Shown: piece by piece, positions 1-64,000 of the stretch
Layout of the letters: each line of letters opens with the position of its first letter
Numbering within the stretch: the first letter of the stretch is position 1
Assembly: GCF_001458775.1 (NCBI RefSeq)
Contig: NZ_CZPZ01000031.1
Span: 1 to 64,000 of the forward strand
From: Candidatus Nitrospira nitrificans
GTDB taxonomy: Bacteria; Nitrospirota; Nitrospiria; Nitrospirales; Nitrospiraceae
Length of the DNA stretch: 64,000 bases
Direction of reading: 5' to 3'
Position numbers and translations under genes: made by a program
Notes under the pieces: generated by a model
Told to the model about the DNA's origin: nothing
Seen by the model: the letters and a program-made list of their open reading frames with translations, nothing else
Databases searched by the model: none

Positions 1-1
1 G

Positions 2-1258
2 GTTTTAGTTGCTGGGGCCGTGACGGCGCTGGTGGCTGGAATGGGAACCACGCTGCCGAGTGCCTATGCGGGGGGCACGATCAAGGCCGACGAGGACAAA
101 TGGATTTCGATCGGCATGGGCATCCGCTCCAGCTTCAACAGCCAAGAAGGGGCCGCAGGCGGGCATTATAGCAACGACTTCAAAATCGACAACGCTCGTA
201 TCTACATCAACGGGCAAATTCACAAGTACGTGAAGTTCACCTTCAACACGGACTGTTTCAACTGTAACGTCGGCGCCGGGGGGACCCAGTTCGGCGGGAA
301 CTCCAACATTGGATTGCTCGACGCGATCGGGAAATTCGAGATCAACGAGCGGGTCAACCTCTGGGTGGGCCGCACCTTGGTGCCGAGCGAGCGGGGGGAG
401 TTGAACGGGCCGTTCTACCATGCGACCTTCGATGGCTTCCGCACGCCCTTCAACCCGGCCGATTTCAGCGGGAACTTTCCCAGCGGCCCCAATGGCGCGG
501 GGCCTGGCACCGGCGGGCAGGCGGGGCTCTATGGTCGTGACAACGGCGCGGTCTTCTTCGGGAAGATCCATCCCTTCGGGACGCATCTGTTGTACGTGGC
601 TTCCGTGTTCACCGGGGCGCGCGGGGGACCGAATAACACGGGCAGTTTGCTGTACGCTGGGCGTCTGCAATGGAACCTGTTGAACGATGAAGACAACCCT
701 GGGTATTACACCTCCGGCACCTATTATGGGACGGCGGGCGATATTTTTGCGATTTCGGGCAACGTGATCCATCAAAAAGATGGCGCCGGGGATTTCGTCA
801 CCGGCAATCGGTCGGATTTCACCGGGGCGACCGTCGACCTGTTGGTGGAAAAGCTGATCCCAAACAACATGGGCGTGTTCACGTTCAACGCCGAATTTAA
901 GCGGTACTGGGCCAATTATGGGGTAGGGGCGTTCGCGGCGCCTGCGCCTGGGTGCGCGTTCTGCATCTTCAATGGCCACTCGTGGACCGTGTACGGGTTG
1001 TATCTGATTCCGCAGGAGGTGGGGATCGGACGGTTCCAACCCTATTTGCGCTTCACGAGTATCGATCCGCTGTACAGCGCCTTGCGGCAGGAGTGGGAGT
1101 ATGGCCTGAACTACATCATTTCCGGCCACAATGCGCGCGTGTCGGTGTATGGGCGGTACGGTGATATCGAAACCAAGGGGTTCGTCAATACTTTTGGGCC
1201 GGGGGCGTCGGGCAACAAGGTCGATTCGTTTCACGTCGCCTTGCAGCTCCAGTACTAA
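2..1258 (+). CDS. Outer-membrane porin-like protein, 5' end cut by window
   Basis: The frame is already open at base 2 and reads a hydrophobic, alanine-rich signal peptide ending in an AYA-GG-like cleavage site about residue 25, so the true start lies just before the window; the GTG at 20 is an internal codon. The mature part (about 390 residues) is rich in Gly, Asn, aromatic residues and alternating polar/hydrophobic stretches, ends in LQLQY (aromatic C-terminal residue typical of beta-barrel proteins), and carries features of phosphate-selective-porin-like barrels such as an early NARIYINGQ strand and an ERVNLWVGR strand. It most likely forms an outer-membrane channel; substrate cannot be told. 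A cysteine pair near residue 80 (DCFNC) and another near 310 (CAFC) could form disulfides. A strong terminator follows. Confidence 0.75.
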   Translation, partial: VLVAGAVTALVAGMGTTLPSAYAGGTIKADEDKWISIGMGIRSSFNSQEGAAGGHYSNDFKIDNARIYINGQIHKYVKFTFNTDCFNCNVGAGGTQFGGNSNIGLLDAIGKFEINERVNLWVGRTLVPSERGELNGPFYHATFDGFRTPFNPADFSGNFPSGPNGAGPGTGGQAGLYGRDNGAVFFGKIHPFGTHLLYVASVFTGARGGPNNTGSLLYAGRLQWNLLNDEDNPGYYTSGTYYGTAGDIFAISGNVIHQKDGAGDFVTGNRSDFTGATVDLLVEKLIPNNMGVFTFNAEFKRYWANYGVGAFAAPAPGCAFCIFNGHSWTVYGLYLIPQEVGIGRFQPYLRFTSIDPLYSALRQEWEYGLNYIISGHNARVSVYGRYGDIETKGFVNTFGPGASGNKVDSFHVALQLQY

Positions 1259-1293
1259 GCAGCTCGCGTGAAGTAAAAGGTTCGTGGTCAACG

Positions 1294-1336
1294 AAAAGCC
1301 GGAATCCATGTTGTGGATTCCGGCTCTTTCTTTTTG
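1294..1336. terminator. Rho-independent terminator between convergent genes
   Basis: A perfect 12-bp stem (1297-1308 pairing with 1314-1325) with a 5-base loop is followed on the plus strand by a T-rich run, CTTTCTTTTTG. It sits 39 bases after the porin stop codon. On the minus strand the stem is followed by TTTT, so it may also end the convergent radical SAM transcript. Confidence 0.85.
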
Positions 1337-1413
1337 TTCTCCTTATCGAACAGGTTCTCGCGGCACAGCGGAGTCAAGTTTGGCTGCTAGCAGTGAGTGG
1401 AAAGTTCAGAGAG

Positions 1414-3588
1414 TTACACGAGCACGAGCCCCGCGTCTCGGACTTTTTTCCACGAAGGGGTGGTCAGGAAGGCGTTGAACGTGGACTCATTACCGGAAAA
1501 CCGTTGGCAGGCTTCCCGCATATGCGGATAGGTCTGGCATGTTTGCTGCGGAGTAGCGTCTCGAATTAATTGCATCAACCATTGAGCCTCTGGCTTCGGG
1601 AGAGTGAGGACGTGATTCTTTTGGCCACTGGTCAGAGTGAGCCTTGATCTATTTCCGATCGGCTCATAAGTCACGGGCGCACCCAGCCAGACCACACGCC
1701 GTTCTAAGTCCGAATGGTCCTCACTCGTCCCTTTCTTGAGCAAGCGGCTGAGCCATGACGAAGAGACGTGAGGGCGTGGGACTTCATACTCGAACCACTG
1801 ACGGACATCGAGATTGAGTCCTCGTCGTTCAAGGTAGTTCAGGAGCGATCGTCGCAGCCCTTCCCCGAGCCAGCTCGGCGTTTCCCCTCGGTCATCATGA
1901 TGCAGAAGGTCATTCTCCGCGAAGCCTCGAAATTCAGGCCCCAGAATGCGCAACCCATGGGCAGAGGGATCTAGTCCCACTGGGCTGTGGGCAGTGACTG
2001 TGAATCGATGCCAAAAGGCCGATTGAAGGAGGTCTGCTGCGATAAGCTGACGAACACGTTCGAGTGAATCGACGGTTTCCTGAATCGTCTCCGATGGACA
2101 CCCATACATGAGATAGGCGTGGATCAGGATGCCTGCGTCCTTAAAACGGGCGGCGACCAGCGCGGTCTGATCGACGGTAATGCCTTTCATCATATTGTCC
2201 AATAGCCGGTCTGAGGCCGCCTCAAGTCCCGCTGTCACAGCGATACAACCGGAGGCGGAAAGAAGACGGCATAGGTCCGGTGAGAAGGCAGTCTCAAAAC
2301 GGATATTCCCCCACCAGGTAATCTTGATCCGTCGCTCCAACAGGGCAAGGGCCAGCGACTTCAATGCCGAAGGTGGAGCGGCCTCGTCCACGAAATGAAA
2401 CCCTCTCCGGCCCGTCTCGTCAATGAGTTGCTCGATCTGCTGGATGAGCCGCTCGGTCGGCGTCATTTCATAGCGGCTGATATAGCTCAATCCCACGTCG
2501 CAGAAGGTGCATTGCTTCCAGTAGCAGCCATGCGCCACGGTCAGTTTATTCCAATGGCCTTCCGACCAGAGACGATGCATGGGATTGGTGCTGTCCAAAA
2601 TGGTCAGGTAACGATCTAGGGCCAGACCTCGATAGGTCGGGCAACCGATGTCGCTCATGGCGAAGTCACTCGAGGAGGGATCATCGGCATAGACCACGCG
2701 ATCGTTGTGGCGATACATCGTGCGGCGCAGCGATCGGCGAGGGCGCAAGCCGGAAAGATGCTCAATTAACGAGAGGAGCGGTCGTTCACCGTTGTCGAGC
2801 ATAACAAAGTCGACATAGTCGAACACTCGAGGGTCGGCAACCCGGCGCAATTCGGTGTTCACATAGCCGCCGCCGATGGCCACCGGTAAATCCGGTCGGC
2901 GCTGCTTGAGCGCCTTTGCAATGAGAAATGCCCCGTAGAGATTGCCCGGAAACGGTATGGAGAGACCGATCAGCGAGGGGTTCACTCGATTGACGTGTTC
3001 CCAGAATATCTCCAGAAGCCATTCATCGGTCAGGCTCGATGGCTCAGCCAAGGCGGCGACAATGTGATCAAACGATGAGGCGCTGCGTCCGACCTGCTCG
3101 GCATAGCGGCTCAAGGCGAAGTGCGGTGTAATCGTGGCCTGTACTAAATCGGCGAGATCTTCGAGGAAAAATGTCGCCCATTGCTTGGCTCTATCGTCCA
3201 CTGACACAACGCGAGGAAATTTCTTGCGCCCTCGGAATCGTGGACCCTGAGGCAACACGCTGGGTTGAATCAAGCGTGAAGCGATGTCGGGGAGTTTACC
3301 CTGCAAGAAGGCGATGACCGGTCCGATCATGTCCACATAGGAATGTTCGGCCTGCATCATCGTGATGGCTTCCTGGGGGAGGAAGTGTTCCTGGCCATGC
3401 AGTTGTCGGAAGATACTCCGTAGTCCATCGGGGCTGAAGAGGCGCAGCACCATTTCGATGCCGAGATCCGCTTGCTCGACGGCGATGTTGCGAGACTCGA
3501 GAAAGCCAGTCAGGTAGGCAGTCGATGGGTACGGGGTGTTGAGCTGAGTCAAAGGAGGAAGCAACAACAAGACACGAGGAGAAGCCAT
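1414..3588 (-). CDS. B12-binding-type radical SAM protein
   Basis: The first ~350 residues begin with a Rossmann-like start (ASPRVLLLLPPL, then a GFLESRNI turn), as in cobalamin-binding radical SAM proteins, and contain an IGLSIPFPGN segment with a later AIGGGYVN. The radical SAM core follows with GCYWKQCTFC around residue 355; the three cysteines that would hold the 4Fe-4S cluster are spaced CX4CX2C rather than the usual CX3CX2C. Further TIM-barrel elements (WWGNIRFET, GLEAASDRLL) fit the family. The annotated start is the ATG at 3588; an in-frame TTG at 3612 would add eight residues. Substrate unknown; members of this family do methyl transfer or ring rearrangements, often in cofactor or lipid pathways. 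It stands alone, with no pathway partner next to it. Confidence 0.8.
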   Translation of the reverse strand: MASPRVLLLLPPLTQLNTPYPSTAYLTGFLESRNIAVEQADLGIEMVLRLFSPDGLRSIFRQLHGQEHFLPQEAITMMQAEHSYVDMIGPVIAFLQGKLPDIASRLIQPSVLPQGPRFRGRKKFPRVVSVDDRAKQWATFFLEDLADLVQATITPHFALSRYAEQVGRSASSFDHIVAALAEPSSLTDEWLLEIFWEHVNRVNPSLIGLSIPFPGNLYGAFLIAKALKQRRPDLPVAIGGGYVNTELRRVADPRVFDYVDFVMLDNGERPLLSLIEHLSGLRPRRSLRRTMYRHNDRVVYADDPSSSDFAMSDIGCPTYRGLALDRYLTILDSTNPMHRLWSEGHWNKLTVAHGCYWKQCTFCDVGLSYISRYEMTPTERLIQQIEQLIDETGRRGFHFVDEAAPPSALKSLALALLERRIKITWWGNIRFETAFSPDLCRLLSASGCIAVTAGLEAASDRLLDNMMKGITVDQTALVAARFKDAGILIHAYLMYGCPSETIQETVDSLERVRQLIAADLLQSAFWHRFTVTAHSPVGLDPSAHGLRILGPEFRGFAENDLLHHDDRGETPSWLGEGLRRSLLNYLERRGLNLDVRQWFEYEVPRPHVSSSWLSRLLKKGTSEDHSDLERRVVWLGAPVTYEPIGNRSRLTLTSGQKNHVLTLPKPEAQWLMQLIRDATPQQTCQTYPHMREACQRFSGNESTFNAFLTTPSWKKVRDAGLVLV

Positions 3589-3652
3589 GAGCTCGACATA
3601 GCATAGTGACAACCGTGAATGCTATGCCAATGAAGCCATTGGCAAACCCTTG

Positions 3653-4006
3653 CTACTTCTTGATGTCCAGGATACTGCCGAGTAACGCATCTCCTGCCCG
3701 TAAGGTCTGGAGGTTTGCTTCAAAGCTCCGTTGCGCCAAGATCTGCTGCACCGCTTCCTCGCCAAGATCGACATTCGAGAGCTCGATCATGGTTTGATTG
3801 CCACCGCTGTCGCGAAGAACCGTTGGACCAGATGCGTCATCTTTTGCAACCACAGGGAGAACTCCACTACTAGGAATTTCGACGAACTCTGTTTGGGATT
3901 TCTTAAACCCGTCGGTATTGACGTTGGCGACATTGTGCGCAACGACCTCGATCTGTTTGCCGAAGGCAGCCAGGCCTGAGAGTGCGGTGTGTATGGCGGA
4001 TATCAT
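3653..4006 (-). CDS. Short flagellar basal-body rod/hook-like protein
   Basis: The N-terminus (ISAIHTALSGLAAFGKQ, then HNVANVNTDGFKK) is the conserved rod/hook motif of FlgE/FlgF/FlgG/FlgC proteins, and the C-terminus (VDLGEEAVQQILAQRSFEANLQTLRAGDALLGSILDI) is the matching coiled-coil tail. At 117 residues it lacks the long variable central domain of hook proteins, leaving only the two helices that build the axial structure. An ideal GGAGGT Shine-Dalgarno sequence stands five bases before the ATG at 4006, so this start is preferred to the upstream in-frame codon at 4030. No other flagellar gene is in view, so it is an orphan; it could be a proximal-rod component encoded apart from the main cluster or a structural relative with another role. 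Confidence 0.8.
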   Translation of the reverse strand: MISAIHTALSGLAAFGKQIEVVAHNVANVNTDGFKKSQTEFVEIPSSGVLPVVAKDDASGPTVLRDSGGNQTMIELSNVDLGEEAVQQILAQRSFEANLQTLRAGDALLGSILDIKK

Positions 4007-4217
4007 AGACACCTCCGTTGGATGATCCACTACGCCCCGTCGAGAGTCTTATCGGTTTGTTCAGGAGGAACTTAAGCGGCGGCGTGATCTGTGTATCAAT
4101 GGGTTTTAACCGACTCCATCCCATACCGTACTTCAGGAATCGTGCCCATCCATACTACAGACGGACCTCCGTTCGACCGATAGGTTGGAGAACGAGAACA
4201 ATCCGGACACGCGCCTC

Positions 4218-6155
4218 ATGTCTGACTTTAACGCTTCAACCTCTGATTCCCGATCCAAGACTCGGCAATCACATGTCCTGGTGGGAGAGGATACGCGTCT
4301 GATTCTGGAAGCCGTTCCGGATGCCATCTTTTTCTTGGATCGCGACAATCGCATTCTATTTGTGAATCCTGTGGCCCAACAACTTGTCGGGCTAACACGC
4401 GACGTGATCGGGCTGGGGTTTCACGACCTTATTGATTGCTTCACCTCTGGTGTGAGTGAGGGGGCCCAGTGCCCATTCACTCGGATGGTGAAGACCGGCG
4501 AGCTTGTCGTGATCCCTTCCCACTTTTGGAATCGAGAGGATGGGACACAGTTTGAGCTCTCGCTCTCGTTCTGGCCGAGAACACAACAAGGAGTGCCGGT
4601 CGGTGGCATGGTCGTGGTTCGTGATCTGACCGATGCCATGGAGATTCAGCGTGATATCCAACGAGCCGCGCGGCTCGCCGAGGATGCGCCGAATCCTATC
4701 GTGGAATTCGACGCTGCGGGTTCGGTGCTCTATGCCAACACCGGCATGCTTAGTGTGATGGAGCAATGGGGGATGCTCGAATCCGGAATCGAGGCCATGT
4801 TCCCTGCGAATCTGTCAGGAATACTCCAGGAATGTCTTGCAACGGAATCCTCGCCGGCTCGAGTCGAGCATATCGTTGCCGATCGGGTTATCGCGTGGTC
4901 GTTTTTCCCTCTGAAAGAGCTGGAACTGGTTCGTGCATATGGGCTCGATATCACCTCGGATGTGGCGTTGCGACGGGCGAAAGAGGTAGCTGAGGAGTCG
5001 ACGCGGGCGAAGGGGATTTTTCTGGCCACCATGAGCCATGAGCTTCGAACTCCGATGAACGGAGTACTGGGATGCACGCAGCTTCTCAAGGACACATCGT
5101 TGGTTGATCAGCAGCGGGAGCTGATCGAGACGATGCATCGTTCCGCGGAAGCGTTATTGACGCTGGTCAACGACATTCTCGATTTTTCAAAAATTGAGGC
5201 CGGCAAGATGAGCTTGGAGGTGGCCAATGTCAATCTGCGGGCATTGGTCGGTGATGTGACGACGTTGGCGGAAGGATTGGCGGCCCCCAAAGGCCTCACG
5301 ATTTCGCTGAAGATTGACGCCGATGTTCCGGAAGAGTTCCGAGGCGATCCGGTCAGGCTAAGACAGATCCTCTTCAATCTTGTGGGAAATGCGATCAAGT
5401 TCACACAACAAGGAGGAGTCACGATCGCCATCTCTTCTGTAACGCGAGATGCGACGGACGAATTCGATGTGGTGGTTCTGCAGTGGAGCGTGCAAGATAC
5501 GGGCATCGGGATGACTCCTGAACAACAAGCCAATTTATTTAAAGCGTATGCCCAAGCCGAGACTTCAACCACGAGACGATTTGGAGGGACGGGCCTCGGT
5601 CTCATGATTTGCAGGCAGCTCGTCGAACTGATGGGAGGGACCATCACGGTCAACAGCGTATTTGGTCAAGGCAGCACGTTTGCCTATACCACCAACCTCC
5701 TTCCGGCAATTCATCGAGAGGTTACAGTGTCGTCCTCAGGGGCAGCTCAACGGAGTGCAGGAGACCAGGTGGGGCCGTTGCGAGTCTTGGTCGCGGACGA
5801 CAATGAAATCAATCAAGTCGTCGCCTGCAAGTTTTTGCAGAAGCTTGGTTGCCAGGTCGAAGTGGCCCGCACGGGCCGTGAAGCGTTGGAGGCGATCACT
5901 CGAACCGCCTATGACGTCGTGTTGATGGATTGTGAGATGCCTGATATGGATGGCTATGAGGCCACCCGAGAGATTCGTCTTCGCGAGGATGGGACGCCGA
6001 GCCATTTGCCCATCATGGCTCTCACCGGGCACACCTCCGATGAAGAAGCACAGAAGTGTCGCCAGGCCGGGATGGATAGGATTCTGACGAAGCCTGTGAC
6101 GCTGACCGCGCTCCGGACGAATCTTCAAGAACTCTCGCGCAAGGCCGACTCCTGA
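4218..6155 (+). CDS. Hybrid sensor histidine kinase with PAS domains and receiver
   Basis: The domains in order are a PAS domain (about residues 20-130, AVPDAIFFLDRDNRILFVN), a second PAS-like region (150-260), HisKA with the phosphorylatable histidine in FLATMSHELRTPMNG (about 275), HATPase_c with N-box NLVGNAIKFT, G1 DTGIGM and G2 GGTGLGL, and a C-terminal receiver (about 520-640) with acidic pair DDNE, phospho-acceptor aspartate in VLMDCEMPDMDG, and switch lysine in ILTKP. No transmembrane helix is seen, so it is probably cytoplasmic, sensing an internal ligand through PAS. ATG 4218 is given; a TTG at 4185 is an alternative start and neither has a strong ribosome site. No output regulator is adjacent; the receiver must relay to a partner elsewhere. 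Confidence 0.9.
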   Translation: MSDFNASTSDSRSKTRQSHVLVGEDTRLILEAVPDAIFFLDRDNRILFVNPVAQQLVGLTRDVIGLGFHDLIDCFTSGVSEGAQCPFTRMVKTGELVVIPSHFWNREDGTQFELSLSFWPRTQQGVPVGGMVVVRDLTDAMEIQRDIQRAARLAEDAPNPIVEFDAAGSVLYANTGMLSVMEQWGMLESGIEAMFPANLSGILQECLATESSPARVEHIVADRVIAWSFFPLKELELVRAYGLDITSDVALRRAKEVAEESTRAKGIFLATMSHELRTPMNGVLGCTQLLKDTSLVDQQRELIETMHRSAEALLTLVNDILDFSKIEAGKMSLEVANVNLRALVGDVTTLAEGLAAPKGLTISLKIDADVPEEFRGDPVRLRQILFNLVGNAIKFTQQGGVTIAISSVTRDATDEFDVVVLQWSVQDTGIGMTPEQQANLFKAYAQAETSTTRRFGGTGLGLMICRQLVELMGGTITVNSVFGQGSTFAYTTNLLPAIHREVTVSSSGAAQRSAGDQVGPLRVLVADDNEINQVVACKFLQKLGCQVEVARTGREALEAITRTAYDVVLMDCEMPDMDGYEATREIRLREDGTPSHLPIMALTGHTSDEEAQKCRQAGMDRILTKPVTLTALRTNLQELSRKADS

Positions 6156-6225
6156 TCCTCCGTGGTCCCGCCATTTCTTGTCCTTTGCGATAGACTCTGT
6201 CGGCCAACTTCGGTACAGTGGCGTC

Positions 6226-6798
6226 ATGAATTCCAATGCGGCCTCGGATCGATTTCTGCTCTATAGCGATTTTAATTGTCCGTTCTGTTATGCGCTGCAC
6301 GAACGGTTGCATGACTTGGGTTTGATCGACCGGTGCGAGTGGCGAGGAGTGCAGCATGCGCCGCAGTTGCCCCGCCCCATGAGACCGTGGGAGGGCTCGT
6401 TGGGGGCGGAATTGCGGCACGAAGTCGCGATGGTACAGCGATTGGCCCCGGGGTTGCCGATTGCATTGCCGCCTGGGAAGCCCAATACTCTCCCAGCGAT
6501 TGAACAAGCGATTGCGCTCTTACGAAAAGATTTACGGAACGGAATGGACTTTGTTCAACGAACGTATCGAGCCTTTTGGTCCGAAGGGCAAGATATTTCT
6601 GATCCGCTTGTGTTGAAGCACTTGGCGGGAGAACATTGTGCTGAAGATATTGATGGGGAGAACCAGCTCATCGCACAGAGATGGGAAACTGCGTGGCATG
6701 CGACAGGGCAAAACGGAGTTCCCCTCCTTGTATCCCCCGACGGCGATCTGCTCGTCGGTTGTGTCCCTCGGGAACAGGTTCAACAGTTCTTCTCGTAA
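6226..6798 (+). CDS. DsbA/FrnE-like thiol-disulfide oxidoreductase
   Basis: The 190-residue protein begins with a thioredoxin-fold strand followed by CPFCYALHERL near residue 18, the CXXC redox site of DsbA-like and 2-hydroxychromene-2-carboxylate isomerase-like proteins. The helical insertion (residues ~60-150) and the late cis-proline strand (NGVPLLVSPDG) complete the DSBA fold. No signal peptide is present, so it acts in the cytoplasm, as FrnE-type proteins do. The ATG at 6226 is preferred; an upstream in-frame codon at 6178 lies inside the spacer after the kinase gene. Substrate unknown. Confidence 0.8.
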   Translation: MNSNAASDRFLLYSDFNCPFCYALHERLHDLGLIDRCEWRGVQHAPQLPRPMRPWEGSLGAELRHEVAMVQRLAPGLPIALPPGKPNTLPAIEQAIALLRKDLRNGMDFVQRTYRAFWSEGQDISDPLVLKHLAGEHCAEDIDGENQLIAQRWETAWHATGQNGVPLLVSPDGDLLVGCVPREQVQQFFS

Positions 6799-6868
6799 CA
6801 ACTTGGCGATGCATACTCCCACCGATCGGTCTCTGATCGATTTGAACTGCCTCTATCCAGTCACGCAA

Positions 6869-6952
6869 TTAAAGACTGGTTACGATGAAAGCAGCTCCGA
6901 CTCCGAGGACAAACAACAGTACGAACGATAACAGTCCTACAATATAGGTCAT
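6869..6952 (-). CDS. 27-residue single-pass membrane peptide
   Basis: A short frame on the minus strand encodes MTYIVGLLSFVLLFVLGVGA and continues AFIVTSL, one uninterrupted hydrophobic helix long enough to span a membrane. A textbook GGGAGG Shine-Dalgarno lies four bases before the ATG, which is why I call this tiny gene real. It stands by itself in a 450-base gap. Small hydrophobic proteins like this often bind respiratory or transport complexes, but nothing here shows a partner. Family not recognised. Confidence 0.6.
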   Translation of the reverse strand: MTYIVGLLSFVLLFVLGVGAAFIVTSL

Positions 6953-7252
6953 AACGCCTCCCACGTTGAAGGCCGTCTGTATGGCGAGTGATACTGGAAT
7001 GTGGCATCATCCGTACCAACCGAGGCGGGCAAAAGAGCATAATAAAATCAGCTTGTTATATGAATGAATGGAGTGCAAGCCTTTTCACCCGTGAAGGCTG
7101 TAGAAGGCGATGAGATAGCCTGATTTTCCATGAAAAGGACATAACATTCAGACTATCAACTAGTTATAAGTTTGAAACTGTAGCGTAGGGTTTGGAGAAC
7201 AGCGTTTTCTTTCTTGCACAGCGAGGTTCATGCGGTGAGCCCGGCTCACTGG
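6953..7252. other. Intergenic stretch without a supported gene
   Basis: This 300-base spacer, relatively AT-rich, separates the membrane peptide from the dehydrogenase gene. Apart from the ribosome site of the 27-residue peptide at its left edge it must hold that gene's promoter; I see no RNA gene or repeat. Confidence 0.5.
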
Positions 7253-8149
7253 TCAATCAAGGCGATCAGGGAACGTCAATTCGGCAATCGCAGACTTATC
7301 CAAGTCACCTTTGCCCAATTCTATCAATCGTCGATATTGACTCAGCGTCGCCTGTGCGATCGGGAGCGAGAGGCCGACTCTTTGGGCCAAGCCGAGCGCG
7401 ATGGCTGAATCTTTCGCGGCGTGGGCTGCGGAAAAATAGCAGTCGTGTGCGCGGAGTTGCATATCTTCTCCGTCCGTTTCCAATACTCGCGAGGCAGCCC
7501 CGGTCTGGCTGAACACCTCGCGCAGGAGCGTCAGATCGATTCCCAGCGACTTCCCCAGTCCTAACCCTTCGGCCAACGCGGCCGTATTGCTGTTCATCAC
7601 CATATTCACGAGTGTTTTGACTGTTGCCGCCTTTCCGGCCGGGCCGATATACCGTACCGTCGTGCCGAGGGTGTCCAGCACCGAGCGAGCCCGGTCGAAC
7701 ACGTCCTGCTTGCCCCCACACATGAGATACAGGGTACCCTGCCGCGCTTGGGTTATACTGCTCGCCATGCAGGCTTCGAGGGTGGCGCCACCACGCCGTT
7801 CAACCGCCTGTTCGATCTCGATGTGAAGTGCCGGTGAGAGGGTTGCGCAGTTGATGAACAGCCGATCTTTCGCGTGAGCCATCAAACTGGTTGGGTCCTG
7901 TTCAGCATAAATGTCCCGCATGGCCGCGTCATCCGATACGACAGTGATGACGATATCGGATACTTCAGCCACGCGCGCCGGTGATGCGGCCACTTCCGTG
8001 TTGAGTTCTCGTGCCAAGGAGTCCGACGCTTCGGCGTAACGGTCTTGAACCGCCGTGACGCGGTACCCCCCATCTTTCAAACGTCTGGCCATGTTGGCGC
8101 CCATCCGACCCACACCGACAAATCCGATCCGAATTTCTGTGTCCGCCAT
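7253..8149 (-). CDS. NAD(P)-dependent 3-hydroxyisobutyrate dehydrogenase-like enzyme
   Basis: The N-terminus IGFVGVGRMGANMARRLKDG is the GxGxxG dinucleotide-binding motif with the extra 'MG..MA..L' of the beta-hydroxyacid dehydrogenase family. Residues ~120-135 carry the substrate-binding motif (ATLEACMASSITQARQGTL, a variant of DAPVSGG), residue ~170 the catalytic lysine segment (GPAGKAATVKTLVNMVMNSN, GxxGxGxxxKxxxN). Length 298 is usual for the family. AGGATT before the ATG is an acceptable ribosome site. It probably oxidises a short hydroxyacid or reduces a semialdehyde; the altered substrate loop (EACMAS for DAPVSG) leaves the substrate open. Confidence 0.85.
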   Translation of the reverse strand: MADTEIRIGFVGVGRMGANMARRLKDGGYRVTAVQDRYAEASDSLARELNTEVAASPARVAEVSDIVITVVSDDAAMRDIYAEQDPTSLMAHAKDRLFINCATLSPALHIEIEQAVERRGGATLEACMASSITQARQGTLYLMCGGKQDVFDRARSVLDTLGTTVRYIGPAGKAATVKTLVNMVMNSNTAALAEGLGLGKSLGIDLTLLREVFSQTGAASRVLETDGEDMQLRAHDCYFSAAHAAKDSAIALGLAQRVGLSLPIAQATLSQYRRLIELGKGDLDKSAIAELTFPDRLD

Positions 8150-8184
8150 GAGAGAATCCTTTCGGAACGATCAAAGTTGAATCA

Positions 8185-8401
8185 CTAGCCACATTATTCA
8201 TGACGATTCGTGACGAAACCAGCCCGGACGTCAAGTAAGACGGGCACACGGAGCCCTGAGGGGGCCGAGGCATACTTCAAACAGTATGTAGAGGTCACGA
8301 AGGGCGAGCCTGCCCGCTTGGCCGCGCGAATCTCGCGGCCAAGCGGGTCGCAGCGGCGATCGGCGGTTGCGGTAAAATCGTTCATGAATAATGTGGGCTA
8401 G
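8185..8401. repeat. MITE-like element with long terminal inverted repeats
   Basis: The outer ends (8185-8208 and 8376-8401) are inverted copies of CTAGCCCACATTATTCATGA plus CGATT, differing by two single-base indels. Inside is a perfect 14-bp hairpin (8313-8326 with 8334-8347, 7-base loop). Neither strand shows a convincing protein. Both ends start with CTAG, which may be the duplicated target or part of the palindrome. Size (217 bp), terminal symmetry and lack of a gene fit a non-autonomous transposable element. Confidence 0.55.
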
Positions 8402-9681
8402 AGCTGATGGTCTTCAGTCGGTTCAGAACGAAGGTTGGTCCATCGGAGGTTGGTCTTTCCATCGGTCGTGGTAAATCCTCGGTCATGGAATGCGATGACG
8501 CTGACGCGTTGTTGCCGCTTTTGGACAGGTTGGAGTTGTGGAATGCCATCTTTGGTCTGCACGGTTCCACGGAGCGTATCGACAATCAGCAAATCGGTCG
8601 CAGCGGAGGATTTGATCACCCACACGAAGGCGGCGGAACCTCCGGCGTAGGTGCCGGATCCCTCCCATTGGCCGACGAGATCGGAATCGACCGTCTTGAG
8701 TTGAAACACCGGCACGCTGGTGGCATCGCGTCGGAGTGTCCACAGTTCGACTGGAATGCGCGCGGGTTTTTGATCGATTGAGAGTCTCGTCCAGGCTGCC
8801 TGAACACTGCCGGTGCTGGCGAAGGAATTCGGCGTCGTCTTGCGGTAGGTCCCTTTCCATCCGAGGCCCTTGAACGTGTTTGCCCGCTCGAACGACCACA
8901 GACCTCCTTCCGCGTTCAACACTCCATCAACCTGCATCATCGATGAGAGCGACCACGTGAGATTAGGCTGAATGATGAGAAGCATGTCGTGCTGGGTCGT
9001 TCCCTGCGTGAGATGTGCGTGCCACGTTCCGACCAGGCTTTTCGGATCAAACGAGGTGGCTTTTTTGGGTCCGACCGGGGTGCCTGAATGGGCAGGAAGC
9101 GTTCGTGTAAGCGTCACGGGGGCCAGTGGAGCGACGGTCTCAGCCTGGGTTCCGCGGCCTGGTGTCGAGGATTGGGCGGAGGGAGGGAGCGTCGCGGTCA
9201 AGGATGCTCCGTAGCGGCTTGCGGCGGTCCTGCTCAATTGAGTGACGGATTCGCCGAGTTGTTTTGGTTGGGTTGAGGAGACGATTACGGTCACAAACGC
9301 ATCTCTATGCATGAAGGTCAGCCGGGACAGGGTCGGAGAAGAGTCCACTCTCACCGCTCCGTCGCCCAAGCCGGGAATCAGATGGCTGTCACGGCGCAGA
9401 CGCTCTTTATTGAACCATGTCCGTCGGTCAGCACTGGGTGTTTCGTCAAGCTGGACGGTAACGGTGTTTCCCGTATGACGATGGGTATGGAAGATACAGG
9501 TCGTTGGATCAGCCAGAGTCCCTTCCTGAACCCGTTCTCCAAGCACCCGTTCCACGTCCGCCACGGTCATTAAGGAACAAGGGGATGTTGTTGAGCCGAA
9601 CAGGCTGGATGACTCACTGCACGAAAGAAGCACGGGAGCCAGGCCAAGAAATGTGTACGGTAGTATGCGGGAGAACATCGC
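8398..9681 (-). CDS. Lipoprotein of unknown function
   Basis: From the ATG at 9681 the protein starts with a signal peptide and lipobox (GLAPVLLSC, cysteine at about residue 20), so it should be lipid-anchored. A first domain (CSLMTVADVERVLGE, then a later TCIFHT) resembles DUF3558-like lipoprotein domains in which a cysteine pair brackets a small alpha/beta fold. A Pro/Thr-rich linker (~170-210) leads to a second domain with LVGTWHAHLTQGTTQHD and a repeated LVGQWEGSGTYAGGSA motif, two lipocalin-like beta-sheet starts. AAGG lies upstream of the ATG; the longer frame to 9753 lacks this. Its 3' end lies at the edge of the MITE-like element. Confidence 0.65.
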   Translation of the reverse strand, partial: AMFSRILPYTFLGLAPVLLSCSESSSLFGSTTSPCSLMTVADVERVLGERVQEGTLADPTTCIFHTHRHTGNTVTVQLDETPSADRRTWFNKERLRRDSHLIPGLGDGAVRVDSSPTLSRLTFMHRDAFVTVIVSSTQPKQLGESVTQLSRTAASRYGASLTATLPPSAQSSTPGRGTQAETVAPLAPVTLTRTLPAHSGTPVGPKKATSFDPKSLVGTWHAHLTQGTTQHDMLLIIQPNLTWSLSSMMQVDGVLNAEGGLWSFERANTFKGLGWKGTYRKTTPNSFASTGSVQAAWTRLSIDQKPARIPVELWTLRRDATSVPVFQLKTVDSDLVGQWEGSGTYAGGSAAFVWVIKSSAATDLLIVDTLRGTVQTKDGIPQLQPVQKRQQRVSVIAFHDRGFTTTDGKTNLRWTNLRSEPTEDHQL

Positions 9682-9756
9682 AACGTTGCCTTGATGATCT
9701 GTGATTGAGGATTGTACCGTGAATAGAACGATGAGTGCCAGGGGGTGCTCCATCAG

Positions 9757-9960
9757 GATGCTGACAAAGTCCGCCGGTGGCGTTCCCCGCCTTGCCGAAG
9801 CGGCTTCGCGAGGCAGGTCGCGACGCTTGGAAGTGTGTGAAGCCCGCTTCGCCCGCTCAGTCCCGCATCACCAACTCGGCGAGGCGTGCGAGGCCCGTGG
9901 CTTCGCCGCGCCGGGCGTCGACGCAGGCGCGAGGCGCGCGAGCCGGGGTATCACTACTGA
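9757..9960. repeat. GC-rich intergenic repeat of the type common in Nitrospira
   Basis: The block opens with ATGCTGACAAAGTCCGCC and continues with alternating short GC-rich palindromes (for example CGAAGCGGCTTCG and CGAGGCGTGCGAGGC) and ends near GGGGTATCACTACTG. From memory, Nitrospira genomes hold many intergenic copies starting with a very similar 'gatgctgaaaaagtccgcc' sequence. There is no other copy in this window, so this identification rests on resemblance only. Confidence 0.4.
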
Positions 9961-9994
9961 AGTTCGTTGACTGAGAAGGAATGGCGATCCGCGA

Positions 9995-10414
9995 TCAGCC
10001 GGCGACAAATTTCAAGGCCACGCCGTTGATGCAGTACCGGAGACCTGTGGGTTTCGGCCCATCCTTAAATACGTGGCCCTGGTGCCCCTCGCATCGCGCG
10101 CAATGGACTTCCGTTCTGGGCGCGAAGAGTTTGAAATCGGTTCGTGTCTCGATCACGCGTGGATCGATCGGCTGCCAAAAGCTCGGCCAACCGGTGCGGC
10201 TGTCGAACTTGTGCTCGGACGAAAAGAGCGGCAGGTCGCAACCGGCGCAATGATAGATCCCTGATTGGTGGTTCTCATGCAGCGGATTGACGAACGCTCT
10301 TTCCGTGTCTTCGTGCCGCAAGACACGATAGGCGGCAGCCGACAGCTGCTTTTTCCATTCTTCATCGGTCTTTGTGACCTTGACGATGGGATCGATCTGA
10401 ATATTAGGCGGCAT
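9995..10414 (-). CDS. msrB: Peptide methionine-R-sulfoxide reductase
   Basis: MsrB reduces the R-epimer of methionine sulfoxide in proteins. The 139-residue protein has the two zinc-binding CXXC pairs (YHCAGCDLPLF and VHCARCEGHQGHVF), the GWPSFWQPI substrate pocket, and the catalytic cysteine in GLRYCINGVALKF near the C-terminus. The usual RYCINS is RYCING here, with the nucleophilic cysteine kept. A GGAGAG ribosome site precedes the ATG at 10414. The N-terminus has no signal peptide, so the enzyme is cytoplasmic. Confidence 0.95.
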   Translation of the reverse strand: MPPNIQIDPIVKVTKTDEEWKKQLSAAAYRVLRHEDTERAFVNPLHENHQSGIYHCAGCDLPLFSSEHKFDSRTGWPSFWQPIDPRVIETRTDFKLFAPRTEVHCARCEGHQGHVFKDGPKPTGLRYCINGVALKFVAG

Positions 10415-10676
10415 CGGGGCTCTCCTTCATTCATTGATGGTGCGTTGCTTCTCAGTCGAACGGCGCGGCGACGTCTTGCCGGACTCCTCACGACATACGG
10501 CTGTCCCAGTGAAGGGATAAGAAAATGGTACGGTTCGGGGAATCAGAATGCAAGGGGGTCAGGGAATGCCCGGCATCATTCTTCGGTGTTCAAATCAGTG
10601 AAGGCCGGCCATCCGGCGTGATCCCATCCCTACGGAACCGTCGTCTACGTCCGGGATGGATGCCCGTTTTGTCCGG

Positions 10677-11222
10677 TCAATCATGTGCCGCAATCTTCCG
10701 AAGGAGTTTCCATATTTTCCAGAGGGATGGGTTTGGCTCAGTCAGTTCAGGTTGTACGAGGTTGATGTGAACGTCATGCAGGCGAGTGTTTATATTTTCT
10801 ACTTGGGTAACCGGATACCAATATTCGTACGGCTGCTCCCAACGATCATGGCAGGCTAACCTCAAATAGCATCGGCTGATAGGTTTCACGCGGATCGGGG
10901 CGGTCGGCTCCAGCACGATGGGGATCGAATGTTTGTGATACCGAGGCCCATGAGGATACAGGGCTTTGACGGAAAAACTGCCCTCCCATCCGGCGAGCTG
11001 CAGGACACAATCGTATGCGACTCCTTGCCCGACGTTCTCCAAATCAGGCGTCAGTGTGACGACATCTCCGGCGTGGAAGGTTGAGAGGTTGGTGATGCGC
11101 AGAGCGGGCTGCTCAGCTCGAAAGTCGTTCCTGAGTCGATCAACGAATCCGCGCCAAAAGAATATTCCTGCTCCAGCGCAGACGATGAACGTCAGAAGGC
11201 CGATGAGTAACGACCAGTCCAT
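10677..11222 (-). CDS. Membrane-anchored protein of unknown function
   Basis: A single N-terminal helix (WSLLIGLLTFIVCAGAGIFFW) anchors a roughly 155-residue soluble domain that reads as a beta sandwich, with ALRITNLSTFHAGDVVTLTPDLENVGQG resembling the start of an immunoglobulin-like or CARDB-like domain. No catalytic motif is visible. The protein is not recognised. It is followed by 260 bases before msrB and preceded by a stretch I cannot assign. Confidence 0.6.
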   Translation of the reverse strand: MDWSLLIGLLTFIVCAGAGIFFWRGFVDRLRNDFRAEQPALRITNLSTFHAGDVVTLTPDLENVGQGVAYDCVLQLAGWEGSFSVKALYPHGPRYHKHSIPIVLEPTAPIRVKPISRCYLRLACHDRWEQPYEYWYPVTQVENINTRLHDVHINLVQPELTEPNPSLWKIWKLLRKIAAHD

Positions 11223-11552
11223 GGCTTGGGTGTCCGGTTCAGTCGGTACGAGGTCAACAGCAGGGAAAACCTACGTTGGTGGAAAGGCGTGTGTCAACTC
11301 GCGGCGACGCGTCGATTTCAGAAAGTCTGAAATGGGAAAACCGAGTTGCCGAGCTTTGCCGTCTAAGCGCTGGTAAGTCACTCCGTCCAGATGTGGTTTG
11401 CGGGATTGCATCCAGAAATAGCGGCGGTCGGTGTGTCGACAAGTCAAGACCGTTGCAATGTGGGCTTGGAACCGGTATCGTTATGCAGAAGGTCAAGCCC
11501 ATGATGATGAAAATCCTTCAAGCCTTTTCCATCACCACGCTGTTCCTACTTC
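11223..11552. other. Stretch without a supported gene
   Basis: Frames are open on both strands but none has a convincing start, ribosome site or protein-like composition. A plus-strand signal-peptide-like run near 11502 (MMMKILQAFSITTLFLLLKR) is noted; it has no sensible continuation. Confidence 0.4.
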
Positions 11553-11819
11553 TCAAGCGTCTCGTGGTACGGAAGCCTCCATCAGTGCCGTACCGCATGG
11601 CAAAGGACGAGTGGTCCAAGGTCCGTGGATACAGGCGCCCTTCTTAGTCAGCGACTTCATCACATTTGGATACCTGAACAGTTCCATCCTTTCTGTCTGC
11701 CGAAACAGGAAGACCTGCGTCTCGAACTCGTTAAGCCAGGCCAGAACGGCAATCCGAGCCTCTCCGAGCCGGAAGAGTGCGATGTGAACATCGGAAGTTT
11801 TCTCGTCTGTAATCGTCAC
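11553..11819 (-). CDS. Hypothetical protein, start uncertain
   Basis: The minus-strand frame reads a protein-like sequence (DEKTSDVHIALFRLGEARIA, then EFETQVFLFRQTERMELF). It remains open and protein-like upstream of the GTG at 11819 (RFGAGRFESIVPFDAG) to a stop near 11895, yet no ATG, GTG or TTG occurs there. Either translation begins at the GTG or the gene has lost its true 5' end. Family not recognised. Confidence 0.4.
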   Translation of the reverse strand: MTITDEKTSDVHIALFRLGEARIAVLAWLNEFETQVFLFRQTERMELFRYPNVMKSLTKKGACIHGPWTTRPLPCGTALMEASVPRDA

Positions 11820-11899
11820 CGATCGCGCGCCGGCATCGAATGGGACGATGGACTCGAAACGCCCGGCGCCAAACCGTTGCTCCCGCCGGCGTTATGACA

Positions 11900-12118
11900 C
11901 TAATGATCACGACGACGTGTTTTCCGCGGAGATCTGCTGTGCTTTCTTTGCCACACTTCTAACGCCGCTTGAAGGATGAGTACGGTGTTATAGATCAGAT
12001 CACGTTCGGTGTCCGTGAGCTGCTTGCCGGCCAGCAGATGCCGTTCGATCGGCGTGGAAGTCGAGACAAATCGAACCAGTAACCGTTGGAATGGTATCCG
12101 CTGCGGATAGTTGACCAT
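11900..12118 (-). CDS. Small hypothetical protein (72 residues)
   Basis: The ATG at 12118 is preceded by GAGGACATC, a good ribosome site. The protein is mostly helical (TPIERHLLAGKQLTDTERDL and LILQAALEVWQRK) with a very basic tail (RSPRKTRRRDH). The helical middle could be a small dimerising or nucleic-acid-binding unit. Not recognised. Confidence 0.5.
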   Translation of the reverse strand: MVNYPQRIPFQRLLVRFVSTSTPIERHLLAGKQLTDTERDLIYNTVLILQAALEVWQRKHSRSPRKTRRRDH

Positions 12119-12264
12119 GATGTCCTCGTGGGTTGACGGTGTGGTGCCAACATTCGCATCTCCCAATCAGTGTGGCTGTCGATGTTCTGCCGGTTATAGT
12201 GGCCATCCGGTAGCATGCGCCTCGCGTGTCGATCTAAGCGCATTTCAGTCAAGCCGCTGTAAAC

Positions 12265-12573
12265 CTACGATGGATTTTTTTCCTCGACGGTGATGTCTCC
12301 CAGCTTTGAAATCTGAATTCGCTTCCCTGGATTCTTGAGGACCTTCGAGATCACCTTGCTCTCGACAAAATGCTTCAACTCCTCGACGGACATGTGGTCG
12401 GCTAAAAACTGCTCGTTAAAGACCAAGTGCCAAGATTGTTTCGCGACGTTGTTGTGAAAGACGAACGTCGGCCTGATATTCTGACTGAACGTTACGTCTG
12501 CAAATTGCTTTTCCAGGCAGTGCCGTATGGCCTGAGTTTTCATCGGATCGATCCCGTATTTCCCACTGTCCAT
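12265..12573 (-). CDS. Small hypothetical protein (102 residues)
   Basis: A GGAGGA Shine-Dalgarno stands five bases before the ATG at 12573, which decides this start over in-frame codons at 12588 and 12621. The protein has an alpha/beta pattern with a central FVFHNNVAKQSWHLVFNEQFL and a C-terminal VISKVLKNPGKRIQISKLGDITV. No known domain is recognised and no membrane segment is present. Confidence 0.6.
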   Translation of the reverse strand: MDSGKYGIDPMKTQAIRHCLEKQFADVTFSQNIRPTFVFHNNVAKQSWHLVFNEQFLADHMSVEELKHFVESKVISKVLKNPGKRIQISKLGDITVEEKNPS

Positions 12574-12686
12574 GGATTCCTCCATCGTTTGTACGCTGTT
12601 ACGAACTCCGATGACGTCCACTCCGTGGCTGTTCTATTCTGTCCCTACATGGTCTACATCAAGTAAGTTCTTGCGCACAATGTTCG

Positions 12687-13055
12687 TTAATAGCAATTCG
12701 AAAAAACAGAATTCCTCCATGGGGAAGACATGCAATCCATTTGGGGCTGCCTGATCGGACCATCCGGTCGGTGTCCAACCTCCGGACGCAATCCCTGCTC
12801 CAACGCATCATTGACCAGGAGTTCAAGGTCCGCTTCATTCATCGTGGGGTATTCCCGTCGAAACTTCCGTTGAAGGGCGGGCCTGGTGGTCGCGATGTAC
12901 TGTTCGCGAGACCGTTGCGCGCCTTCACGAGCCTGCCGCTGCAGGGCCTCACGTTCCTGATCTGATAGGCTGCCGGTTCGGTCAGAAGTCTGGTCGAGCT
13001 TGAGATCGGCACAGGCGCTCAACAGGGTGAGGAGCAGAGCCAGAGCGAGTCGCAT
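12687..13055 (-). CDS. Small lipoprotein with charged helical body
   Basis: GGAGGCG precedes the ATG at 13055. A signal peptide with lipobox (ALLLTLLSAC, cysteine at about residue 15) is followed by a highly charged helix (LSDQEREALQRQAREGAQRS) that could form a coiled coil, then a short helical domain (MNEADLELLVNDALEQGL). It is probably a membrane-anchored periplasmic protein. Family unknown. Confidence 0.65.
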   Translation of the reverse strand: MRLALALLLTLLSACADLKLDQTSDRTGSLSDQEREALQRQAREGAQRSREQYIATTRPALQRKFRREYPTMNEADLELLVNDALEQGLRPEVGHRPDGPIRQPQMDCMSSPWRNSVFSNCY

Positions 13056-13098
13056 GACACGCCTCCGTGAGCGCTGACTGTTCGGATGGTTGGTGGGA

Positions 13099-13335
13099 TT
13101 AACCAACCGATGAGCCGGGAACCTGGCCATCCACGATCTGTCGGCCATAGGCTACGCACTGAGCCGTGGCTTCATCCTCGGTCGCATATCGGCCGGTCTT
13201 CACGAAATGACGACTGTCTTCATCGTCCTCAGTGGCCCATGAGATGAAGACGTTCAATTCCCATTGGCCGGTATCCACGAGTTGTCGAGGCGCAGGTTGA
13301 ATCGTGAATCCCTTATAAGTCACGGCCTGGGCCAT
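13099..13335 (-). CDS. Conserved small protein of unknown function (78 residues)
   Basis: The sequence begins AVTYKGFTIQPAPRQLVDTGQWELNVFISW, the YKG(Y/F)xIxPxxxxLxDTGxW pattern of a small beta-sheet family found beside stress or mobile genes in proteobacteria, and ends with helical TEDEATAQCVAYGRQIVDG. Length is typical. It lies directly left of the tRNA-Ser/integrase junction and is the last chromosomal gene before the element. Confidence 0.65.
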   Translation of the reverse strand: MAQAVTYKGFTIQPAPRQLVDTGQWELNVFISWATEDDEDSRHFVKTGRYATEDEATAQCVAYGRQIVDGQVPGSSVG

Positions 13336-13344
13336 TGTGGTTAT

Positions 13345-14751
13345 CTACCTACTTCCCTTCTGCAGCCGGCCCTTCTTCAAGCGGTGACACCAGAGGGTCT
13401 TGTGAGCGAAGGTCCTACAGAAATATGGCGGAGGGGGCGAGATTTGAACTCGCGGATGGGTTACCCCATCTCCGGTTTTCAAGACCGGCACGTTCGGCCG
13501 CTCCGTCACCCCTCCGTGTCTGATATTCGCTTTAAATTCAATTGTTTCGTTGGTAGGCGTCTGAGCCCCTTCTCGGTGAGGGTCCGGCTGGGGCGCGTTT
13601 TCTGGGTTAGTTAACCTCCTCGGACTTGTCTCCAATAGCTCATCGTCCAGACGCTGGACCTGGTGCCGATGGTCTCCCTCAAAGAGATGCGAGTATACAT
13701 CCAACGTGATGTTGATGCTACTGTGACCGAGTTGTTGTTGGATATATTTTACGTTCGCATTCTGTTGAATCAACAGGCTGGCGAAGGTGTGCCGCAGGTC
13801 ATGGAATCGTACCCGCCGCAGCCCAGCCGCTTCGAGACAGGCGTAGAAGCCTTTCCTGAGGACCTCATTCGTCATACGGTTGCCATGTGGCGTCAAGAAG
13901 ACCCATTTCGGGAACGCGTATCCCGTCATCGAGCTTTCAAGCTGAAGATTTTCTTTCAACTTGAGCAACTCGGCTTGTAACTGGGGAGAGAGATCTACGC
14001 GCCGAATCCGGTTGGTTTTGGTGGATGTCTCTTGCCGCCGGACAACATTATGCCGGACTTCAATGAAGGATCCCAGGAAGTCAATGTCTTCCCATTGGAG
14101 GCCGATCAATTCTCCCTCTCTCATGCCTGTCCGTACGGCACAAAGGAAGAGCGGATAGAGAAACGAATACCGCTCCTTAGTGGTGGCAAGTAACGCCTTG
14201 ACCTCGATTGCGGTCAGCGGTTCGATATGGGCGCTTGAGGCCTTACATCCCTTCACGATCATCCCAACTTTGGACACAGGATTGGCGGTCACGGTGCCAT
14301 CGTCAATGGCATGGTTGAACATTTCTCGCAGCGGCGTCAGGATATTCAAAATCGTCCGCTTCTTGAGCCCCTGGCTGTTCCAGGTGGCGACCAAGTCTTT
14401 CACATCCTTTCTGGTCACGTGATCCAAGGTGCGAGCGCCTAGGGCAGGGTAGAGGTGCTTCTTACAAACCTGCCGATAGCCTGAGGCTGTTGAGAATTTG
14501 CAGTTGTTATCCACGTAGGCACTGAGCCAATTCTCCATGTACCCTTTCAGGGTTGGCATGTTCTGTTCGGGTTGTGAAAAGACTACAGGACTGCCATTGA
14601 CCTCGGCCCATCTGATCTTTGCCTCAATCTTCTTGGCAAACTCTACGGCTACTTTCTTGTCAGAGAACCGCTTCCTCTTACGGCTGTTATTGTGGATGAT
14701 GGAAACCCACCAGCCAGACTTTCCAGTTCGTTGTGTAACTTTGACTCCCAA
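13345..14751 (-). CDS. Tyrosine-family site-specific integrase running through the tRNA gene
   Basis: The enzyme would excise and insert the element at tRNA-Ser. An arm-binding N-terminus (1-60) is followed by a SAM-like core-binding domain (about 65-160) and the catalytic domain with Arg211 (AVRTGMREGELIGL), His317 and Arg320 (HDLRHTFASLL), His343 (LGHSSINITLDVYSH) and nucleophile Tyr353. The family core ends near residue 372. The frame stays open for about 95 further residues: those from ~412 on are simply the translated tRNA-Ser gene and chromosomal flank, so the stop codon is supplied by the chromosome. In the excised circle the C-terminus must differ. The gene points toward the junction, as usual for such elements. 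Confidence 0.9.
   Translation of the reverse strand: MGVKVTQRTGKSGWWVSIIHNNSRKRKRFSDKKVAVEFAKKIEAKIRWAEVNGSPVVFSQPEQNMPTLKGYMENWLSAYVDNNCKFSTASGYRQVCKKHLYPALGARTLDHVTRKDVKDLVATWNSQGLKKRTILNILTPLREMFNHAIDDGTVTANPVSKVGMIVKGCKASSAHIEPLTAIEVKALLATTKERYSFLYPLFLCAVRTGMREGELIGLQWEDIDFLGSFIEVRHNVVRRQETSTKTNRIRRVDLSPQLQAELLKLKENLQLESSMTGYAFPKWVFLTPHGNRMTNEVLRKGFYACLEAAGLRRVRFHDLRHTFASLLIQQNANVKYIQQQLGHSSINITLDVYSHLFEGDHRHQVQRLDDELLETSPRRLTNPENAPQPDPHREGAQTPTNETIEFKANIRHGGVTERPNVPVLKTGDGVTHPRVQISPPPPYFCRTFAHKTLWCHRLKKGRLQKGSR
13426..13515 (-). tRNA. tRNA-Ser(UGA), attachment site of the element
   Basis: On the minus strand the sequence folds as a class II tRNA: a 7-bp acceptor stem GGAGGGG/CCCCTCC, an anticodon stem CCGGT/ACCGG with loop CTTGAAA (anticodon TGA, plus-strand bases 13479-13481), a long variable arm (GATGGGGTAACCCATC), a T-arm GCGAG-TTCAAAT-CTCGC, discriminator G and an encoded CCA (13426-13428). 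The integrase gene abuts and overlaps it from its 5' side, so this gene is the probable integration site. Confidence 0.95.
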
Positions 14752-15118
14752 TTCATCCTCCTTGGATTAGACGGTTCTGCCTACAGCATGATTGGTTGAC
14801 ATGTTGTCACCATCTATCGTCCTGCTCTCAGTCATCCATCCACATGCGGCGTAATGCTATAATGCTGGCATAATATCTAATGGCACTGCAACAACGCTAT
14901 TGACGCCCATAGCAGGGCCCAGTAGGGTGTGAACAATGGAATAGGATACCTCATCCAAGGAGCAGTTTAATCTCTGCATCGATTCTCGGTGAGCGATGCA
15001 GACGAAGATCCTGGCCACTCAGCAAAAACGGCGCCCACATGCCAGAGTGGAGGAAGCCCTTCGTGACCTTCTCAAGAAGTACAAGGGCAAAGGCAAAGGA
15101 TAAACCTATGATGGGGTA
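14752..15118. other. Integrase/excisionase spacer, likely att-arm and regulatory region
   Basis: This 367-base region upstream of the integrase contains only one small frame (14996-15103). It is the expected location of the integrase promoter and of recombinase arm sites, but I could not identify a clear set of direct repeats. Confidence 0.35.
14996..15103 (+). CDS. Possible 35-residue basic peptide
   Basis: An ATG preceded by GGTGAGCG opens a short frame reading MQTKILATQQKRRPHARVEE followed by ALRDLLKKYKGKGKG and a stop. It looks like an amphipathic helix with a lysine-rich tail that could bind nucleic acid, but no family is known and it may be a chance frame. Confidence 0.3.
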   Translation: MQTKILATQQKRRPHARVEEALRDLLKKYKGKGKG

Positions 15119-15376
15119 TTAGGCTACATCCGTCCTGTGCCGCGCCTCTTGCATCTCTCGTAGAGTATTTTCAACCAGAGCATCGATATCGACTTTTGTG
15201 ACCTGCCGCCTGGTCAAAAACTGGTCAATATCCGTCGGACGAATAAGCACCTTGGTCCTATGGCCAGCTTGATAGCACGGTAAGCCATCAGCGAGCCAAC
15301 GCTTGACCGTACGGGCAGAAACGCCCGCCCAGGCAGCTGCTTCCTTCAACGGGAGAAATCCTGGACGCTCCATCAT
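15119..15376 (-). CDS. Helix-turn-helix excisionase-like protein
   Basis: The 85-residue protein begins with FLPLKEAAAWAGVSARTVKRW, a MerR-like winged helix-turn-helix of the excisionase/HTH_17 class, followed by the characteristic wing (GLPCYQAGHRTKVLIRPTDIDQFL). Such proteins bend DNA at att sites and set the direction of recombination by the integrase encoded 370 bases away on the same strand. The C-terminal helix (VDIDALVENTLREMQEARH) may dimerise. It is also possible that it acts as a transcriptional regulator. Confidence 0.75.
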   Translation of the reverse strand: MMERPGFLPLKEAAAWAGVSARTVKRWLADGLPCYQAGHRTKVLIRPTDIDQFLTRRQVTKVDIDALVENTLREMQEARHRTDVA

Positions 15377-16094
15377 TCAGTGACCAATGAGTTAACGCTC
15401 AGCACCCCTGCTGATGTGGCCGAGTCAGTGAATCGTCTCTCAACGCTTTCCGAATAGTGATCCACTGTTCAGTCATTGCTCTCTCAAGCACTTATGAGAA
15501 GGTTCAGATTTTATAACCATACCGAAAAAGTAGGGGTTGCCACAGAAGCGAAGGGACTCCGGTGTTGGTGCCGGCCGCGTTCCGGGAGGAACTCACCAAG
15601 GTCTGCAGAGCGGCGGACAAATGTCTGCGGAGGCACCGCGTCTCGAGACGCCGTGCCAGGTGAAGTCTGGCACCGTCGTGTCGCACGATGCGACTCGACC
15701 GTGCCGAGACAATACCCGTCGCCCGTCAGGGGGTGTGGCACGCCCGTGGCAGCTGCGCCACCGCGGACGGTTTCACGCCTGCAGTCGTGCGTGATCACAG
15801 ACGAGGAGATTCTGTTGCGCCCCGCGTGGGTGAGGGGCGCAACACGATGGTGAAAAGAGGTCGGTGCGCGAGTTGGTGTCTGAGTCCACTCATGGTCGAG
15901 ATGGCTCTTCAGGGAGAATCGAGGAGCAGAGGTGCGAGTCTACTACCTCCATGACGGGAATCCGGATATCGAGGCGTGCCTCATGTTCAAGGATCATGAT
16001 GGGCGCATGGGGGCGACCTCCTGTGCACGGGAACGAATGGATTGACTCCCGCACCAGTCCGAAGTAGACTAATCTTAGTCCATATGGGGGGTGT
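15377..16094. other. About 720 bases without a well-supported gene
   Basis: The stretch is GC-rich and full of short palindromic runs; overlapping frames on both strands look like noise. One short frame from a GTG at 15932 to 16045 (RVYYLHDGNPDIEACLMFKD and 17 more residues) has a GGAG-like site upstream and a protein-like composition, perhaps the remnant of a mobile-element gene. The region ends with AT-rich sequence before the VapB gene that should hold its promoter. Confidence 0.35.
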
Positions 16095-16346
16095 ATGAAA
16101 GTTGCCACCAAATCGGTGAATGTCCATGAGGCCAAGACCCATTTTTCCAAACTCCTTGCCGCCGTTGCAAAAGGGCAGCGCATTACGATTTGCAAAGATG
16201 GAATGCCGGTGGCCGAGCTGGGACCGCTCGAGGCCAAGCTGCCACGCCGCCGCTCAGGGCTTTTGAAAGGACGCGTGACCATCTCTGACGATTTTGATGC
16301 GCCGTTACCACCGGACATGATGGCTGCATTCGAGGCTGGGCCATGA
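16095..16346 (+). CDS. vapB: Phd/YefM-type antitoxin of VapBC pair
   Basis: This 83-residue protein starts VNVHEAKTHFSKLLAAVAKGQ followed by ITICKDGMPVAELGP, the DNA-binding fold of Phd/YefM antitoxins, and has a toxin-neutralising C-terminal tail. The gene overlaps the toxin gene by four bases (ATGA), the classic antitoxin-first layout. The pair would be autoregulated by the antitoxin-toxin complex on the promoter just upstream. Confidence 0.9.
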   Translation: MKVATKSVNVHEAKTHFSKLLAAVAKGQRITICKDGMPVAELGPLEAKLPRRRSGLLKGRVTISDDFDAPLPPDMMAAFEAGP

Positions 16347-16723
16347 ACCTGTTATTAGATACGCACGTGTTTTTGTGGTTTGTGATTCAGTCTCCACGAC
16401 TCTCGAAAACCATCTATCACCAGATCGAGACCACGCCCGTGGTCTATATCAGTGCCGCGTCCCTGTGGGAAATCGTCATTAAGATCCAACTCAACAAGCT
16501 TGCCGCGGATCCCAACGAACTCGCGGCGAAGATCGCGGACAGTGGGTTTCAGGAATTACCGGTGTCTGTGCTCCACACCCTGGCGCTTGAACGGTTGCCG
16601 CTGCATCATCGTGATCCCTTTGACCGTATCTTGGTGGCGCAAGCCCAGGTTGAACACCTGCGCATGCTCACGTGTGATGCGAGTTTGAAGCCCTATGGTC
16701 CGGTGTGTCAGATGCTTCCGTAG
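16343..16723 (+). CDS. vapC: VapC-type PIN-domain toxin
   Basis: VapC toxins are Mg-dependent ribonucleases cutting tRNA or rRNA. LLLDTHVFLWF supplies the first acidic residue (Asp5), SAASLWEIVIK the glutamate, and HHRDPFDRILVAQAQ the later aspartates; ending CDASLKPYG is typical of this subgroup. Length 126 and the four-base overlap with the antitoxin gene suggest an intact, functional pair. Confidence 0.9.
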   Translation: MNLLLDTHVFLWFVIQSPRLSKTIYHQIETTPVVYISAASLWEIVIKIQLNKLAADPNELAAKIADSGFQELPVSVLHTLALERLPLHHRDPFDRILVAQAQVEHLRMLTCDASLKPYGPVCQMLP

Positions 16724-16755
16724 ACCAACCGAGTGTGCATCTCGTCCCGGTCTGA

Positions 16756-16986
16756 TCGAACGGATCACCGTGGATCCGCTCCATCGCGTCACATGTTCGA
16801 GGCAAGATCTGGGAGCTGCGTCCGGAATGGTCGGGGACTGAGTACCGGTTCTTTTATGCCGCATTCGTGAGGCAGCGGTTCGTCATCCTGCATGCGATCC
16901 GGAAGAAACGGCAGAAACTGCGAGAACGAGACATCGCCATCGCGGAGCAAGGATACGAGGAGGTCACGCGCAAGGCGTCACGATGA
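16756..16986 (+). pseudogene. HigB/RelE-like toxin remnant, 5' end lost
   Basis: From just after an in-frame TGA (16753) the frame reads a clear Gp49/HigB-type toxin body: GKIWELRPEWSGTEYRFFY, then FVILHAIRKKRQKLRERDI and the terminal AEQGYEEVTRK. No start codon is available and about 25-30 N-terminal residues of the family are missing, so the toxin is inactivated. The end overlaps the next start by four bases, as in intact pairs of this class. Confidence 0.75.
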
Positions 16987-17168
16987 ACACGCATAGACAG
17001 TACATCCACGAACAGATCAGGAAGGAGCCAAAATTCGCCGAGGCTCTTGCGAAGGCGGAGCAGGAAGTGGGGATTGCCGTGGAGCTGGCGAAGTTCATGT
17101 CGTCGCTCTTTCCTTACGCCGCATGGGGGCGCCGTCGCTTTGTGGCGCGCGGTCGCCGCGGCCCTTGA
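16983..17168 (+). pseudogene. HigA-type antitoxin remnant, 3' part lost
   Basis: The first 37 residues (THRQYIHEQIRKEPKFAEAL, then AKAEQEVGIAVELAKF) match the N-terminus of HigA-like antitoxins that follow Gp49-type toxins. The helix-turn-helix domain expected next is absent: after about base 17,095 the frame continues in low-complexity sequence that is the end of the opposite BrnA gene. The module was truncated at both ends. Confidence 0.65.
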
Positions 17169-17416
17169 TGTTCCATTGCCGCACGGAGAATATAGTTGAG
17201 CCGTGTCTGGTACCCCTTGCCGGAGGCCTTCAGCCAGCGAAGCACATCTGCATCGAGACGTACAGTCACTTGCCGCTTCACCGGCGGCCAGGCGACCATC
17301 GTGGCCTTCTTGAAAAATGCGTCATCTAATGGCGGGATATCGGAGTAGTCGATATCCTTATCCGTCATGCGGTCCAGCCGCTTCAGATCGCTCTTGATCT
17401 TAGGTTTTTTGCTCAC
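17114..17416 (-). CDS. brnA: BrnA-type (CopG-like) antitoxin
   Basis: BrnA antitoxins bind and neutralise the BrnT ribonuclease and repress their operon through a ribbon-helix-helix. Here an N-terminal acidic segment (DKDIDYSDIPPLDDAFFKKA) leads to the ribbon-helix-helix (RQVTVRLDADVLRWLKASGKGYQTRLNYILRAAM), a classical BrnA signature. The start GTG at 17416 overlaps the end of the BrnT remnant. The C-terminal RRPRATKRRRPHAA is an unusual basic extension, perhaps new sequence acquired at the junction with the HigA remnant. Confidence 0.85.
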   Translation of the reverse strand: MSKKPKIKSDLKRLDRMTDKDIDYSDIPPLDDAFFKKATMVAWPPVKRQVTVRLDADVLRWLKASGKGYQTRLNYILRAAMEHQGPRRPRATKRRRPHAA

Positions 17417-17501
17417 GGCGATTCGCCTTTCTCATGGAGATGATGCGCGTCATGGCCTGCCCACGCGGAGTGTGAGGCATCACCATGATCCTCTTATCAC
17501 G
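17400..17501 (-). pseudogene. BrnT toxin 3' remnant
   Basis: The last 33 or so codons before the stop at 17400 read MVMPHTPRGQAMTRIISMRK then ANRREQKT, the C-terminal strand and helix of BrnT toxins (RIISxRKAxxxE). Upstream of about 17,500 the similarity stops and the catalytic first half is missing. The toxin is therefore lost while its antitoxin remains. Confidence 0.65.
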
Positions 17502-17775
17502 CACGTTCGACTGTAGCGACGTTTGTCGTGCTATGCAAGTCAACCATGCGGGAGAGAAGCTGCATATGCCTTGCACAATCGGCCCCACCTGTACGATTTC
17601 TTCAAGGCCGTCAGAAACGTAGCCTGTTGATCAATCCGTCGGTCTATAGCAGGGTCTACTGTCACGTTCTAGTCATTGGACAACCCTCTTACACATAAGT
17701 AGCATTGAGAATCATCTTTCATTCGCACGACAAATGGCGTACAATTGGAACATGAAAAAAACAGGACAGATGGCT

Positions 17776-18030
17776 ATGTCAGAGCGCATCAATACTCGTA
17801 TCGACACTGGTCTGAAAAGGAAGGCGGTGAAAGTCTTCGATCGACTCGGTTTGACCGAAGCCGAAGCCATACGCCTGTTCTATGCCCAGGTGGAACTCCA
17901 CCAGGGTATCCCTTTTCCTCTCATGATCCCGAACGCGCACACGCTGGAGGCTTTTGAAGAAGCAAAGCATCCAGAGAAACTCCCCTCGTTCAAGAACTTT
18001 CGCGCACTCAGAAGCCGTACGGGCATCTAA
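17776..18030 (+). CDS. RelB/DinJ-type antitoxin
   Basis: The core INTRIDTGLKRKAVKVFDRLGLTEAEAI is the ribbon-helix-helix of RelB/DinJ antitoxins, which dimerise to repress their promoter; the C-terminal half (LEAFEEAKHPEKLPSFKNF) would wrap the toxin. AGGACAG upstream favours the ATG at 17776, though in-frame ATGs at 17734, 17752 and 17770 are possible. The toxin gene begins three bases after the stop codon. Confidence 0.85.
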   Translation: MSERINTRIDTGLKRKAVKVFDRLGLTEAEAIRLFYAQVELHQGIPFPLMIPNAHTLEAFEEAKHPEKLPSFKNFRALRSRTGI

Positions 18031-18033
18031 GTC

Positions 18034-18303
18034 GTGCTGCTCCTCAAAACCACCAGCCGTTTTCTCAAAGACCTCAAGCTTGCCAAAAAACGGGGCTACG
18101 ATATTGACAAACTCGAAGCCATCGTAGACCTGCTTCAGGCCCAAACACCATTGCCTCCCAAGAACAAGGACCATACTCTTACCGGTGAGTGGATCCACCA
18201 TCGAGAATGCCATATCCAACCAGACTGGCTTCTGATCTACAGAATTGAGGCCACGTTCCTCATCCTCGAACGGACAGGCACGCACGCCGACCTGTTTGAC
18301 TGA
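18034..18303 (+). CDS. YafQ/RelE-type mRNA-interferase toxin
   Basis: The 89-residue protein keeps the YafQ active-site pattern: His in KDHTLTGEWIHHRECH, then QPDWLLIYRI supplying Asp-Trp, and the terminal histidine in RTGTHADLF. YafQ cleaves mRNA in the ribosome at in-frame AAA codons. It starts with GTG and follows the RelB-like gene by three bases, so the two are one operon. All catalytic residues are present, so the pair is likely active. Confidence 0.88.
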   Translation: MLLLKTTSRFLKDLKLAKKRGYDIDKLEAIVDLLQAQTPLPPKNKDHTLTGEWIHHRECHIQPDWLLIYRIEATFLILERTGTHADLFD

Positions 18304-18936
18304 CGGTGAGTGTGAACACGATCAGACGCCGTATCAACGGCCGGTGAGGCATTTCCAGGAAGATGGCTTGTTCTCGACCTCGCTGACGACTCGTTTATCC
18401 GGCTCAGTCAGTCGCGCATCTCAACGATTTCTCGCCTCCCATCACATGACGGTTCCCCTCGGCCTCGCAGGCCGTTCGGTCTTCCACTGCGTTCATCAAC
18501 CAGCTGACGCATAGTCGGTCGCCTGTTGGGCCGACAGTTGCGTCAAGCTCAAGACCGTCTCGAAGCCGACTTGTTGACTCTCTTCCATCTTGGCGAACGG
18601 GCATGGTCTCTTTCGTCTATCTAAAGCGGACCTTCTCGCCTCGTCTGTTGGATCTGCTCTCCAATGCCGTGCTGGTGATGAGCGGGGGCCAGCTTGTGGT
18701 TTCAGGTCCGGTGCCAGTGCGCATCCGGCCGCCGCCCTGGCTTTCCACCGGCGGGCTGCGTCGATCATGCCCGCGCGCCGCCAGAAGCCGCGTCGTCTTT
18801 CACGGGCATTCCTCCGCTTCGCGCCCGCCGGCCCGCCAGGTCGCGACGGCCTCTCTGTCTCCTTTGTCGTCGCTGTGTGGCCTCCACTGCCTCGTGAGAG
18901 GCCAACACATCAACTCTAACTCAAGGAGACAACACT
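18304..18936. other. About 630 bases without a supported gene
   Basis: Overlapping frames occur on both strands but none has a good ribosome site or a protein-like pattern, and their products are Arg/Pro/Ser-rich as in frame shadows. The stretch ends with CTCAAGGAGACAACACT, the ribosome site of the next gene. It may hold a promoter and an untranslated regulatory region. Confidence 0.35.
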
Positions 18937-19179
18937 ATGGCACCTCAGGACAAAAAACCCAAGCCGGTCACCACGCTTCGATGCAGCCGCATCAAGGCGA
19001 GCATCTGGAAGAACGAGGGCATGAACGGTCCGTTCTACAACGTCACCGTGGCCCGCTCGTACAAGGGGCAAGATGGAGTCTGGAAGAATTCCGAATCCTT
19101 CGGAGTCGCAGACCTTGACGCGCTGATCGTCGTCGCCCAACAGGCGACACGCTGGATCGCGGAGCGGTCGGACCGCTGA
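18937..19179 (+). CDS. Small conserved ICE/plasmid protein of unknown function
   Basis: An AAGGAG site seven bases before the ATG decides the start. The 80-residue protein has a basic opening (KKPKPVTTLRCSRIKAS) and a compact beta/alpha core (NEGMNGPFYNVTVARSYKG, then GVADLDALIVVAQQATRWI). Similar short proteins are common next to conjugation genes; the fold could bind single-stranded DNA, which is my guess. A hairpin follows. Confidence 0.7.
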   Translation: MAPQDKKPKPVTTLRCSRIKASIWKNEGMNGPFYNVTVARSYKGQDGVWKNSESFGVADLDALIVVAQQATRWIAERSDR

Positions 19180-19187
19180 CCGTCACG

Positions 19188-19222
19188 GGAAGCCTCCGGC
19201 CCTCAGGTCGGGGGCTTCCTTC
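19188..19222 (+). terminator. Possible terminator hairpin
   Basis: GGAAGCC-CCG pairs with CGGGGGCTTCC across a 10-base loop, with one bulged T, directly after the 80-residue protein gene; the following tract CTTCACCTG is only weakly T-rich. Confidence 0.5.
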
Positions 19223-19241
19223 ACCTGAAAAAAGGAAAACG

Positions 19242-19670
19242 ATGATGAAACTGTATCAAGCCTTTGCGACGGATTTGAATCACTTGCTCAACGGCGCACG
19301 AGCGGTGCGGATCACTGTGTCCGGCTACATGCCACTCTCGGTCGAGGAGATTGGATCCAGTGGAGACGGAGACCGGCTGGTGTCCTTGTGCCATTACGGC
19401 GAACAGAACGGCGACCTCATGCGAGATCCCGACATCGTATTTCTATTTCACAATTTTCCCGATGGCATGGCAGCCGAACCGGTGTCGTTCCGGAACGACT
19501 ACCTGGGGATCGTGCAAGACGTCTATCGGTACGACGAGACGGGCAGACGTACGCACGTCGTGCCCTCGCTCAAACAGGAGTTGAAGGAGTTCGCCGAGAG
19601 CTGGTTTGTCAATCTGAAGGATCAAGGATTCTTTGCCGCGACCGCGGTGCGACAGATCCTTTCTCCGTAA
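19242..19670 (+). CDS. DUF6908-like protein
   Basis: The 142-residue product has an alpha/beta pattern with the conserved core SLCHYGEQNGDLMRDPDIVF near residue 50 and a C-terminal helix (PSLKQELKEFAESWFVNLKDQGF). The HYxEQNGDLMxDP motif belongs to a family of unknown function found on plasmids and ICEs (I believe DUF6908). AAAGGAAAACG precedes the ATGATG start. A decayed second copy of this gene lies at 51,346-51,598, at the other side of the cargo. Confidence 0.7.
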   Translation: MMKLYQAFATDLNHLLNGARAVRITVSGYMPLSVEEIGSSGDGDRLVSLCHYGEQNGDLMRDPDIVFLFHNFPDGMAAEPVSFRNDYLGIVQDVYRYDETGRRTHVVPSLKQELKEFAESWFVNLKDQGFFAATAVRQILSP

Positions 19671-19687
19671 GCTCGTCGATCCATTTA

Positions 19688-19717
19688 GGGGGCATGATCT
19701 GACCAGGTCATGCCCCC
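19688..19717. terminator. Long hairpin between convergent genes
   Basis: GGGGGCATGATCT pairs with AGGTCATGCCCCC (13 bp, one G-T pair, 4-base loop) between the DUF6908-like gene and the convergent lipoprotein gene. No good T-run follows on either strand (ATTAAAAAAAG on the plus strand), so termination is likely but not canonical. Confidence 0.55.
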
Positions 19718-19759
19718 ATTAAAAAAAGAAACGCTGACAGAATCGTGAACCTGTGAGGC

Positions 19760-20575
19760 TTACCGCTTCGTGCCGAGAAAGAGATAGCTAGTGGTCCGGG
19801 CATGGTTGAGGGCGGCAATGTACAGCCGGTTGGTCGCGGCCTCGTAGAAGGCCATCCCAGTGACCGTCTCGGTTCCAGTGCGACATATGCCACCTCCAAA
19901 TGTGACGGTGACATGAAACACATTTCCTTTTGTACGAGGAGACAAGGTTCCCGCAACGGTGCATCCATCTGATGCGTGACCTGAAAGCATCCCGGCTGCA
20001 TCCACGGTCACGGTGACCTGGTGGTTGTCGGTACGAATTCCTGTATAGGTCCCGGTCACCTGAGTCAGGTTCGGGGCCGACTCAGAGTCCGCATCGGACG
20101 TACTCGTGAAGCTTTCTGTGTCGCCGTTGAAGTAGGCGATCGTCCCCTGAAAGCTCTTGTTCAGGACATAGTGGCCACGCATCGTCGCTGTCCGAATGCC
20201 AGCGCCTTCCACATTGAAGTCTCTCGTATTCGAGGACCCGAAGGAGCCGGAGTGTGAGGTGCCAGTGCCCTGTACCAGTCCAGCAAGGACGGTGGGATTG
20301 CCTCTTGCCTTGTAGAACAGCCAATACGAGCCGTCCTCCAGGACTAGCCCAGCGACGGCGCGGCCGGTAGAAGTCGTGCCCGTCCAGCGACCTTCCGCCG
20401 AAGTGGCCGTGGGCTGCGATAGGGAAGACACGTCGCTCTCGCGATACCCCCCGCCACAGGCGGCGGGGGCGAACCCGCTATTGAAGCAGTTGGCGAAGCT
20501 GCCACAAGCCACTAGCCCGCTTATCAAGCCGAGTGCCAGCAGGCATCGAAGACGATCTGTCCCGGTCATGCGCAT
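19760..20575 (-). CDS. Lipoprotein of unknown function
   Basis: The ATG at 20575, preceded by GAGG, starts a signal peptide with lipobox (LGLISGLVAC, cysteine at about 24). The mature part is a beta-rich protein of about 245 residues, rich in Gly/Thr/Ser, with a repeated pattern: EGRWTGTTSTGRAVAGLVLE followed later by VTGTYTGIRTDNHQVTVTVD, both of the W/YTG lipocalin-like or beta-clamp type, and a final GMAFYEAATNRLYIAALN strand pair. Two pairs of cysteines lie near the N-terminus. It may be an envelope protein carried as cargo on the element; the family is not recognised. Confidence 0.65.
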   Translation of the reverse strand: MRMTGTDRLRCLLALGLISGLVACGSFANCFNSGFAPAACGGGYRESDVSSLSQPTATSAEGRWTGTTSTGRAVAGLVLEDGSYWLFYKARGNPTVLAGLVQGTGTSHSGSFGSSNTRDFNVEGAGIRTATMRGHYVLNKSFQGTIAYFNGDTESFTSTSDADSESAPNLTQVTGTYTGIRTDNHQVTVTVDAAGMLSGHASDGCTVAGTLSPRTKGNVFHVTVTFGGGICRTGTETVTGMAFYEAATNRLYIAALNHARTTSYLFLGTKR

Positions 20576-20970
20576 GGTTGTGACCTCAACAACCGCAGGG
20601 TGTTCTCTGTCACAGGATAACAGGAAGAGAACCCCCCTCAAACCGGGACCCCCGAATTGTTAGAAACCGGACAGCCGACCGGGGATGCCGGCATGCCCGC
20701 GGCCCCACTAACTGGTCGATCCGGGGCCCATTTCTGGCGTCCTTAGCCAGCGCGAACGGTTGACCGGTGGTCTTATATCCGTCTCGTCGTAGGCATGGTG
20801 TAATACAGATTTTAAGAGGTTGCAGGATATGGCTGTTGCCCGTAGTTGTCTTACATTATGGGTTTATCGTATTCTTGTTGCCCATGCCTGTTGACCCTCC
20901 GGTGGACAGAATCAGGCTGCGATCGGTGAGGGGGGTGGATGTCTCGATTTGGGCTGGTACAGGTGAGTTA
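20576..20970. other. Spacer upstream of mobC, candidate oriT region
   Basis: Almost 400 bases separate the divergent lipoprotein and mobC genes. The left half has several palindromes, including ATGCCGGCAT (20685-20694) within GGGATGCCGGCATGCCC, and a run ACGGTTGACCGGTGGTC (about 20756-20772). Position directly before relaxosome genes and dyad symmetry fit an origin of transfer, but no nic motif could be fixed. Confidence 0.35.
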
Positions 20971-21522
20971 ATGGGGCAGAGGGCAAAACGGACGACCACA
21001 GTCACGGTGGATCTGGGTGAACTGAAAGGACCCTGGCAGGCTTGGTGTCAGGTCCACGGCATCACGCCGAGCCATGCCTTTCGAAACGCCCTTCGACAGG
21101 CCATGGACCAGAGAGCCACGAAGGCTCCGGTGCCTCGGAGTCGCATCAGTCCGAAGCGAGAACGAGCCACCGCCCGCATCGAACTGAACCTGACGACCTC
21201 AGAGCTCGCCGCCCTGAAAAAGATGGCCGGTCACGAAGGCTACGTGCCGACGAAATGGCTGGTGGCGATGGTGCGCACCAAATTGACCGGGCAGCCGCAG
21301 GTCGGACAACCGGAATTGGAGACCTTGGCCCGGTCGAATCAGCAACTCCTGGCCCTGGGGAGGAACTTGAATCAGATTGCCAAAGTCCTGAATACCGCGC
21401 CTCAGAACCGAGCCGCCTTTCGGGTCGAGGTCATCACCGAACTCTCTCGCGTGATTCAGGCCCATACGAAGAAAGTGTCCGATGTCTTACGCGGGACTGT
21501 GGAGCGCTGGCACCTTCAATGA
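20971..21522 (+). CDS. mobC: MobC-like relaxosome accessory protein
   Basis: From the ATG at 20971 (AGGTGAG site five bases before it) the 183-residue protein has a ribbon-helix-helix-like N-terminus (TVTVDLGELKGPWQAWCQVH), a second such segment (RIELNLTTSELAALKKMAGH) and the MobC hallmark LGRNLNQIAKVLN near the C-terminus. MobC proteins melt DNA at oriT and help the relaxase. The longer frame from 20767 lacks a ribosome site. The stop overlaps the relaxase start by four bases. Confidence 0.88.
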   Translation: MGQRAKRTTTVTVDLGELKGPWQAWCQVHGITPSHAFRNALRQAMDQRATKAPVPRSRISPKRERATARIELNLTTSELAALKKMAGHEGYVPTKWLVAMVRTKLTGQPQVGQPELETLARSNQQLLALGRNLNQIAKVLNTAPQNRAAFRVEVITELSRVIQAHTKKVSDVLRGTVERWHLQ

Positions 21523-22502
21523 CCCCGCTAACCAGCCAGATTGACGAGAAGCTGGATGAGTGGGGGAGTCGGCTCTTCAATGTCTCAACGGAGACTCTCC
21601 CACGCCCGAGGTCCAGCACGCGCAATCCGTTTGGTTCCGCCAAGCTTGTGCGTCCCGGCGGACGGCTCAGCACGTCACGGGCTCGCGCGACCTACGTGCG
21701 GCAGAAGTTACAAGCCATGGTCCGCCGTGCGCCCCAAGTCATGGTGAAACTAGTCAGGGCGCCGAAAGGGATGAAGGGCATCTCGAACAATCTCACCTAC
21801 ATTTCGCGGGATGGCCAACTCGAGATTGAGGACCAGGATGGTCAGGTCGTTCTTGGGAAGGAGGCCGTGGCCGATCTGAAAGCCGAATGGCGCGACGGCG
21901 GCATGCCGATCGCCGCCGACTCGACCATGCGCGATGCCTTTCATCTCGTCCTCTCCATGCCGACCAGGACCGATCCCTTGTCGGTCCAACGGGCGGCCCG
22001 TGACTTTGCGACACGAGAGTTCGCAGGATTTCAGTATGCCATGGTGCTCCATACGTTTGAGACCGATCCGGACCCGCATCCCTCTCCGCACCCACATGTG
22101 CACTTGACGGTCAAAGCAGCAGGCCTATACGGAGTTCGCTTAAATCCCAGGAAGGCCGATCTGCAACGCTGGCGGGAGGGGTTTGCGGAGGCGTTACGCG
22201 AACATGGCATTGAGGCCACGACCACGAGCCGAATTCATCGCACGACGCACGAACGGTGGACTGTTCGGCATCTACCTGAACCGAGCAAAAAAGGGGAGAC
22301 GCTGGAGCGGCTGCAACGCACAACGCGCCGACAGGGACGAGCGCAGGAAGTCATGCGGAATTATGAGCAGGTGATGCGGGCGCTAGCCCGGTCGGATCGG
22401 GGGGAGGATCGGCAGCTGGCGTCGGATTTGGTGCGCTATCTCGGGGGACGAGGCCGGACTTCGGAGACCGACAGGGAGCGAGGGAAGGACCGTGAGCGAT
22501 GA
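21519..22502 (+). CDS. Mobilisation relaxase
   Basis: The 327-residue enzyme would nick oriT and pilot the strand in conjugation. MVKLVRAPKGMKGISNNLTYISRDG carries a candidate catalytic tyrosine (motif I), AADSTMRDAFHLVLSMP a motif II region, and HPSPHPHVHLTVKAAG the metal-binding histidine motif III. The C-terminus (LERLQRTTRRQGRAQEVMRN and following) is basic and helical and is duplicated at 23,426-23,643. The frame is open from 21042 but the ATG at 21519 overlapping the mobC stop is the true start. Confidence 0.88.
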   Translation: MTPLTSQIDEKLDEWGSRLFNVSTETLPRPRSSTRNPFGSAKLVRPGGRLSTSRARATYVRQKLQAMVRRAPQVMVKLVRAPKGMKGISNNLTYISRDGQLEIEDQDGQVVLGKEAVADLKAEWRDGGMPIAADSTMRDAFHLVLSMPTRTDPLSVQRAARDFATREFAGFQYAMVLHTFETDPDPHPSPHPHVHLTVKAAGLYGVRLNPRKADLQRWREGFAEALREHGIEATTTSRIHRTTHERWTVRHLPEPSKKGETLERLQRTTRRQGRAQEVMRNYEQVMRALARSDRGEDRQLASDLVRYLGGRGRTSETDRERGKDRER

Positions 22503-22691
22503 GAAGAGTTGGTGGTGGCGATCGAGGGAGCGGCATGGGGCCGATCAATCGAAAGAGACACCACAACGACTCTGAGGCCGGTTCAGACCGACGGATCCAC
22601 GGGCGCTTGCGTTTCCTTCGTGACGAGGCTACACTTCACACATGCCCGACATTCAGACAGTCTGACTATCTCACATATGAGGGAAGGCGTC

Positions 22692-22988
22692 ATGCCCGCA
22701 GAAACGAGCAAGGTCGGCAAACGAGGGGCTGTGGTGATTCCGGCCTCGCTACGGCGCCGTTTCGGCATCACGGAGGGCTCGCTCGTGATTGCTGAGGAAC
22801 GAGCCGAAGGAGTCCTGATTCGACCGGCTGCTGCCTTTCCCCTTGAGATGTACACCCCTGAACGGCAAGCGGAGTTTCTCCTCTCCAATGCAGTCGATTC
22901 AAAGGACTATGCGCGAGCCAAAGAGGCCGTGCGGAAGATGGGCCTCGACGTCCGAAAGATCCCTCACTACAAGCCGGCTCGTTCCTAA
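22692..22988 (+). CDS. AbrB/SpoVT-type antitoxin
   Basis: The swapped-hairpin AbrB domain (TSKVGKRGAVVIPASLRRRF, GITEGSLVIAEE) occupies residues 3-45 and would bind the operator; the tail (LLSNAVDSKDYARAKEAVRK) should bind the PIN toxin encoded four bases downstream. GGGAAGG precedes the ATG at 22692; the upstream ATG at 22677 is an alternative. The cassette sits between two copies of the relaxase tail. Confidence 0.8.
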   Translation: MPAETSKVGKRGAVVIPASLRRRFGITEGSLVIAEERAEGVLIRPAAAFPLEMYTPERQAEFLLSNAVDSKDYARAKEAVRKMGLDVRKIPHYKPARS

Positions 22989-22991
22989 TCC

Positions 22992-23393
22992 GTGGACCGC
23001 GTCTTTCTTGATGCCAACGTGCTGTTCTCTGCGGCTTACCGGGTCGAGACTCCTCTTCGCAGGTTGTTTACCATGCCGCGCACGCACCTGGTGACCTCTG
23101 CCTATGCCCTGGAGGAGGCGAGGCGGAATCTATCATCAGGGCAACAACAGGCAGAGCTAGAACGGTTGTGCCGCTCTGTCGAGGTGGTGTCGGTCTTGCC
23201 GCCACAGGGCGAGCTGTCCATCCTACGCAAACTTCCAGAGAACGACCGTCCCATTCTGTGGGCCGCGATCAGTGTGCGGGCGACCCACTTGCTGAGCGGA
23301 GATTTCAAGGCGTTTGGTCGCTTCTATGGGCAGACCATTAACGGTGTCACCATCATGCCACCAGCGGTCTATCTCAACGGGCACCGAGAGTAA
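22992..23393 (+). CDS. PIN-domain toxin paired with AbrB antitoxin
   Basis: A GTG starts MDRVFLDANVLFSAAYRVET with Asp at 7 of the PIN nuclease; ENDRPILWAAISVRATHLLSGDFKAFG supplies the later acidic residues near 85-105. Length 133 is typical of PIN_3-like VapC toxins. The cut RNA is unknown. Antitoxin-first order and near contact indicate one operon. Confidence 0.82.
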   Translation: MDRVFLDANVLFSAAYRVETPLRRLFTMPRTHLVTSAYALEEARRNLSSGQQQAELERLCRSVEVVSVLPPQGELSILRKLPENDRPILWAAISVRATHLLSGDFKAFGRFYGQTINGVTIMPPAVYLNGHRE

Positions 23394-23425
23394 CGGAGTC
23401 TGTATCGGGCGCGTACGCCAGTCAT

Positions 23426-23643
23426 CAGAAAAAGGGGAGACGCTGGAACGGCTGAAGCGTACCACGCGCCGACATGGACGAGTCCAGGAAGTCATGCGGA
23501 ATTATGAACAGGTGATGCGCACGTTAGCTCGGTCCGATCATGGGGAGGATCGGCAACTGGCCACGGACCTGGTCCGTCACTTGAGTGAGCGGTCCCGGGA
23601 GGTCTCAAAGACTCGTTCGCCGGAGCGAGACCGGTCTTCGTGA
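23426..23643 (+). pseudogene. Second copy of the relaxase C-terminal tail
   Basis: This piece reads EKGETLERLKRTTRRHGRVQ, EVMRNYEQVMRTLARSDHGE and DRQLATDLVRHLSERS, nearly the same as residues ~258-320 of the intact relaxase (KKGETLERLQRTTRRQGRAQ and following). It lacks the catalytic part and has no ribosome site of its own. The DNA match runs from about 22,283-22,480 to 23,426-23,620 with many silent changes, so it is an old duplicate or the leftover of another relaxase. Confidence 0.7.
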
Positions 23644-24006
23644 GGGACGCAACTCTCATTCCTTTGCTGAGTGATCGCGGGTACCGAGCAGCTGAACGTC
23701 GTGGCGCATGCATGAGTTATCCGGCTACTGCCAATATCCATGGCAGGGATAGTCAGGAGTGTCAGGCGCATTCGAGGAGAATTTGGAACGAAATAACCGC
23801 AAGCGGCTCGACATTTACGAGGTGAGCTAAGAATATTTTGACCCTAGGCTGAATGGGGGTAACGGATTTGTGCAGAAGCCTGATGATTAATGCTGCTCTT
23901 GCCCGTCTCCGACTAACCTTCTCCTTAAGTCCAGTGATTTCTCAAGGGAAAAGCTGTAAGCTTCGTGCGCAAAAGCTACCTCAGTTTCTCTCTTCTGAAA
24001 GGCGTG
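23644..24006. other. Spacer before the defence operon
   Basis: About 360 bases lie between the relaxase-tail copy and the helicase gene. Reading frames on both strands are short and unconvincing. The promoter of the six-gene defence operon must be here; AAAGGCGTG immediately before 24007 is its ribosome site. Confidence 0.4.
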
Positions 24007-27000
24007 ATGGCTAGTCTCGAAGATCTCCAACCCAATGCCGCTGTCCGCGGCATCCTGCCTGATTCCTTGGTTACCGTCGTCAGTGTGCAGTGGTTTGGAT
24101 CTGAAGCGCTCGAACTCACATACAAAGACCCGGCAGGTCGTGTGGCAAACGTCCTGCTGTATCGACATGATGAGCCACGGCTTGAAGTGGTTGAGCATGG
24201 TCGCCCCTGGAGTTTCGACGGTGATGGCAGTCTCTTCCGCCTCGTGTCGGAAGCACACCGCATCCGCCTTGCCCATCTCTTCGATCCGGTTCTGGCCGTC
24301 CACACGTCGCTCGTCGACCCTCTGCCACACCAGATCACCGCGGTCTACGAGGCCATGTTGCCACGCCAACCGCTTCGTTTCTTGCTGGCTGATGATCCTG
24401 GTGCAGGCAAGACCATCATGGCGGGGCTCTTGATGAAGGAGATGATCGCGCGGGGCGATCTGCATCGCTGCTTGGTGGTCTGCCCAGGAAGTCTGGCCGA
24501 GCAATGGCAGGACGAGCTCTACCGCCGGTTCCATCTCCCTTTTGAAATTCTGACGAATGACAAGCTCGAAGCCGCGCGCACAGGTAACTGGTTCCTCGAA
24601 ACGAATTTGGTCATTGCCCGTCTCGATAAGCTATCGCGTAACGAGGATGTGCAGGCGAAGCTTGCGGCTCCCGACTGTCATTGGGACCTCATCGTCTGCG
24701 ACGAGGCCCATAAGATGTCCGCCACCGTCTTTGGTGGCGAGATCAAGTACACCAAACGCTACAAACTTGGGCAATTACTCTCCACGCTCACACGCCATTT
24801 TCTCTTGATGACAGCCACTCCGCACAACGGCAAGGAAGAGGACTTCCAGCTGTTCATGGCGTTGTTGGACGGTGACCGTTTCGAGGGGCGCTTCCGCGAC
24901 GGCGTCCATGCAGTGGATGTATCGGATCTCATGCGTCGTATGGTGAAAGAAAGCTTGCTCAAGTTCGACTCGACGCCGCTATTCCCTGAGCGTATCGCCT
25001 ATACCGCTCCCTACAAACTCTCCCAAGGCGAAGCGCAGCTCTATAAGGAAGTCACCAACTACGTCCGCGAGGAGTTCGACCGAGCGGCAGCATTGGAAAA
25101 TGACAAGCGCGCCGATACCGTGGGCTTCGCGTTAACCATTCTCCAGCGACGGCTTGCTTCGTCTCCAGAAGCCATCTACCAATCCTTACGCCGTCGTCGT
25201 GAGCGGCTAGAGAAACGTTTACGTGAGATGGAATTGCTCCATCGCGGCACTCCCGTAACTGCCACTGTGGCAAATGGACCTGCGCTTGATGACGAGGATA
25301 TAGAAGACCTGGAAGAAGCACCCGACAACGAGGTAGTAGCTGCTGAAGAGGAGATTCTCGACCAAGCCACGGCCGCGCGCAGTATTGCGGAGTTGAAGGC
25401 GGAGATTCTGACGCTCCAGCGCTTAGAGTCGCTGGCCCTTGCGGTCCGTCGCAGTGGGGAGGATCGGAAATGGCGCGAACTGGCCAAGCTGCTTGGGGTC
25501 ATCTTCACGCCTGTAGCAATTGCGGACCATGCTGCAGAAACGATATCGCCCTATGGGGCGAGTGGCGTACCTCAACCAACACCATCGCCTCGGCAGAAAC
25601 TTGTGCTCTTCACCGAGCATCGCGACACCTTGAATTACCTGGAGAGCCGCATTGCCACGCTACTGGGCCGCCGAGAAGCTATCGTCATGATTCACGGCGG
25701 GATGGGCCGTGAGGAACGAATGAAAGCGCAGGAGGCTTTTAAGCACGACCCTGAGGTACAGGTACTCCTCGCTACCGATGCGGCAGGCGAAGGTATTAAT
25801 CTTCAGCGGGCCCACCTCATGGTCAACTACGACCTGCCCTGGAATCCTAACCGTCTCGAACAGCGATTTGGGCGAATCCACCGCATCGGACAGACTGAGG
25901 TCTGTCACCTCTGGAATCTGGTGGCTGAGGAGACGCGGGAAGGCGATGTCTATCTGACATTGTTGAAAAAGCTCGACGAGGCACGGAAAGCACTCGGCGG
26001 CCAAGTGTTCGATGTGCTGGGCAAGATGCAGTTCGAGGGCAAACCACTGCGCGATCTCCTCATTGAGGCAATCCGGTACGGTGAGCGTCCGGAGGTACAG
26101 GCCAGGCTGACGAGAGTGGTGGCGAATGCATTCGATAAGGCTCAACTCCAAGATCTGCTAGAGGAGCGGGCGCTCGCTCACGACGCCATGGATGCGAGCC
26201 GCGTGCAGCGTGTGCGGGAGGATATGGAACGAGCCGAAGCGCGAAGGTTGCAGCCACACTATATCGAATCATTCTTTCTCGAAGCATTCCAACGATTGGG
26301 TGGGGCAGCGAAGCAGCGAGAGCCACGGCGGTATGAAGTCACACATGTTCCAGCCCCGGTACGAAACCGCGACCGCCTGATCGGGATCGGCGAGCCCGTC
26401 CTGCCACGATACGAACGCATTGCGTTTGAAAAGGCACTCATCGCCCCACAAGGTCAGTCTCTCGCAGCCTTTGTCTGTCCGGGTCACCCATTGCTGGATG
26501 CTGCCATCGATCTCACATTGGAACGCCATCGAGATCTTCTACGCCGTGGGTCTGTACTGGTGGACGAACGCGACTCCAGCAATGAGCCACGTGTGCTCTT
26601 CTATCTCGATCATGCGATTCAAGACGCTAGCAGCATCCGCACGGGCGAGCGACGGATCATCTCCAAGCGCATGCTGTATGTGGAACTCGATGCGGCGCGC
26701 AATGCGCGCCACCTGGGCTATGCCCCTTACTTGGACTACAGACCCCTGGCCGCAGCCGAGCCTGACGTCGCAACGATCCTGGCCCGTCCTGAGTGTGGCT
26801 GGATCACACGCGAATTAGAGCAGAAGGCTCAGGGATACGCCATTGGGAACGTGGTGCCGGAGCATTTACAGGAAGTCCGCTCACGTCGTGTGGAGTGGAC
26901 CGACAAGACCCGTGCAGCGGTGAAAGAACGTCTCACAAAGGAGATTAGTTACTGGGATCATCGTGCTGAGCAGTTAAAGGTCCAGGAGCAGGCGGGCAAA

Positions 27001-27582
27001 CTCAACGCCCGACTCAATTCGCAAGAAGCCCGGCGTCGAGCCGATGAGCTGCAGGGGCGTCTCCAGAAGCGGATGGAACAGCTCGAACTGGAAGGCAAAG
27101 TGTCCGCTCTTCCTCCGGTGGTGCTCGGAGGAGTCGTCGTCGTGCCGATAGGACTACTCGCCAAGATGGCAGGTCATCCGCAGGCAACGTCCGCATCTAT
27201 GATTGACACCCAGGCCGCCGCCGCGCGGGCACGAGATATCGTCATGGAAGTTGAAAGGGGCCTCGGATTTGACCCGACCGACCGCGAGTTCGATAAGCTA
27301 GGGTACGACATCGAGAGCCGGGTACCTGGCACCGGGAAGTTGCGGTTCATCGAGGTCAAGGGCCGGGTGTCAGGGGCAGATACCATCACCGTGACCAAAA
27401 ACGAAATTCTGTACTCATTGAACAGGCCCGACGACTTCATCCTAGCAATGGTGGAGTTTGACGGCGATCGCCACCACGTTCATTATATCCGTCGGCCGTT
27501 TCGCCGTGAACCGGATTTTGGTGTGACGAGCGTTAATTACAGCTTCGGAGAACTACTCGCTAAAGCATCGCGACCGTCATGA
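24007..27582 (+). CDS. SNF2-family helicase with DUF3883 C-terminal domain
   Basis: The 1191-residue protein is a superfamily 2 translocase. Walker A (ADDPGAGKTIMAG) is near residue 130, DEAH box (IVCDEAHK) near 232, motif III TATPHNG, and the second RecA domain has FTEHRDTLNYL, TDAAGEGINLQ and the motif VI RFGRIHRIGQ. Mid-protein helical inserts (RRRRERLEKRLREME) follow. The C-terminal ~100 residues (DPTDREFDKLGYDIESRV, RFIEVKGRVSGADTITVT) are a DUF3883 domain, a nuclease-like fold with an E-V-K motif. Such helicases occur in defence operons with DUF1156 and DUF499 proteins. ATG 24007 has AAAGG six bases upstream; GTG 23965 is an alternative. Its stop overlaps the next ATG. Confidence 0.9.
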   Translation: MASLEDLQPNAAVRGILPDSLVTVVSVQWFGSEALELTYKDPAGRVANVLLYRHDEPRLEVVEHGRPWSFDGDGSLFRLVSEAHRIRLAHLFDPVLAVHTSLVDPLPHQITAVYEAMLPRQPLRFLLADDPGAGKTIMAGLLMKEMIARGDLHRCLVVCPGSLAEQWQDELYRRFHLPFEILTNDKLEAARTGNWFLETNLVIARLDKLSRNEDVQAKLAAPDCHWDLIVCDEAHKMSATVFGGEIKYTKRYKLGQLLSTLTRHFLLMTATPHNGKEEDFQLFMALLDGDRFEGRFRDGVHAVDVSDLMRRMVKESLLKFDSTPLFPERIAYTAPYKLSQGEAQLYKEVTNYVREEFDRAAALENDKRADTVGFALTILQRRLASSPEAIYQSLRRRRERLEKRLREMELLHRGTPVTATVANGPALDDEDIEDLEEAPDNEVVAAEEEILDQATAARSIAELKAEILTLQRLESLALAVRRSGEDRKWRELAKLLGVIFTPVAIADHAAETISPYGASGVPQPTPSPRQKLVLFTEHRDTLNYLESRIATLLGRREAIVMIHGGMGREERMKAQEAFKHDPEVQVLLATDAAGEGINLQRAHLMVNYDLPWNPNRLEQRFGRIHRIGQTEVCHLWNLVAEETREGDVYLTLLKKLDEARKALGGQVFDVLGKMQFEGKPLRDLLIEAIRYGERPEVQARLTRVVANAFDKAQLQDLLEERALAHDAMDASRVQRVREDMERAEARRLQPHYIESFFLEAFQRLGGAAKQREPRRYEVTHVPAPVRNRDRLIGIGEPVLPRYERIAFEKALIAPQGQSLAAFVCPGHPLLDAAIDLTLERHRDLLRRGSVLVDERDSSNEPRVLFYLDHAIQDASSIRTGERRIISKRMLYVELDAARNARHLGYAPYLDYRPLAAAEPDVATILARPECGWITRELEQKAQGYAIGNVVPEHLQEVRSRRVEWTDKTRAAVKERLTKEISYWDHRAEQLKVQEQAGKLNARLNSQEARRRADELQGRLQKRMEQLELEGKVSALPPVVLGGVVVVPIGLLAKMAGHPQATSASMIDTQAAAARARDIVMEVERGLGFDPTDREFDKLGYDIESRVPGTGKLRFIEVKGRVSGADTITVTKNEILYSLNRPDDFILAMVEFDGDRHHVHYIRRPFRREPDFGVTSVNYSFGELLAKASRPS

Positions 27583-28448
27583 TTCACTATTTGCCAACCA
27601 TCCACAGTGATAAAGAGGGGTTTGAGCGTCTTGCTTCGCTGGCAGCCGATACCGAAAAGTTGCATGCGGACAGGCTGGAGGTTGATTTTTCGAAGTGTGG
27701 ATTCTTCGATGCAAACATGGCCGCTTCCCTGGCGGCCGTACTGGCGAGAATCTCGGACAATCTTAACGCTGTCGAACTTGTAAAGGTGCCTTCAGCAATT
27801 GAGCGCGTTTTGCGAAAAAATGGATTCCTCCTCGCCTATGGCTACAGTGCTATCGATGATGTTAACCAAACGACGCTACCGTTTCAGCGTATACAGCTCT
27901 CCGACAAAGGTCGATTTGCGGACTATCTCAAGCAGCATCTGAAGGGCAAAGGAATCCCTCGCATGACCGACGGCCTGGGGAAGGTCTTTAAGCAGAGCAT
28001 CTTCGAAGTGTTCCAAAACGCCGTCATTCACTCTAACTCTCGCCTTGGTATCTTCGTGTGTGGACAGTTCTACCCGCAGGTTCAACGCTTAGACTTGACC
28101 ATTGCCGATGCCGGCATTGGCATTCGTACCAATGTGCGACGCTATCTAGGAACGAATGTTTCTTCAACCGAGGCCATTCGCTGGGCGCTGCAAGGTGGGA
28201 ACACGACCAAAACAGGTTCGCAGCCGGGAGGCGTTGGGCTAAAGTTTCTCAAAGACTTTATTGCATTGAACGAAGGCAAGATTCACCTTGCTTCGCGGCT
28301 TGGATTTTACGAATATTGCAACGGAAAAGAGACCTTCGAAAAACTCGCCGCCGATTTTATGGGAACTGTGGTGAATCTTGAGATCAACACCGGCGACACC
28401 CAATCGTACCGATTGAGCTCGGAAATCTCGCCGGAAGATATCTTCTAA
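27579..28448 (+). CDS. STAS-like plus GHKL-ATPase signalling protein
   Basis: Residues 1-100 look like a STAS-type sheet/helix fold (LEVDFSKCGFFDANMAASLA, ELVKVPSAIERVLRKNGFL). The rest is a GHKL ATP-binding domain: N-box EVFQNAVIHSNS, G1 IADAGIGIRTNV and a glycine-rich lid GGVGLKFLKDFI, as in histidine-kinase-like or anti-sigma-type kinases. No dimerisation His box is present, so it is not a classical two-component kinase. It starts inside the helicase stop codon (ATGA) and is followed by a STAS-like partner gene. By analogy with serine kinase/STAS pairs it may phosphorylate or release its partner; that is inference. Confidence 0.75.
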   Translation: MIHYLPTIHSDKEGFERLASLAADTEKLHADRLEVDFSKCGFFDANMAASLAAVLARISDNLNAVELVKVPSAIERVLRKNGFLLAYGYSAIDDVNQTTLPFQRIQLSDKGRFADYLKQHLKGKGIPRMTDGLGKVFKQSIFEVFQNAVIHSNSRLGIFVCGQFYPQVQRLDLTIADAGIGIRTNVRRYLGTNVSSTEAIRWALQGGNTTKTGSQPGGVGLKFLKDFIALNEGKIHLASRLGFYEYCNGKETFEKLAADFMGTVVNLEINTGDTQSYRLSSEISPEDIF

Positions 28449-28470
28449 TGTAGGACGGAAGGTCTGGATT

Positions 28471-28827
28471 ATGGCAGATGAGATCGTGGTTCGTGTGTTC
28501 GACATCGTGGGCAGTCCGTTATGCGTCTCGGCTGACGATGGCCAGACCGTGCATGACAAGATTGCGCCCTTGCTCCGCGACAATCGTAAGGTGGTGGTGT
28601 CCTTTGAAAGAGTGGAAACGTTGATCTCGGCCTTCCTCAATGCTGCGATCGGTCAACTGTATGGTGAATTTCCAGAGGAGCGGATTCGCGAGCTACTCTC
28701 CGTGCGCGACATGACCACAGAGGATCTCACCATGCTGAAAAGGGTTGTCGATAACGCCAAGGTTTATTTCAAGAACCGAAAGCAATTCGATCAGGCTTGG
28801 AAGGAAGAGGTCGGAGATGAAGAATAA
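28471..28827 (+). CDS. DUF4325 STAS-like protein
   Basis: The 118-residue protein has the pattern of a STAS-like domain: VVVSFERVETLISAFLNAAIGQLYGEF, in which a strand with an acidic turn is followed by an S/T-rich helix as in anti-anti-sigma factors. It ends in a basic/acidic helix (VYFKNRKQFDQAWKEE). DUF4325 proteins are often encoded beside the GHKL type protein encoded upstream. GGAAGG lies before the ATG. It overlaps the following PIN gene by 11 bases. Confidence 0.75.
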   Translation: MADEIVVRVFDIVGSPLCVSADDGQTVHDKIAPLLRDNRKVVVSFERVETLISAFLNAAIGQLYGEFPEERIRELLSVRDMTTEDLTMLKRVVDNAKVYFKNRKQFDQAWKEEVGDEE

Positions 28828-29368
28828 AGCTCACGACCTTTCGTCCTATGCTTTTTCAAAAGGAGAAGCCCTGTTGCTGGATGCCAATGTCTGGCTTTAC
28901 CTGTTTCCTGCTCCATCGAACCGGCCTCCTGGTTTCGCGAGGAACTACTCTGCGGCGCTTAAACGGATGCTGACGGTGGGGACGATGCTGGCCTTGGACG
29001 CCCTTGTGCTCAGCGAGTATATGAATCGCTACTGTAGGATCGAATGGTCCGCTTTGCACAAGGCTAAGCATCCAGACTTCAAGAAGTTTCGACAGTCCTC
29101 CGACTTTGGCTCTATCGGCCAAGGTGCTGCCGTCTTCTCCCGGAAGATCCTCCAACTCTGTTCTCGGCACGACCATCCGTTTGCCTCGTGTAATGTCTCG
29201 CAGGTGATCGCTGATTTTGAATCTGGGACCCAGGATCTGAATGACGGATTGCTCGTCGAAACCTGTCGCCATCATGGCTGGAAGTTTGTCACAAATGATG
29301 GTGATGTCACCATCGGAGGGATCGAGATACTTACGACTAACCCCAAACTACTTGCCGCCTGCCCATGA
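28817..29368 (+). CDS. PIN-domain nuclease-like protein in the defence operon
   Basis: ALLLDANVWLYLF supplies the first acidic residue (about Asp21); DALVLSEYMNRY the conserved glutamate region and DLNDGLLVETCRHHGWKFVTNDGDV the C-terminal acidic cluster. At 183 residues it is longer than VapC and has no antitoxin-like gene beside it; its translation starts within the DUF4325 gene and ends overlapping the methyltransferase ATG. It therefore belongs to the defence operon and may be the RNA- or DNA-cutting effector. Start chosen at ATG 28817, preceded by GGAG; the longer frame from 28745 is unlikely. Confidence 0.78.
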   Translation: MKNKAHDLSSYAFSKGEALLLDANVWLYLFPAPSNRPPGFARNYSAALKRMLTVGTMLALDALVLSEYMNRYCRIEWSALHKAKHPDFKKFRQSSDFGSIGQGAAVFSRKILQLCSRHDHPFASCNVSQVIADFESGTQDLNDGLLVETCRHHGWKFVTNDGDVTIGGIEILTTNPKLLAACP

Positions 29369-32178
29369 CTCCCACCCCTCGCAAGAAGCTGATCGAAGTT
29401 GCGTTACCGTTGCCGGAAATCAACGACGCGTCGGCCTATGACAAGATGCCTGGTATTGGGCCGCACCCCAAAGGCATCCATCATTGGTGGGCCCGGTTGC
29501 CACTTCCAACTGCACGAGCGATTCTATTTGCCTCCGTGGTAGACGATCCGGAAGCGCATCCCGAGAAGTGGCCAACGGAGGAAGCTCAGAAAACCGAGCG
29601 TGAGCGACTGTTCGACATATTGCGACGCATGATGGGCAAGAAACTGCATGAAGCACCCGAGGTGTACGCAGGGGCTCGTGAGGAGATGCTGAAACATTGT
29701 GACGGGCGCTTGCCAGTCGTGTTCGATCCCTTCGCCGGAGGGGGCTCCATCCCGCTCGAAGCCAATCGTCTAGGTTTTGAGGCCCAGGCCGGCGATTTGA
29801 ACCCGGTGGCCGTGCTCTTGAACAAGTGTAACCTCGAACTTGCCCCTCGTTGGGCCGGGCAGCCCCCCGTAGACCTAGAGGACCGTGGGCGCATTGGAGG
29901 CACAGACTCCTGGCGCGGCACATACGGATTGGCAGCGGATGTACGGTATTACGGACGACTTATCCGTGAACGCGCCGAGAAAAAAATAGGGCACCTTTAT
30001 CCCAAAGTCCGCTTGCCCAAAGAATACGGTCCCGGCGAAGCGAATGTGATCGCATGGATTTGGGCGCGCACAGTGGCCAGTCCTAATCCAGCAGCGCGGG
30101 GTAAGCAAGTTCCGCTGATCAGCACCTACTGGCTTTCAAGCAAGAAGGGCAAGTTAGCCTGGCTGGAGCCAATCGTTGACAAGGCTGCAGGAACGTATCG
30201 CTTAGAGGTGCGAACCGGGACCCCGAAGGATCGAGAATCAATTTCTGCAGGGACCAAATTGGGTCGCGGGGCAAAGTTTCGGTGTTTGCTCACAGATGAA
30301 CCGCTTGATGAATCGCATATCAAGACCGAAGCGAAGGGCGACAGGCTAGGGTACAGTTTGCTAGCAGTGGTTGCCGAGGCAAAGCGTGGTCGGCTGTATC
30401 TCCCTGCCACGGATGAACAGCGAGAGGCAGCGGAAGTGTCCGCTCCCGAGGGAGAAGTTGCGGAACTGCTGGCCGATGACCCCCGAAATATTTGGTGCGT
30501 TGGTTATGGGTTGACACGATTTGACCAACTCTTCACTCCCCGTCAGCTGACCGCAATGGTTACATTCAGTGATCTGGTGAAGGAGATCGTGACGGATGTG
30601 CGTCGTGATGCCTTGGCGGCCGGGCTTTCCTCAGAAGACGCCGACGCATACGCCCGCACAGTCACAATCTTCCTGGGCCTAGCCGTGGATCGCTGTAGCG
30701 ATTTCAATAACTCGCTGTGTGGATGGAGCGCTAGTAATCAAAAGGTGATGCATCTTTTCGGCCGTCAAGCAATCCCGATGATATGGGACTTTGCTGAAGC
30801 CAACATTCTAGGTGAATCGGTTGGTGCTTGGCACACGTGCAGTGAGTATGTCGCTGATTGTGTCGAGGTGCTGACTACTGGCTCTGTTCAATTTGGGCAC
30901 GCCCGTCAGATCGATGCAGCTACGGGAGCAAACGGCATTAAAGATCTTTTGGTCAGCACCGACCCTCCCTACTATGACAACATTAGCTATGCAGGACTTA
31001 GCGATTTTTTCTATGTCTGGTTGCGACGAACGGTCGGTTCACTCTATCCGGACTTGTTCAGTACCGTCCTGGTCCCGAAGTTACCGGAACTGACAGCCTC
31101 TCCGGAGCGTTTTGGTGGTGATAAGGACAGGGCCAAAGAACATTTCGAGACGGGTTTCAGAAATGCCTTTACTGCACTTCGCAACAAGATGGATCCACGC
31201 TTTCCGCTGACCGTCTATTACGCGTTTAAGCAGGACGACGAAGAGAGTGAAGATTCGGATGATGAGGGTAACTCAGGCGTGGATCTCACAACCGGCTGGG
31301 AAACTTTATTGGAGGCCCTTATCTCCAGTGGCTTCCAAATCACAGCCACCTGGCCGGTGCGCGCGTCGCAGGCTTGGCGTATGCGGGCAATGGGCTCAAA
31401 TGCGTTGGCCTCTTATATTGTGCTGGCTTGCCGCCCTCGTGCTATGGACGCGCCTCAGACGTCAAGCACGCAATTACGTCAAGAACTGAAGCGAACACTG
31501 CCTGACGCATTGCGGCATCTTCAACAGGGCAATATCGCGCCAGTAGACTTCGCCCAGGCTGCCATTGGGCCAGGTATGGCTGTCTATTCTCGCTACAGTC
31601 GCATTCTGGAAAGCAGCGGGAAGCCACTGTCCGTGCGCGCGGCGTTGGGACTCATCAATAAGACTCTCACCGAAGTCCTTTCCGAACAAGAGGACGACTT
31701 CGATGCTGACACACGTTGGGCGCTGGCGTGGTTTGAGCAGTTCGGCTTCGACGCCGAAGAATATGGTGTAGCCGAGAACCTTTCCAAAGCTAAGAACACC
31801 AGTGTCGCAGGGATGGTCAGGGCGGGCATCATAGTTTCAAAGGCTGGCAAGGTGCGCATACTCAAGCCCGACGAACTGGCAAAAGACTGGGACCCCGCCA
31901 CTGACAGTCGCCTCACAGTTTGGGAAATGACCCACCACCTTCTGCGCGTCTATCATTACGAGAAGGCAGGTGATGTAGTGACAGCCACTCTACTACGCAA
32001 ACTCGGCGCTCAGGCCGACGTGGCACGGGATCTGGCCTATCGATTATTTAATCTGTGCGAGAAAAAGAAACGGTCGCAGCAGGCCCAGGCGTATAATGCT
32101 CTCGTCCTAGGCTGGCCGGAGATTGCAAGATTGTCACGGGAAAGCGGTGTAGGCAGTTCTACGGGCCTGTACGATTAG
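29365..32178 (+). CDS. DUF1156 adenine-type DNA methyltransferase
   Basis: The first 60 residues (KKLIEVALPLPEINDASAYD, HPKGIHHWWARLPLPTARAILF) are the DUF1156 signature. The SAM-binding motif DPFAGGGSIPLEA is at about 121 and the catalytic DPPYYDN of amino-methyltransferases at about 533, with the gap filled by inserts that hold a degenerate zinc-ribbon-like segment. At 937 residues it fits COG1743-type methylases. These enzymes are repeatedly found in defence islands next to DUF499 ATPases; the methyl mark probably protects host DNA. Four-base overlap with the PIN gene shows translational coupling. Confidence 0.88.
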   Translation: MTPTPRKKLIEVALPLPEINDASAYDKMPGIGPHPKGIHHWWARLPLPTARAILFASVVDDPEAHPEKWPTEEAQKTERERLFDILRRMMGKKLHEAPEVYAGAREEMLKHCDGRLPVVFDPFAGGGSIPLEANRLGFEAQAGDLNPVAVLLNKCNLELAPRWAGQPPVDLEDRGRIGGTDSWRGTYGLAADVRYYGRLIRERAEKKIGHLYPKVRLPKEYGPGEANVIAWIWARTVASPNPAARGKQVPLISTYWLSSKKGKLAWLEPIVDKAAGTYRLEVRTGTPKDRESISAGTKLGRGAKFRCLLTDEPLDESHIKTEAKGDRLGYSLLAVVAEAKRGRLYLPATDEQREAAEVSAPEGEVAELLADDPRNIWCVGYGLTRFDQLFTPRQLTAMVTFSDLVKEIVTDVRRDALAAGLSSEDADAYARTVTIFLGLAVDRCSDFNNSLCGWSASNQKVMHLFGRQAIPMIWDFAEANILGESVGAWHTCSEYVADCVEVLTTGSVQFGHARQIDAATGANGIKDLLVSTDPPYYDNISYAGLSDFFYVWLRRTVGSLYPDLFSTVLVPKLPELTASPERFGGDKDRAKEHFETGFRNAFTALRNKMDPRFPLTVYYAFKQDDEESEDSDDEGNSGVDLTTGWETLLEALISSGFQITATWPVRASQAWRMRAMGSNALASYIVLACRPRAMDAPQTSSTQLRQELKRTLPDALRHLQQGNIAPVDFAQAAIGPGMAVYSRYSRILESSGKPLSVRAALGLINKTLTEVLSEQEDDFDADTRWALAWFEQFGFDAEEYGVAENLSKAKNTSVAGMVRAGIIVSKAGKVRILKPDELAKDWDPATDSRLTVWEMTHHLLRVYHYEKAGDVVTATLLRKLGAQADVARDLAYRLFNLCEKKKRSQQAQAYNALVLGWPEIARLSRESGVGSSTGLYD

Positions 32179-32188
32179 GAGTTGACTA

Positions 32189-35100
32189 GTGGCCATCACC
32201 AATCATGAGCGCGTCGGAAAAATGCTCGATTTACTTCGAGATGGGTTGCAGCCATTTCTTGAACGGGAATTGAAGGCCCAGTATCAGCAGCTCTGGCTTG
32301 AAGAAGTGAAAGCTACATTGTCCAACCAACAGCTCACGTTTGCTGGCGCGGAGGACAAGCCGCACTGGGATATTGCCGCAATTCTTGCCGTTATGTGGAA
32401 CCAATGGAATGAGGTGTTTCGGAAGACACTGGGCAACGCGGAGCGCACGCTGGTGAGCGAGTTACGGGACACCAGAAACAAGTGGGCACACCAGCGTCCC
32501 TTCAGTACGGATGACGCCTACCGCGCACTCGATAGCGCAGCTCGTCTCCTGGCGACCATCTCGGCAACGGAGGCGACCGAAGTAGAGAAGATGAAAATGG
32601 AGCTGCTACGGGTGCGCTTCGACGAGCAAGTACGCACTGAGAAGCGACGTTCCGCCGGCACTGCGATAGAGAGTCAAGTTAATATGGGCCTCAAACCGTG
32701 GCGTGAAGTCATCACCCCGCACAAGGATGTTGCCAGCGGGCGATACCAGCAGGCGGAGTTTGCCGCCGATCTTTGGCAGGTGCATTTGGGCGAAGGCTCG
32801 GATGAGTATCGCAAGCCGGTTGAATTCTTTCGTCGAACCTTTCTCACTGAAAGCCTGAAACACCTTCTCACTGGAGCGGTGCAACGGCTGAGTGGTGAAG
32901 GGGGCGATCCCGTGGTGCAGCTCCAGACTAACTTCGGCGGGGGGAAAACGCACTCGATGTTAGCGCTGTATCACCTGTTTTCTGGTTCCCCTGCCAGTGA
33001 GCTGTTGGGTGTGGAAGAAATTCTCAGAAATGCTGGGGGACAGCCCGCGCTCCCTCGAGCCAAGCGTGTTGTGCTGGTCGGAAATAGGATCTCACCCGGC
33101 AACCCAGTGACGAAGCCTGATGGCACGGTGGTCCGGACGCTATGGGGAGAACTGGCCTGGCAATTGGGCGGCAAGCCAGCCTTTAAACGGATCAAAGCCG
33201 ACGACGAGAATGCTACCAACCCTGGTGATGCGTTACGTGAACTATTAAACGAATACGGGCCTTGCCTGATCCTGATTGATGAATGGGTAGCCTATGCACG
33301 GCAGTTGCACGATCAGAGCGATCTGCCTGCTGGTAGCTTCGAGACGCACTTTTCCTTTGCCCAGTTGTTGACCGAGTCGGCTAAGTTGGTGAAGCATTGC
33401 CTACTCGTTGTCAGCCTTCCCGCATCCGACACAGCTGGCTCGCCCCATACTCAGGCCGACGACGTCGAGGTAGGCGGTGAGCGAGGGCGGGCAGCGCTGG
33501 ATCGTCTGCGCAACGTCATCGGCCGCGTAGAGACCTCCTGGCGACCGGCGAGCGCCGAGGAGAGCTTCGAGATAGTGCGCCGCCGATTGTTCGAGCCATT
33601 GGTTGAGAAGGCTCAGTATGTAGCACGCGATACGGTCGCGAAGGCTTTCTTCGACCTTTATTCGACACAGGGCGCTGAGTTTCCACCTGAGTGTCGCAAC
33701 GCCGATTATGAGAAACGGCTTAAGGCGGCGTACCCGATCCACCCGGAGGTGTTTGACCGGCTCTACACCGATTGGTCGACTCTCGTGAAATTTCAGCGCA
33801 CACGCGGCGTGCTTCGTCTAATGGCCGCAGTGATCCACAGCTTATGGGAGAAAGGGGACCGTAATCCGCTGGTTCTCCCTTCCAATATCCCAATCGACGA
33901 CCCGCGCGTGCAGTTCGAGTTAACCCGCTACCTGTCCGACAACTGGGTGCCGGTCATCGAGAAGGATGTGGATGGTCCCAACTCACTGCCGCTCCGGATC
34001 GACAGGGAGGTGCCCAATCTTGGAAAGTTTGCTGCCTGCCGCCGAGTAGCACGGACTATCTATCTTGGGTCAGCGCCAACAGCCAAGGCCGCCAATCGCG
34101 GACTAGAGGATCGGCGCATCAAGCTAGGTTGTGTGATGCCGGGGGAAGCACCAGCGATTTTCGGAGATGCGCTCCGGCGCTTGAGCGAATCGGCTACCTA
34201 CCTCTACAAAGATGCTGCCCGCTACTGGTATTCCACTCAACCCACGGTAACCAAATTAGCCGAAGACCGTGCCGAGCAGCTTAAGGCAGACCCAGATGCT
34301 GTGGTCAAAGAGTTGGAGAATCGACTACGCGCTGACCTTCGGAAAGAGGGCGATTTTCGGCGGATTCATGCCCTGCCGCAATCAGGGCAGGATGTACCGG
34401 ATGATCTTGACGCACGATTAGTTGTATTGCGGATCGAATATCCATATAGCAAGGATTCGGAAAGTCCAGCGATGGCGGCAGCGAAGGCCATCCTTGAATC
34501 ACGAGGTAACATTCCTCGCCTGTATCGGAACACACTGGTATTTCTTGCCGTAGACAAGACACGGCTCCAGGATTTGGACGAGGCGGTGCGGCGTTTTCTG
34601 GCATGGGAGTCCATTCTCGGAGAAAAGGAGATACTCGACCTTTCTCAGCATCAAGTGAAGCAGGCGCAGGATTTGAAGGATAGTGCCTCCAGCGTTGTCA
34701 ACGCGCGCATACCAGAATCCTATCAATGGCTCCTGGTACCCACACAGGCGTCGCCCAAGAACTCTGTAGAGTGGCAGAGTTTCCGACTTGCTGGCCAAGA
34801 ACCGCTGGCGGTGCGGGTGAGCAAGAAGCTTCGCAATGACGAACTGCTGATAACGGGGTTTGCTGCCACCCGTCTGCGCTTAGAATTGGATCAAGTGCCG
34901 TTGTGGCGTGGAGACCATGTTGCCATCAAGCAACTAATTGAAGACTTTGCTCGCTACGTGTATCTGCCACGGCTTCGCGAACCAGCCGTGTTGATCGAGG
35001 CCATCAGAGATGGGCTCAGGCTACTCATGTGGCCGGACGATTCATTCGCGTATGCCGAGAGCTTCGACGAAACGGCGGGACGCTACCGCGGGCTTCGCTG

Positions 35101-35542
35101 TGGTCAGCCAGTAAATGTTTCGGAAGATAATCTGTCAGGCCTGCTCGTTAGACCAACAACGGCACTCAAACAACGCGAAGTGGAGACAGGTGCCATACAG
35201 GGGGAGGGAGCAAAGGGTCCTTTCAATGGCGAAGGCTTGAAAACCGGAGTTTCTGGTTCCGATGCAACTTCTCCTACAAATGGAACTGCTTCCCAGGAAA
35301 TTCCTAAGCCGAAGCGCTTTCATGGGAGTGTCATTCTCGACCCCACGCGGGTAGGTCGGGATGCAGGACGCATCGCCGACGAGGTGATTTCTCATCTGGT
35401 TGGGCTGATGGGCTCCGATGTGACGGTCACATTGGAAATCGAGGCCAGGATTCCAAACGGGACGCCCGATAACGTAGTGCGCACCGTCACAGAAAACAGC
35501 CGCACGCTGAAGTTCACGAGCCAGGGGTTTGAAGAGGAATAG
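32189..35542 (+). CDS. DUF499 AAA ATPase with N-terminal Swt1-like HEPN domain
   Basis: A GTG with AGGAG seven bases before it starts the 1117-residue protein. Residues 1-130 form an all-helical Swt1-like HEPN region ending in RDTRNKWAHQ, which contains the R-X4-H motif (Arg96, His101) of HEPN ribonucleases. The ATPase follows with Walker A FGGGKTHSML (about 249-258) and Walker B CLILIDEWVAYAR (about 360). The C-terminal part has a low-complexity linker (1010-1060) and a small last domain. DUF499/COG1483 proteins are known in defence islands with DUF1156 methylases. It may translocate or sense DNA and control HEPN/PIN cleavage; that is inferred. Confidence 0.88.
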   Translation: MAITNHERVGKMLDLLRDGLQPFLERELKAQYQQLWLEEVKATLSNQQLTFAGAEDKPHWDIAAILAVMWNQWNEVFRKTLGNAERTLVSELRDTRNKWAHQRPFSTDDAYRALDSAARLLATISATEATEVEKMKMELLRVRFDEQVRTEKRRSAGTAIESQVNMGLKPWREVITPHKDVASGRYQQAEFAADLWQVHLGEGSDEYRKPVEFFRRTFLTESLKHLLTGAVQRLSGEGGDPVVQLQTNFGGGKTHSMLALYHLFSGSPASELLGVEEILRNAGGQPALPRAKRVVLVGNRISPGNPVTKPDGTVVRTLWGELAWQLGGKPAFKRIKADDENATNPGDALRELLNEYGPCLILIDEWVAYARQLHDQSDLPAGSFETHFSFAQLLTESAKLVKHCLLVVSLPASDTAGSPHTQADDVEVGGERGRAALDRLRNVIGRVETSWRPASAEESFEIVRRRLFEPLVEKAQYVARDTVAKAFFDLYSTQGAEFPPECRNADYEKRLKAAYPIHPEVFDRLYTDWSTLVKFQRTRGVLRLMAAVIHSLWEKGDRNPLVLPSNIPIDDPRVQFELTRYLSDNWVPVIEKDVDGPNSLPLRIDREVPNLGKFAACRRVARTIYLGSAPTAKAANRGLEDRRIKLGCVMPGEAPAIFGDALRRLSESATYLYKDAARYWYSTQPTVTKLAEDRAEQLKADPDAVVKELENRLRADLRKEGDFRRIHALPQSGQDVPDDLDARLVVLRIEYPYSKDSESPAMAAAKAILESRGNIPRLYRNTLVFLAVDKTRLQDLDEAVRRFLAWESILGEKEILDLSQHQVKQAQDLKDSASSVVNARIPESYQWLLVPTQASPKNSVEWQSFRLAGQEPLAVRVSKKLRNDELLITGFAATRLRLELDQVPLWRGDHVAIKQLIEDFARYVYLPRLREPAVLIEAIRDGLRLLMWPDDSFAYAESFDETAGRYRGLRCGQPVNVSEDNLSGLLVRPTTALKQREVETGAIQGEGAKGPFNGEGLKTGVSGSDATSPTNGTASQEIPKPKRFHGSVILDPTRVGRDAGRIADEVISHLVGLMGSDVTVTLEIEARIPNGTPDNVVRTVTENSRTLKFTSQGFEEE

Positions 35543-35623
35543 TTGGATGGTAAAGAAAATCGAACCTATTCCATCTGCAGTTGAGCAGAGTATTACACAA
35601 CGGACCAAAGCTTAGAATTGGCC

Positions 35624-36262
35624 ATGTTTCCGATCCTAAAAATTGATTTGGCTGACGTCGCAGAGCTTAGGCTTAACGCCTTGGATTTGGTGGATACAAA
35701 CCTGGCTGATCCGAAGTGTGCTGGGCGCTGTTATGCCTATGCATACGACGGCCTTGCCGCGGAAGCTGGTGACTTGAAAACAACGTGCCATCTTTGGTTG
35801 CTTCACCACGCTATTGCAGCGTTGTGGGAAGAACATCCGAAGCAAAAGGTGTTCATTTGCTATGAGGCCATGCCAACGATGATGAGATTATTCATTTGCT
35901 CCAAACGACCGGTACCTCTCGCCAAAATCCATAAAGTTTTGTCTCGATCGCCGGCTTATGTTGAAACTGGCATGGATCTCTTACGATTCAGCAAAATTCG
36001 CCCGCTTGTCTATTGGGAGCCACCATCGAGCATGATGGCCTTGTGGCCGGCTGGCATGTCAGGAGAAATAGATGAAGATCGAGTGATTGATTCCGGACAA
36101 CTCCTCAGCTGGAACAGTTATCCAGAATCTGATCATGCCCATTCAGTTCCTGTCGATCAAGCGGGTCCTGACTACACGCGTGTACCGACAGATGAGCATA
36201 GTAGCTTCACGCTGAATGATCGGCTGTATCGATTTGTGAATCGATGGGGCGTTGTGGCGTAG
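35624..36262 (+). CDS. Hypothetical protein between the two defence systems
   Basis: The 212-residue product from the ATG at 35624 has no signal peptide. Sequence highlights are VAELRLNALDLVDTNLADPK, KTTCHLWLLHHAIAALWEEH, KVFICYEAMPTMMRLFICSK and a C-terminal NDRLYRFVNRWG. It is mixed alpha/beta and not recognised. It lies 80 bases after the DUF499 gene on the same strand and could be co-transcribed with the defence operon; an accessory role is possible but unproven. Confidence 0.6.
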   Translation: MFPILKIDLADVAELRLNALDLVDTNLADPKCAGRCYAYAYDGLAAEAGDLKTTCHLWLLHHAIAALWEEHPKQKVFICYEAMPTMMRLFICSKRPVPLAKIHKVLSRSPAYVETGMDLLRFSKIRPLVYWEPPSSMMALWPAGMSGEIDEDRVIDSGQLLSWNSYPESDHAHSVPVDQAGPDYTRVPTDEHSSFTLNDRLYRFVNRWGVVA

Positions 36263-36375
36263 TCGGAGACCACGTCGGTTAGCGGGTCAAGCTTTTGTAT
36301 CTTAACGTTTGACACAGGTTGGCAAGCAGGACGAGCTTGCAACATGGCCTAAATGGGGAGTAACCCCAGTCCAGA

Positions 36376-36823
36376 ATGTTCTTTGTACAGCGGGCTCCGA
36401 TGCTACTCCTTCTCCCCTTGCTCCTTCTACTTCCTCTTTCTGCCTCCGCCAAAGATCTCGGGGAACTCAGCGCCAATCCGTATCAGCAGAACTCGACGGC
36501 CAATCCGTACGGGGCGGGGAGTCCCTTTGCGCCGAACGGGATCAAGAATCTCTTCAGCCAGTACGGCAGTCCGTTCAGTAATCAATCGGCGATGAATCCT
36601 TTCGCGACCGACGCGCCAAGGCTCTATGACCAACAGGGAAATTACCGAGGCAACTTGAACGCCAATCCCCTACGACTCCGACTCAACCAGCAACCCCTAC
36701 GGCCGGTACGGTTCGAGGTTTTCGCCCGACTCCATCAACAATCCGTACGGCGCAGGCAGTCCGTTTCACTCCGAGAGTCCCACCAATCCCTACGGCCGCG
36801 GCTTGCGAATCGAAGGACAGTAG
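36376..36823 (+). pseudogene. Exported NPYG-repeat protein disrupted by a one-base insertion
   Basis: A signal peptide (LLLLPLLLLLPLSASAKD) is followed by tandem degenerate repeats of the type (N/S)PYGxGSPF or NPFxxD: SANPYQQNSTANPYGAGSPF, SQYGSPFSNQSAMNPF. At the CCCC run 36667-36670 the frame shifts; reading on with one C removed gives NPYDSDSTSNPYGRYGSRFS, INNPYGAGSPFHSESPTNPY and GRGLRIEGQ with a stop at 36821-36823. The uncorrected frame ends in unrelated Arg-rich sequence at 36879. So the gene is frameshifted (or a sequencing error). The repeat protein is probably periplasmic or surface-exposed. Confidence 0.7.
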
Positions 36824-37150
36824 TTGATAGCGTTCTTCGTGGTCCCCCAGGGGCAACAGTCGACTGTTTTTGCCTGTGAGGCGCACCGTTCGAAAGTCAA
36901 TACGCATGCCTGACCCTAACTCTTGGACAACCTAATCGATAAGGATGAGGCAAAGAGCGTTTGTGGTAAACGCGCATTGGAACGCTCTGGTCGTCGGCTA
37001 AGACACGGCGAGTTACTACGGTCAGGAATATTGATGACCTGATGGCGAAGTGGTAGTGGTAGTGATCTTTCGCTGCGGTGGTCGCAACCATTGCAGAGGC
37101 GAAGTGCTAGAGTTGGCGAGCCGGGTTGCTTAAAGTTGGAGGGACATTAG
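36824..37150. other. Spacer upstream of QatA
   Basis: No gene is seen in these 327 bases. An inverted repeat AGAGCGTT/AACGCTCT (36954-36961 and 36981-36988) with a 19-base spacer may be an operator or weak terminator. GGAGGG eight bases before the QatA ATG is the ribosome site. The promoter of the Qat operon should lie here. Confidence 0.4.
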
Positions 37151-38914
37151 ATGTGGCCAGATAATGAGACAGACCGAGATTTCCTGAACTTTACGGGTGT
37201 CGCCGACACAGTCGCTGAGATCATTATCCATGCTAAAGGACGACCGATTTCGATAGGTGTTTCTGGAGCCTGGGGCGTAGGTAAATCATCCATGATCAGG
37301 ATAGTCCGCCGTTCCCTCACACAGCGTTCGGGCAATGGCAATGGTGACTTTATCTTCGTGGATTTCAACGCCTGGCTTTATCAGGGATATGACGATGCAC
37401 GTGCTGCACTGATGGAAGTCATTGGCGAAAGGCTTATAGAGGAGGCCGAGAAGCGCAAAAATGGTCTCGACAAGGCCAGGGAATTCTTAGAGCGCGTCAG
37501 ATGGTTTAGGCTTGCGAAGTTGGTGGTGGGCTCTGCTGCAGCCCTGTACGCAGGACTACCCCCGGAAGGGTTAGGTAGCGAAATGAAGGACGCGGCATCG
37601 GGGCTGCTCGATGCAAAGAAGAAGTCTTCTCCTCCTCAGGAAATACATGCGCTTCGGGAAAGCTTCGAGAAAACGCTCGAGGCCATGAATGTGACTCTTG
37701 TAGTCATGATCGATGACCTAGACCGATGCCTGCCCGAAACGACAATCTCGACATTGGAGGCTATTCGGCTATTTCTATTCTTGAAGAACACCGCTTTCGT
37801 GATCGCTGCTGACGACGCGATGATTAAATACGCCGTTCGTCGCCATTTCCCTGACGTAACCGACGATCTTGTTATTAACTATTTTGACAAGCTCATTCAG
37901 GTGCCAATCCGGGTGCCTCCCCTCGGAACGCAGGAAGTGCGCGGGTACATGATGTTGCTATACGTGGAAAACAGTGGCGTTGACGAGAGCGTTAAAGAAA
38001 AACTTCGTGCGGACATCTGTAAGCAACTCGGGCAGACATGGCAAGGCAAGCGGGTTGACCGTGCATTCCTACAGTCGCTGTACGACAAATTTGACCACGA
38101 GCTCGTCGGGAAATTCGACACAGCGGACAGACTCGCGCCCCTGATGACGACTGCGTCAGGAATTTTGGGGAATCCTCGTGTGATTAAGCGCTTCTTGAAT
38201 GCGCTTGCCATCCGTATGGCAATCTCAAACGCTCATGGCGTCGGCGTGGACGAAGCAGTCCTCGCCAAGATGTTGCTGTTCGAGCGAATTGGTGATCCGA
38301 AGGCCTACGCGGAGTTGACGAAGGCGGTGACTGAAAGTAGCGATGGAAAGCCTGCGTTCTTGTCCGAATGGGAAGAGAAAGTGAATGCCGGACAAAAGGT
38401 TTCATTGCAGGCACCGTGGGACGATCCCTTTGTCCTGGAGTGGCTGACGCTGCCCCCAAGGATTGCAGATCGTGACCTCCGGGGCGTGCTTTATGTCAGC
38501 CGCGAACATGCGCCATTGATCAGTCCGCAAGACCGGCTGTCCTCGGAAGCCGCTGAGTTGTTGACAGCTTTGCTCCAGCATCCTGATATGGCTGCCAACT
38601 TGAAGGACCGCCTCTCGAAAGTCCCCAGGACGGAAATCACAGTTATCATGGATCGCCTGTTAGACCGAGCGCGGCAGGAACAAGAATGGGGCGTACCGCC
38701 CGTCCTTGAGGCATGCTTAGTAACGGCAGGAGCGGATGCGGTGCAAGGGGCGCGGCTCGCCGCTTTTCTATCTGAACGTCCGGTGGCGCAAATTAAAGCG
38801 AGCATCATTCCAAAGATTAGCGATCAGCCTTGGGCGACCAGTGTTTTTGAAAAATGGGATACATCGACGGGGTTGTCTGATCCGGTTAGGAAGGCAATAA
38901 AACAGCAGGGATAG
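37151..38914 (+). CDS. qatA: QatA, KAP-family P-loop ATPase of anti-phage system
   Basis: The 587-residue protein opens with SIGVSGAWGVGKSSMIRIV (Walker A, about 39-47) and has VVMIDDLDRCLPETTI (Walker B, about 186) with the KAP-NTPase hallmark 'FNAWLYQGYDD' after the first strand, plus a helical insert (residues ~105-170) that reads like a membrane-proximal segment. KAP NTPases are STAND-like and hold together membrane and signalling complexes. Downstream gene order (QatB, QueC-like QatC, TatD-like QatD) with 1-4 base spacing fixes it as the ATPase of a QatABCD system. Confidence 0.92.
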   Translation: MWPDNETDRDFLNFTGVADTVAEIIIHAKGRPISIGVSGAWGVGKSSMIRIVRRSLTQRSGNGNGDFIFVDFNAWLYQGYDDARAALMEVIGERLIEEAEKRKNGLDKAREFLERVRWFRLAKLVVGSAAALYAGLPPEGLGSEMKDAASGLLDAKKKSSPPQEIHALRESFEKTLEAMNVTLVVMIDDLDRCLPETTISTLEAIRLFLFLKNTAFVIAADDAMIKYAVRRHFPDVTDDLVINYFDKLIQVPIRVPPLGTQEVRGYMMLLYVENSGVDESVKEKLRADICKQLGQTWQGKRVDRAFLQSLYDKFDHELVGKFDTADRLAPLMTTASGILGNPRVIKRFLNALAIRMAISNAHGVGVDEAVLAKMLLFERIGDPKAYAELTKAVTESSDGKPAFLSEWEEKVNAGQKVSLQAPWDDPFVLEWLTLPPRIADRDLRGVLYVSREHAPLISPQDRLSSEAAELLTALLQHPDMAANLKDRLSKVPRTEITVIMDRLLDRARQEQEWGVPPVLEACLVTAGADAVQGARLAAFLSERPVAQIKASIIPKISDQPWATSVFEKWDTSTGLSDPVRKAIKQQG

Positions 38915-38915
38915 G

Positions 38916-39785
38916 ATGGGAACGTCCGCATCTAGCAAAGGGCCAGGCGGCGGAGTCCCTATGGTGCCGCCATGGGTTCCTCCCATTCCTCTCAGTCCCC
39001 CATCGCAAGATGGAGACGGGACCGGGCCAACGGATAGCGGTGACCAAGATGGGCAGTTGCCCATCACCCCTAATCAATCAGCCGCGCAAATACCTCCGTC
39101 TCCAATTGCACCAGCAGCGCGCTTTGGCGGGGCACGGCTTAGTCTGGGCAAGTTCGGACGAGGTGGCGATCGTCAGGATATGCAACGCGGCATCGGAGAC
39201 TACGTCCGGAGAGGATATGGTGGCCAGGCAACCGCCGTAAGGCGGTTCGGCGGCACGGCAGCAACGGCGGGTACCCTTCATGGAGCCTTGTCGAGCGTCG
39301 CCAGAGGGCAGGCCGCTACACCTGGAAGTCGCCTCGACCCGGCCCTTCTCGCTGGTCGATCAGCGCGGGAAGTCATGGACGCAATCATCGAGGCGGTTCG
39401 CCCGGGGGATGGCACTCAGGATGCAGAGGCAAGTCGGGTGGCGATCAAGGACGCCTTATCCGAACTTCTAACGATGTTTCCCGACGCCGATCTTCTCAAT
39501 TTGACCGAGGACCAACGCGGTATGGCAATCGAGCGGTTCGTTGCATTGGATGTGTATCAGCGCGCGGTGCTTGATATTGGCAAAGCAATCCAGGACAAAG
39601 CGCCAACAGCTACGGTCGCTCTTTCGCGTCTCAAAGAAGTAAAGGAGTATGTCAAGCAAACGGTTGCGGCGGCTTTTAGAAAGCTGCAAAGTGCCGGACA
39701 TCGCGTGACGACGGGACGTGTTAACAAAGTCGTTCGCGCCGCTCTGGAGGAAACCTTCCAGGTATTCGAGGGGTATGCATTATGA
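38916..39785 (+). CDS. qatB: QatB, anti-phage system component
   Basis: The N-terminal 130 residues are Gly/Pro-rich and flexible (SSKGPGGGVPMVPPWVPPIP), followed by a largely helical domain of about 150 residues (EVMDAIIEAVRPGDGTQDAE, AVLDIGKAIQDKAPTATVAL). This two-part architecture is that of the poorly characterised QatB protein, and its place directly after the KAP ATPase (two-base gap) and four-base overlap with QatC support the name. No catalytic motif is seen. Confidence 0.85.
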   Translation: MGTSASSKGPGGGVPMVPPWVPPIPLSPPSQDGDGTGPTDSGDQDGQLPITPNQSAAQIPPSPIAPAARFGGARLSLGKFGRGGDRQDMQRGIGDYVRRGYGGQATAVRRFGGTAATAGTLHGALSSVARGQAATPGSRLDPALLAGRSAREVMDAIIEAVRPGDGTQDAEASRVAIKDALSELLTMFPDADLLNLTEDQRGMAIERFVALDVYQRAVLDIGKAIQDKAPTATVALSRLKEVKEYVKQTVAAAFRKLQSAGHRVTTGRVNKVVRAALEETFQVFEGYAL

Positions 39786-41059
39786 AGCTCGTTTGTGCCC
39801 CAAAGGATTACTCTTTCAAAGGGACTTCGAAAGTATTGGAAGTTGTCCTCTATGGGCCAGCGGATAGGCCAACGCGTGGGAGTGTGGGTGCCGCCGTCGC
39901 GGATAAGATTTCTCGCGAAAAGTTGCACGGTGCAACGAGGGCGTGGGACTTTCTGTCGCTTGCGCTATCCGTGATAGCCGCTGACCTGGCCGGTCATCGG
40001 AATATGAGCGCGGATGGTTGGACGCGCGAGTTCGAGTTGGAGATCTCGGTGGCCGATCCTGCTTTTTGGAATGCGCAGCGGGAATTGGTGGGAAAACTGC
40101 TTGAGTTTCTTACCATCGATAGATGGAAAATTAGCTTTATGGGGGGAGGAATTTCGCCCGCCCCGCCCACGCAACCAGTTCTGCCGCCTGAAGATTGCGT
40201 AGCTCTGCTTTCAGGGGGGCTGGATAGCTTCATTGGGAATGTGGATTTAGTCAGTGACGGCCGAAAGCCATTTGCCGTCAGTCAAACTGTGCGAGGCGAC
40301 GCGGAGAACCAACGATCATTTGCGAATACCATCGGAGGTGGTTTGAGGCATCTGCAGATAAATCACAATGCCGAAGTTCCAAATCCTGAGAATCCGCCAT
40401 CGCAGCGGGCGCGATCGCTGATTTTCTTCGCATACGGGGTCCTTGCGGCAACAACACTGAAATGCTATCACGCTGGTGACAACGTGACGCTGTACGTCTG
40501 TGAGAACGGGTTCATCTCGATCAACCCGCCTCTCACCGGATCGCGCCTGGGAAGCCTCAGCACCCGCACGACGCATCCGGTATTATTTGGTCTGCTTCAG
40601 CAGCTGCTGGACGTTGCTGGTCTAAGGGTGCACATGGAGAACCCGTATCAACTTAAGACAAAGGGTGAGATGCTGCGCGACTGCACTAATAAAGCCCTGC
40701 TGAACGCACATGCATCCTACACGACGAGCTGCGGGCGATTTAAGCAATTCGGTTACAAGCATTGTGGACGGTGCGTACCATGCCTCGTCCGCCGGGCGGC
40801 GTTCCACACTGCCAAATTGAGAGATACGACGGAATACGTGTACGTGGATCTTGGGTGCGATGATGCAGAGCACGCGGGTTTTGATGACGTCCGTTCCGTG
40901 GGAATGGCGCTCGCCCAAGTAAAAGCGGATGGCTTGGAGAGTTGGATTGGAACGGCTCTCAGTACCACGCTTTTGGGCGATATTAGTCCACTCCAAGCGA
41001 TGGTAGGCCGCGGGCTCGGCGAGCTAGAATCTTTGTTCAAGCACTACGGTGTTAAATGA
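39782..41059 (+). CDS. qatC: QatC, QueC-like PP-loop ATP-pyrophosphatase
   Basis: The PP-loop SGGLDSFIGN (Ser144-Asp148) and a C-terminal zinc site (CGRFKQFGYKHCGRCVPC; Cys317, 328, 331, 334) match QueC, the 7-cyano-7-deazaguanine synthase. An extra ~140-residue N-terminal region distinguishes QatC from housekeeping QueC. Within Qat systems it may modify a protein or nucleotide by a nitrile-forming reaction; that substrate is unknown. Translationally coupled to QatB and QatD by ATGA overlaps. Confidence 0.92.
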   Translation: MKLVCAPKDYSFKGTSKVLEVVLYGPADRPTRGSVGAAVADKISREKLHGATRAWDFLSLALSVIAADLAGHRNMSADGWTREFELEISVADPAFWNAQRELVGKLLEFLTIDRWKISFMGGGISPAPPTQPVLPPEDCVALLSGGLDSFIGNVDLVSDGRKPFAVSQTVRGDAENQRSFANTIGGGLRHLQINHNAEVPNPENPPSQRARSLIFFAYGVLAATTLKCYHAGDNVTLYVCENGFISINPPLTGSRLGSLSTRTTHPVLFGLLQQLLDVAGLRVHMENPYQLKTKGEMLRDCTNKALLNAHASYTTSCGRFKQFGYKHCGRCVPCLVRRAAFHTAKLRDTTEYVYVDLGCDDAEHAGFDDVRSVGMALAQVKADGLESWIGTALSTTLLGDISPLQAMVGRGLGELESLFKHYGVK

Positions 41060-41817
41060 TCGACTTTCACTGTCATCTCGATCTCTATCCAAACCCGTTG
41101 GCGGTGCGGGACGAGTGCATCACACGCGGCCTGTACGTCCTTTCGATCACGACGACGCCTTCAGCTTGGAAGGGAACGTCCGCATTGGCGGAAAAGAGTC
41201 AATGGATTCAGACGGGGCTTGGTCTACATCCACAGATCGCTCACGAACGAAAAAGTGAGCTGGTGCTATTTGATGAGCTTCTACCTGGCACACCCTACGT
41301 CGGCGAAATAGGATTGGATGGTGGTCCGGAGTACCGACGATATTGGAATGATCAGACAATGGTATTCGATCACGTGCTGAACGTGTGTAGGGAGGCGGGA
41401 GGGCGAGTCATGTCGATCCATAGCCGACACGCGAGCAAGGCTGTGATTGATCGGCTAGAAGGGTGCCCGGATGCGGGGACGCCTGTGCTACATTGGTTTT
41501 CCGGTAGCCTTCGTGACCTAGATCGTGCGGTTGGCCTGGGATGCTGGTTCAGTGTCGGTCCGGCGATGTTGCGCACCAGGAAAGGAAGAGATTTGACAGC
41601 AAAAATGCCTCGCGAACGGGTGCTTACGGAATCAGACGGTCCATTCGCAACAGCCCACGGACGATCATTATGGCCATGGGAAGTCAGTGATGCCGTTAGC
41701 CAACTAGCAGAAATTTGGAGTGCAAGCCAAGAGGATGTTGAGAAGACAGTTTGGAAAAACCTTCAAACTCTGTTGAGGGACGAAAAGGGAGTATTTAAAA
41801 TACCTAATGAAGAATAG
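41056..41817 (+). CDS. qatD: QatD, TatD-family metal-dependent nuclease
   Basis: The protein begins MIDFHCHLDLYPNP, where His5 and His7 are the first metal ligands of TatD DNases; GLGLHPQIAHE, GEIGLDGG (Glu), SIHSRHA (His), LHWFSGS (His) and TESDGPF (Asp) complete the metal site. Length 253 is normal. It is the presumptive nuclease of the Qat system. Confidence 0.92.
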   Translation: MIDFHCHLDLYPNPLAVRDECITRGLYVLSITTTPSAWKGTSALAEKSQWIQTGLGLHPQIAHERKSELVLFDELLPGTPYVGEIGLDGGPEYRRYWNDQTMVFDHVLNVCREAGGRVMSIHSRHASKAVIDRLEGCPDAGTPVLHWFSGSLRDLDRAVGLGCWFSVGPAMLRTRKGRDLTAKMPRERVLTESDGPFATAHGRSLWPWEVSDAVSQLAEIWSASQEDVEKTVWKNLQTLLRDEKGVFKIPNEE

Positions 41818-42364
41818 TCTCAATTGGGAGTGGGAGAGGGAATTATTACAGAGCACTCTTATACTCAGTGCGCCCATATACTTGTGGGCTCAGCCTAGAG
41901 GCGCGCCTCTTGGCTATCACTCAATATGGGATTTGAATAAATGGCTACTTGTGGCTATTGCGATGCTTTGTACATGGCAGTGCCTTGAGGGTATTCGTCG
42001 ACTTCACGGGACTCGGTACTCTGAAACGGTGATTAACTATTTTGTCAATCTTCGTTTCTGTAGCCACCAATTAATTGGCACAATATTCGTCGCAATCCTG
42101 GAAGAAATCCTCTACAGAGGACTTATCAGCTCTTATGCATCTTCTTTACTATCCGTGATCGCTTTTTCTCTTGCCCACAAGGGCGCATGGGTGAGGTTGT
42201 TCTCCCTACTTTTTGCGATATGCATGGAACTGTCTTTGGCTTTATCTGCAAGCCTACTTCTATGCATCTTAATTCATATTGCAGTAAACACTACCACCTG
42301 GTTCTACGTTAGGACTATTCCGATAAAGATGACCGATGAAGGAACAATTGCAATTGCCCTGTAG
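41807..42364 (+). CDS. CPBP-family intramembrane metalloprotease
   Basis: Several hydrophobic helices (VAIAMLCTWQ, LIGTIFVAILEEILYRGL, VIAFSLAHKGAWV, LLLCILIHIAVNTT) carry the conserved EExxxR-type motif (LEEILYRG, glutamates near residue 95), a second motif FSLAHKG, and the histidine/asparagine of helix 4 (HIAVNTT). CPBP/Abi proteases act inside membranes, in peptide export, bacteriocin immunity or prenyl-protein processing. The ATG overlaps the end of QatD, with a GGGAG site rather far upstream, so it may be read as a fifth gene of the Qat operon or as first gene of the next block. At 185 residues it is on the short side. Confidence 0.75.
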   Translation: MKNSLNWEWERELLQSTLILSAPIYLWAQPRGAPLGYHSIWDLNKWLLVAIAMLCTWQCLEGIRRLHGTRYSETVINYFVNLRFCSHQLIGTIFVAILEEILYRGLISSYASSLLSVIAFSLAHKGAWVRLFSLLFAICMELSLALSASLLLCILIHIAVNTTTWFYVRTIPIKMTDEGTIAIAL

Positions 42365-42373
42365 GATATTCCC

Positions 42374-43468
42374 ATGTCTACCACAAAGAACGCTGTCCCT
42401 AAAATGATCCAGAACAATTGGGCAAAAACGGCAAAATGGGCCTCATGCTTGCGCACCGTTCCCCGCAATAAAGTCCGTAGATTTGAACAACGGATGCTAC
42501 ATGCTGGAGATGTTGTTGTTTGTCGGGTTGAAGTGGCTGCTTTCCCTCATTCAGCTATTGAAGATTCATCAGGACGTCTGCAATCGCTTTTTCCAGGAGA
42601 CATTCTAGTAACTACGGTCGCCAATAGAGAATCAACACGATGGAATGTTGGCAAAGTTCCAGAAGATGATGTTTACCGGCCTGGCCGCCAGTTAACCATA
42701 CTTAGCATTCAGGGAATAATAGGAGATTTAACTGAATGCGCCAGCGACACTCAAGAATTCGCAACTCACGTAACTGTTCTAGGGGTTGCGATCAGCGACA
42801 CTGCCGCGAATATGAATATCTCGAATTATGCAATTACACCTTTGCAATACGATAGGCCAACACAACTTCCTCTCACCATCCTAATAACAGGGTCGTCTGC
42901 TGAAGCCGGGAAGACAACTGCAGGAATCAACATAGTGCGATGTCTTATTCGTGAAGGGCACGACGTAATTGCTCTAAAAGCCACTGGTACAGCGTCGACA
43001 ATTGAGCGTCAAATCTATGCAGATGCTGGTGCATCTCATGTGATTGATCCTATTGATTTCGGATTAGCAACGACCTATTCTAACGAAGAACGGGGCTGCA
43101 TGAAAGGCAGGTTCTTAGGTTGCCTTTATCACATCGCTAATTTGAACTGCAGCTCGCTCGTAGTGGAGTGTGGAGGTGATCCCATTGGTGCTAATGTCCC
43201 TCTTTTTCTAACTGCACTTCGGGAATGTGGAGCACCTCAGTTCCATGTATCATCTGCATCAGACTGTCTTGCAGCCTTAGGATTAATAACTCTCTTTCAA
43301 ACAATCAACCTTCCAGTAAACATGTTCTGCGGCCGTTGTACGGACACTACGCTTCTAAAGAACAGAACAACCACCTTAACTGGCATATCATCATTGAACC
43401 TTGCCACAGGCGTTGATAATGACGCTCTTTATGCGATGATTAGAAAACTTACATCGACAATAAACTAG
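42374..43468 (+). CDS. DUF1611-like P-loop NTPase
   Basis: A ~180-residue N-terminal domain ends in PLTILITGSSAEAGKTTAGIN (P-loop GSSAEAGKTT near residue 178). It is followed by HDVIALKATGTASTIERQIY, a KxTGT motif as in DUF1611/MobB-like enzymes, and by DPIDFGLATTYS matching the 'D..D.G..STY' motif of that group, then LNCSSLVVECGGDPIGANVP. Such P-loop proteins act as kinases, ligases or cofactor-transfer enzymes. The AGGA site before the ATG is adequate. It sits between a protease gene and a 66-residue peptide gene, all on one strand, so it may modify that peptide. Confidence 0.65.
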   Translation: MSTTKNAVPKMIQNNWAKTAKWASCLRTVPRNKVRRFEQRMLHAGDVVVCRVEVAAFPHSAIEDSSGRLQSLFPGDILVTTVANRESTRWNVGKVPEDDVYRPGRQLTILSIQGIIGDLTECASDTQEFATHVTVLGVAISDTAANMNISNYAITPLQYDRPTQLPLTILITGSSAEAGKTTAGINIVRCLIREGHDVIALKATGTASTIERQIYADAGASHVIDPIDFGLATTYSNEERGCMKGRFLGCLYHIANLNCSSLVVECGGDPIGANVPLFLTALRECGAPQFHVSSASDCLAALGLITLFQTINLPVNMFCGRCTDTTLLKNRTTTLTGISSLNLATGVDNDALYAMIRKLTSTIN

Positions 43469-43481
43469 AGGAGTACTGATA

Positions 43482-43682
43482 ATGCTATTTGATTCACCAG
43501 CAATTAGGAAAAAACTAGGCACCGTTAAAGTGCTTAGAGCTATCAAAGTTGATGATACAAATTACCTGAATGTGGCACAGGCCTTGGGGCTGAATGTAAA
43601 ACGCAAAGGAGTTACTGCATCAACAATTTATATCGTGCAAAAAGCACCAGAAATTCAAAAAAAGAAAAAGGGCAAACCATAG
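43482..43682 (+). CDS. 66-residue basic peptide of unknown function
   Basis: GAGGAG seven bases upstream and a 13-base gap from the previous stop mark this small gene as part of the block. The product has an alpha/beta start (MLFDSPAIRKKLGTVKVLRA) and a lysine-rich tail (QKAPEIQKKKKGKP). It has no cysteine and no obvious leader-peptidase site, so it is not an ordinary lanthipeptide precursor, yet its size and neighbours (protease, P-loop enzyme) suggest a substrate peptide. Confidence 0.55.
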   Translation: MLFDSPAIRKKLGTVKVLRAIKVDDTNYLNVAQALGLNVKRKGVTASTIYIVQKAPEIQKKKKGKP

Positions 43683-43938
43683 CGCCCTATCAGTAGAAGA
43701 GATATGGTGTAATCTCCCCGGTCAAGGAGACGCTGACAAGGAAGTGACGTCTCCCATAAAACGACGACCCCTGAAAACTAGAGTAAGATGGCGGTTTCAG
43801 CGGTCCTCGACGAGAGTCCTAGTACATTTTCTGAATCCGCAAGTATCTAGGCATTGCACAACGGCTGACATAGTGCCATCCAAAGGGACAGTGATCAGGA
43901 AAGCATTGTCCAGAATTTGTTTCGATGTCTTGAAACAT

Positions 43939-45756
43939 TTAATTTGTTTTCCTTCGTGTAATCGGTTTATCGCCATCTCGCTTGGTTTCGTCTTTAGGCC
44001 TTTTCTCGGCGTTTGTCACCCAGGTTGGTTCCGGCTTAGCAAAAAACATTTCGCGCCGTCTAGTCTTGAATGCGTCAGGCTTAAAATATGAATTAGTCCA
44101 CTCGTCTGTCTCATCTAAAAATGCGCCAGTTGCTTTATGGCCTCGTACCTCAATCTCATTGGCCACATCGCGGAAGTAAAAATGCCGGAAGATTCGATCA
44201 AACTCAGTAAGATAAATGTCTGCTACCCTCTTGTCTCCTCGAATGATAAGCATATTCTCATCATTGGCCGTCAGTGAATTGTTCGAAAAATTTGCTGAGC
44301 CGGTGCAGACTAGGGGGTCGTCTGAAAGTGGATCAATGAGCAAGAACTTTGTATGAACATAAAAGATGTTTCCAGATTTGCGGTAGTGCTCTTCTTCCCA
44401 GAACCACTTGTCGAGGCTAAAGTTCTTGATTTTCTGCTTTTTGAACTTCTTGTTTGTGTATACCGTCGTTTGACCGAGATCTGCTCCATAGGAAATGATG
44501 ACATCCTTATCAGCCCGGAGGCGGGTTGCCATGTCCTTATTTGGTCGCTTCTCCATCAGAACGAACCGTAGGAACTCCCGGTCTTTCGCTAATGGCAATA
44601 TGAGCTTTTCATTTACACCGAAAGCCGCCGTAAACATGACTGACTGCTCAGCATCGAGAATTCTATTGGCATACCAATCGAGCATCGCTGCCCGCTGGCG
44701 AGGTGAAAACACAACAGTGATCGAATTATTAGCAGGTACTTCTTCAGGGTGTGGTGTAATCCTAGTGACGACAGACTTTGAAGTCGAAGTATCAGGATCT
44801 TTTGAAATCTCCTTCCAGTAATCGAAGTACGTTGTTGCCGTGGATGCGTCGCTGATTTTGTGCCCTACATTAGTCTGCCCCAGAAACCCAGAGGGTGTGA
44901 TATTAGTTGAGCCAGTCCAGACCGATATGGGCTTGTTGCCAGACAGTCGCACAATAAACTTGTTGTGCGGGATCTTTGGTACCGTTCGAGGGAACAACAC
45001 CTGTTTTTTGTGTGCCTTTCTCGGCAATTGTGCGGTTTGGATTGCTTTGTCGTTTGCAGAAGTCTTATGGTAGCTAATCTGCACATCAACACCGCGGTCA
45101 ACAGCAGCTTTGAATGCGTTGAGAATAGGCTTGTAAGTGAACTCGTATAAACAAGCACGTAACGCCTCGCCAGGCGGAGTCTCGTTAATGAATTGGAGGC
45201 AGGCTTCCGCTAGCGATCTTGAGAGCCATCGCGTGACCGGTTGTGTAAGATCATCCAGTTGCTGAGGGCTCGGTTTTATATCTCCGAATTCTTTAGCGAA
45301 ATGCTGACTGGCGATCGCTCCACGATTGAACCAAATACCGTGGCCATTCGAGTCATCTTCGGCTTCGGTTTTGACAGCGAATTCGATCATATCATTCGGT
45401 GGAGCTCCCATCGAGTCGATGGGGCCATACATCGGCATGATTCGCATTGTATAGTTGGTTGAGGGAGTTGCTGCATAATCGCTCCAGAGAAAGCTCTGTA
45501 CCGGATGTTTGTCGGTCCTAAAGACTGGAGGCTTACCGTTTACTAACTCCTTAGGATTGGGGACAATGGATTCAAATACCTTCTGAGACCGAAGGTATTT
45601 GCCCGCTTCATCGTCGGGACCCTTTCGAAAAAATGCGAACCCTCTTAGACCTCTTCGCCTGGCCTCATGACAATTGATCGCCATTAGGATTGTGCGTGTC
45701 CCGCTGATGATACGCGCCTCAAATTCTCCATTGTTCGACTTAGCGTAGATCCGCAT
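43939..45756 (-). CDS. PLD-superfamily nuclease-like protein
   Basis: The 605-residue protein has two phospholipase D half-sites. The second, VHTKFLLIDPLSDDPLVCTGSANFSNN, keeps the full HxKx4D motif and GSANF. The first, PHNKFIVRLSGNKPISVWTGSTNI, keeps HxK and the GS.N element but has Leu in place of Asp. An N-terminal region (about 1-200, YAKSNNGEFEARIISGTRTI) has no known domain. PLD proteins of this type hydrolyse DNA or lipids and often accompany defence systems. It is the only gene of its direction between two cassettes; its start is followed upstream by 270 bases of AT-rich sequence. Confidence 0.8.
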   Translation of the reverse strand: MRIYAKSNNGEFEARIISGTRTILMAINCHEARRRGLRGFAFFRKGPDDEAGKYLRSQKVFESIVPNPKELVNGKPPVFRTDKHPVQSFLWSDYAATPSTNYTMRIMPMYGPIDSMGAPPNDMIEFAVKTEAEDDSNGHGIWFNRGAIASQHFAKEFGDIKPSPQQLDDLTQPVTRWLSRSLAEACLQFINETPPGEALRACLYEFTYKPILNAFKAAVDRGVDVQISYHKTSANDKAIQTAQLPRKAHKKQVLFPRTVPKIPHNKFIVRLSGNKPISVWTGSTNITPSGFLGQTNVGHKISDASTATTYFDYWKEISKDPDTSTSKSVVTRITPHPEEVPANNSITVVFSPRQRAAMLDWYANRILDAEQSVMFTAAFGVNEKLILPLAKDREFLRFVLMEKRPNKDMATRLRADKDVIISYGADLGQTTVYTNKKFKKQKIKNFSLDKWFWEEEHYRKSGNIFYVHTKFLLIDPLSDDPLVCTGSANFSNNSLTANDENMLIIRGDKRVADIYLTEFDRIFRHFYFRDVANEIEVRGHKATGAFLDETDEWTNSYFKPDAFKTRRREMFFAKPEPTWVTNAEKRPKDETKRDGDKPITRRKTN

Positions 45757-46026
45757 GCTCCCTCCTTCACATTTCGTTCTCAGAATACAGTGAGCGTAAG
45801 CTGACTAGGTTATGCACGCGAGTAATGGGTGTGCTAGGGAAGGTCTGATTAATCGATATTTCCAACCCGAAGCCTTTCCCATCCTCTGTGTTTTCATGCT
45901 GACTAATCGCACTCGGGAATTAATCAGCCTTCTCTGGTGTGAGAAAGCGTTAGGCACCTACTAAATGTGGACAATTTATCAAAGCGTATGGGTATCGCCC
46001 CCCTTTTCTTTGTAGGGTCCAGGTGG

Positions 46027-47292
46027 TTATCCCACAAATAATCCGGAACCAACAAAATCCTCACCCTGAGGTGAGGCAGGAGGGCAGAAGTAGTAACCCC
46101 CAGTGACATTTGAGAGAATGCCCTTACCATATAGGGTGTCAGGGCCCGTATTGGGAACCGGAAAGTCTGGGTTTGTTTGCCACATCTGCACAGGCCACTC
46201 AAACTGTTTCCGCAGATCCCTCATGAAAGCGAGAAAGAGGAGGCCGCATTGAATCTTGCCTGTTTCATCCAGTCCGTGGAAAAAGGGGTAGCCACGACGC
46301 AAGAATCTTCGATCAAGATCGGATATGCCAAGAAGATCAAGGCCGGAACGCCGGGGTTGAACCTTGCGTATGTGTGATGCGAGTGAGCCGTCCCTTGCAT
46401 CTTTCGGATCCGGGTAGAGCGGGGTCATGCCCCCTGGTCCAGTACTCTTGCGTGACAATGGTTTCCCACTGCTTTTGCTACGACCAATCGCTGTTTCCTG
46501 CTCCTTCTCGCTCATTGTTTCCCAGATTGGGAGGTTTTCGCGAATCTTACGCCAGACAAGGTAAGAGCCGTTCACACACCAATCCGGTTCCCCATCTTCT
46601 GTGCGGACATAAACCAATCTGTCGAGTTCGCCACCATTCGCATTAGATATGTTGTCAATCCCATCGTCAAATTTAAGAAACTCTTTTTTATCCGGGCGCG
46701 AAAATCCTTGTTCAATGCGACGTACCTGTAGACGCTTGTCGACAAAACCGTGCGCAATTGAACGAGCTATAGCCGTATTTACATATGGATGATCACTAGC
46801 GACCAAGACTAACAAGTCAGCCATCTCATTTATTGGATCGTAGCTATCTCCAATAACTCGGGGCATGGGTTTTAACCAGCGGGGACGAAGCCCGTTCAAG
46901 CCGTATCTATCGTGACCTTCTGCCGTTTCGAACAGTTTGGATCCTAGCGCTATTGTGACCGTTACCCTATAGGTGGTAGGCACCTGTTGGAGAACAGGCA
47001 GGTTTGAAACCGAAGGTGGCTTTCTCATCTCGTGCTGTGCAAACCTATTCAGCCGTCTAAATACCTCCACAAGAGCTTCCCGACTATTTGCGGATACATC
47101 TGTGGCGACAACGGTAAGAAAGGCTTGTGGGTTGATGCGTCCTGCACGTTCTACTGCATATCTCTGTTGATCGATACCCTCTGCCTCTGGTGGCGAAACT
47201 GGCCATTGTGGATCCGTAATTCCCGATTGGAAAGGCCCGGTCAATAATGGAGAAGGTTTTCGAAGAATTACGGGTAAAGCCTTGTCGATCAT
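46027..47292 (-). CDS. DyP-type haem peroxidase
   Basis: The 421-residue protein has the DyP signature with the catalytic acidic motif FLKFDDGIDN (Asp near 210), the axial haem ligand His307 in SHIRKVQPRR, and the terminal FDDG/HxxRxxPR arrangement of DyP peroxidases. A late segment IQCGLLFLAFMRDLRKQFE fits the ferredoxin-like second domain. These enzymes oxidise dyes, lignin-like phenols or other organics with H2O2. GAGGACAGGG precedes the ATG at 47292. The gene follows the glycyl radical enzyme by nine bases, so they are co-transcribed. No signal peptide. Confidence 0.85.
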   Translation of the reverse strand: MIDKALPVILRKPSPLLTGPFQSGITDPQWPVSPPEAEGIDQQRYAVERAGRINPQAFLTVVATDVSANSREALVEVFRRLNRFAQHEMRKPPSVSNLPVLQQVPTTYRVTVTIALGSKLFETAEGHDRYGLNGLRPRWLKPMPRVIGDSYDPINEMADLLVLVASDHPYVNTAIARSIAHGFVDKRLQVRRIEQGFSRPDKKEFLKFDDGIDNISNANGGELDRLVYVRTEDGEPDWCVNGSYLVWRKIRENLPIWETMSEKEQETAIGRSKSSGKPLSRKSTGPGGMTPLYPDPKDARDGSLASHIRKVQPRRSGLDLLGISDLDRRFLRRGYPFFHGLDETGKIQCGLLFLAFMRDLRKQFEWPVQMWQTNPDFPVPNTGPDTLYGKGILSNVTGGYYFCPPASPQGEDFVGSGLFVG

Positions 47293-47301
47293 CCCTGTCC
47301 T

Positions 47302-49851
47302 CTAGGTTGTGAATAATGGGCGTCGGCGATGCTGGGATTGGTGTGCTGGGAAGAGAGCCACAAAGAATTCTGTCCAGCCTCCCATCCGAACCCGGAGAAG
47401 ATTGAAGTCTTCTGGATTCTTCTGTGCAGCTGCGAATGTCTTGGGATCACCAACGGTAAAAGTTGCTATAGAGCCTCCACGTCCTTTTGCGAAACGCTCA
47501 ATAGCTTCTGTAAGAGCACTAACGGGAAAGTTTTCTGAAATATTGTAGTCGACGGGAGCACCGTCGCCGAGTCTGTTCATTACTGAATGAGCATAGCTGA
47601 GAAAACTGCTCTTTAACGATCCTACCCGAGCATGAATCGGGTTGGAGTCAAATTCAGCCTCTCTATCAGTGTGAACAGGCGCTGGCGAGAGATCTGAAGC
47701 TAGTGCTTCTCGGGCGTGACGACCATCCGCTGATGCTCCGGCGAACAAACCAGCGAGGACATATTGCTCGAACGTGCCAACACCTGGAGTTAAAAGAATG
47801 TTGAAACTCTTGCCATATCTTCTGCGCAATTGCTGCAGTCGCTCTTGATGCAGGGGGTGGCCCCAAGCCTCCCAGACACAATCACAAAATGTCTCCAGCA
47901 ATGCCCAGGCTATTTTGTCCACATCTTGTGAGCCAAACCCAAATTTAGAGAGTGCTGAACATTGCTGACGTATGTGCGCAATGCGGTGCGGACTTACATG
48001 CTGCCCAAAAGCTGGATGTCTCTTGTCCTCCTCACCAATGAGCGATTTTCCCCAATCAGTGGATAGGCATGTAACTAACTCATTTAAAGCAACCGATTGC
48101 TCCTCAAATACTAGCCGTTGTATTGCATAGAGCGAATCAGTAGCAGTGCTAATCCCTGTCATCAAAGGCGAAAAAATCCTATAGTTGGCTCCACCGGCCA
48201 CCAAATCTCGTCCTCTTTCTATACACCCCGCAATTAGGCCGGAAAGGAGTGGTGATGGTGCGATACCTTCCTTATTGCCGTATGACGAAAGTACGCTATG
48301 GATATAGCGATGGCAGCCCAGCAGGATATGCTCTCTAAGTATTTGCCATAGATCATTCCACGAAGTAATGCTTGAGGCTGGAGTCGTCCTCCATGACCAC
48401 TTCTCGCCGCGAAGGTTGAGCGTCCCCGATCCACTCAGGTTGGCACCTTGATTCAATGTATATTCAAGACAAGCGAGCGCCGGCACGAAACCAAAACTAA
48501 ACTCTGTTTCACCAGCAAACATCGTTTCATAACAACCATCACATGCATAGTTCCGGGCAGTCCTAAGTGGAACAGGAAACCCAGAATGTTTGCTAAGGGC
48601 GGGAACAATACGATCATCATTAAGTAAGACAGGACTTGCTCCCCCGCTCAGTATCGCTTTTGCAGCCATCTTCAGGATGGCTCGAGGTGTTTTGGCATGA
48701 ACTCGTAAGTCTAGCGTAGGACTATTCAGTGGAAGTCGACGGGCCGACTCAAGGCAGAGTTCAGTGACCACATTGCACGCATCAGACGGTTTGAGTTCGT
48801 CGTTTGGTAGCACGCCTCCGATGGTGATTTGCTGCATCCACTGGTTTAGTAGGCCACCCTGATCATAGTTCGATGCTCCAACAAATCCGGTGAGCACTCC
48901 GTCTGTTGGGGTAAATCTATTTTCTGCATGCCGATAATTCAGTAGTGCCCGTTCATCGAGCTTTATCCAAAAGGCATCAACAAGTTCTTGTGCTGACTCT
49001 CTGGTCAATCGCCCTGCCTTCAGATCTCGTTGATAATAAGGGTAAAGAATTTGATCCAAACGTCCCAGTGGAACGATTTCGACTGTCCAGTGGAGTGCAC
49101 AGTGAACGATATAGATGGACTGCAAAGACTCTACAAAAGTCTCAGCCTTGTGTTCGGGTACTCTGCGGAGGCGAAGCGCAACTTGTGTCAAGTTGGTTCT
49201 TCGAGCATCATCGTCAGGTAACGTTCTTATGGCATCTTCCACTCGATCTGCACACCGGTTGGAGTAATAGATGACTGCTTCCATGGATTCGATAACTGAG
49301 GTATAGAAGTTTCGGGTATCTGCTCTTGCTTTGCTATGCCGTCTTCGACAGTCATCAATAATCGCGCGAATACCTCGCTGCACTACACGGCTATGGTCAG
49401 GAACTATATGACCCATGGGAGAACGCTCGCTGAGGTAGCCCAACATTCCTCTTAACTCTTCATCCTTCGTGAGATAACCGATGAATTCTTTTCCTTGCCC
49501 AACTGAAAAAGGCGGCAGCGTGCCTGCGATCAACTCGTCTGGCTCGATCTGACATGTTCCATTGGTGGCAGCGACAACCGGATCTGTAACGATCTCCAGC
49601 ATCCTTCGCACAGCTCGCGCCTTTTGAATAGAAACGGGTAGGCGCTCCAGTGCTACCCGTTGTGCCTTGGAGATATCGCGTCTACCACGAAATAGATGCC
49701 CTACCTGCTCCTCACGGAGCCAAAGAGGCTTATGTTTCCACCTCTCAAAAACTCGTTCAAGTAAGCGGCAGATACGAGGTGACGGCAAATCAGGATGCCC
49801 AGGGGAAAGCGATTGTAAGTAACGCCAGTATTCAACATCATTGTGAATCAT
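47302..49851 (-). CDS. Glycyl radical enzyme (PFL-like dehydratase/lyase family)
   Basis: Over ~850 residues the protein follows the PFL_N plus Gly_radical layout. The catalytic cysteine is Cys445 in ACDGCYETM (numbered from the GTG at 49866), with the base Glu447, the C-x-E motif of dehydratase-type members. The radical-bearing glycine is predicted as Gly830 in LLRVRMGGWTEFFVALFP, the C-terminal motif. The ATG at 49851 follows a GGTGAG site at nine bases; GTG 49866 is an alternative start. No activating radical SAM enzyme lies beside it. Such enzymes are oxygen-sensitive and work in anaerobic carbon metabolism; the substrate is unknown, and the partner genes (DyP peroxidase, HAD/VOC protein) are unusual. 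Confidence 0.85.
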   Translation of the reverse strand: MIHNDVEYWRYLQSLSPGHPDLPSPRICRLLERVFERWKHKPLWLREEQVGHLFRGRRDISKAQRVALERLPVSIQKARAVRRMLEIVTDPVVAATNGTCQIEPDELIAGTLPPFSVGQGKEFIGYLTKDEELRGMLGYLSERSPMGHIVPDHSRVVQRGIRAIIDDCRRRHSKARADTRNFYTSVIESMEAVIYYSNRCADRVEDAIRTLPDDDARRTNLTQVALRLRRVPEHKAETFVESLQSIYIVHCALHWTVEIVPLGRLDQILYPYYQRDLKAGRLTRESAQELVDAFWIKLDERALLNYRHAENRFTPTDGVLTGFVGASNYDQGGLLNQWMQQITIGGVLPNDELKPSDACNVVTELCLESARRLPLNSPTLDLRVHAKTPRAILKMAAKAILSGGASPVLLNDDRIVPALSKHSGFPVPLRTARNYACDGCYETMFAGETEFSFGFVPALACLEYTLNQGANLSGSGTLNLRGEKWSWRTTPASSITSWNDLWQILREHILLGCHRYIHSVLSSYGNKEGIAPSPLLSGLIAGCIERGRDLVAGGANYRIFSPLMTGISTATDSLYAIQRLVFEEQSVALNELVTCLSTDWGKSLIGEEDKRHPAFGQHVSPHRIAHIRQQCSALSKFGFGSQDVDKIAWALLETFCDCVWEAWGHPLHQERLQQLRRRYGKSFNILLTPGVGTFEQYVLAGLFAGASADGRHAREALASDLSPAPVHTDREAEFDSNPIHARVGSLKSSFLSYAHSVMNRLGDGAPVDYNISENFPVSALTEAIERFAKGRGGSIATFTVGDPKTFAAAQKNPEDFNLLRVRMGGWTEFFVALFPAHQSQHRRRPLFTT

Positions 49852-49894
49852 TGTGATTTTGCTCACCCTTCAAGATTTACTTCAATCCTCGCGC

Positions 49895-51124
49895 CTAAGG
49901 TGCATCTACTGTCAGTGGAAACGTGAGGGATATCAAATTGCCATCCGGGTCTTTGAACAGCGTTTTGCAACTCGATTCGGCTCCTGTCGTTGTCGAAAGA
50001 AATTCTAGCCCACGCGAAGACAGAATGTCCGATACCTCTCCAATAGGTTTCGTGACGGTCAGCTCCAAGCAAGGAGTACTCAGTACCCCGGCCGATGTCA
50101 GAGCGGGAAGCCTTGCTCGCTGCAATCTGATAACAAATCCTTCTTCAGCGTCTATCTCCGCCCAATCATCTGCGCTCCTGGACTTCAGGGATAAGCCAAA
50201 AGTCGAAGTGTAGAAGGCAATCGATCGAGTTATGTCTCTTACTTGAATCGAGGCATGTCCTCCCGAAATCAGTCTTTCAGATGTGGACTTCAGATTGGGA
50301 ATATTGCTGGATTGCCCAATTTGTGGATTGTCTCGTAGTAATGGCTCACCCGATTCTATCTTTGTGACGGGGTAATCCATTGGAAAAATTTCGAGTTTAG
50401 AAAAATCCTGGTGGTTGGAATTAATCACGAAAAAGCGTTTATCGGGATGATCAATCTTGCATGCGCGCATCGCCGAAATCGCTAGCGCAATATTGCTTGG
50501 GTCGTCATCGGACATGCCGAACCGATGGGGAGGTTGCTTCCCATACTTTTGAAGACTACGGTTGACCGCGTCACGGATGGCTAGCTTCTTGACTGATGGT
50601 ACGGTCATAGCAGGGTCCTTGACTCCAAGCGTTTCACGTACAGTGGGGTGCGTAACCGTATAGATACCCAATATAGGTGGCAATTTAGGAAGTAGACCTT
50701 TTTCAACGAGCAACCGCATACCATACTCAATTGTCTCTGGTGCATGACCTCTGGCTGTGACCAGGGCAATCGGGCGTGTTTCACTAGCAGCGTGTACCAG
50801 TAGGGGCCAGGATGGGCCCTGCCACGAGTGTGCACCTTCAACCATGACACGGAGATCTCGAATAAAGGGTTGCTCGTCAATGGCAACGCCGTCACAATCA
50901 CGAAAATCCCGAAATGTAGCATCTCGGATGGACCAGGCTTGCCATTTACCTGGAAGCCCTAGCGCGCGCTGAATAGTGGCAAATTCACCAGAAGTAATCG
51001 ATTGTTCAATCTGAGTCTCGGCATTCCACAGATAGAGGCGAGTTGGGAGAAACAATAGATTGTCGTCGATGTCAAACAGATAGTTACTAACACTTCCATC
51101 TTTCTCCATCATGTCGAGCGCCAT
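49895..51124 (-). CDS. HAD-like phosphatase domain fused to VOC/glyoxalase domain
   Basis: The N-terminal ~250 residues carry a HAD-type motif FDIDDNLLFLPT (DxD at the start), RPIALVTARGHAP (motif II Thr) and MSDDDPSNIALA (motif IV). The C-terminal ~130 residues form a VOC domain (GGHASIQVRDITRSIAFYTS, LFKDPDGNLISL), with the beta-alpha-beta-beta-beta pattern of glyoxalase or bleomycin-resistance proteins. I give ATG 51124, but ATGs at 51112 and 51178 are also possible; GGGAGA is very close to 51124. It is the first gene of the leftward operon. The linker includes SERLISGGH. Role unknown; probably sugar-phosphate or small-molecule modification. Confidence 0.7.
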   Translation of the reverse strand: MALDMMEKDGSVSNYLFDIDDNLLFLPTRLYLWNAETQIEQSITSGEFATIQRALGLPGKWQAWSIRDATFRDFRDCDGVAIDEQPFIRDLRVMVEGAHSWQGPSWPLLVHAASETRPIALVTARGHAPETIEYGMRLLVEKGLLPKLPPILGIYTVTHPTVRETLGVKDPAMTVPSVKKLAIRDAVNRSLQKYGKQPPHRFGMSDDDPSNIALAISAMRACKIDHPDKRFFVINSNHQDFSKLEIFPMDYPVTKIESGEPLLRDNPQIGQSSNIPNLKSTSERLISGGHASIQVRDITRSIAFYTSTFGLSLKSRSADDWAEIDAEEGFVIRLQRARLPALTSAGVLSTPCLELTVTKPIGEVSDILSSRGLEFLSTTTGAESSCKTLFKDPDGNLISLTFPLTVDAP

Positions 51125-51345
51125 TCTCCCTTTGCTATCAATCCTAAACGGATTGCCGTAGCATGTCAGGCACGACATTCCGCTCACCCCAAGAACCGCT
51201 ACAGCACGATGTCGGGAGCGTGACAATAGCACTTGCATTGAATGCGCGCGATCCCAACTTTGGGATAAGGCTTTAAAGACCTGGTAGTAATAATCCGTAT
51301 GGCTCTATCATAGAGCAGAGGCATAAGGCCCTGGATCGTATTAGT

Positions 51346-51598
51346 GTGTCACAATGGGCATCAGAACGGCGATCTCATGCGGGATCCTGCTATGGAGCTT
51401 CCTATTTCGTAACCAGCCAGATGGCGCGGCCGCCGAGCAATCTCCTTCAGGAATGACTATCTGGGAATCTGTCAGGAGGTGTACCAGTATGAGGAGGCTG
51501 GAAAGCACATGCATCTGGTGCCCAAACTCAAACAGGAGTTGAAGGCATTTGCCCAGACCCGGTTTACCGATCTCAAAGACCACAGATTCTTTTCGTAA
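51346..51598 (+). pseudogene. Decayed second copy of the DUF6908-like gene
   Basis: Three pieces in different frames match the intact protein at 19,242-19,670: HQNGDLMRDPAM, then QPDGAAAEQ in a shifted frame, then RNDYLGICQEVYQYEEAGKH plus LKQELKAFAQTRFTDLKDH to a stop at 51,596-51,598. There are at least two frameshifts and the 5' end is gone. The closest relative has the same C-terminal ends. Confidence 0.75.
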
Positions 51599-51644
51599 GC
51601 TGCTACTCCGGGAATCGTATTCTTCTGATCTATTTTCCTTCTTC

Positions 51645-51674
51645 AGGAGCCATGATTGTTTGATCATGGCTCCT
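51645..51674. terminator. Strong hairpin terminator
   Basis: AGGAGCCATGAT (51645-51656) pairs perfectly with ATCATGGCTCCT (51663-51674) across a six-base loop and is followed by TTCCTTTTCCCTTTCC. It lies after the decayed DUF6908 copy and before the convergent 210-residue gene, so it works for rightward transcription. Confidence 0.75.
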
Positions 51675-51700
51675 TTCCTTTTCCCTTTCCTGGTTTTCGC

Positions 51701-52333
51701 TTACACCCCCGCCAACGCGACGATCTTCATGACATCCCTCTCGGTGTGCGCACAGCAGGGGCAATAGATCGCTCGCTGTCTGATCTCGGGGAAGACAATC
51801 TCCACGCCGAGAATCCGTAAACAACGTCGGACCGAAAGCCGGACGTTCATCACCGGTTTACCCGGTGCCAAACGCTTCGGCGATAACCATTCATAAGCAT
51901 GGGGTAAGAGATCGCCGATCGTGTTAACACCCCGCCGTTTCAGATCCTGCTGCGCGCGGGTGTTGAGGAGAAGACTCGCGATGGGTTGTGACGCAAAGCG
52001 CCGCACCGCGTCAGGAGGGATGCGCCGCCCCGTCCTTCGGTCCAACATCCGTTGTGTCATGAAGCAATAGGTGGCATCAAGGACCACGAAGGTTCGTCCA
52101 TTAAGAGCAGCAAAGATGTGTTCGATCAGACTCTCGTCGCAGCGACGCTGTTCCCGGATCGAGTGACCAAGGCGCGCTGCTCGTTCGGTGATTGATACGC
52201 CATCACTTGCGCAATCCCACTCGGTCTGGGCCCAGGGACTGAGCTGACCATAGGCCGCGTCGAGGGCGGTGCGCTTGGTCGGATGGTTGACCACAATATC
52301 CATCGTGAGCGTCGCCAATCGATCTTTCCGCAT
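51701..52333 (-). CDS. Hypothetical protein with alphaCTD-like helical domain
   Basis: The 210-residue product has a helical N-terminus (WAQTEWDCASDGVSITERAA) and a middle/C-terminal part reading SLLLNTRAQQDLKRRGVNTI, GDLLPHAYEWLS and RLSVRRCLRILGVEI, the helix-hairpin-helix pattern of the RNA polymerase alpha-subunit C-terminal domain (TRAxxxLKxxGIxTIGDLL). It ends with CPCC, possibly metal-binding. A role in transcription control of the element is an inference. ATG 52333 is chosen; ATG 52303 is an alternative. Confidence 0.6.
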   Translation of the reverse strand: MRKDRLATLTMDIVVNHPTKRTALDAAYGQLSPWAQTEWDCASDGVSITERAARLGHSIREQRRCDESLIEHIFAALNGRTFVVLDATYCFMTQRMLDRRTGRRIPPDAVRRFASQPIASLLLNTRAQQDLKRRGVNTIGDLLPHAYEWLSPKRLAPGKPVMNVRLSVRRCLRILGVEIVFPEIRQRAIYCPCCAHTERDVMKIVALAGV

Positions 52334-52715
52334 AGTGGTGCGTCCTTCCTTTCCTCCGATACGTGGTGACTCGGGAATCCTCGCGCCACCGGAGCGCCCC
52401 TCTTTGCCCTGTGGTTACCCAGACAGGAAACGCAAGAGGCGCGTGGCGCCGTGGTTGTTATGAGGAAGGTCAGGTTTTGAGGCTATTCCCTTGAGGTAGG
52501 AGAAGTTATTCGCAAGAGGGGAGAATAAGAGTGTGTAGTGCTAATGAGGTATAAATAATGAAATATTAAAGCCTAGGACATACTTCATCAGTATGTGTTG
52601 GCGTACAATAGTGGCCATAGGCGAGAGATGATTGGCCTTAACCAGGGCTACTCCGCGGCATCGTGACCGGAGTCGTGCCCTGTGATCGTGACGTTTATAA
52701 GTCCAGTGCGACGGG
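52334..52715. other. Spacer downstream of trbM without a supported gene
   Basis: About 380 bases; the part near 52,510-52,590 is AT-rich (TAATGAGGTATAAATAATGA) and may hold the promoter of the leftward alphaCTD-like gene. No RNA gene or repeat is visible. Confidence 0.35.
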
Positions 52716-52994
52716 CTATTGCTTGGGGCAGAGCTGGAGGAAGTTTCTTCGCATGACCATGGTTTTGAAGGGGCTCCCTGCCTGAATCATGTAGTACTTT
52801 GTCAGCGCGGCTTGGCATTCTTTTGGCGCCTGTGGGCCCGCTGCTAAGCATAGCAGACATTCACAGGCCAGCCTGGTGTCGCCTTCCAAGAAGGACGGTT
52901 TGGTCGGCGTTTGCGCCGATGCATCATGGGCTATGGCGAGGAGGCTCACTCCCACAAAAACCGCGATCCAGTTGTGTCTTTTCCACCAATTCAT
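52716..52994 (-). CDS. trbM: TrbM/KikA-like conjugal transfer protein
   Basis: A signal peptide (IAVFVGVSLLAIAHDASAQT) is followed by the TrbM core LACECLLCLAAGPQAPKECQAA with its characteristic cysteines (CEVMLCL.. pattern) and ending FLQLCPKQ. The 92-residue size matches. TrbM-type proteins are periplasmic accessory factors of conjugative pilus and DNA transfer. It starts the leftward string after the type IV secretion genes. Confidence 0.85.
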   Translation of the reverse strand: MNWWKRHNWIAVFVGVSLLAIAHDASAQTPTKPSFLEGDTRLACECLLCLAAGPQAPKECQAALTKYYMIQAGSPFKTMVMRRNFLQLCPKQ

Positions 52995-53040
52995 GGGCTC
53001 ACCTCAGTGCTATCCAGTGAGATGTTCTCGATCATAGAAG

Positions 53041-54138
53041 TCATCGACCGCCTCTGGTCCGCTCCAAGGTAGGGCTCCGTGGGACATTTGGCATGCGATC
53101 CGTCCGCGCGGCTGTGTGATCAAACTGAGGCACGACCGGTTCCTGGGTGCTGGTACGCGCCGCCTCTTTCAGGTGATGCTGTTCACGGACCCCAAGGGAA
53201 TCCAGCTTGATGACCTCCCAGCGATTACGATTCCCCGGTTGTGAAGCCGTGCCCATCGACACGCCGGGCTCATCTCGTAGCGGAACCGTCACCGGTTCAC
53301 GCCCTTGTTGCACGAGGGCCACCGCATCACCCCGTTGCACTTTCCCTTGTTCAAACGCGCGGCCCAGGTCGATGCCCCAGATCTCTCGTTCACCATGGTC
53401 TGTCACCACCTTCACAAAATAACTCTTGGCATTCTGGACATCGTGGTTGTAATGGCTAATGCCGTGGTCAACAACGGTACCCACCACGACTCGTTCGCCC
53501 TGCAGGCGCGCCTTCGCTTCTTCGACAGCCGCGGCGATCATGGTGGGGGAATCCCCCCGTGCCTTCAGAATTGCTTCGAGCGTGGCCACCGCGACCTGCT
53601 GGCCAGAGTTCAAAGCCTTGTCTAGCTTTCCGGCCTGATCCTCCGTCGCCCGATTATGTGAATCCTCTCGCTGGACAGGCTGTTGTGCCGTCTTGCCACG
53701 AACTGGGCGCTGATCCTTGCGGTCTTCCGCTCGCGCTAAGTCGATCCCACGCGGGGTATAGCCCTCCACATCGAGTCCGGCGATCGTGGCTTGCACCCAG
53801 GCTTCCGTTTTGAACTCAGTGGTGCCGTTCACCCGCACGGTGGTCCAGCCCTTGGCTTTTGCCCGGAGGACCATTCCCTGAATGACGCTCGGGTCGTCAT
53901 GTTCCGTGACCAGCCTCCTCCCGTGATCGGTAAACGCAATTTTCGTCGGTTCACCTGGCGCAGTGCGGTAATAGAATTGCTCACCGGCTTCGATGAATCG
54001 CTTCCGCAAGGAATCGGCAGCATCACGACGCTGATTGAGTCGTGGTTGTTCTGCATTCTCGCCCTGAGTGCCTTTCGAAGGCCTAGGCTCGTCGTTCTGC
54101 TTCGTCTCTCGCGCTTCGTCCAGACCTATCTCATTCAT
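53041..54138 (-). CDS. LPD7-type conjugation-associated protein
   Basis: An Arg/Glu-rich N-terminus leads to an LPD7-like domain (YYRTAPGEPTKIAFTDHGRR, LVTEHDDPSVIQGMVLRAKA, KGWTTVRVNGTTEFKTEAWVQ), otherwise found at the C-terminus of relaxases and TraI-like proteins. A second domain (VVVGTVVDHGISHYNHDVQN, YFVKVVTDHGEREIWGIDL) is a small barrel common in such proteins. It probably assists relaxase or DNA handling. Encoded between trbM and the OmpA-like lipoprotein. Confidence 0.7.
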   Translation of the reverse strand: MNEIGLDEARETKQNDEPRPSKGTQGENAEQPRLNQRRDAADSLRKRFIEAGEQFYYRTAPGEPTKIAFTDHGRRLVTEHDDPSVIQGMVLRAKAKGWTTVRVNGTTEFKTEAWVQATIAGLDVEGYTPRGIDLARAEDRKDQRPVRGKTAQQPVQREDSHNRATEDQAGKLDKALNSGQQVAVATLEAILKARGDSPTMIAAAVEEAKARLQGERVVVGTVVDHGISHYNHDVQNAKSYFVKVVTDHGEREIWGIDLGRAFEQGKVQRGDAVALVQQGREPVTVPLRDEPGVSMGTASQPGNRNRWEVIKLDSLGVREQHHLKEAARTSTQEPVVPQFDHTAARTDRMPNVPRSPTLERTRGGR

Positions 54139-54156
54139 GGTGTCCCTTCCTCTCTC

Positions 54157-55134
54157 CTATCCGTACCACTGCGGCCAGACGGAGGCCGGATTGTGCTCCT
54201 TCACTTCAATCTCGACCCGTCGGTTCTTTGCCCGACCTTTCTTGGTCGCATTGTCGGCCACATGTTGCCCGATCGGCACGATGGTGATCTCGATGTGGTT
54301 TGGGTCATAGCCCTGCGCGATGAGATAGGCGCGGGCCTTGTGTGCCCGTTGTTTGGCTGTCTCATGTTCGATCCAGAGATCCTTGTCTCCGTCCGTGTAT
54401 CCACGCACGTGCAGGCAAGGACCACGGCTCATGATCTGTTTCAGGTGGGATTGCAGCGGCTTGCTGGGACGAAACTCAGACCGACCTGTCCGTTCGGATA
54501 CACGGAAGATGATACTGTGACGATGCACTTCCACCTGTTCCCGTTCACTCAAATCAATGACTCGGGGTCTCCACGAGCCGTTCTGCCCTTCGTGTATCTG
54601 ATGTGGAGGGGAGGTGGATGGCACTGCTGATGGTCCGATGCTGCAGGCAGGCGCCACCGTTGCTGATCGCTCCTCCTCACTCTGCGTTGTCCCGGTATGC
54701 GACAAGCTCTGATCGAATACAGCCTGAGACGTATCACCATCACGTGGGATAGGAGTGCTCGTCTGTGGACCGTTCGATTCTGGTGAAACAGGGGGGATCG
54801 TGAGCGCTGTCTTTGTGATCGTGAGGCCGGACCGAGATTTACCTTTCGCCAGTTCTTGCTGGTTGAGTTGCATGAGCGTCAGTGCGGCACTCAACTCCTG
54901 GACCTGTTGTGTCAGCGATTCCATTTGTCTGGTGAGGAAACTCCGCTCCTGCTTCTCACGCTGGTCGCTCTTTACCCGTTCGCGGTACTGCTGGATCATG
55001 TCATCGCTGTTGATGGGCACACGAGCCGCACCGGATGGCACCACTGGTTTCTGCACACAGGCCAGGGTCGCGGCGCAGGCGATGAGGATTACGAGTGCTT
55101 GAAGCCCTGCCTGTCGTTTCACGAATGTTGTCAT
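54157..55134 (-). CDS. OmpA-like lipoprotein
   Basis: A signal peptide with lipobox (CAATLAC, cysteine about 26) is followed by a coiled-coil-prone segment (SFLTRQMESLTQQVQELSAA) and a C-terminal peptidoglycan-binding domain with the strand pattern LHVRGYTDGDKDLWIEHETA, QRAHKARAYLIAQGYDPNHI and VADNATKKGRAKNRRVEIEV, the OmpA/MotB family (GYTD, NRRVE). It should anchor in the outer membrane and bind peptidoglycan, scaffolding the transfer apparatus. It overlaps VirD4 by four bases, so it is in the same operon. Confidence 0.85.
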   Translation of the reverse strand: MTTFVKRQAGLQALVILIACAATLACVQKPVVPSGAARVPINSDDMIQQYRERVKSDQREKQERSFLTRQMESLTQQVQELSAALTLMQLNQQELAKGKSRSGLTITKTALTIPPVSPESNGPQTSTPIPRDGDTSQAVFDQSLSHTGTTQSEEERSATVAPACSIGPSAVPSTSPPHQIHEGQNGSWRPRVIDLSEREQVEVHRHSIIFRVSERTGRSEFRPSKPLQSHLKQIMSRGPCLHVRGYTDGDKDLWIEHETAKQRAHKARAYLIAQGYDPNHIEITIVPIGQHVADNATKKGRAKNRRVEIEVKEHNPASVWPQWYG

Positions 55135-57194
55135 ACGTCCCTCTCTTCTCTGTCTCGATCCATCAGGGATCGAGCAACGTGCTTCTCCGTTCTTTGGGCT
55201 CTCCCTTCTTCGCTCACAGGACTCCTCTTCTCTGAGATGTCGTCATCGATCTTGTCGGTCCATTGCAGCTGTGCCACAAAGGCATCAACCAGATTGTTCA
55301 CTTCTTCAGGCGTCGGCGTGTCGCGTGGCACAACCGGCGGCAGGGTGGTGAGGTCCATTGCCAACTTCGAGAGGTCGATCGGTTCATTCGGCTGTACTGG
55401 ACGCACACGCCGTTCGACTTTGGCGCGATGGAGTTCCAGGTCGAGGCGGGGAATCTCCACGGATAGCTCCCGGCGCACGAACGCCGCCTCTTCGAGTTCA
55501 GCTTGGGTGGGCATCCGCTTTCCCACCGACGCGAGGAACGGACTGATGCGCTTCAACCGATCGGTGAAGACCGGATCGGCATAGAACCGGGCCTTGTCGC
55601 AGAGGATCGGCTTCGTATGCATGAGGTTGATGATCGCCCGCTGGTCCCCGAGTTCCTTCACTTCCTGTGGCAGCAGGAGCGGCCGCGCCTGTTCCGACTG
55701 GGTGGAACTGGACGACGCTTGTTTGCCGTGGCCCCAGCTGAGGGGGCGGCTCGTACCGGTCGAGATCGCCTCGGCTGTATAGGTGCCGAGCATCTGAGAG
55801 TAGTACTGGGCGTCTCGTTGCTCGCGAGGCGCAAACAGGATCTGGCAGGCATGGTTCGTGACGAATGTCCGCGCGTCCTTTTCCCCATAGACCGATTCGA
55901 GCTGCGAGAGGCTCTGAATGATCGGGAGCAGGCGCAGATTGTAGCCCGCCATGAAGCCGACGGCCTTCGCGAGAATATTCACCCGCCCGAGGGCGGGGAA
56001 CTCATCCAAGATCACGAGGCACTGGTGCTTCAACCGGGGATTCGTCGCGGGCAAGTCGACGGTGTTGTGATGAATCAGCTGCGAGAAGAACAGATTGACC
56101 AGCAACGCCGCGTCGCTCAGCCGATTGGCCGGAATGCCGACATAGATCGACATCCGTTGCACGCGCACCCGTTTCAGGTCGAAGTCCGTCGCACTCGTCG
56201 CCGCATCGACAATGGGATTGCTGAAGATGGTGAGGGGAGCCGTCAGGGTCGCGAGAATGCTCGCCATCGTATTCTCGCTGGTGGCACAGAACCGGTGCAG
56301 GGCCGCCGTACAGTCGTCGCTCAGCGGGGCGTCACTCTTGGCCCTGGTGCTGATGAGGTCTTGCAGATAGTCCTTGATGGGCTGCCCCTTACCGGAGGCC
56401 TGCCGGAGCACTTCTCCGAAACTACAGGGTATGGAAGGAGTCTCCATTATATATAAAGCCAGGCCGAGAAAGAGGTTGCGAGCGGACTCGTTCCAGAACG
56501 CATCTTTGATCTGCTCCGTCGGATAGAGCACCTGCCCGATGGCTTGGATTTCGCCCACACGCCGATTCGGGTCGCGATCGACCGCATCTAATGGATTCCA
56601 GCGGTGGGTCTGGCCGTCGGCGCCAAAGGGATTGAACAGAAAGACGTGATGCCCGTGCGCCTGTCGGAACTTCGACGTGTAGGCGAAGTTCTCCATTTTG
56701 ATGTCCAGGACGACCACCGACTCATCGTAGTGGAGTAGGTTCGGGAGCACGATGCTTACGCCTTTGCCTGATCGGGTCGGCGCCGCCAGCAACACGAATT
56801 CCTGGCCCCCATAGACCAAGTACCGTCGCCCCACTTTTCCAACGATGACTCCGCGCTCTCCATAGAGCCCGGCCTGTTGAATTTCACTATGAGATGCAAA
56901 TCGCGCCTCGCCATGGAGCGGTTTCTTCTGGTTGGTCAGGGACACGAGCAGCAGCGCCGGGAGACCAAATCCGACGAATCCCCCGACCACGGCGGAGAAT
57001 TGTAGTCGCTTCCGCTGAATCGGATCCTCCCTATAGGCTCGCCAGGAGTCGGGCCAGCTGGTCAGGGAGAGGTCTTCAGGCATCTGTTTGTTGGCGAGGG
57101 TGAAGACAGCGCCGGCGAGGGCATCCGCTCCGCAGAGCCCAAGCGGAAGATAGAGCAACAGGGCCATCGCGATCCGCATGCTCTTACGTGACAT
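55131..57194 (-). CDS. virD4: VirD4/TraG-type coupling ATPase
   Basis: The coupling protein that links the relaxosome to the secretion channel. Two N-terminal membrane segments are followed by Walker A FVLLAAPTRSGKGVSIVLPN (about residue 130) and Walker B HQCLVILDEFPALGRVNILA, and the sequence ends in a helical, acidic tail. Length 687 and the AAA-like TraG/TraD organisation match VirD4. The gene lies just after the VirB11 gene, which it follows by a few bases on the same strand. Confidence 0.95.
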   Translation of the reverse strand: MSRKSMRIAMALLLYLPLGLCGADALAGAVFTLANKQMPEDLSLTSWPDSWRAYREDPIQRKRLQFSAVVGGFVGFGLPALLLVSLTNQKKPLHGEARFASHSEIQQAGLYGERGVIVGKVGRRYLVYGGQEFVLLAAPTRSGKGVSIVLPNLLHYDESVVVLDIKMENFAYTSKFRQAHGHHVFLFNPFGADGQTHRWNPLDAVDRDPNRRVGEIQAIGQVLYPTEQIKDAFWNESARNLFLGLALYIMETPSIPCSFGEVLRQASGKGQPIKDYLQDLISTRAKSDAPLSDDCTAALHRFCATSENTMASILATLTAPLTIFSNPIVDAATSATDFDLKRVRVQRMSIYVGIPANRLSDAALLVNLFFSQLIHHNTVDLPATNPRLKHQCLVILDEFPALGRVNILAKAVGFMAGYNLRLLPIIQSLSQLESVYGEKDARTFVTNHACQILFAPREQRDAQYYSQMLGTYTAEAISTGTSRPLSWGHGKQASSSSTQSEQARPLLLPQEVKELGDQRAIINLMHTKPILCDKARFYADPVFTDRLKRISPFLASVGKRMPTQAELEEAAFVRRELSVEIPRLDLELHRAKVERRVRPVQPNEPIDLSKLAMDLTTLPPVVPRDTPTPEEVNNLVDAFVAQLQWTDKIDDDISEKRSPVSEEGRAQRTEKHVARSLMDRDREERDV

Positions 57195-57202
57195 CGGTCC
57201 CT

Positions 57203-58312
57203 CTACGCCCTCACGAGGGTGGCTTCTCCGAATCGCGCCACGAGTTTCGCGATCGGGTCATAATGGACTTCCGCCACGTAACGGTCCTTCTTGATAGGCT
57301 GGCCGTCCTCGTCGTAGTGATTCTGCGCGACCACGTGGAGGATCACGTCGATGGTCAAGGCCACCAGGCGCTTGAGGGTCGGCACATCGTAGGTCGCCGC
57401 CTGTTCGTGTTCTTTGCACATGAAGACGTAGCGTTCGGCCGCGAGGGCACAGGACTCCGCGTGGTAGGAGGTGATTGATCCACTGTGGCCGGTGGTCAGG
57501 AGTTTCAGGAAGTCGAAGGCTTCTCCGCCGCGCAACTCGGCGAGGAGCACTCGGTCCGGCTTCATGCGGAGCGTGGAGGCAATCAACTCCGACGGTGTGA
57601 TTGTCGCAGTGCCCTGGCCTCCTTTGGCGTACAAGAGATGCACCCGGTTGCCGTGCTGGGGGAGCAACAATTCGCGCACATCTTCGATCGTGATGAGCCG
57701 TTCCTGTTTCGGGATCACCTGACAGATCGATTTCATGAGCGTGGTTTTGCCGGAGCCGGTGTCCCCCACGACGGCAATGTTCTTCTTCGCCAGCACGGCT
57801 GTCCGGATGAACGCACCCAATTGACGATCGGTCAGATACTGCACGAGCTGTCGCTCAGTGGAATCGAGCTCGGAAGCGCGATGATCCAGCGTCGCCGCCT
57901 TGGCCCAGACATAGCGGCTGAAGGCTCCTTCCGCGTCGTACTCGTCGAGGGTCTTGATCCAGGCGCTCGGACGGCGGATTGAGATCGAGATCGTTCCCAG
58001 TTCCACAGCCGGCGGCAGCACGATTTGTACCCGTTCCCCATCCGGCAACATGGCCGAGAGAATCGGGTGGTGCGGTCCGATTTCTTGCTCGGTCGCCGTC
58101 GCGATGGCCGTGGCGAGCGCGGTGAGTCGATCCAAAGTCAGGTCCGGTGAGCGGTGATGCTGCCAGGCTGCGCCGACCTCGATAAAGACTTCCTGTGGCC
58201 GATTGACGACGATCTCGGTCGCGCCGGGCAGCGCGAGATATTGCAGCAAGGGCCGCAACAACTCGCGCACCATCGTGTCGTGTGCGAGTAGATCAGTGGG
58301 GGTGCAGTTCAT
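57203..58312 (-). CDS. virB11: VirB11-type secretion ATPase
   Basis: The 369-residue hexameric ATPase drives pilus and substrate movement. Walker A VVGDTGSGKTTLMKSI, the Asp box ITIEDVRELLLP, Walker B-like MRPDR... (LRMKPDRVLLAELRGGEAFD) and His box LTTGHSGSITSYHAES are present. The frame is open to 58606 but the ATG at 58312, reading MNCTPTDLLAHDTMVRELLR, begins the family-like part; it overlaps the VirB10 end by 20 bases. Confidence 0.92.
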   Translation of the reverse strand: MNCTPTDLLAHDTMVRELLRPLLQYLALPGATEIVVNRPQEVFIEVGAAWQHHRSPDLTLDRLTALATAIATATEQEIGPHHPILSAMLPDGERVQIVLPPAVELGTISISIRRPSAWIKTLDEYDAEGAFSRYVWAKAATLDHRASELDSTERQLVQYLTDRQLGAFIRTAVLAKKNIAVVGDTGSGKTTLMKSICQVIPKQERLITIEDVRELLLPQHGNRVHLLYAKGGQGTATITPSELIASTLRMKPDRVLLAELRGGEAFDFLKLLTTGHSGSITSYHAESCALAAERYVFMCKEHEQAATYDVPTLKRLVALTIDVILHVVAQNHYDEDGQPIKKDRYVAEVHYDPIAKLVARFGEATLVRA

Positions 58313-59693
58313 AGACGGTGCTGAAATCCAAATCTCGCGCAACGAAGATCGTCCCGCGGTCGCCCTGGTTCTTGTAGAGCGTAGGTTTGATGTTGATAGT
58401 GGATTGGAGGATGAGTTCCGCCATGCGGTTCCCCGTTGTGGCGGAATGTTGATAGATCCCCAGACTCTGCGCGCCCCCGCCTCCGGCCTGTGTCGCGGTG
58501 GCCAAGCCGATCCCGTCTTGCACGAGGGAGAGGAGAAAGGCCGCGCCCAGTCGGTCCCACCAATGGTTATCCACGACCCCCACCAATCCGGAGGTGCCGA
58601 GTGCATCGGCGGCGGGTGAATTCAGATTGATGACCACTCCGGTCGGCGTCTTGACCCTGGTCCAGAGGAGAAAGAGGCGGCGCTGGCCCTGCGCCATCGT
58701 CGCTGCATATTCGCCGACCGCTTCCGATCCACGTTCCAAGAGGACGACGCGACCGTTGTCGCTGTACACATCGCTGTTCAGCACACAGGTCGCCATGCCG
58801 GCGACTTCATTGATCACTCGTACGGTCAAGGCGCAGTCGATCGTTCTGCCTTTCGGCAAGATGAGATTCCGATCCCCCAAGAGACCGGCTTGGACTTTTG
58901 GGGTATCGGACGGTGTCAGGAGCCCGCCGATGGGACCGGCTCCGCTGGCCGGAGGACCGGGCGGCGCCGCGAGCCCGACGCTCGTCACGCCGATCGACGG
59001 ACCGCTGGCTCCGCCCATGTACCCGACCGATGCTGGCATCGAACTTCCTGTGTCTGCCGTGCTGACCGGCATCGCGGGTCCTCCTAGCAGGTTCCCGGAC
59101 CCCGTGTCCGGCTGTCTCGTGCCATTAAGGAGTTCGCGGACCAAGGAGATGGCCGCGTCTGGTCCGGTTCCCACTGGTTGAGTCCGGGGACTGTCCGAAG
59201 CAGGGGAGTTCGTCACAAGGACCTCCCCACCGAACCGACTTGAAGAGCGTGTCCTGAGCGATGGGTTGCCTGGAGTCTGGTCAGGAACCAGTCCCATGGG
59301 TCTATTTTCGTCAGCGATTCCTCGGCCAAGGGACGACTGCCTCATAGGGTCAGCGGACGCGACAGGCGACTGGCTGGTCGACCGCACGAGTGCGGTTGTC
59401 TGTTGAACTGGAAGCGGATCGGTCTCAAAGACCCGTTTCAGTCCAACTTGGGCCGGTTTGTTCTCCACCTTCGCCGCCCGTTCCTCTTGTGTCGCTTCCG
59501 CTTTCCGCTTCGCACTCCACGTGTTCGCTGCAAAGACGAGTCCCACCACGAGCACGATGGCCATCACGACCAGAAATGCCACGCGCGCCGCGGTCTCGTT
59601 CCTGCCGCTGGCCTGCTGGTTGACCGATACAATTCCATCGATGATGGGAGGTTTCTTCTCAGCTTTCTCTCGTGACTCTTGTGGTTGTTCCAT
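58293..59693 (-). CDS. virB10: VirB10/TrbI-like channel protein
   Basis: One N-terminal membrane helix (AAFLVVMAIVLVVGLVFAAN, near residue 40) leads to a long Pro/Gly/Ser-rich linker (about 70-250) and the conserved C-terminal barrel (MATCVLNSDVYSDNGRVVLL, SPAADALGTSGLVGVVDNHW). This is the TrbI/VirB10 scaffold crossing both membranes and gating the channel. Confidence 0.92.
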   Translation of the reverse strand: MEQPQESREKAEKKPPIIDGIVSVNQQASGRNETAARVAFLVVMAIVLVVGLVFAANTWSAKRKAEATQEERAAKVENKPAQVGLKRVFETDPLPVQQTTALVRSTSQSPVASADPMRQSSLGRGIADENRPMGLVPDQTPGNPSLRTRSSSRFGGEVLVTNSPASDSPRTQPVGTGPDAAISLVRELLNGTRQPDTGSGNLLGGPAMPVSTADTGSSMPASVGYMGGASGPSIGVTSVGLAAPPGPPASGAGPIGGLLTPSDTPKVQAGLLGDRNLILPKGRTIDCALTVRVINEVAGMATCVLNSDVYSDNGRVVLLERGSEAVGEYAATMAQGQRRLFLLWTRVKTPTGVVINLNSPAADALGTSGLVGVVDNHWWDRLGAAFLLSLVQDGIGLATATQAGGGGAQSLGIYQHSATTGNRMAELILQSTINIKPTLYKNQGDRGTIFVARDLDFSTVYELHPH

Positions 59694-59702
59694 GTTTGTT
59701 TC

Positions 59703-60629
59703 TCAGCGTAACGTCCTGGTGATGCCGGAGACGGTGGTTCCTTCGACGGCGGGCACTCCTGTTTTGTCGTAGGAATCATTCCAAATGCCGACCACGGCAT
59801 CGCCCAAGCGCAACACAAACCGGCGTCCCATCCGTTGCACGACGGCGAGGTCCTTCTCCATGTGGAAATTGATACGGGTTTCTTCACCCAGCGGCGAGAA
59901 ATAGAAGATGGCGGGGATCTCGCGATTGGGCGGGAATTGAAAATAGGTGAAGCGGCCGTCATCGAACACGAGGGCCGGGGCGATATCGTCGCCTCCCGGT
60001 AGCACTTCCATGGAATAGGACCAGTTGCGCGGTTCGGGGACAAACGAATTCAGCCGCTCGGCGAGGAGGTCGGTCTTGTCACGAGCGTGCTTGGCGCGGT
60101 GAGCCGAGGCTTGCATCGCCGTCATGGTGGCAGGGTTGGGTAGGACGAGTGGGTGCCGGAAGATTACGCGGTACATCGGTTCAGTTTGTTCGTGTTGCCC
60201 TGATCCGCCGTGCTGCTTTCGTCCGATGCGATGGTCTCCCACGACGGTGAACTCCAGACTGTAGTCTCGTTTGTCTGTGCGGATCTCCAGATTGTTGTGC
60301 GTCGCCTGGTCCTTGGGTTTCACCCAGACCTGATTGGTCCCGACATCGGCCCTGATACACCATTCCGCTTCCGGCTTCGCACAGTCCGCGAGAAAGCCAC
60401 TGCCTGCGATGACGATGCGTTCGTCGTCTCCCAAGACGATGCGGGTCACGACCCCACGGCGGACTGTGACTTTGGTCACTTCGTCCTTCTGATAGGTCAC
60501 GTACCGGACTCGCTGATCTCCGTCGCCTGGCGCCGGAATCTCTGCCGCTTCCGATGGGACTCCTGCACAGAGGAGGGCGATGATGATCCATGCTGTGATC
60601 GACCCTGTGTCTTGTTTCATGACGTACAT
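59703..60629 (-). CDS. virB9: VirB9-like outer-membrane channel protein
   Basis: A signal peptide (WIIIALLCAGVPSEAAEIP) and two beta domains are visible; RYVTYQKDEVTKVTVRRGVVTRIVLG is the N-terminal and PALVFDDGRFTYFQFPPNREIP the C-terminal VirB9 signature. GGGAGGGG lies eight bases before the ATG at 60629, which decides the start against the frame opening at 60704. The gene start overlaps the VirB8 end. Confidence 0.9.
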   Translation of the reverse strand: MYVMKQDTGSITAWIIIALLCAGVPSEAAEIPAPGDGDQRVRYVTYQKDEVTKVTVRRGVVTRIVLGDDERIVIAGSGFLADCAKPEAEWCIRADVGTNQVWVKPKDQATHNNLEIRTDKRDYSLEFTVVGDHRIGRKQHGGSGQHEQTEPMYRVIFRHPLVLPNPATMTAMQASAHRAKHARDKTDLLAERLNSFVPEPRNWSYSMEVLPGGDDIAPALVFDDGRFTYFQFPPNREIPAIFYFSPLGEETRINFHMEKDLAVVQRMGRRFVLRLGDAVVGIWNDSYDKTGVPAVEGTTVSGITRTLR

Positions 60630-60642
60630 AACCAGCCCCTCC

Positions 60643-61416
60643 CTATTTCTTCTCGACCATCGACAGGACTGATGTCGGTAGCGTGATCGTGCCAATTTCC
60701 GCATCCACCCGATAACCCGTCACTTTGTAGCCGAGCGGGTTCTGGATCAGATCCTTTTCCTGCCCTTTCATCGTGTGACGGTACTCGTAGGAGACTGTCG
60801 CGATGAAATACTGCGGCGGCTCAAGACTGTGCGCGTCGGTCCGTTTTACCTGCTTCTCGAACCGCACTGTCGCCTTCAGTCCAATTGCATCGTTGTGGAC
60901 GGTGACGCTTAACACGTTCACCCTCCATTCGATGCCGCTGCCCAGCTGCTTATCGCGGGCATGGACCCCGTCAAAGAGACTCGCGTAGTCGCGCCCGATC
61001 TCATCCGTACTCATCGCTAAGACCTGGTCGTAGTCGGCTTGGAGCAGTCGATACGAGTAGGATTCTCGCGCGATCACGTATTTCTGCGTCCAATGTTTAT
61101 CGAGCAATTCCTGGTACCCCAGCACGGTCCGATCATCCGCTGCGCTCACCAGCTCCACGTTGCCGGTGGCGCGATCGATCGCGAAGACATAGGGCACGGT
61201 GGTCTTGAAGGGAGCGAGACAGGCGAGGCCTATTCCTAAGATCACGGCTAAGACGCAGGCGGTCCCCGCGACCCACCAGGCCTTGCGTTCCGACGCTTCC
61301 AATCGCAGCCGCCAGTCGGTATCCCAGCCTCGGCCCTGATCGTAGAATTGCGGTTCGTCTGTCGCGTTCACCACTGAGGGGTCCTTCTGTTTCTCCGGCA
61401 TCGTTTCCATGTTCAT
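60643..61416 (-). CDS. virB8: VirB8-like inner-membrane assembly protein
   Basis: An N-terminal cytoplasmic tail is followed by one membrane helix (VAGTACVLAVILGIGLACLA, about residue 55) and a VirB8 periplasmic domain (LDKHWTQKYVIARESYSYRL, the Y-motif, and ATVSYEYRH, NPLGYKVTGYRVDAE). Start chosen at 61416 after a GAGGAC site; a codon six bases later is nearly as good. It is translationally close to VirB9. Confidence 0.9.
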   Translation of the reverse strand: MNMETMPEKQKDPSVVNATDEPQFYDQGRGWDTDWRLRLEASERKAWWVAGTACVLAVILGIGLACLAPFKTTVPYVFAIDRATGNVELVSAADDRTVLGYQELLDKHWTQKYVIARESYSYRLLQADYDQVLAMSTDEIGRDYASLFDGVHARDKQLGSGIEWRVNVLSVTVHNDAIGLKATVRFEKQVKRTDAHSLEPPQYFIATVSYEYRHTMKGQEKDLIQNPLGYKVTGYRVDAEIGTITLPTSVLSMVEKK

Positions 61417-61438
61417 GTCCTCGGTCTGATGAGCCGGA

Positions 61439-62164
61439 CTACGGCGTCCAGGGGGCCATGTTATTGAAGGTCCGCGCCGTGCCTGGCGCCAACATCTTGA
61501 GGACACGTTCCTGCTGTTCCTGTTGCGCCGCTTTTTCCTCCGCCTCAATCATGGATTTCATCGTCAGAATTCGGTTCGTGTCGTTGCTCACCTGCGCTTG
61601 CTCGGCGGCGATCCGGCCATTGAGTTCCAGAATCCCTTTTTCGTCCTCGGTCTGATTGATGCGGGTCGTCAGAGCCCGGATTTGTTGCATCCGTCCGAGC
61701 AACATCTGATAAGTGTTCGCGTAGTAGGCCTGACTTTGAGGTGTCTGGTTCAGCATGTTTTGACAGATCCGCAGGGCGTCGCCGGTCTTGCCCTCGCAGT
61801 TGTAGATCATGCGGTTGTGGCGGATGATCTGGGCCGCTGCGGTGAGGCCCTGGACCCCGCCGGACCGAATGGCGTGGTACACGGCATTGACGTCGGAAGG
61901 GACGACCCCGGCGAGGGTGAGGTTGTTCATGAGACTGCCCATGTTACGCGAGCCCACGATCGCATTGATTTGTTGCTCCGCTTGGAGGATCTGTTGCTGC
62001 ATCTGCTGGAACTGTTGGATCCAGGCCAGGGCCTGCACGATGGATTGCACGAGATTGGCCGTGTCGATGACAGGAATCCCTCCGGCATGGAGTTTCGACA
62101 TTGGACTCACGGGGATCATCACGACGATTGCCATCGCGATCAACGCGCGTTTTATGTGTGACAT
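61439..62164 (-). CDS. TrbJ/VirB5-like pilus-associated protein
   Basis: A signal peptide (ALIAMAIVVMIPVSPMSKLHA) is followed by a long helical coil (LAWIQQFQQMQQQILQAEQQ, RIAAEQAQVSNDTNRILTMK) typical of TrbJ and VirB5 minor pilus proteins. The cysteine pair near residue 125-133 (CEGKTGDALRIC) may form a disulfide. It lies between VirB6 and VirB8. Confidence 0.8.
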   Translation of the reverse strand: MSHIKRALIAMAIVVMIPVSPMSKLHAGGIPVIDTANLVQSIVQALAWIQQFQQMQQQILQAEQQINAIVGSRNMGSLMNNLTLAGVVPSDVNAVYHAIRSGGVQGLTAAAQIIRHNRMIYNCEGKTGDALRICQNMLNQTPQSQAYYANTYQMLLGRMQQIRALTTRINQTEDEKGILELNGRIAAEQAQVSNDTNRILTMKSMIEAEEKAAQQEQQERVLKMLAPGTARTFNNMAPWTP

Positions 62165-62167
62165 GCC

Positions 62168-63214
62168 TTACTCCTTTCGCGAGACGCTGTTGCGTAACCG
62201 TTCTAACGAGGTCCGTTGATAGAGGTCGCTCCCTGGCTGAGGCTTCCCGGAAGAGAGCGCGCTCAGCAAAGCGCGGGCGGTTCCGGTTCGCGGCCCACTC
62301 AGAGATCCGCCGCTGGAAGCCACGGCCAACGGGACCAATCGACTCAGACCGGACGTGACGCTGTGCAGGAGCAACATTCCACTCCTGGTGGCATCGCCAC
62401 CGGGGTTCCCCAACGAGAGGCCTCCGGCCAAACTTGCTCCCAGGGACGCGACATGGAGCAAGACATAGGCGGCGGTGATGGAGAGGAACAGCAGGCCGAC
62501 GACATCTGCCAGGATCGAGGTGGTTGAATAGGCACTTAGCACGTGCAGACAGGCATTTCGCAGGAGGCTCGCGAGAAAGGTGATGACCGCCATGATGAGG
62601 ATGTTGGTGAAGACGGCGACCAGCGCGCTGGATAGCCAATTCTCCGCATAGCGCTGCGTCACGGGAAACATCGCGCAGAAGATGAAGGCGGGTCCGACCG
62701 CAAGTAACAGGGCGAGGCTCACTTTTGCGACGAGAAAGAGTCCCATCGCGACAAAGGCCATCACGATCGACGCCGTGGCACAGATCGCTCCCGCGATGAA
62801 GAGGGAGAATTGCGGGACCAGTCCAGAACTCGCTTCGGTGAACAGCGTTTCCATCAACGTCGTGAAGGGGTCGGCCATCTGGTCGATGGCGCCTCCCATC
62901 GAGAGCACCCCGCCGAAGGCAGAGGCGAAGGCCTCTTGAATGCCGTCCAATCCTTCCTTCACGAGACTCCGATACTGTGGCCCGTTCAACGTCAGCCCGG
63001 TGATGAGCGCCACGCGAAACCAGCGCCAGACGAGGGCCGTGACCGGTTCCTGCACGTCGCCGCGCATGACCTGAAAGCCGGTCCACATGACATAGAGCGT
63101 CATGGCGGTCACGGCGACCGGCGCGAGCACTCCGATGACGGCATCGCTGGAGGCCACGACATAGTGGTCCAGGGCGTTGTTCACCGACTGCTCGATGTAG
63201 GTCGCCATGCCCAT
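62168..63214 (-). CDS. virB6: VirB6/TrbL-like polytopic membrane protein
   Basis: The 348-residue protein has several hydrophobic segments (VIGVLAPVAVTAMTLYVMW, FSLFIAGAICATASIVMAFV, LALLLAVGPAFIFCAMFPVT) and the VirB6 central region. It forms the inner-membrane channel. The start is at 63214 or, six bases later, at a second Met. Frames antisense or shifted here (for example an Arg-rich frame to 63311) are shadows. Confidence 0.88.
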   Translation of the reverse strand: MGMATYIEQSVNNALDHYVVASSDAVIGVLAPVAVTAMTLYVMWTGFQVMRGDVQEPVTALVWRWFRVALITGLTLNGPQYRSLVKEGLDGIQEAFASAFGGVLSMGGAIDQMADPFTTLMETLFTEASSGLVPQFSLFIAGAICATASIVMAFVAMGLFLVAKVSLALLLAVGPAFIFCAMFPVTQRYAENWLSSALVAVFTNILIMAVITFLASLLRNACLHVLSAYSTTSILADVVGLLFLSITAAYVLLHVASLGASLAGGLSLGNPGGDATRSGMLLLHSVTSGLSRLVPLAVASSGGSLSGPRTGTARALLSALSSGKPQPGSDLYQRTSLERLRNSVSRKE

Positions 63215-63222
63215 CGGTTGCT

Positions 63223-64000
63223 CTACGCGACTCCTCTTCCGTGCTCCTGCCGGAGACGTTTTCGCGCCGCGATGCGTTCATGAAAGATGGGAAGCCAGTC
63301 TGTGGGATCATCGCCTACTTCGGCTCGGATCTGGTCCAGCAACGCCACGTTGTCCGTTGTACCCGAGAGGACATTCAACAGATCCGTCATGCCGCCCAGG
63401 TCGAATTGCACGATCGCCGAGCTGTGGCCCTGCTTCACGAGAAACAGACGGCTCGCTTCCCCGAGGTTCTTGATGATGTGAAATTCCGCCTCCGTGACTT
63501 TGAACCCCTGCACGTAGTCGTCATGGTCGGCGCGAGGGTTGGGTAAGAAGATCTGGGTCACGCTCTGTTCCACCATCGTTTTGCCGATGGGATGTCTCAA
63601 CACGTCAGAGGGGGATTGCGTGACGAAGACGCCGAGGCCTGATTGTTTGCGGATGGTCTTTTGCTTGTTGAAGGCGAAGTCCGCGAATAGCGGGTCTTGC
63701 AGTGGCTTCCAGAATTCCTCCATGACATAGATGAAGGGCTCGCCTGTAATCAGCCGTTCGGTCAGATGAAGCAGATAGGCCATGATCGGGGTGCGGACTT
63801 CAGGATCGTCCAGAAAGTCCGTATAGTCGTAGCCGAATAATCGTGCGCCGCTGATCTCATGGGAATCGTGTGGATTGTCGAAGGCCCAGCCCAGCGCGTG
63901 ACCGCGGGTCCAACGCTTTAACCGTGCCCGCACACTCTGGTCGCCGGTGGCCAGGAGGTTCTGGCGGAGAAGGGACAGAGAGCGCAGCTCCGGGGAGACC
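63223..64000 (-). CDS. virB4: VirB4 secretion ATPase, 5' part beyond the window
   Basis: This is the C-terminal half: the frame continues to the last base as PELRSLSLLRQNLLATGDQSV, with GEPFIYVMEEFWKPLQDP (Walker B), RKQSGLGVFVTQSPSDVL (GVFVTQSP, as in VirB4) and the final FLPNPRADHDDYVQGF segment. VirB4 energises assembly of the type IV secretion system. The start and Walker A lie outside the window; a GTG at 63933 is internal, not the start. Confidence 0.92.
   Translation of the reverse strand, partial: VSPELRSLSLLRQNLLATGDQSVRARLKRWTRGHALGWAFDNPHDSHEISGARLFGYDYTDFLDDPEVRTPIMAYLLHLTERLITGEPFIYVMEEFWKPLQDPLFADFAFNKQKTIRKQSGLGVFVTQSPSDVLRHPIGKTMVEQSVTQIFLPNPRADHDDYVQGFKVTEAEFHIIKNLGEASRLFLVKQGHSSAIVQFDLGGMTDLLNVLSGTTDNVALLDQIRAEVGDDPTDWLPIFHERIAARKRLRQEHGRGVA

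Follow-up and report, generated by a model that had tools for sequence, protein, structure and literature searches.

What would a glycyl radical enzyme (GRE), a kind of enzyme normally killed by oxygen, be doing beside a haem enzyme that consumes peroxide? The question is raised by three leftward genes in the window (the whole 64,000-nt stretch of DNA analysed here), which comes from a Nitrospirota genome of 4.1 Mb and 99.77% completeness. To our knowledge, known GREs rely on a radical SAM activase that is sensitive to oxygen, and the class is regarded as one of anaerobes only. The first-pass annotation had found the combination of a HAD–VOC fusion, a GRE and a DyP-type peroxidase both surprising and unfamiliar; the surprise was justified, and the combination is indeed no known GRE operon, the GRE belonging to a separate deep clade. 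The GRE–DyP pairing, which is recurrent and in one case fused into a single protein, suggests an as yet undescribed peroxide-driven route to a protein radical.

The three closely spaced genes proved to be real open reading frames (Table 1), with intergenic gaps of 28 nt between the HAD–VOC and GRE genes and 9 nt between the GRE and DyP genes. For the GRE, the ATG at 49851 (MIHNDVEYW) is more likely to be the true start than the GTG at 49866, as it agrees with homologues and has a ribosome-binding site. The longest open reading frame of the HAD–VOC gene starts at 51238, and a start at 51124 is plausible. Between the DyP gene and the next lie 270 nt, and a terminator-like site is found at 46076–46059; the next gene encodes a phospholipase D (PLD)-like protein and may therefore have its own transcription. 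This gene is probably a fourth member of the cassette, and was counted in the conserved neighbourhood because an orthologue lies by the Hymenobacter GRE–DyP genes and a trypsin–PLD fusion is found in Haloferula. GC content is 47–50% in the cassette, 60% in the adjoining conjugation genes and 55% in the whole window, so that the cassette appears to be cargo acquired separately.

Table 1. Genes of the cassette and of the element that carries it (positions within the window)
Feature	Position	Strand	Evidence or remark
Tyrosine integrase ORF	13345..14751	minus	overlaps tRNA-Ser (13426-13515)
HmaABC anti-phage system	23965..35542	plus	PADLOC HmaA 1708 bits, HmaB 1036 bits, HmaC 1165 bits
QatABCD anti-phage system, complete	37151..41817	plus	PADLOC and NCBIfam matches
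PLD-like (HKD superfamily) protein, 605 aa	43939..45756	minus	PLDc_2 7.4e-21
DyP-type haem peroxidase, 421 aa	46027..47292	minus	Dyp_perox_C 5.6e-26, Dyp_perox_N 6.3e-12
Glycyl radical enzyme (GRE), 854 aa from GTG	47302..49866	minus	PFL-like 1.1e-108
HAD-like hydrolase domain and VOC (glyoxalase/bleomycin-resistance fold) fusion	49895..51124	minus	Pfam/NCBIfam, motifs
Conjugation genes: TrbM, coupling protein, VirB11-like ATPase, TrbI, CagX/VirB9, TrbL/VirB6	52716..63933	minus	context of carrying element

The integrase gene and tRNA-Ser site probably mark the attachment end of an integrative element. From there the order is relaxase, HmaABC, QatABCD, cassette and type IV conjugation genes, so that the cassette is cargo of an integrative conjugative element, within its defence region. 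HmaABC and QatABCD, both complete, are themselves neighbours (23965–41817) on this Nitrospirota element at tRNA-Ser, and shortly past QatD are encoded a CAAX-protease-like protein (41807–42364) and a CbiA/P-loop-like protein (42374–43468, a weak match).

For characterization of the GRE, a combination of profile searches, phylogeny and active-site motifs was used. Alignment of the clade to which it belongs with canonical GREs by hhalign gave a probability of 100 (E 6.8e-77, 712 columns). The radical-loop glycine, Gly830, lies in RVRMGGW and the thiyl cysteine, Cys445, in DGCYE; these two motifs and PGVGTF are the longest runs invariant in all four clade members, RVRMGGW being the longest. With the Gly_radical Pfam model the window GRE scored 15.3 bits, under the cut-off of 22.2, and the Haloferula GRE 23.3, above it. 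In a maximum-likelihood tree of the four clade members and 29 other GREs, the clade was monophyletic (SH-aLRT 99) with a stem of 0.98 changes per site, and fell outside the PflD, YbiW, HypD and Pdu (diol-dehydratase) references. All cut-offs of the NCBIfam GRE equivalogs were missed widely (260 versus 678 bits for the closest subfamily model), with the window GRE far under those for PFL, CutC, HypD, indoleacetate/hydroxyphenylacetate decarboxylase and sulfopropanediol dehydratase. The diol-dehydratase residues His281, Ser282 and Asp447 (C. butyricum glycerol dehydratase numbering) are not kept in the window GRE, where alignment with the 1r8w chain placed Glu and Ile at 281 and 282 and a gap at the WHD Asp447; ordinary diol dehydration is therefore unlikely. 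Beyond the radical glycine, the tail reads HQxxHxRRP in the clade, as against QxxIIxRT in canonical GREs. An AlphaFold model of the GRE, built from a 5-row alignment, had a mean pLDDT of 44 and was too poor for geometry.

The window DyP scored 166.8 bits with TIGR01413 (cut-off 100.5), and its closest solved relatives by sequence are of the EfeB/YcdB type (A-type DyP). Its haem-pocket residues Asp210, His307 and Arg332/333 are kept, and haem binding is predicted from these conserved Asp, His and Arg residues, which are also found in the Haloferula DyP and, taking both halves together, in the frameshifted Hymenobacter DyP. The DyP domain of Asticcacaulis is divergent, matching the C-terminal Pfam model only, and the Asp of its GxxDG motif is not evident. 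No Tat or Sec signal was seen in the window DyP, which should thus share the cytosol with the GRE.

Co-occurrence in other genomes, a check proposed in the first-pass annotation, was then borne out by GRE–DyP pairs in three further phyla, so that all 4/4 members of the GRE clade, from four phyla, have a DyP partner. Two were found by tblastn of plasmids, among 51 records with any GRE: those of Hymenobacter cellulosilyticus (64% identity to the window GRE) and Asticcacaulis sp. AND118 (33%). A genome scan, for which the query was a two-row GRE alignment with weak N-terminal patterns, returned one relative, from Haloferula luteola (58%). On the Hymenobacter plasmid (L022:11497-17905) the GRE, DyP, PLD, HAD and VOC genes follow consecutively, with about 11 nt between GRE and DyP; GRE, DyP and HAD are each split by a frameshift, through sequencing error or decay, and the neighbours are a trypsin-like gene (52.7 bits) and weakly STAND-like genes. 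In Haloferula the order is trypsin–PLD fusion, VOC, GRE, DyP and HAD, with GRE and DyP adjacent or overlapping; the 979-aa trypsin-like peptidase–PLD fusion (L025:897-3836) lies immediately upstream of VOC–GRE–DyP, and a 2210-aa defence reverse transcriptase of the RT_UG29 class (L025:10183-16815, 1308 bits) adjoins the cassette. Asticcacaulis encodes a single 1326-aa protein, DyP N-terminal and GRE C-terminal, which is preceded by DUF2278 and FGE-like genes and lies among TonB receptors and hydrolases, a neighbourhood unlike a defence island. Since the combination is found again in three other phyla with different gene orders, it exceeds chance, and the differing orders together with the fusion show that function, and not solely shared descent of one arrangement, maintains the GRE–DyP link.

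Further clade members were found neither in overlapping Nitrospirota samples of 198, 236 and 396 genomes nor in phylum, class and family samples around Haloferula (289, 384 and 260 genomes, respectively). The Haloferula phylum sample did hold a second GRE group with DGCWE and RISGW or RVSGW motifs (L027, L028, L038, L040), of which several paralogues occur per genome and which had no activase in a flank of roughly 1 kb. Viral contigs searched with clade GRE or DyP queries and with the RVRMGGW DNA pattern held no clade member, and searches with canonical GREs returned ordinary phage PFLs only; these are canonical full-length PFL-type GREs of 738–743 aa with RVSGY, on contigs of up to 221 kb (L057-L062).

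Six activases were used as queries against 17–64 kb of DNA at each clade locus, and no GRE activase homologue was detected near any of the 4/4. At reference GRE loci (Nitrospirota, E. coli pflD and ybiW, HypD and Pdu), where flanks were about 1–3 kb, the activase was mostly beside the GRE, at a distance of up to about 1 kb; at some GRE loci of Verrucomicrobiota, for which flanks were short, none was seen. The reference loci carry an activase and not a DyP gene. The outcome that the first-pass annotation had named as refuting, tight clustering of the GRE with a characterised family sharing the partners seen here, was not observed. The window's genome contains one PFL-like gene, and neither NrdG nor a PFLE/PFLC-type activase was found in it, the best TIGR02494 match scoring 21.7 bits against a cut-off of 174. 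Matches to TIGR02493, the PFLA model, were rejected as MoaA-, QueE- and PqqE-like by sequence; the best PFLE_PFLC match is in a complex I gene region and spans only model positions 38–98, the ferredoxin-like insert of that model. The Haloferula genome gave no TIGR02494 match and one weak NrdG-like radical SAM ORF (21 bits; cut-off 126), which could conceivably serve as a borrowed activase in that organism. For Hymenobacter and Asticcacaulis, the search covered the DNA around each locus. The missing activase, the DyP–GRE fusion and the PLD gene all go beyond what had been read from the window at first.

The HAD–VOC fusion was recognised correctly at the outset, its C-terminal VOC part by Pfam (Glyoxalase, 4.7e-08) and its HAD part by four HAD motifs in order (DIDD 56, VTAR 160, KK 217, SDDD 243), in place of any significant Pfam match. 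The window VOC is orthologous to the stand-alone VOC genes of the Hymenobacter and Haloferula loci (38–41% identity), and VOC genes are orthologous across the three loci (38–61%); in a tblastn search of 72,556 plasmid records, the sole match to HAD–VOC was the VOC of the Hymenobacter GRE–DyP locus. By eye, the DPDGN strand of the VOC domains has no Glu where a metal-binding one is usual, which makes a binding role likelier than glyoxalase chemistry. The HAD parts from the three loci showed no similarity to one another by BLAST, and as these are not orthologous the HAD role appears generic. The PLD of the window is orthologous to that of Hymenobacter (38%), and VOC and PLD genes are each present at three GRE–DyP loci. 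Members of this PLD family are frequent on rhizobial plasmids that have no GRE, and the PLD is thus a shared part and not a GRE-specific one. On Bradyrhizobium pB41S5 (L043) and Undibacterium pUYM01 (L046) it accompanies trypsin-like proteases, S1/P1 and non-specific nucleases, HAD and DUF2278 proteins; PLD, protease, nuclease, HAD and DUF2278 genes, the last also found before the Asticcacaulis fusion, look like an unnamed set of modular parts.

Comparison with known systems sets the cassette apart from each. PFL2/glycerol dehydratase-type GREs (PflD, 1,2-propanediol dehydratase, HypD, CutC and the archaeal PFL2 2f3o) share full-length fold homology and the Cys and Gly loops with the clade, which differs in having a DyP partner and no activase, and in reading RVRMGGW followed by its own tail where they have RVxGY and the canonical one. 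The deferrochelatase-peroxidase EfeB/YcdB shares the haem Asp, His and Arg with the window DyP and includes its best solved relatives, but the latter scores 168 bits with TIGR01412 against a cut-off of 428, is free of the twin-arginine signal of E. coli EfeB, has no EfeUO genes in its operon and is GRE-partnered or, in one locus, GRE-fused. For a radical made with an oxygen-dependent cofactor, the precedent is class I ribonucleotide reductase: a metallocofactor subunit there generates the thiyl radical of a ten-stranded barrel related to the GRE one. The likeness to it would be one of working principle and not of sequence membership; the cassette would use a haem peroxidase as oxidant, and its barrel protein is a GRE that retains the glycyl loop. 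DrmC and DpdK, defence proteins of the PLD type, are matched weakly by the window PLD, and PADLOC 2.0 gave no match for GRE, DyP or HAD–VOC and only weak ones (DrmC/ZacB) for PLD. Trypsin-like partners in Haloferula and Hymenobacter recall the trypsin/EAD conflict systems (Kaur et al. 2020, PMC7159879), the text of which does not mention peroxidase, formate lyase, glycyl or phospholipase D. Noncanonical GRE relatives found via the conserved radical glycine, the aminoacyl radical enzymes (JACS 2024, PMC11528403), differ from the present clade, which keeps the glycine and has another partner; that article mentions no peroxidase. Searches of the open literature for a GRE with DyP or in an anti-phage setting gave no paper on the present pairing, subscription journals being outside their scope.

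Our leading explanation, held tentatively, is that the GRE radical is made by DyP and peroxide instead of by radical SAM chemistry, in a mobile module for which defence is the likeliest role. The basis for it is the linkage in four phyla, one fusion, both radical sites kept, the haem site kept in three of the loci and no activase found near the loci or in the window's own genome. DyP and H2O2 would give a ferryl or protein radical, and the oxidising hole would pass to Cys445 and/or Gly830 of the GRE; judging from the chemistry of the two families, remote protein residues may be oxidised by DyP compound I, and to form a thiyl or glycyl radical the GRE barrel would need no more than such a one-electron oxidant. 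The GRE radical would then act on a putative substrate. The HAD hydrolase and the degenerate VOC fold would bind or process this substrate or its product, and the PLD-like enzyme, which is linked to trypsin in Haloferula, may be a further effector. The module would more likely act against phage or other elements than serve housekeeping catabolism, and oxidative stress may be its trigger. The defence role is our best guess by guilt by association, from the position of the cassette among defence systems on mobile elements: clear systems adjoin it at 2/4 loci (the window and Haloferula), trypsin/STAND genes at 1/4 (Hymenobacter) and neither at 1/4 (Asticcacaulis). The fullest version, in which an aerobe has a glycyl/thiyl radical enzyme activated by a haem peroxidase and H2O2, not by S-adenosylmethionine, as a redox-triggered defence of mobile elements, is possible but doubtful. 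Weighing against the peroxide-driven explanation are the number of loci (n=4), of which Haloferula and Hymenobacter have GREs about 60% identical to the window's, the divergent DyP domain and non-defence neighbourhood of Asticcacaulis, the frameshifts in the Hymenobacter GRE and DyP genes, and the Haloferula NrdG-like protein, which might serve as activase.

Among the alternatives, an ordinary PFL or dehydratase operon, a BMC locus and an EfeUOB iron-uptake operon were considered and rejected. That the GRE is an ordinary anaerobic one, which borrows a host radical SAM activase while DyP merely clears peroxide to protect it, or deals with iron or haem, is unlikely though credible. Some canonical GREs do use activases encoded elsewhere, the weak Haloferula protein is a candidate of this kind, and relatives of the DyP, EfeB among them, are peroxidases linked to iron uptake; however, the host's own genome, nearly complete, yielded no PflA-, PFLE- or NrdG-type activase, a protective DyP fails to explain the single-polypeptide fusion or the strict linkage in 4/4 loci, and the tail past the radical glycine is not that of an ordinary GRE. 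It is improbable that the protein keeps the GRE fold without radical chemistry, as a scaffold, sensor or substrate-binding partner to DyP as sole enzyme: the absent activase and the missing diol-dehydratase residues would suit this, but RVRMGGW and DGCYE are among the most conserved stretches in four phyla, and a dead enzyme needs neither.

The first-pass annotation had itself offered a catabolic or natural-product pathway or a redox-controlled unit, of which the last fits best and the former two are unsupported, given the lack of transport, regulator and BMC genes, the missing acid/base residues of diol dehydratases and the defence island setting. It seems to us quite unlikely that the genes (HAD dehalogenase, VOC, GRE and peroxidase) are a horizontally transferred operon for catabolism or detoxification of an environmental compound, with no link to defence. 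HAD, VOC and peroxidase families are frequent in catabolic operons, and TonB receptor and hydrolase genes surround the Asticcacaulis locus. Against this, the cassette has no transporter, regulator or secreted form, its DyP being free of a signal peptide; two further loci also adjoin defence-type genes, PLD- and trypsin-type partners are ill-suited to catabolism, and the HADs are not orthologous between loci.

If activation of the GRE by DyP is true, it would be a second biological route to a glycyl radical, with the activase swapped for a haem peroxidase, and would offer a direct test of a change of radical source in ribonucleotide-reductase-like barrels. Oxygen-compatible GRE chemistry might also become available to biotechnology. 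If the defence setting is meaningful, a metabolic radical enzyme would join the known kinds of phage defence.
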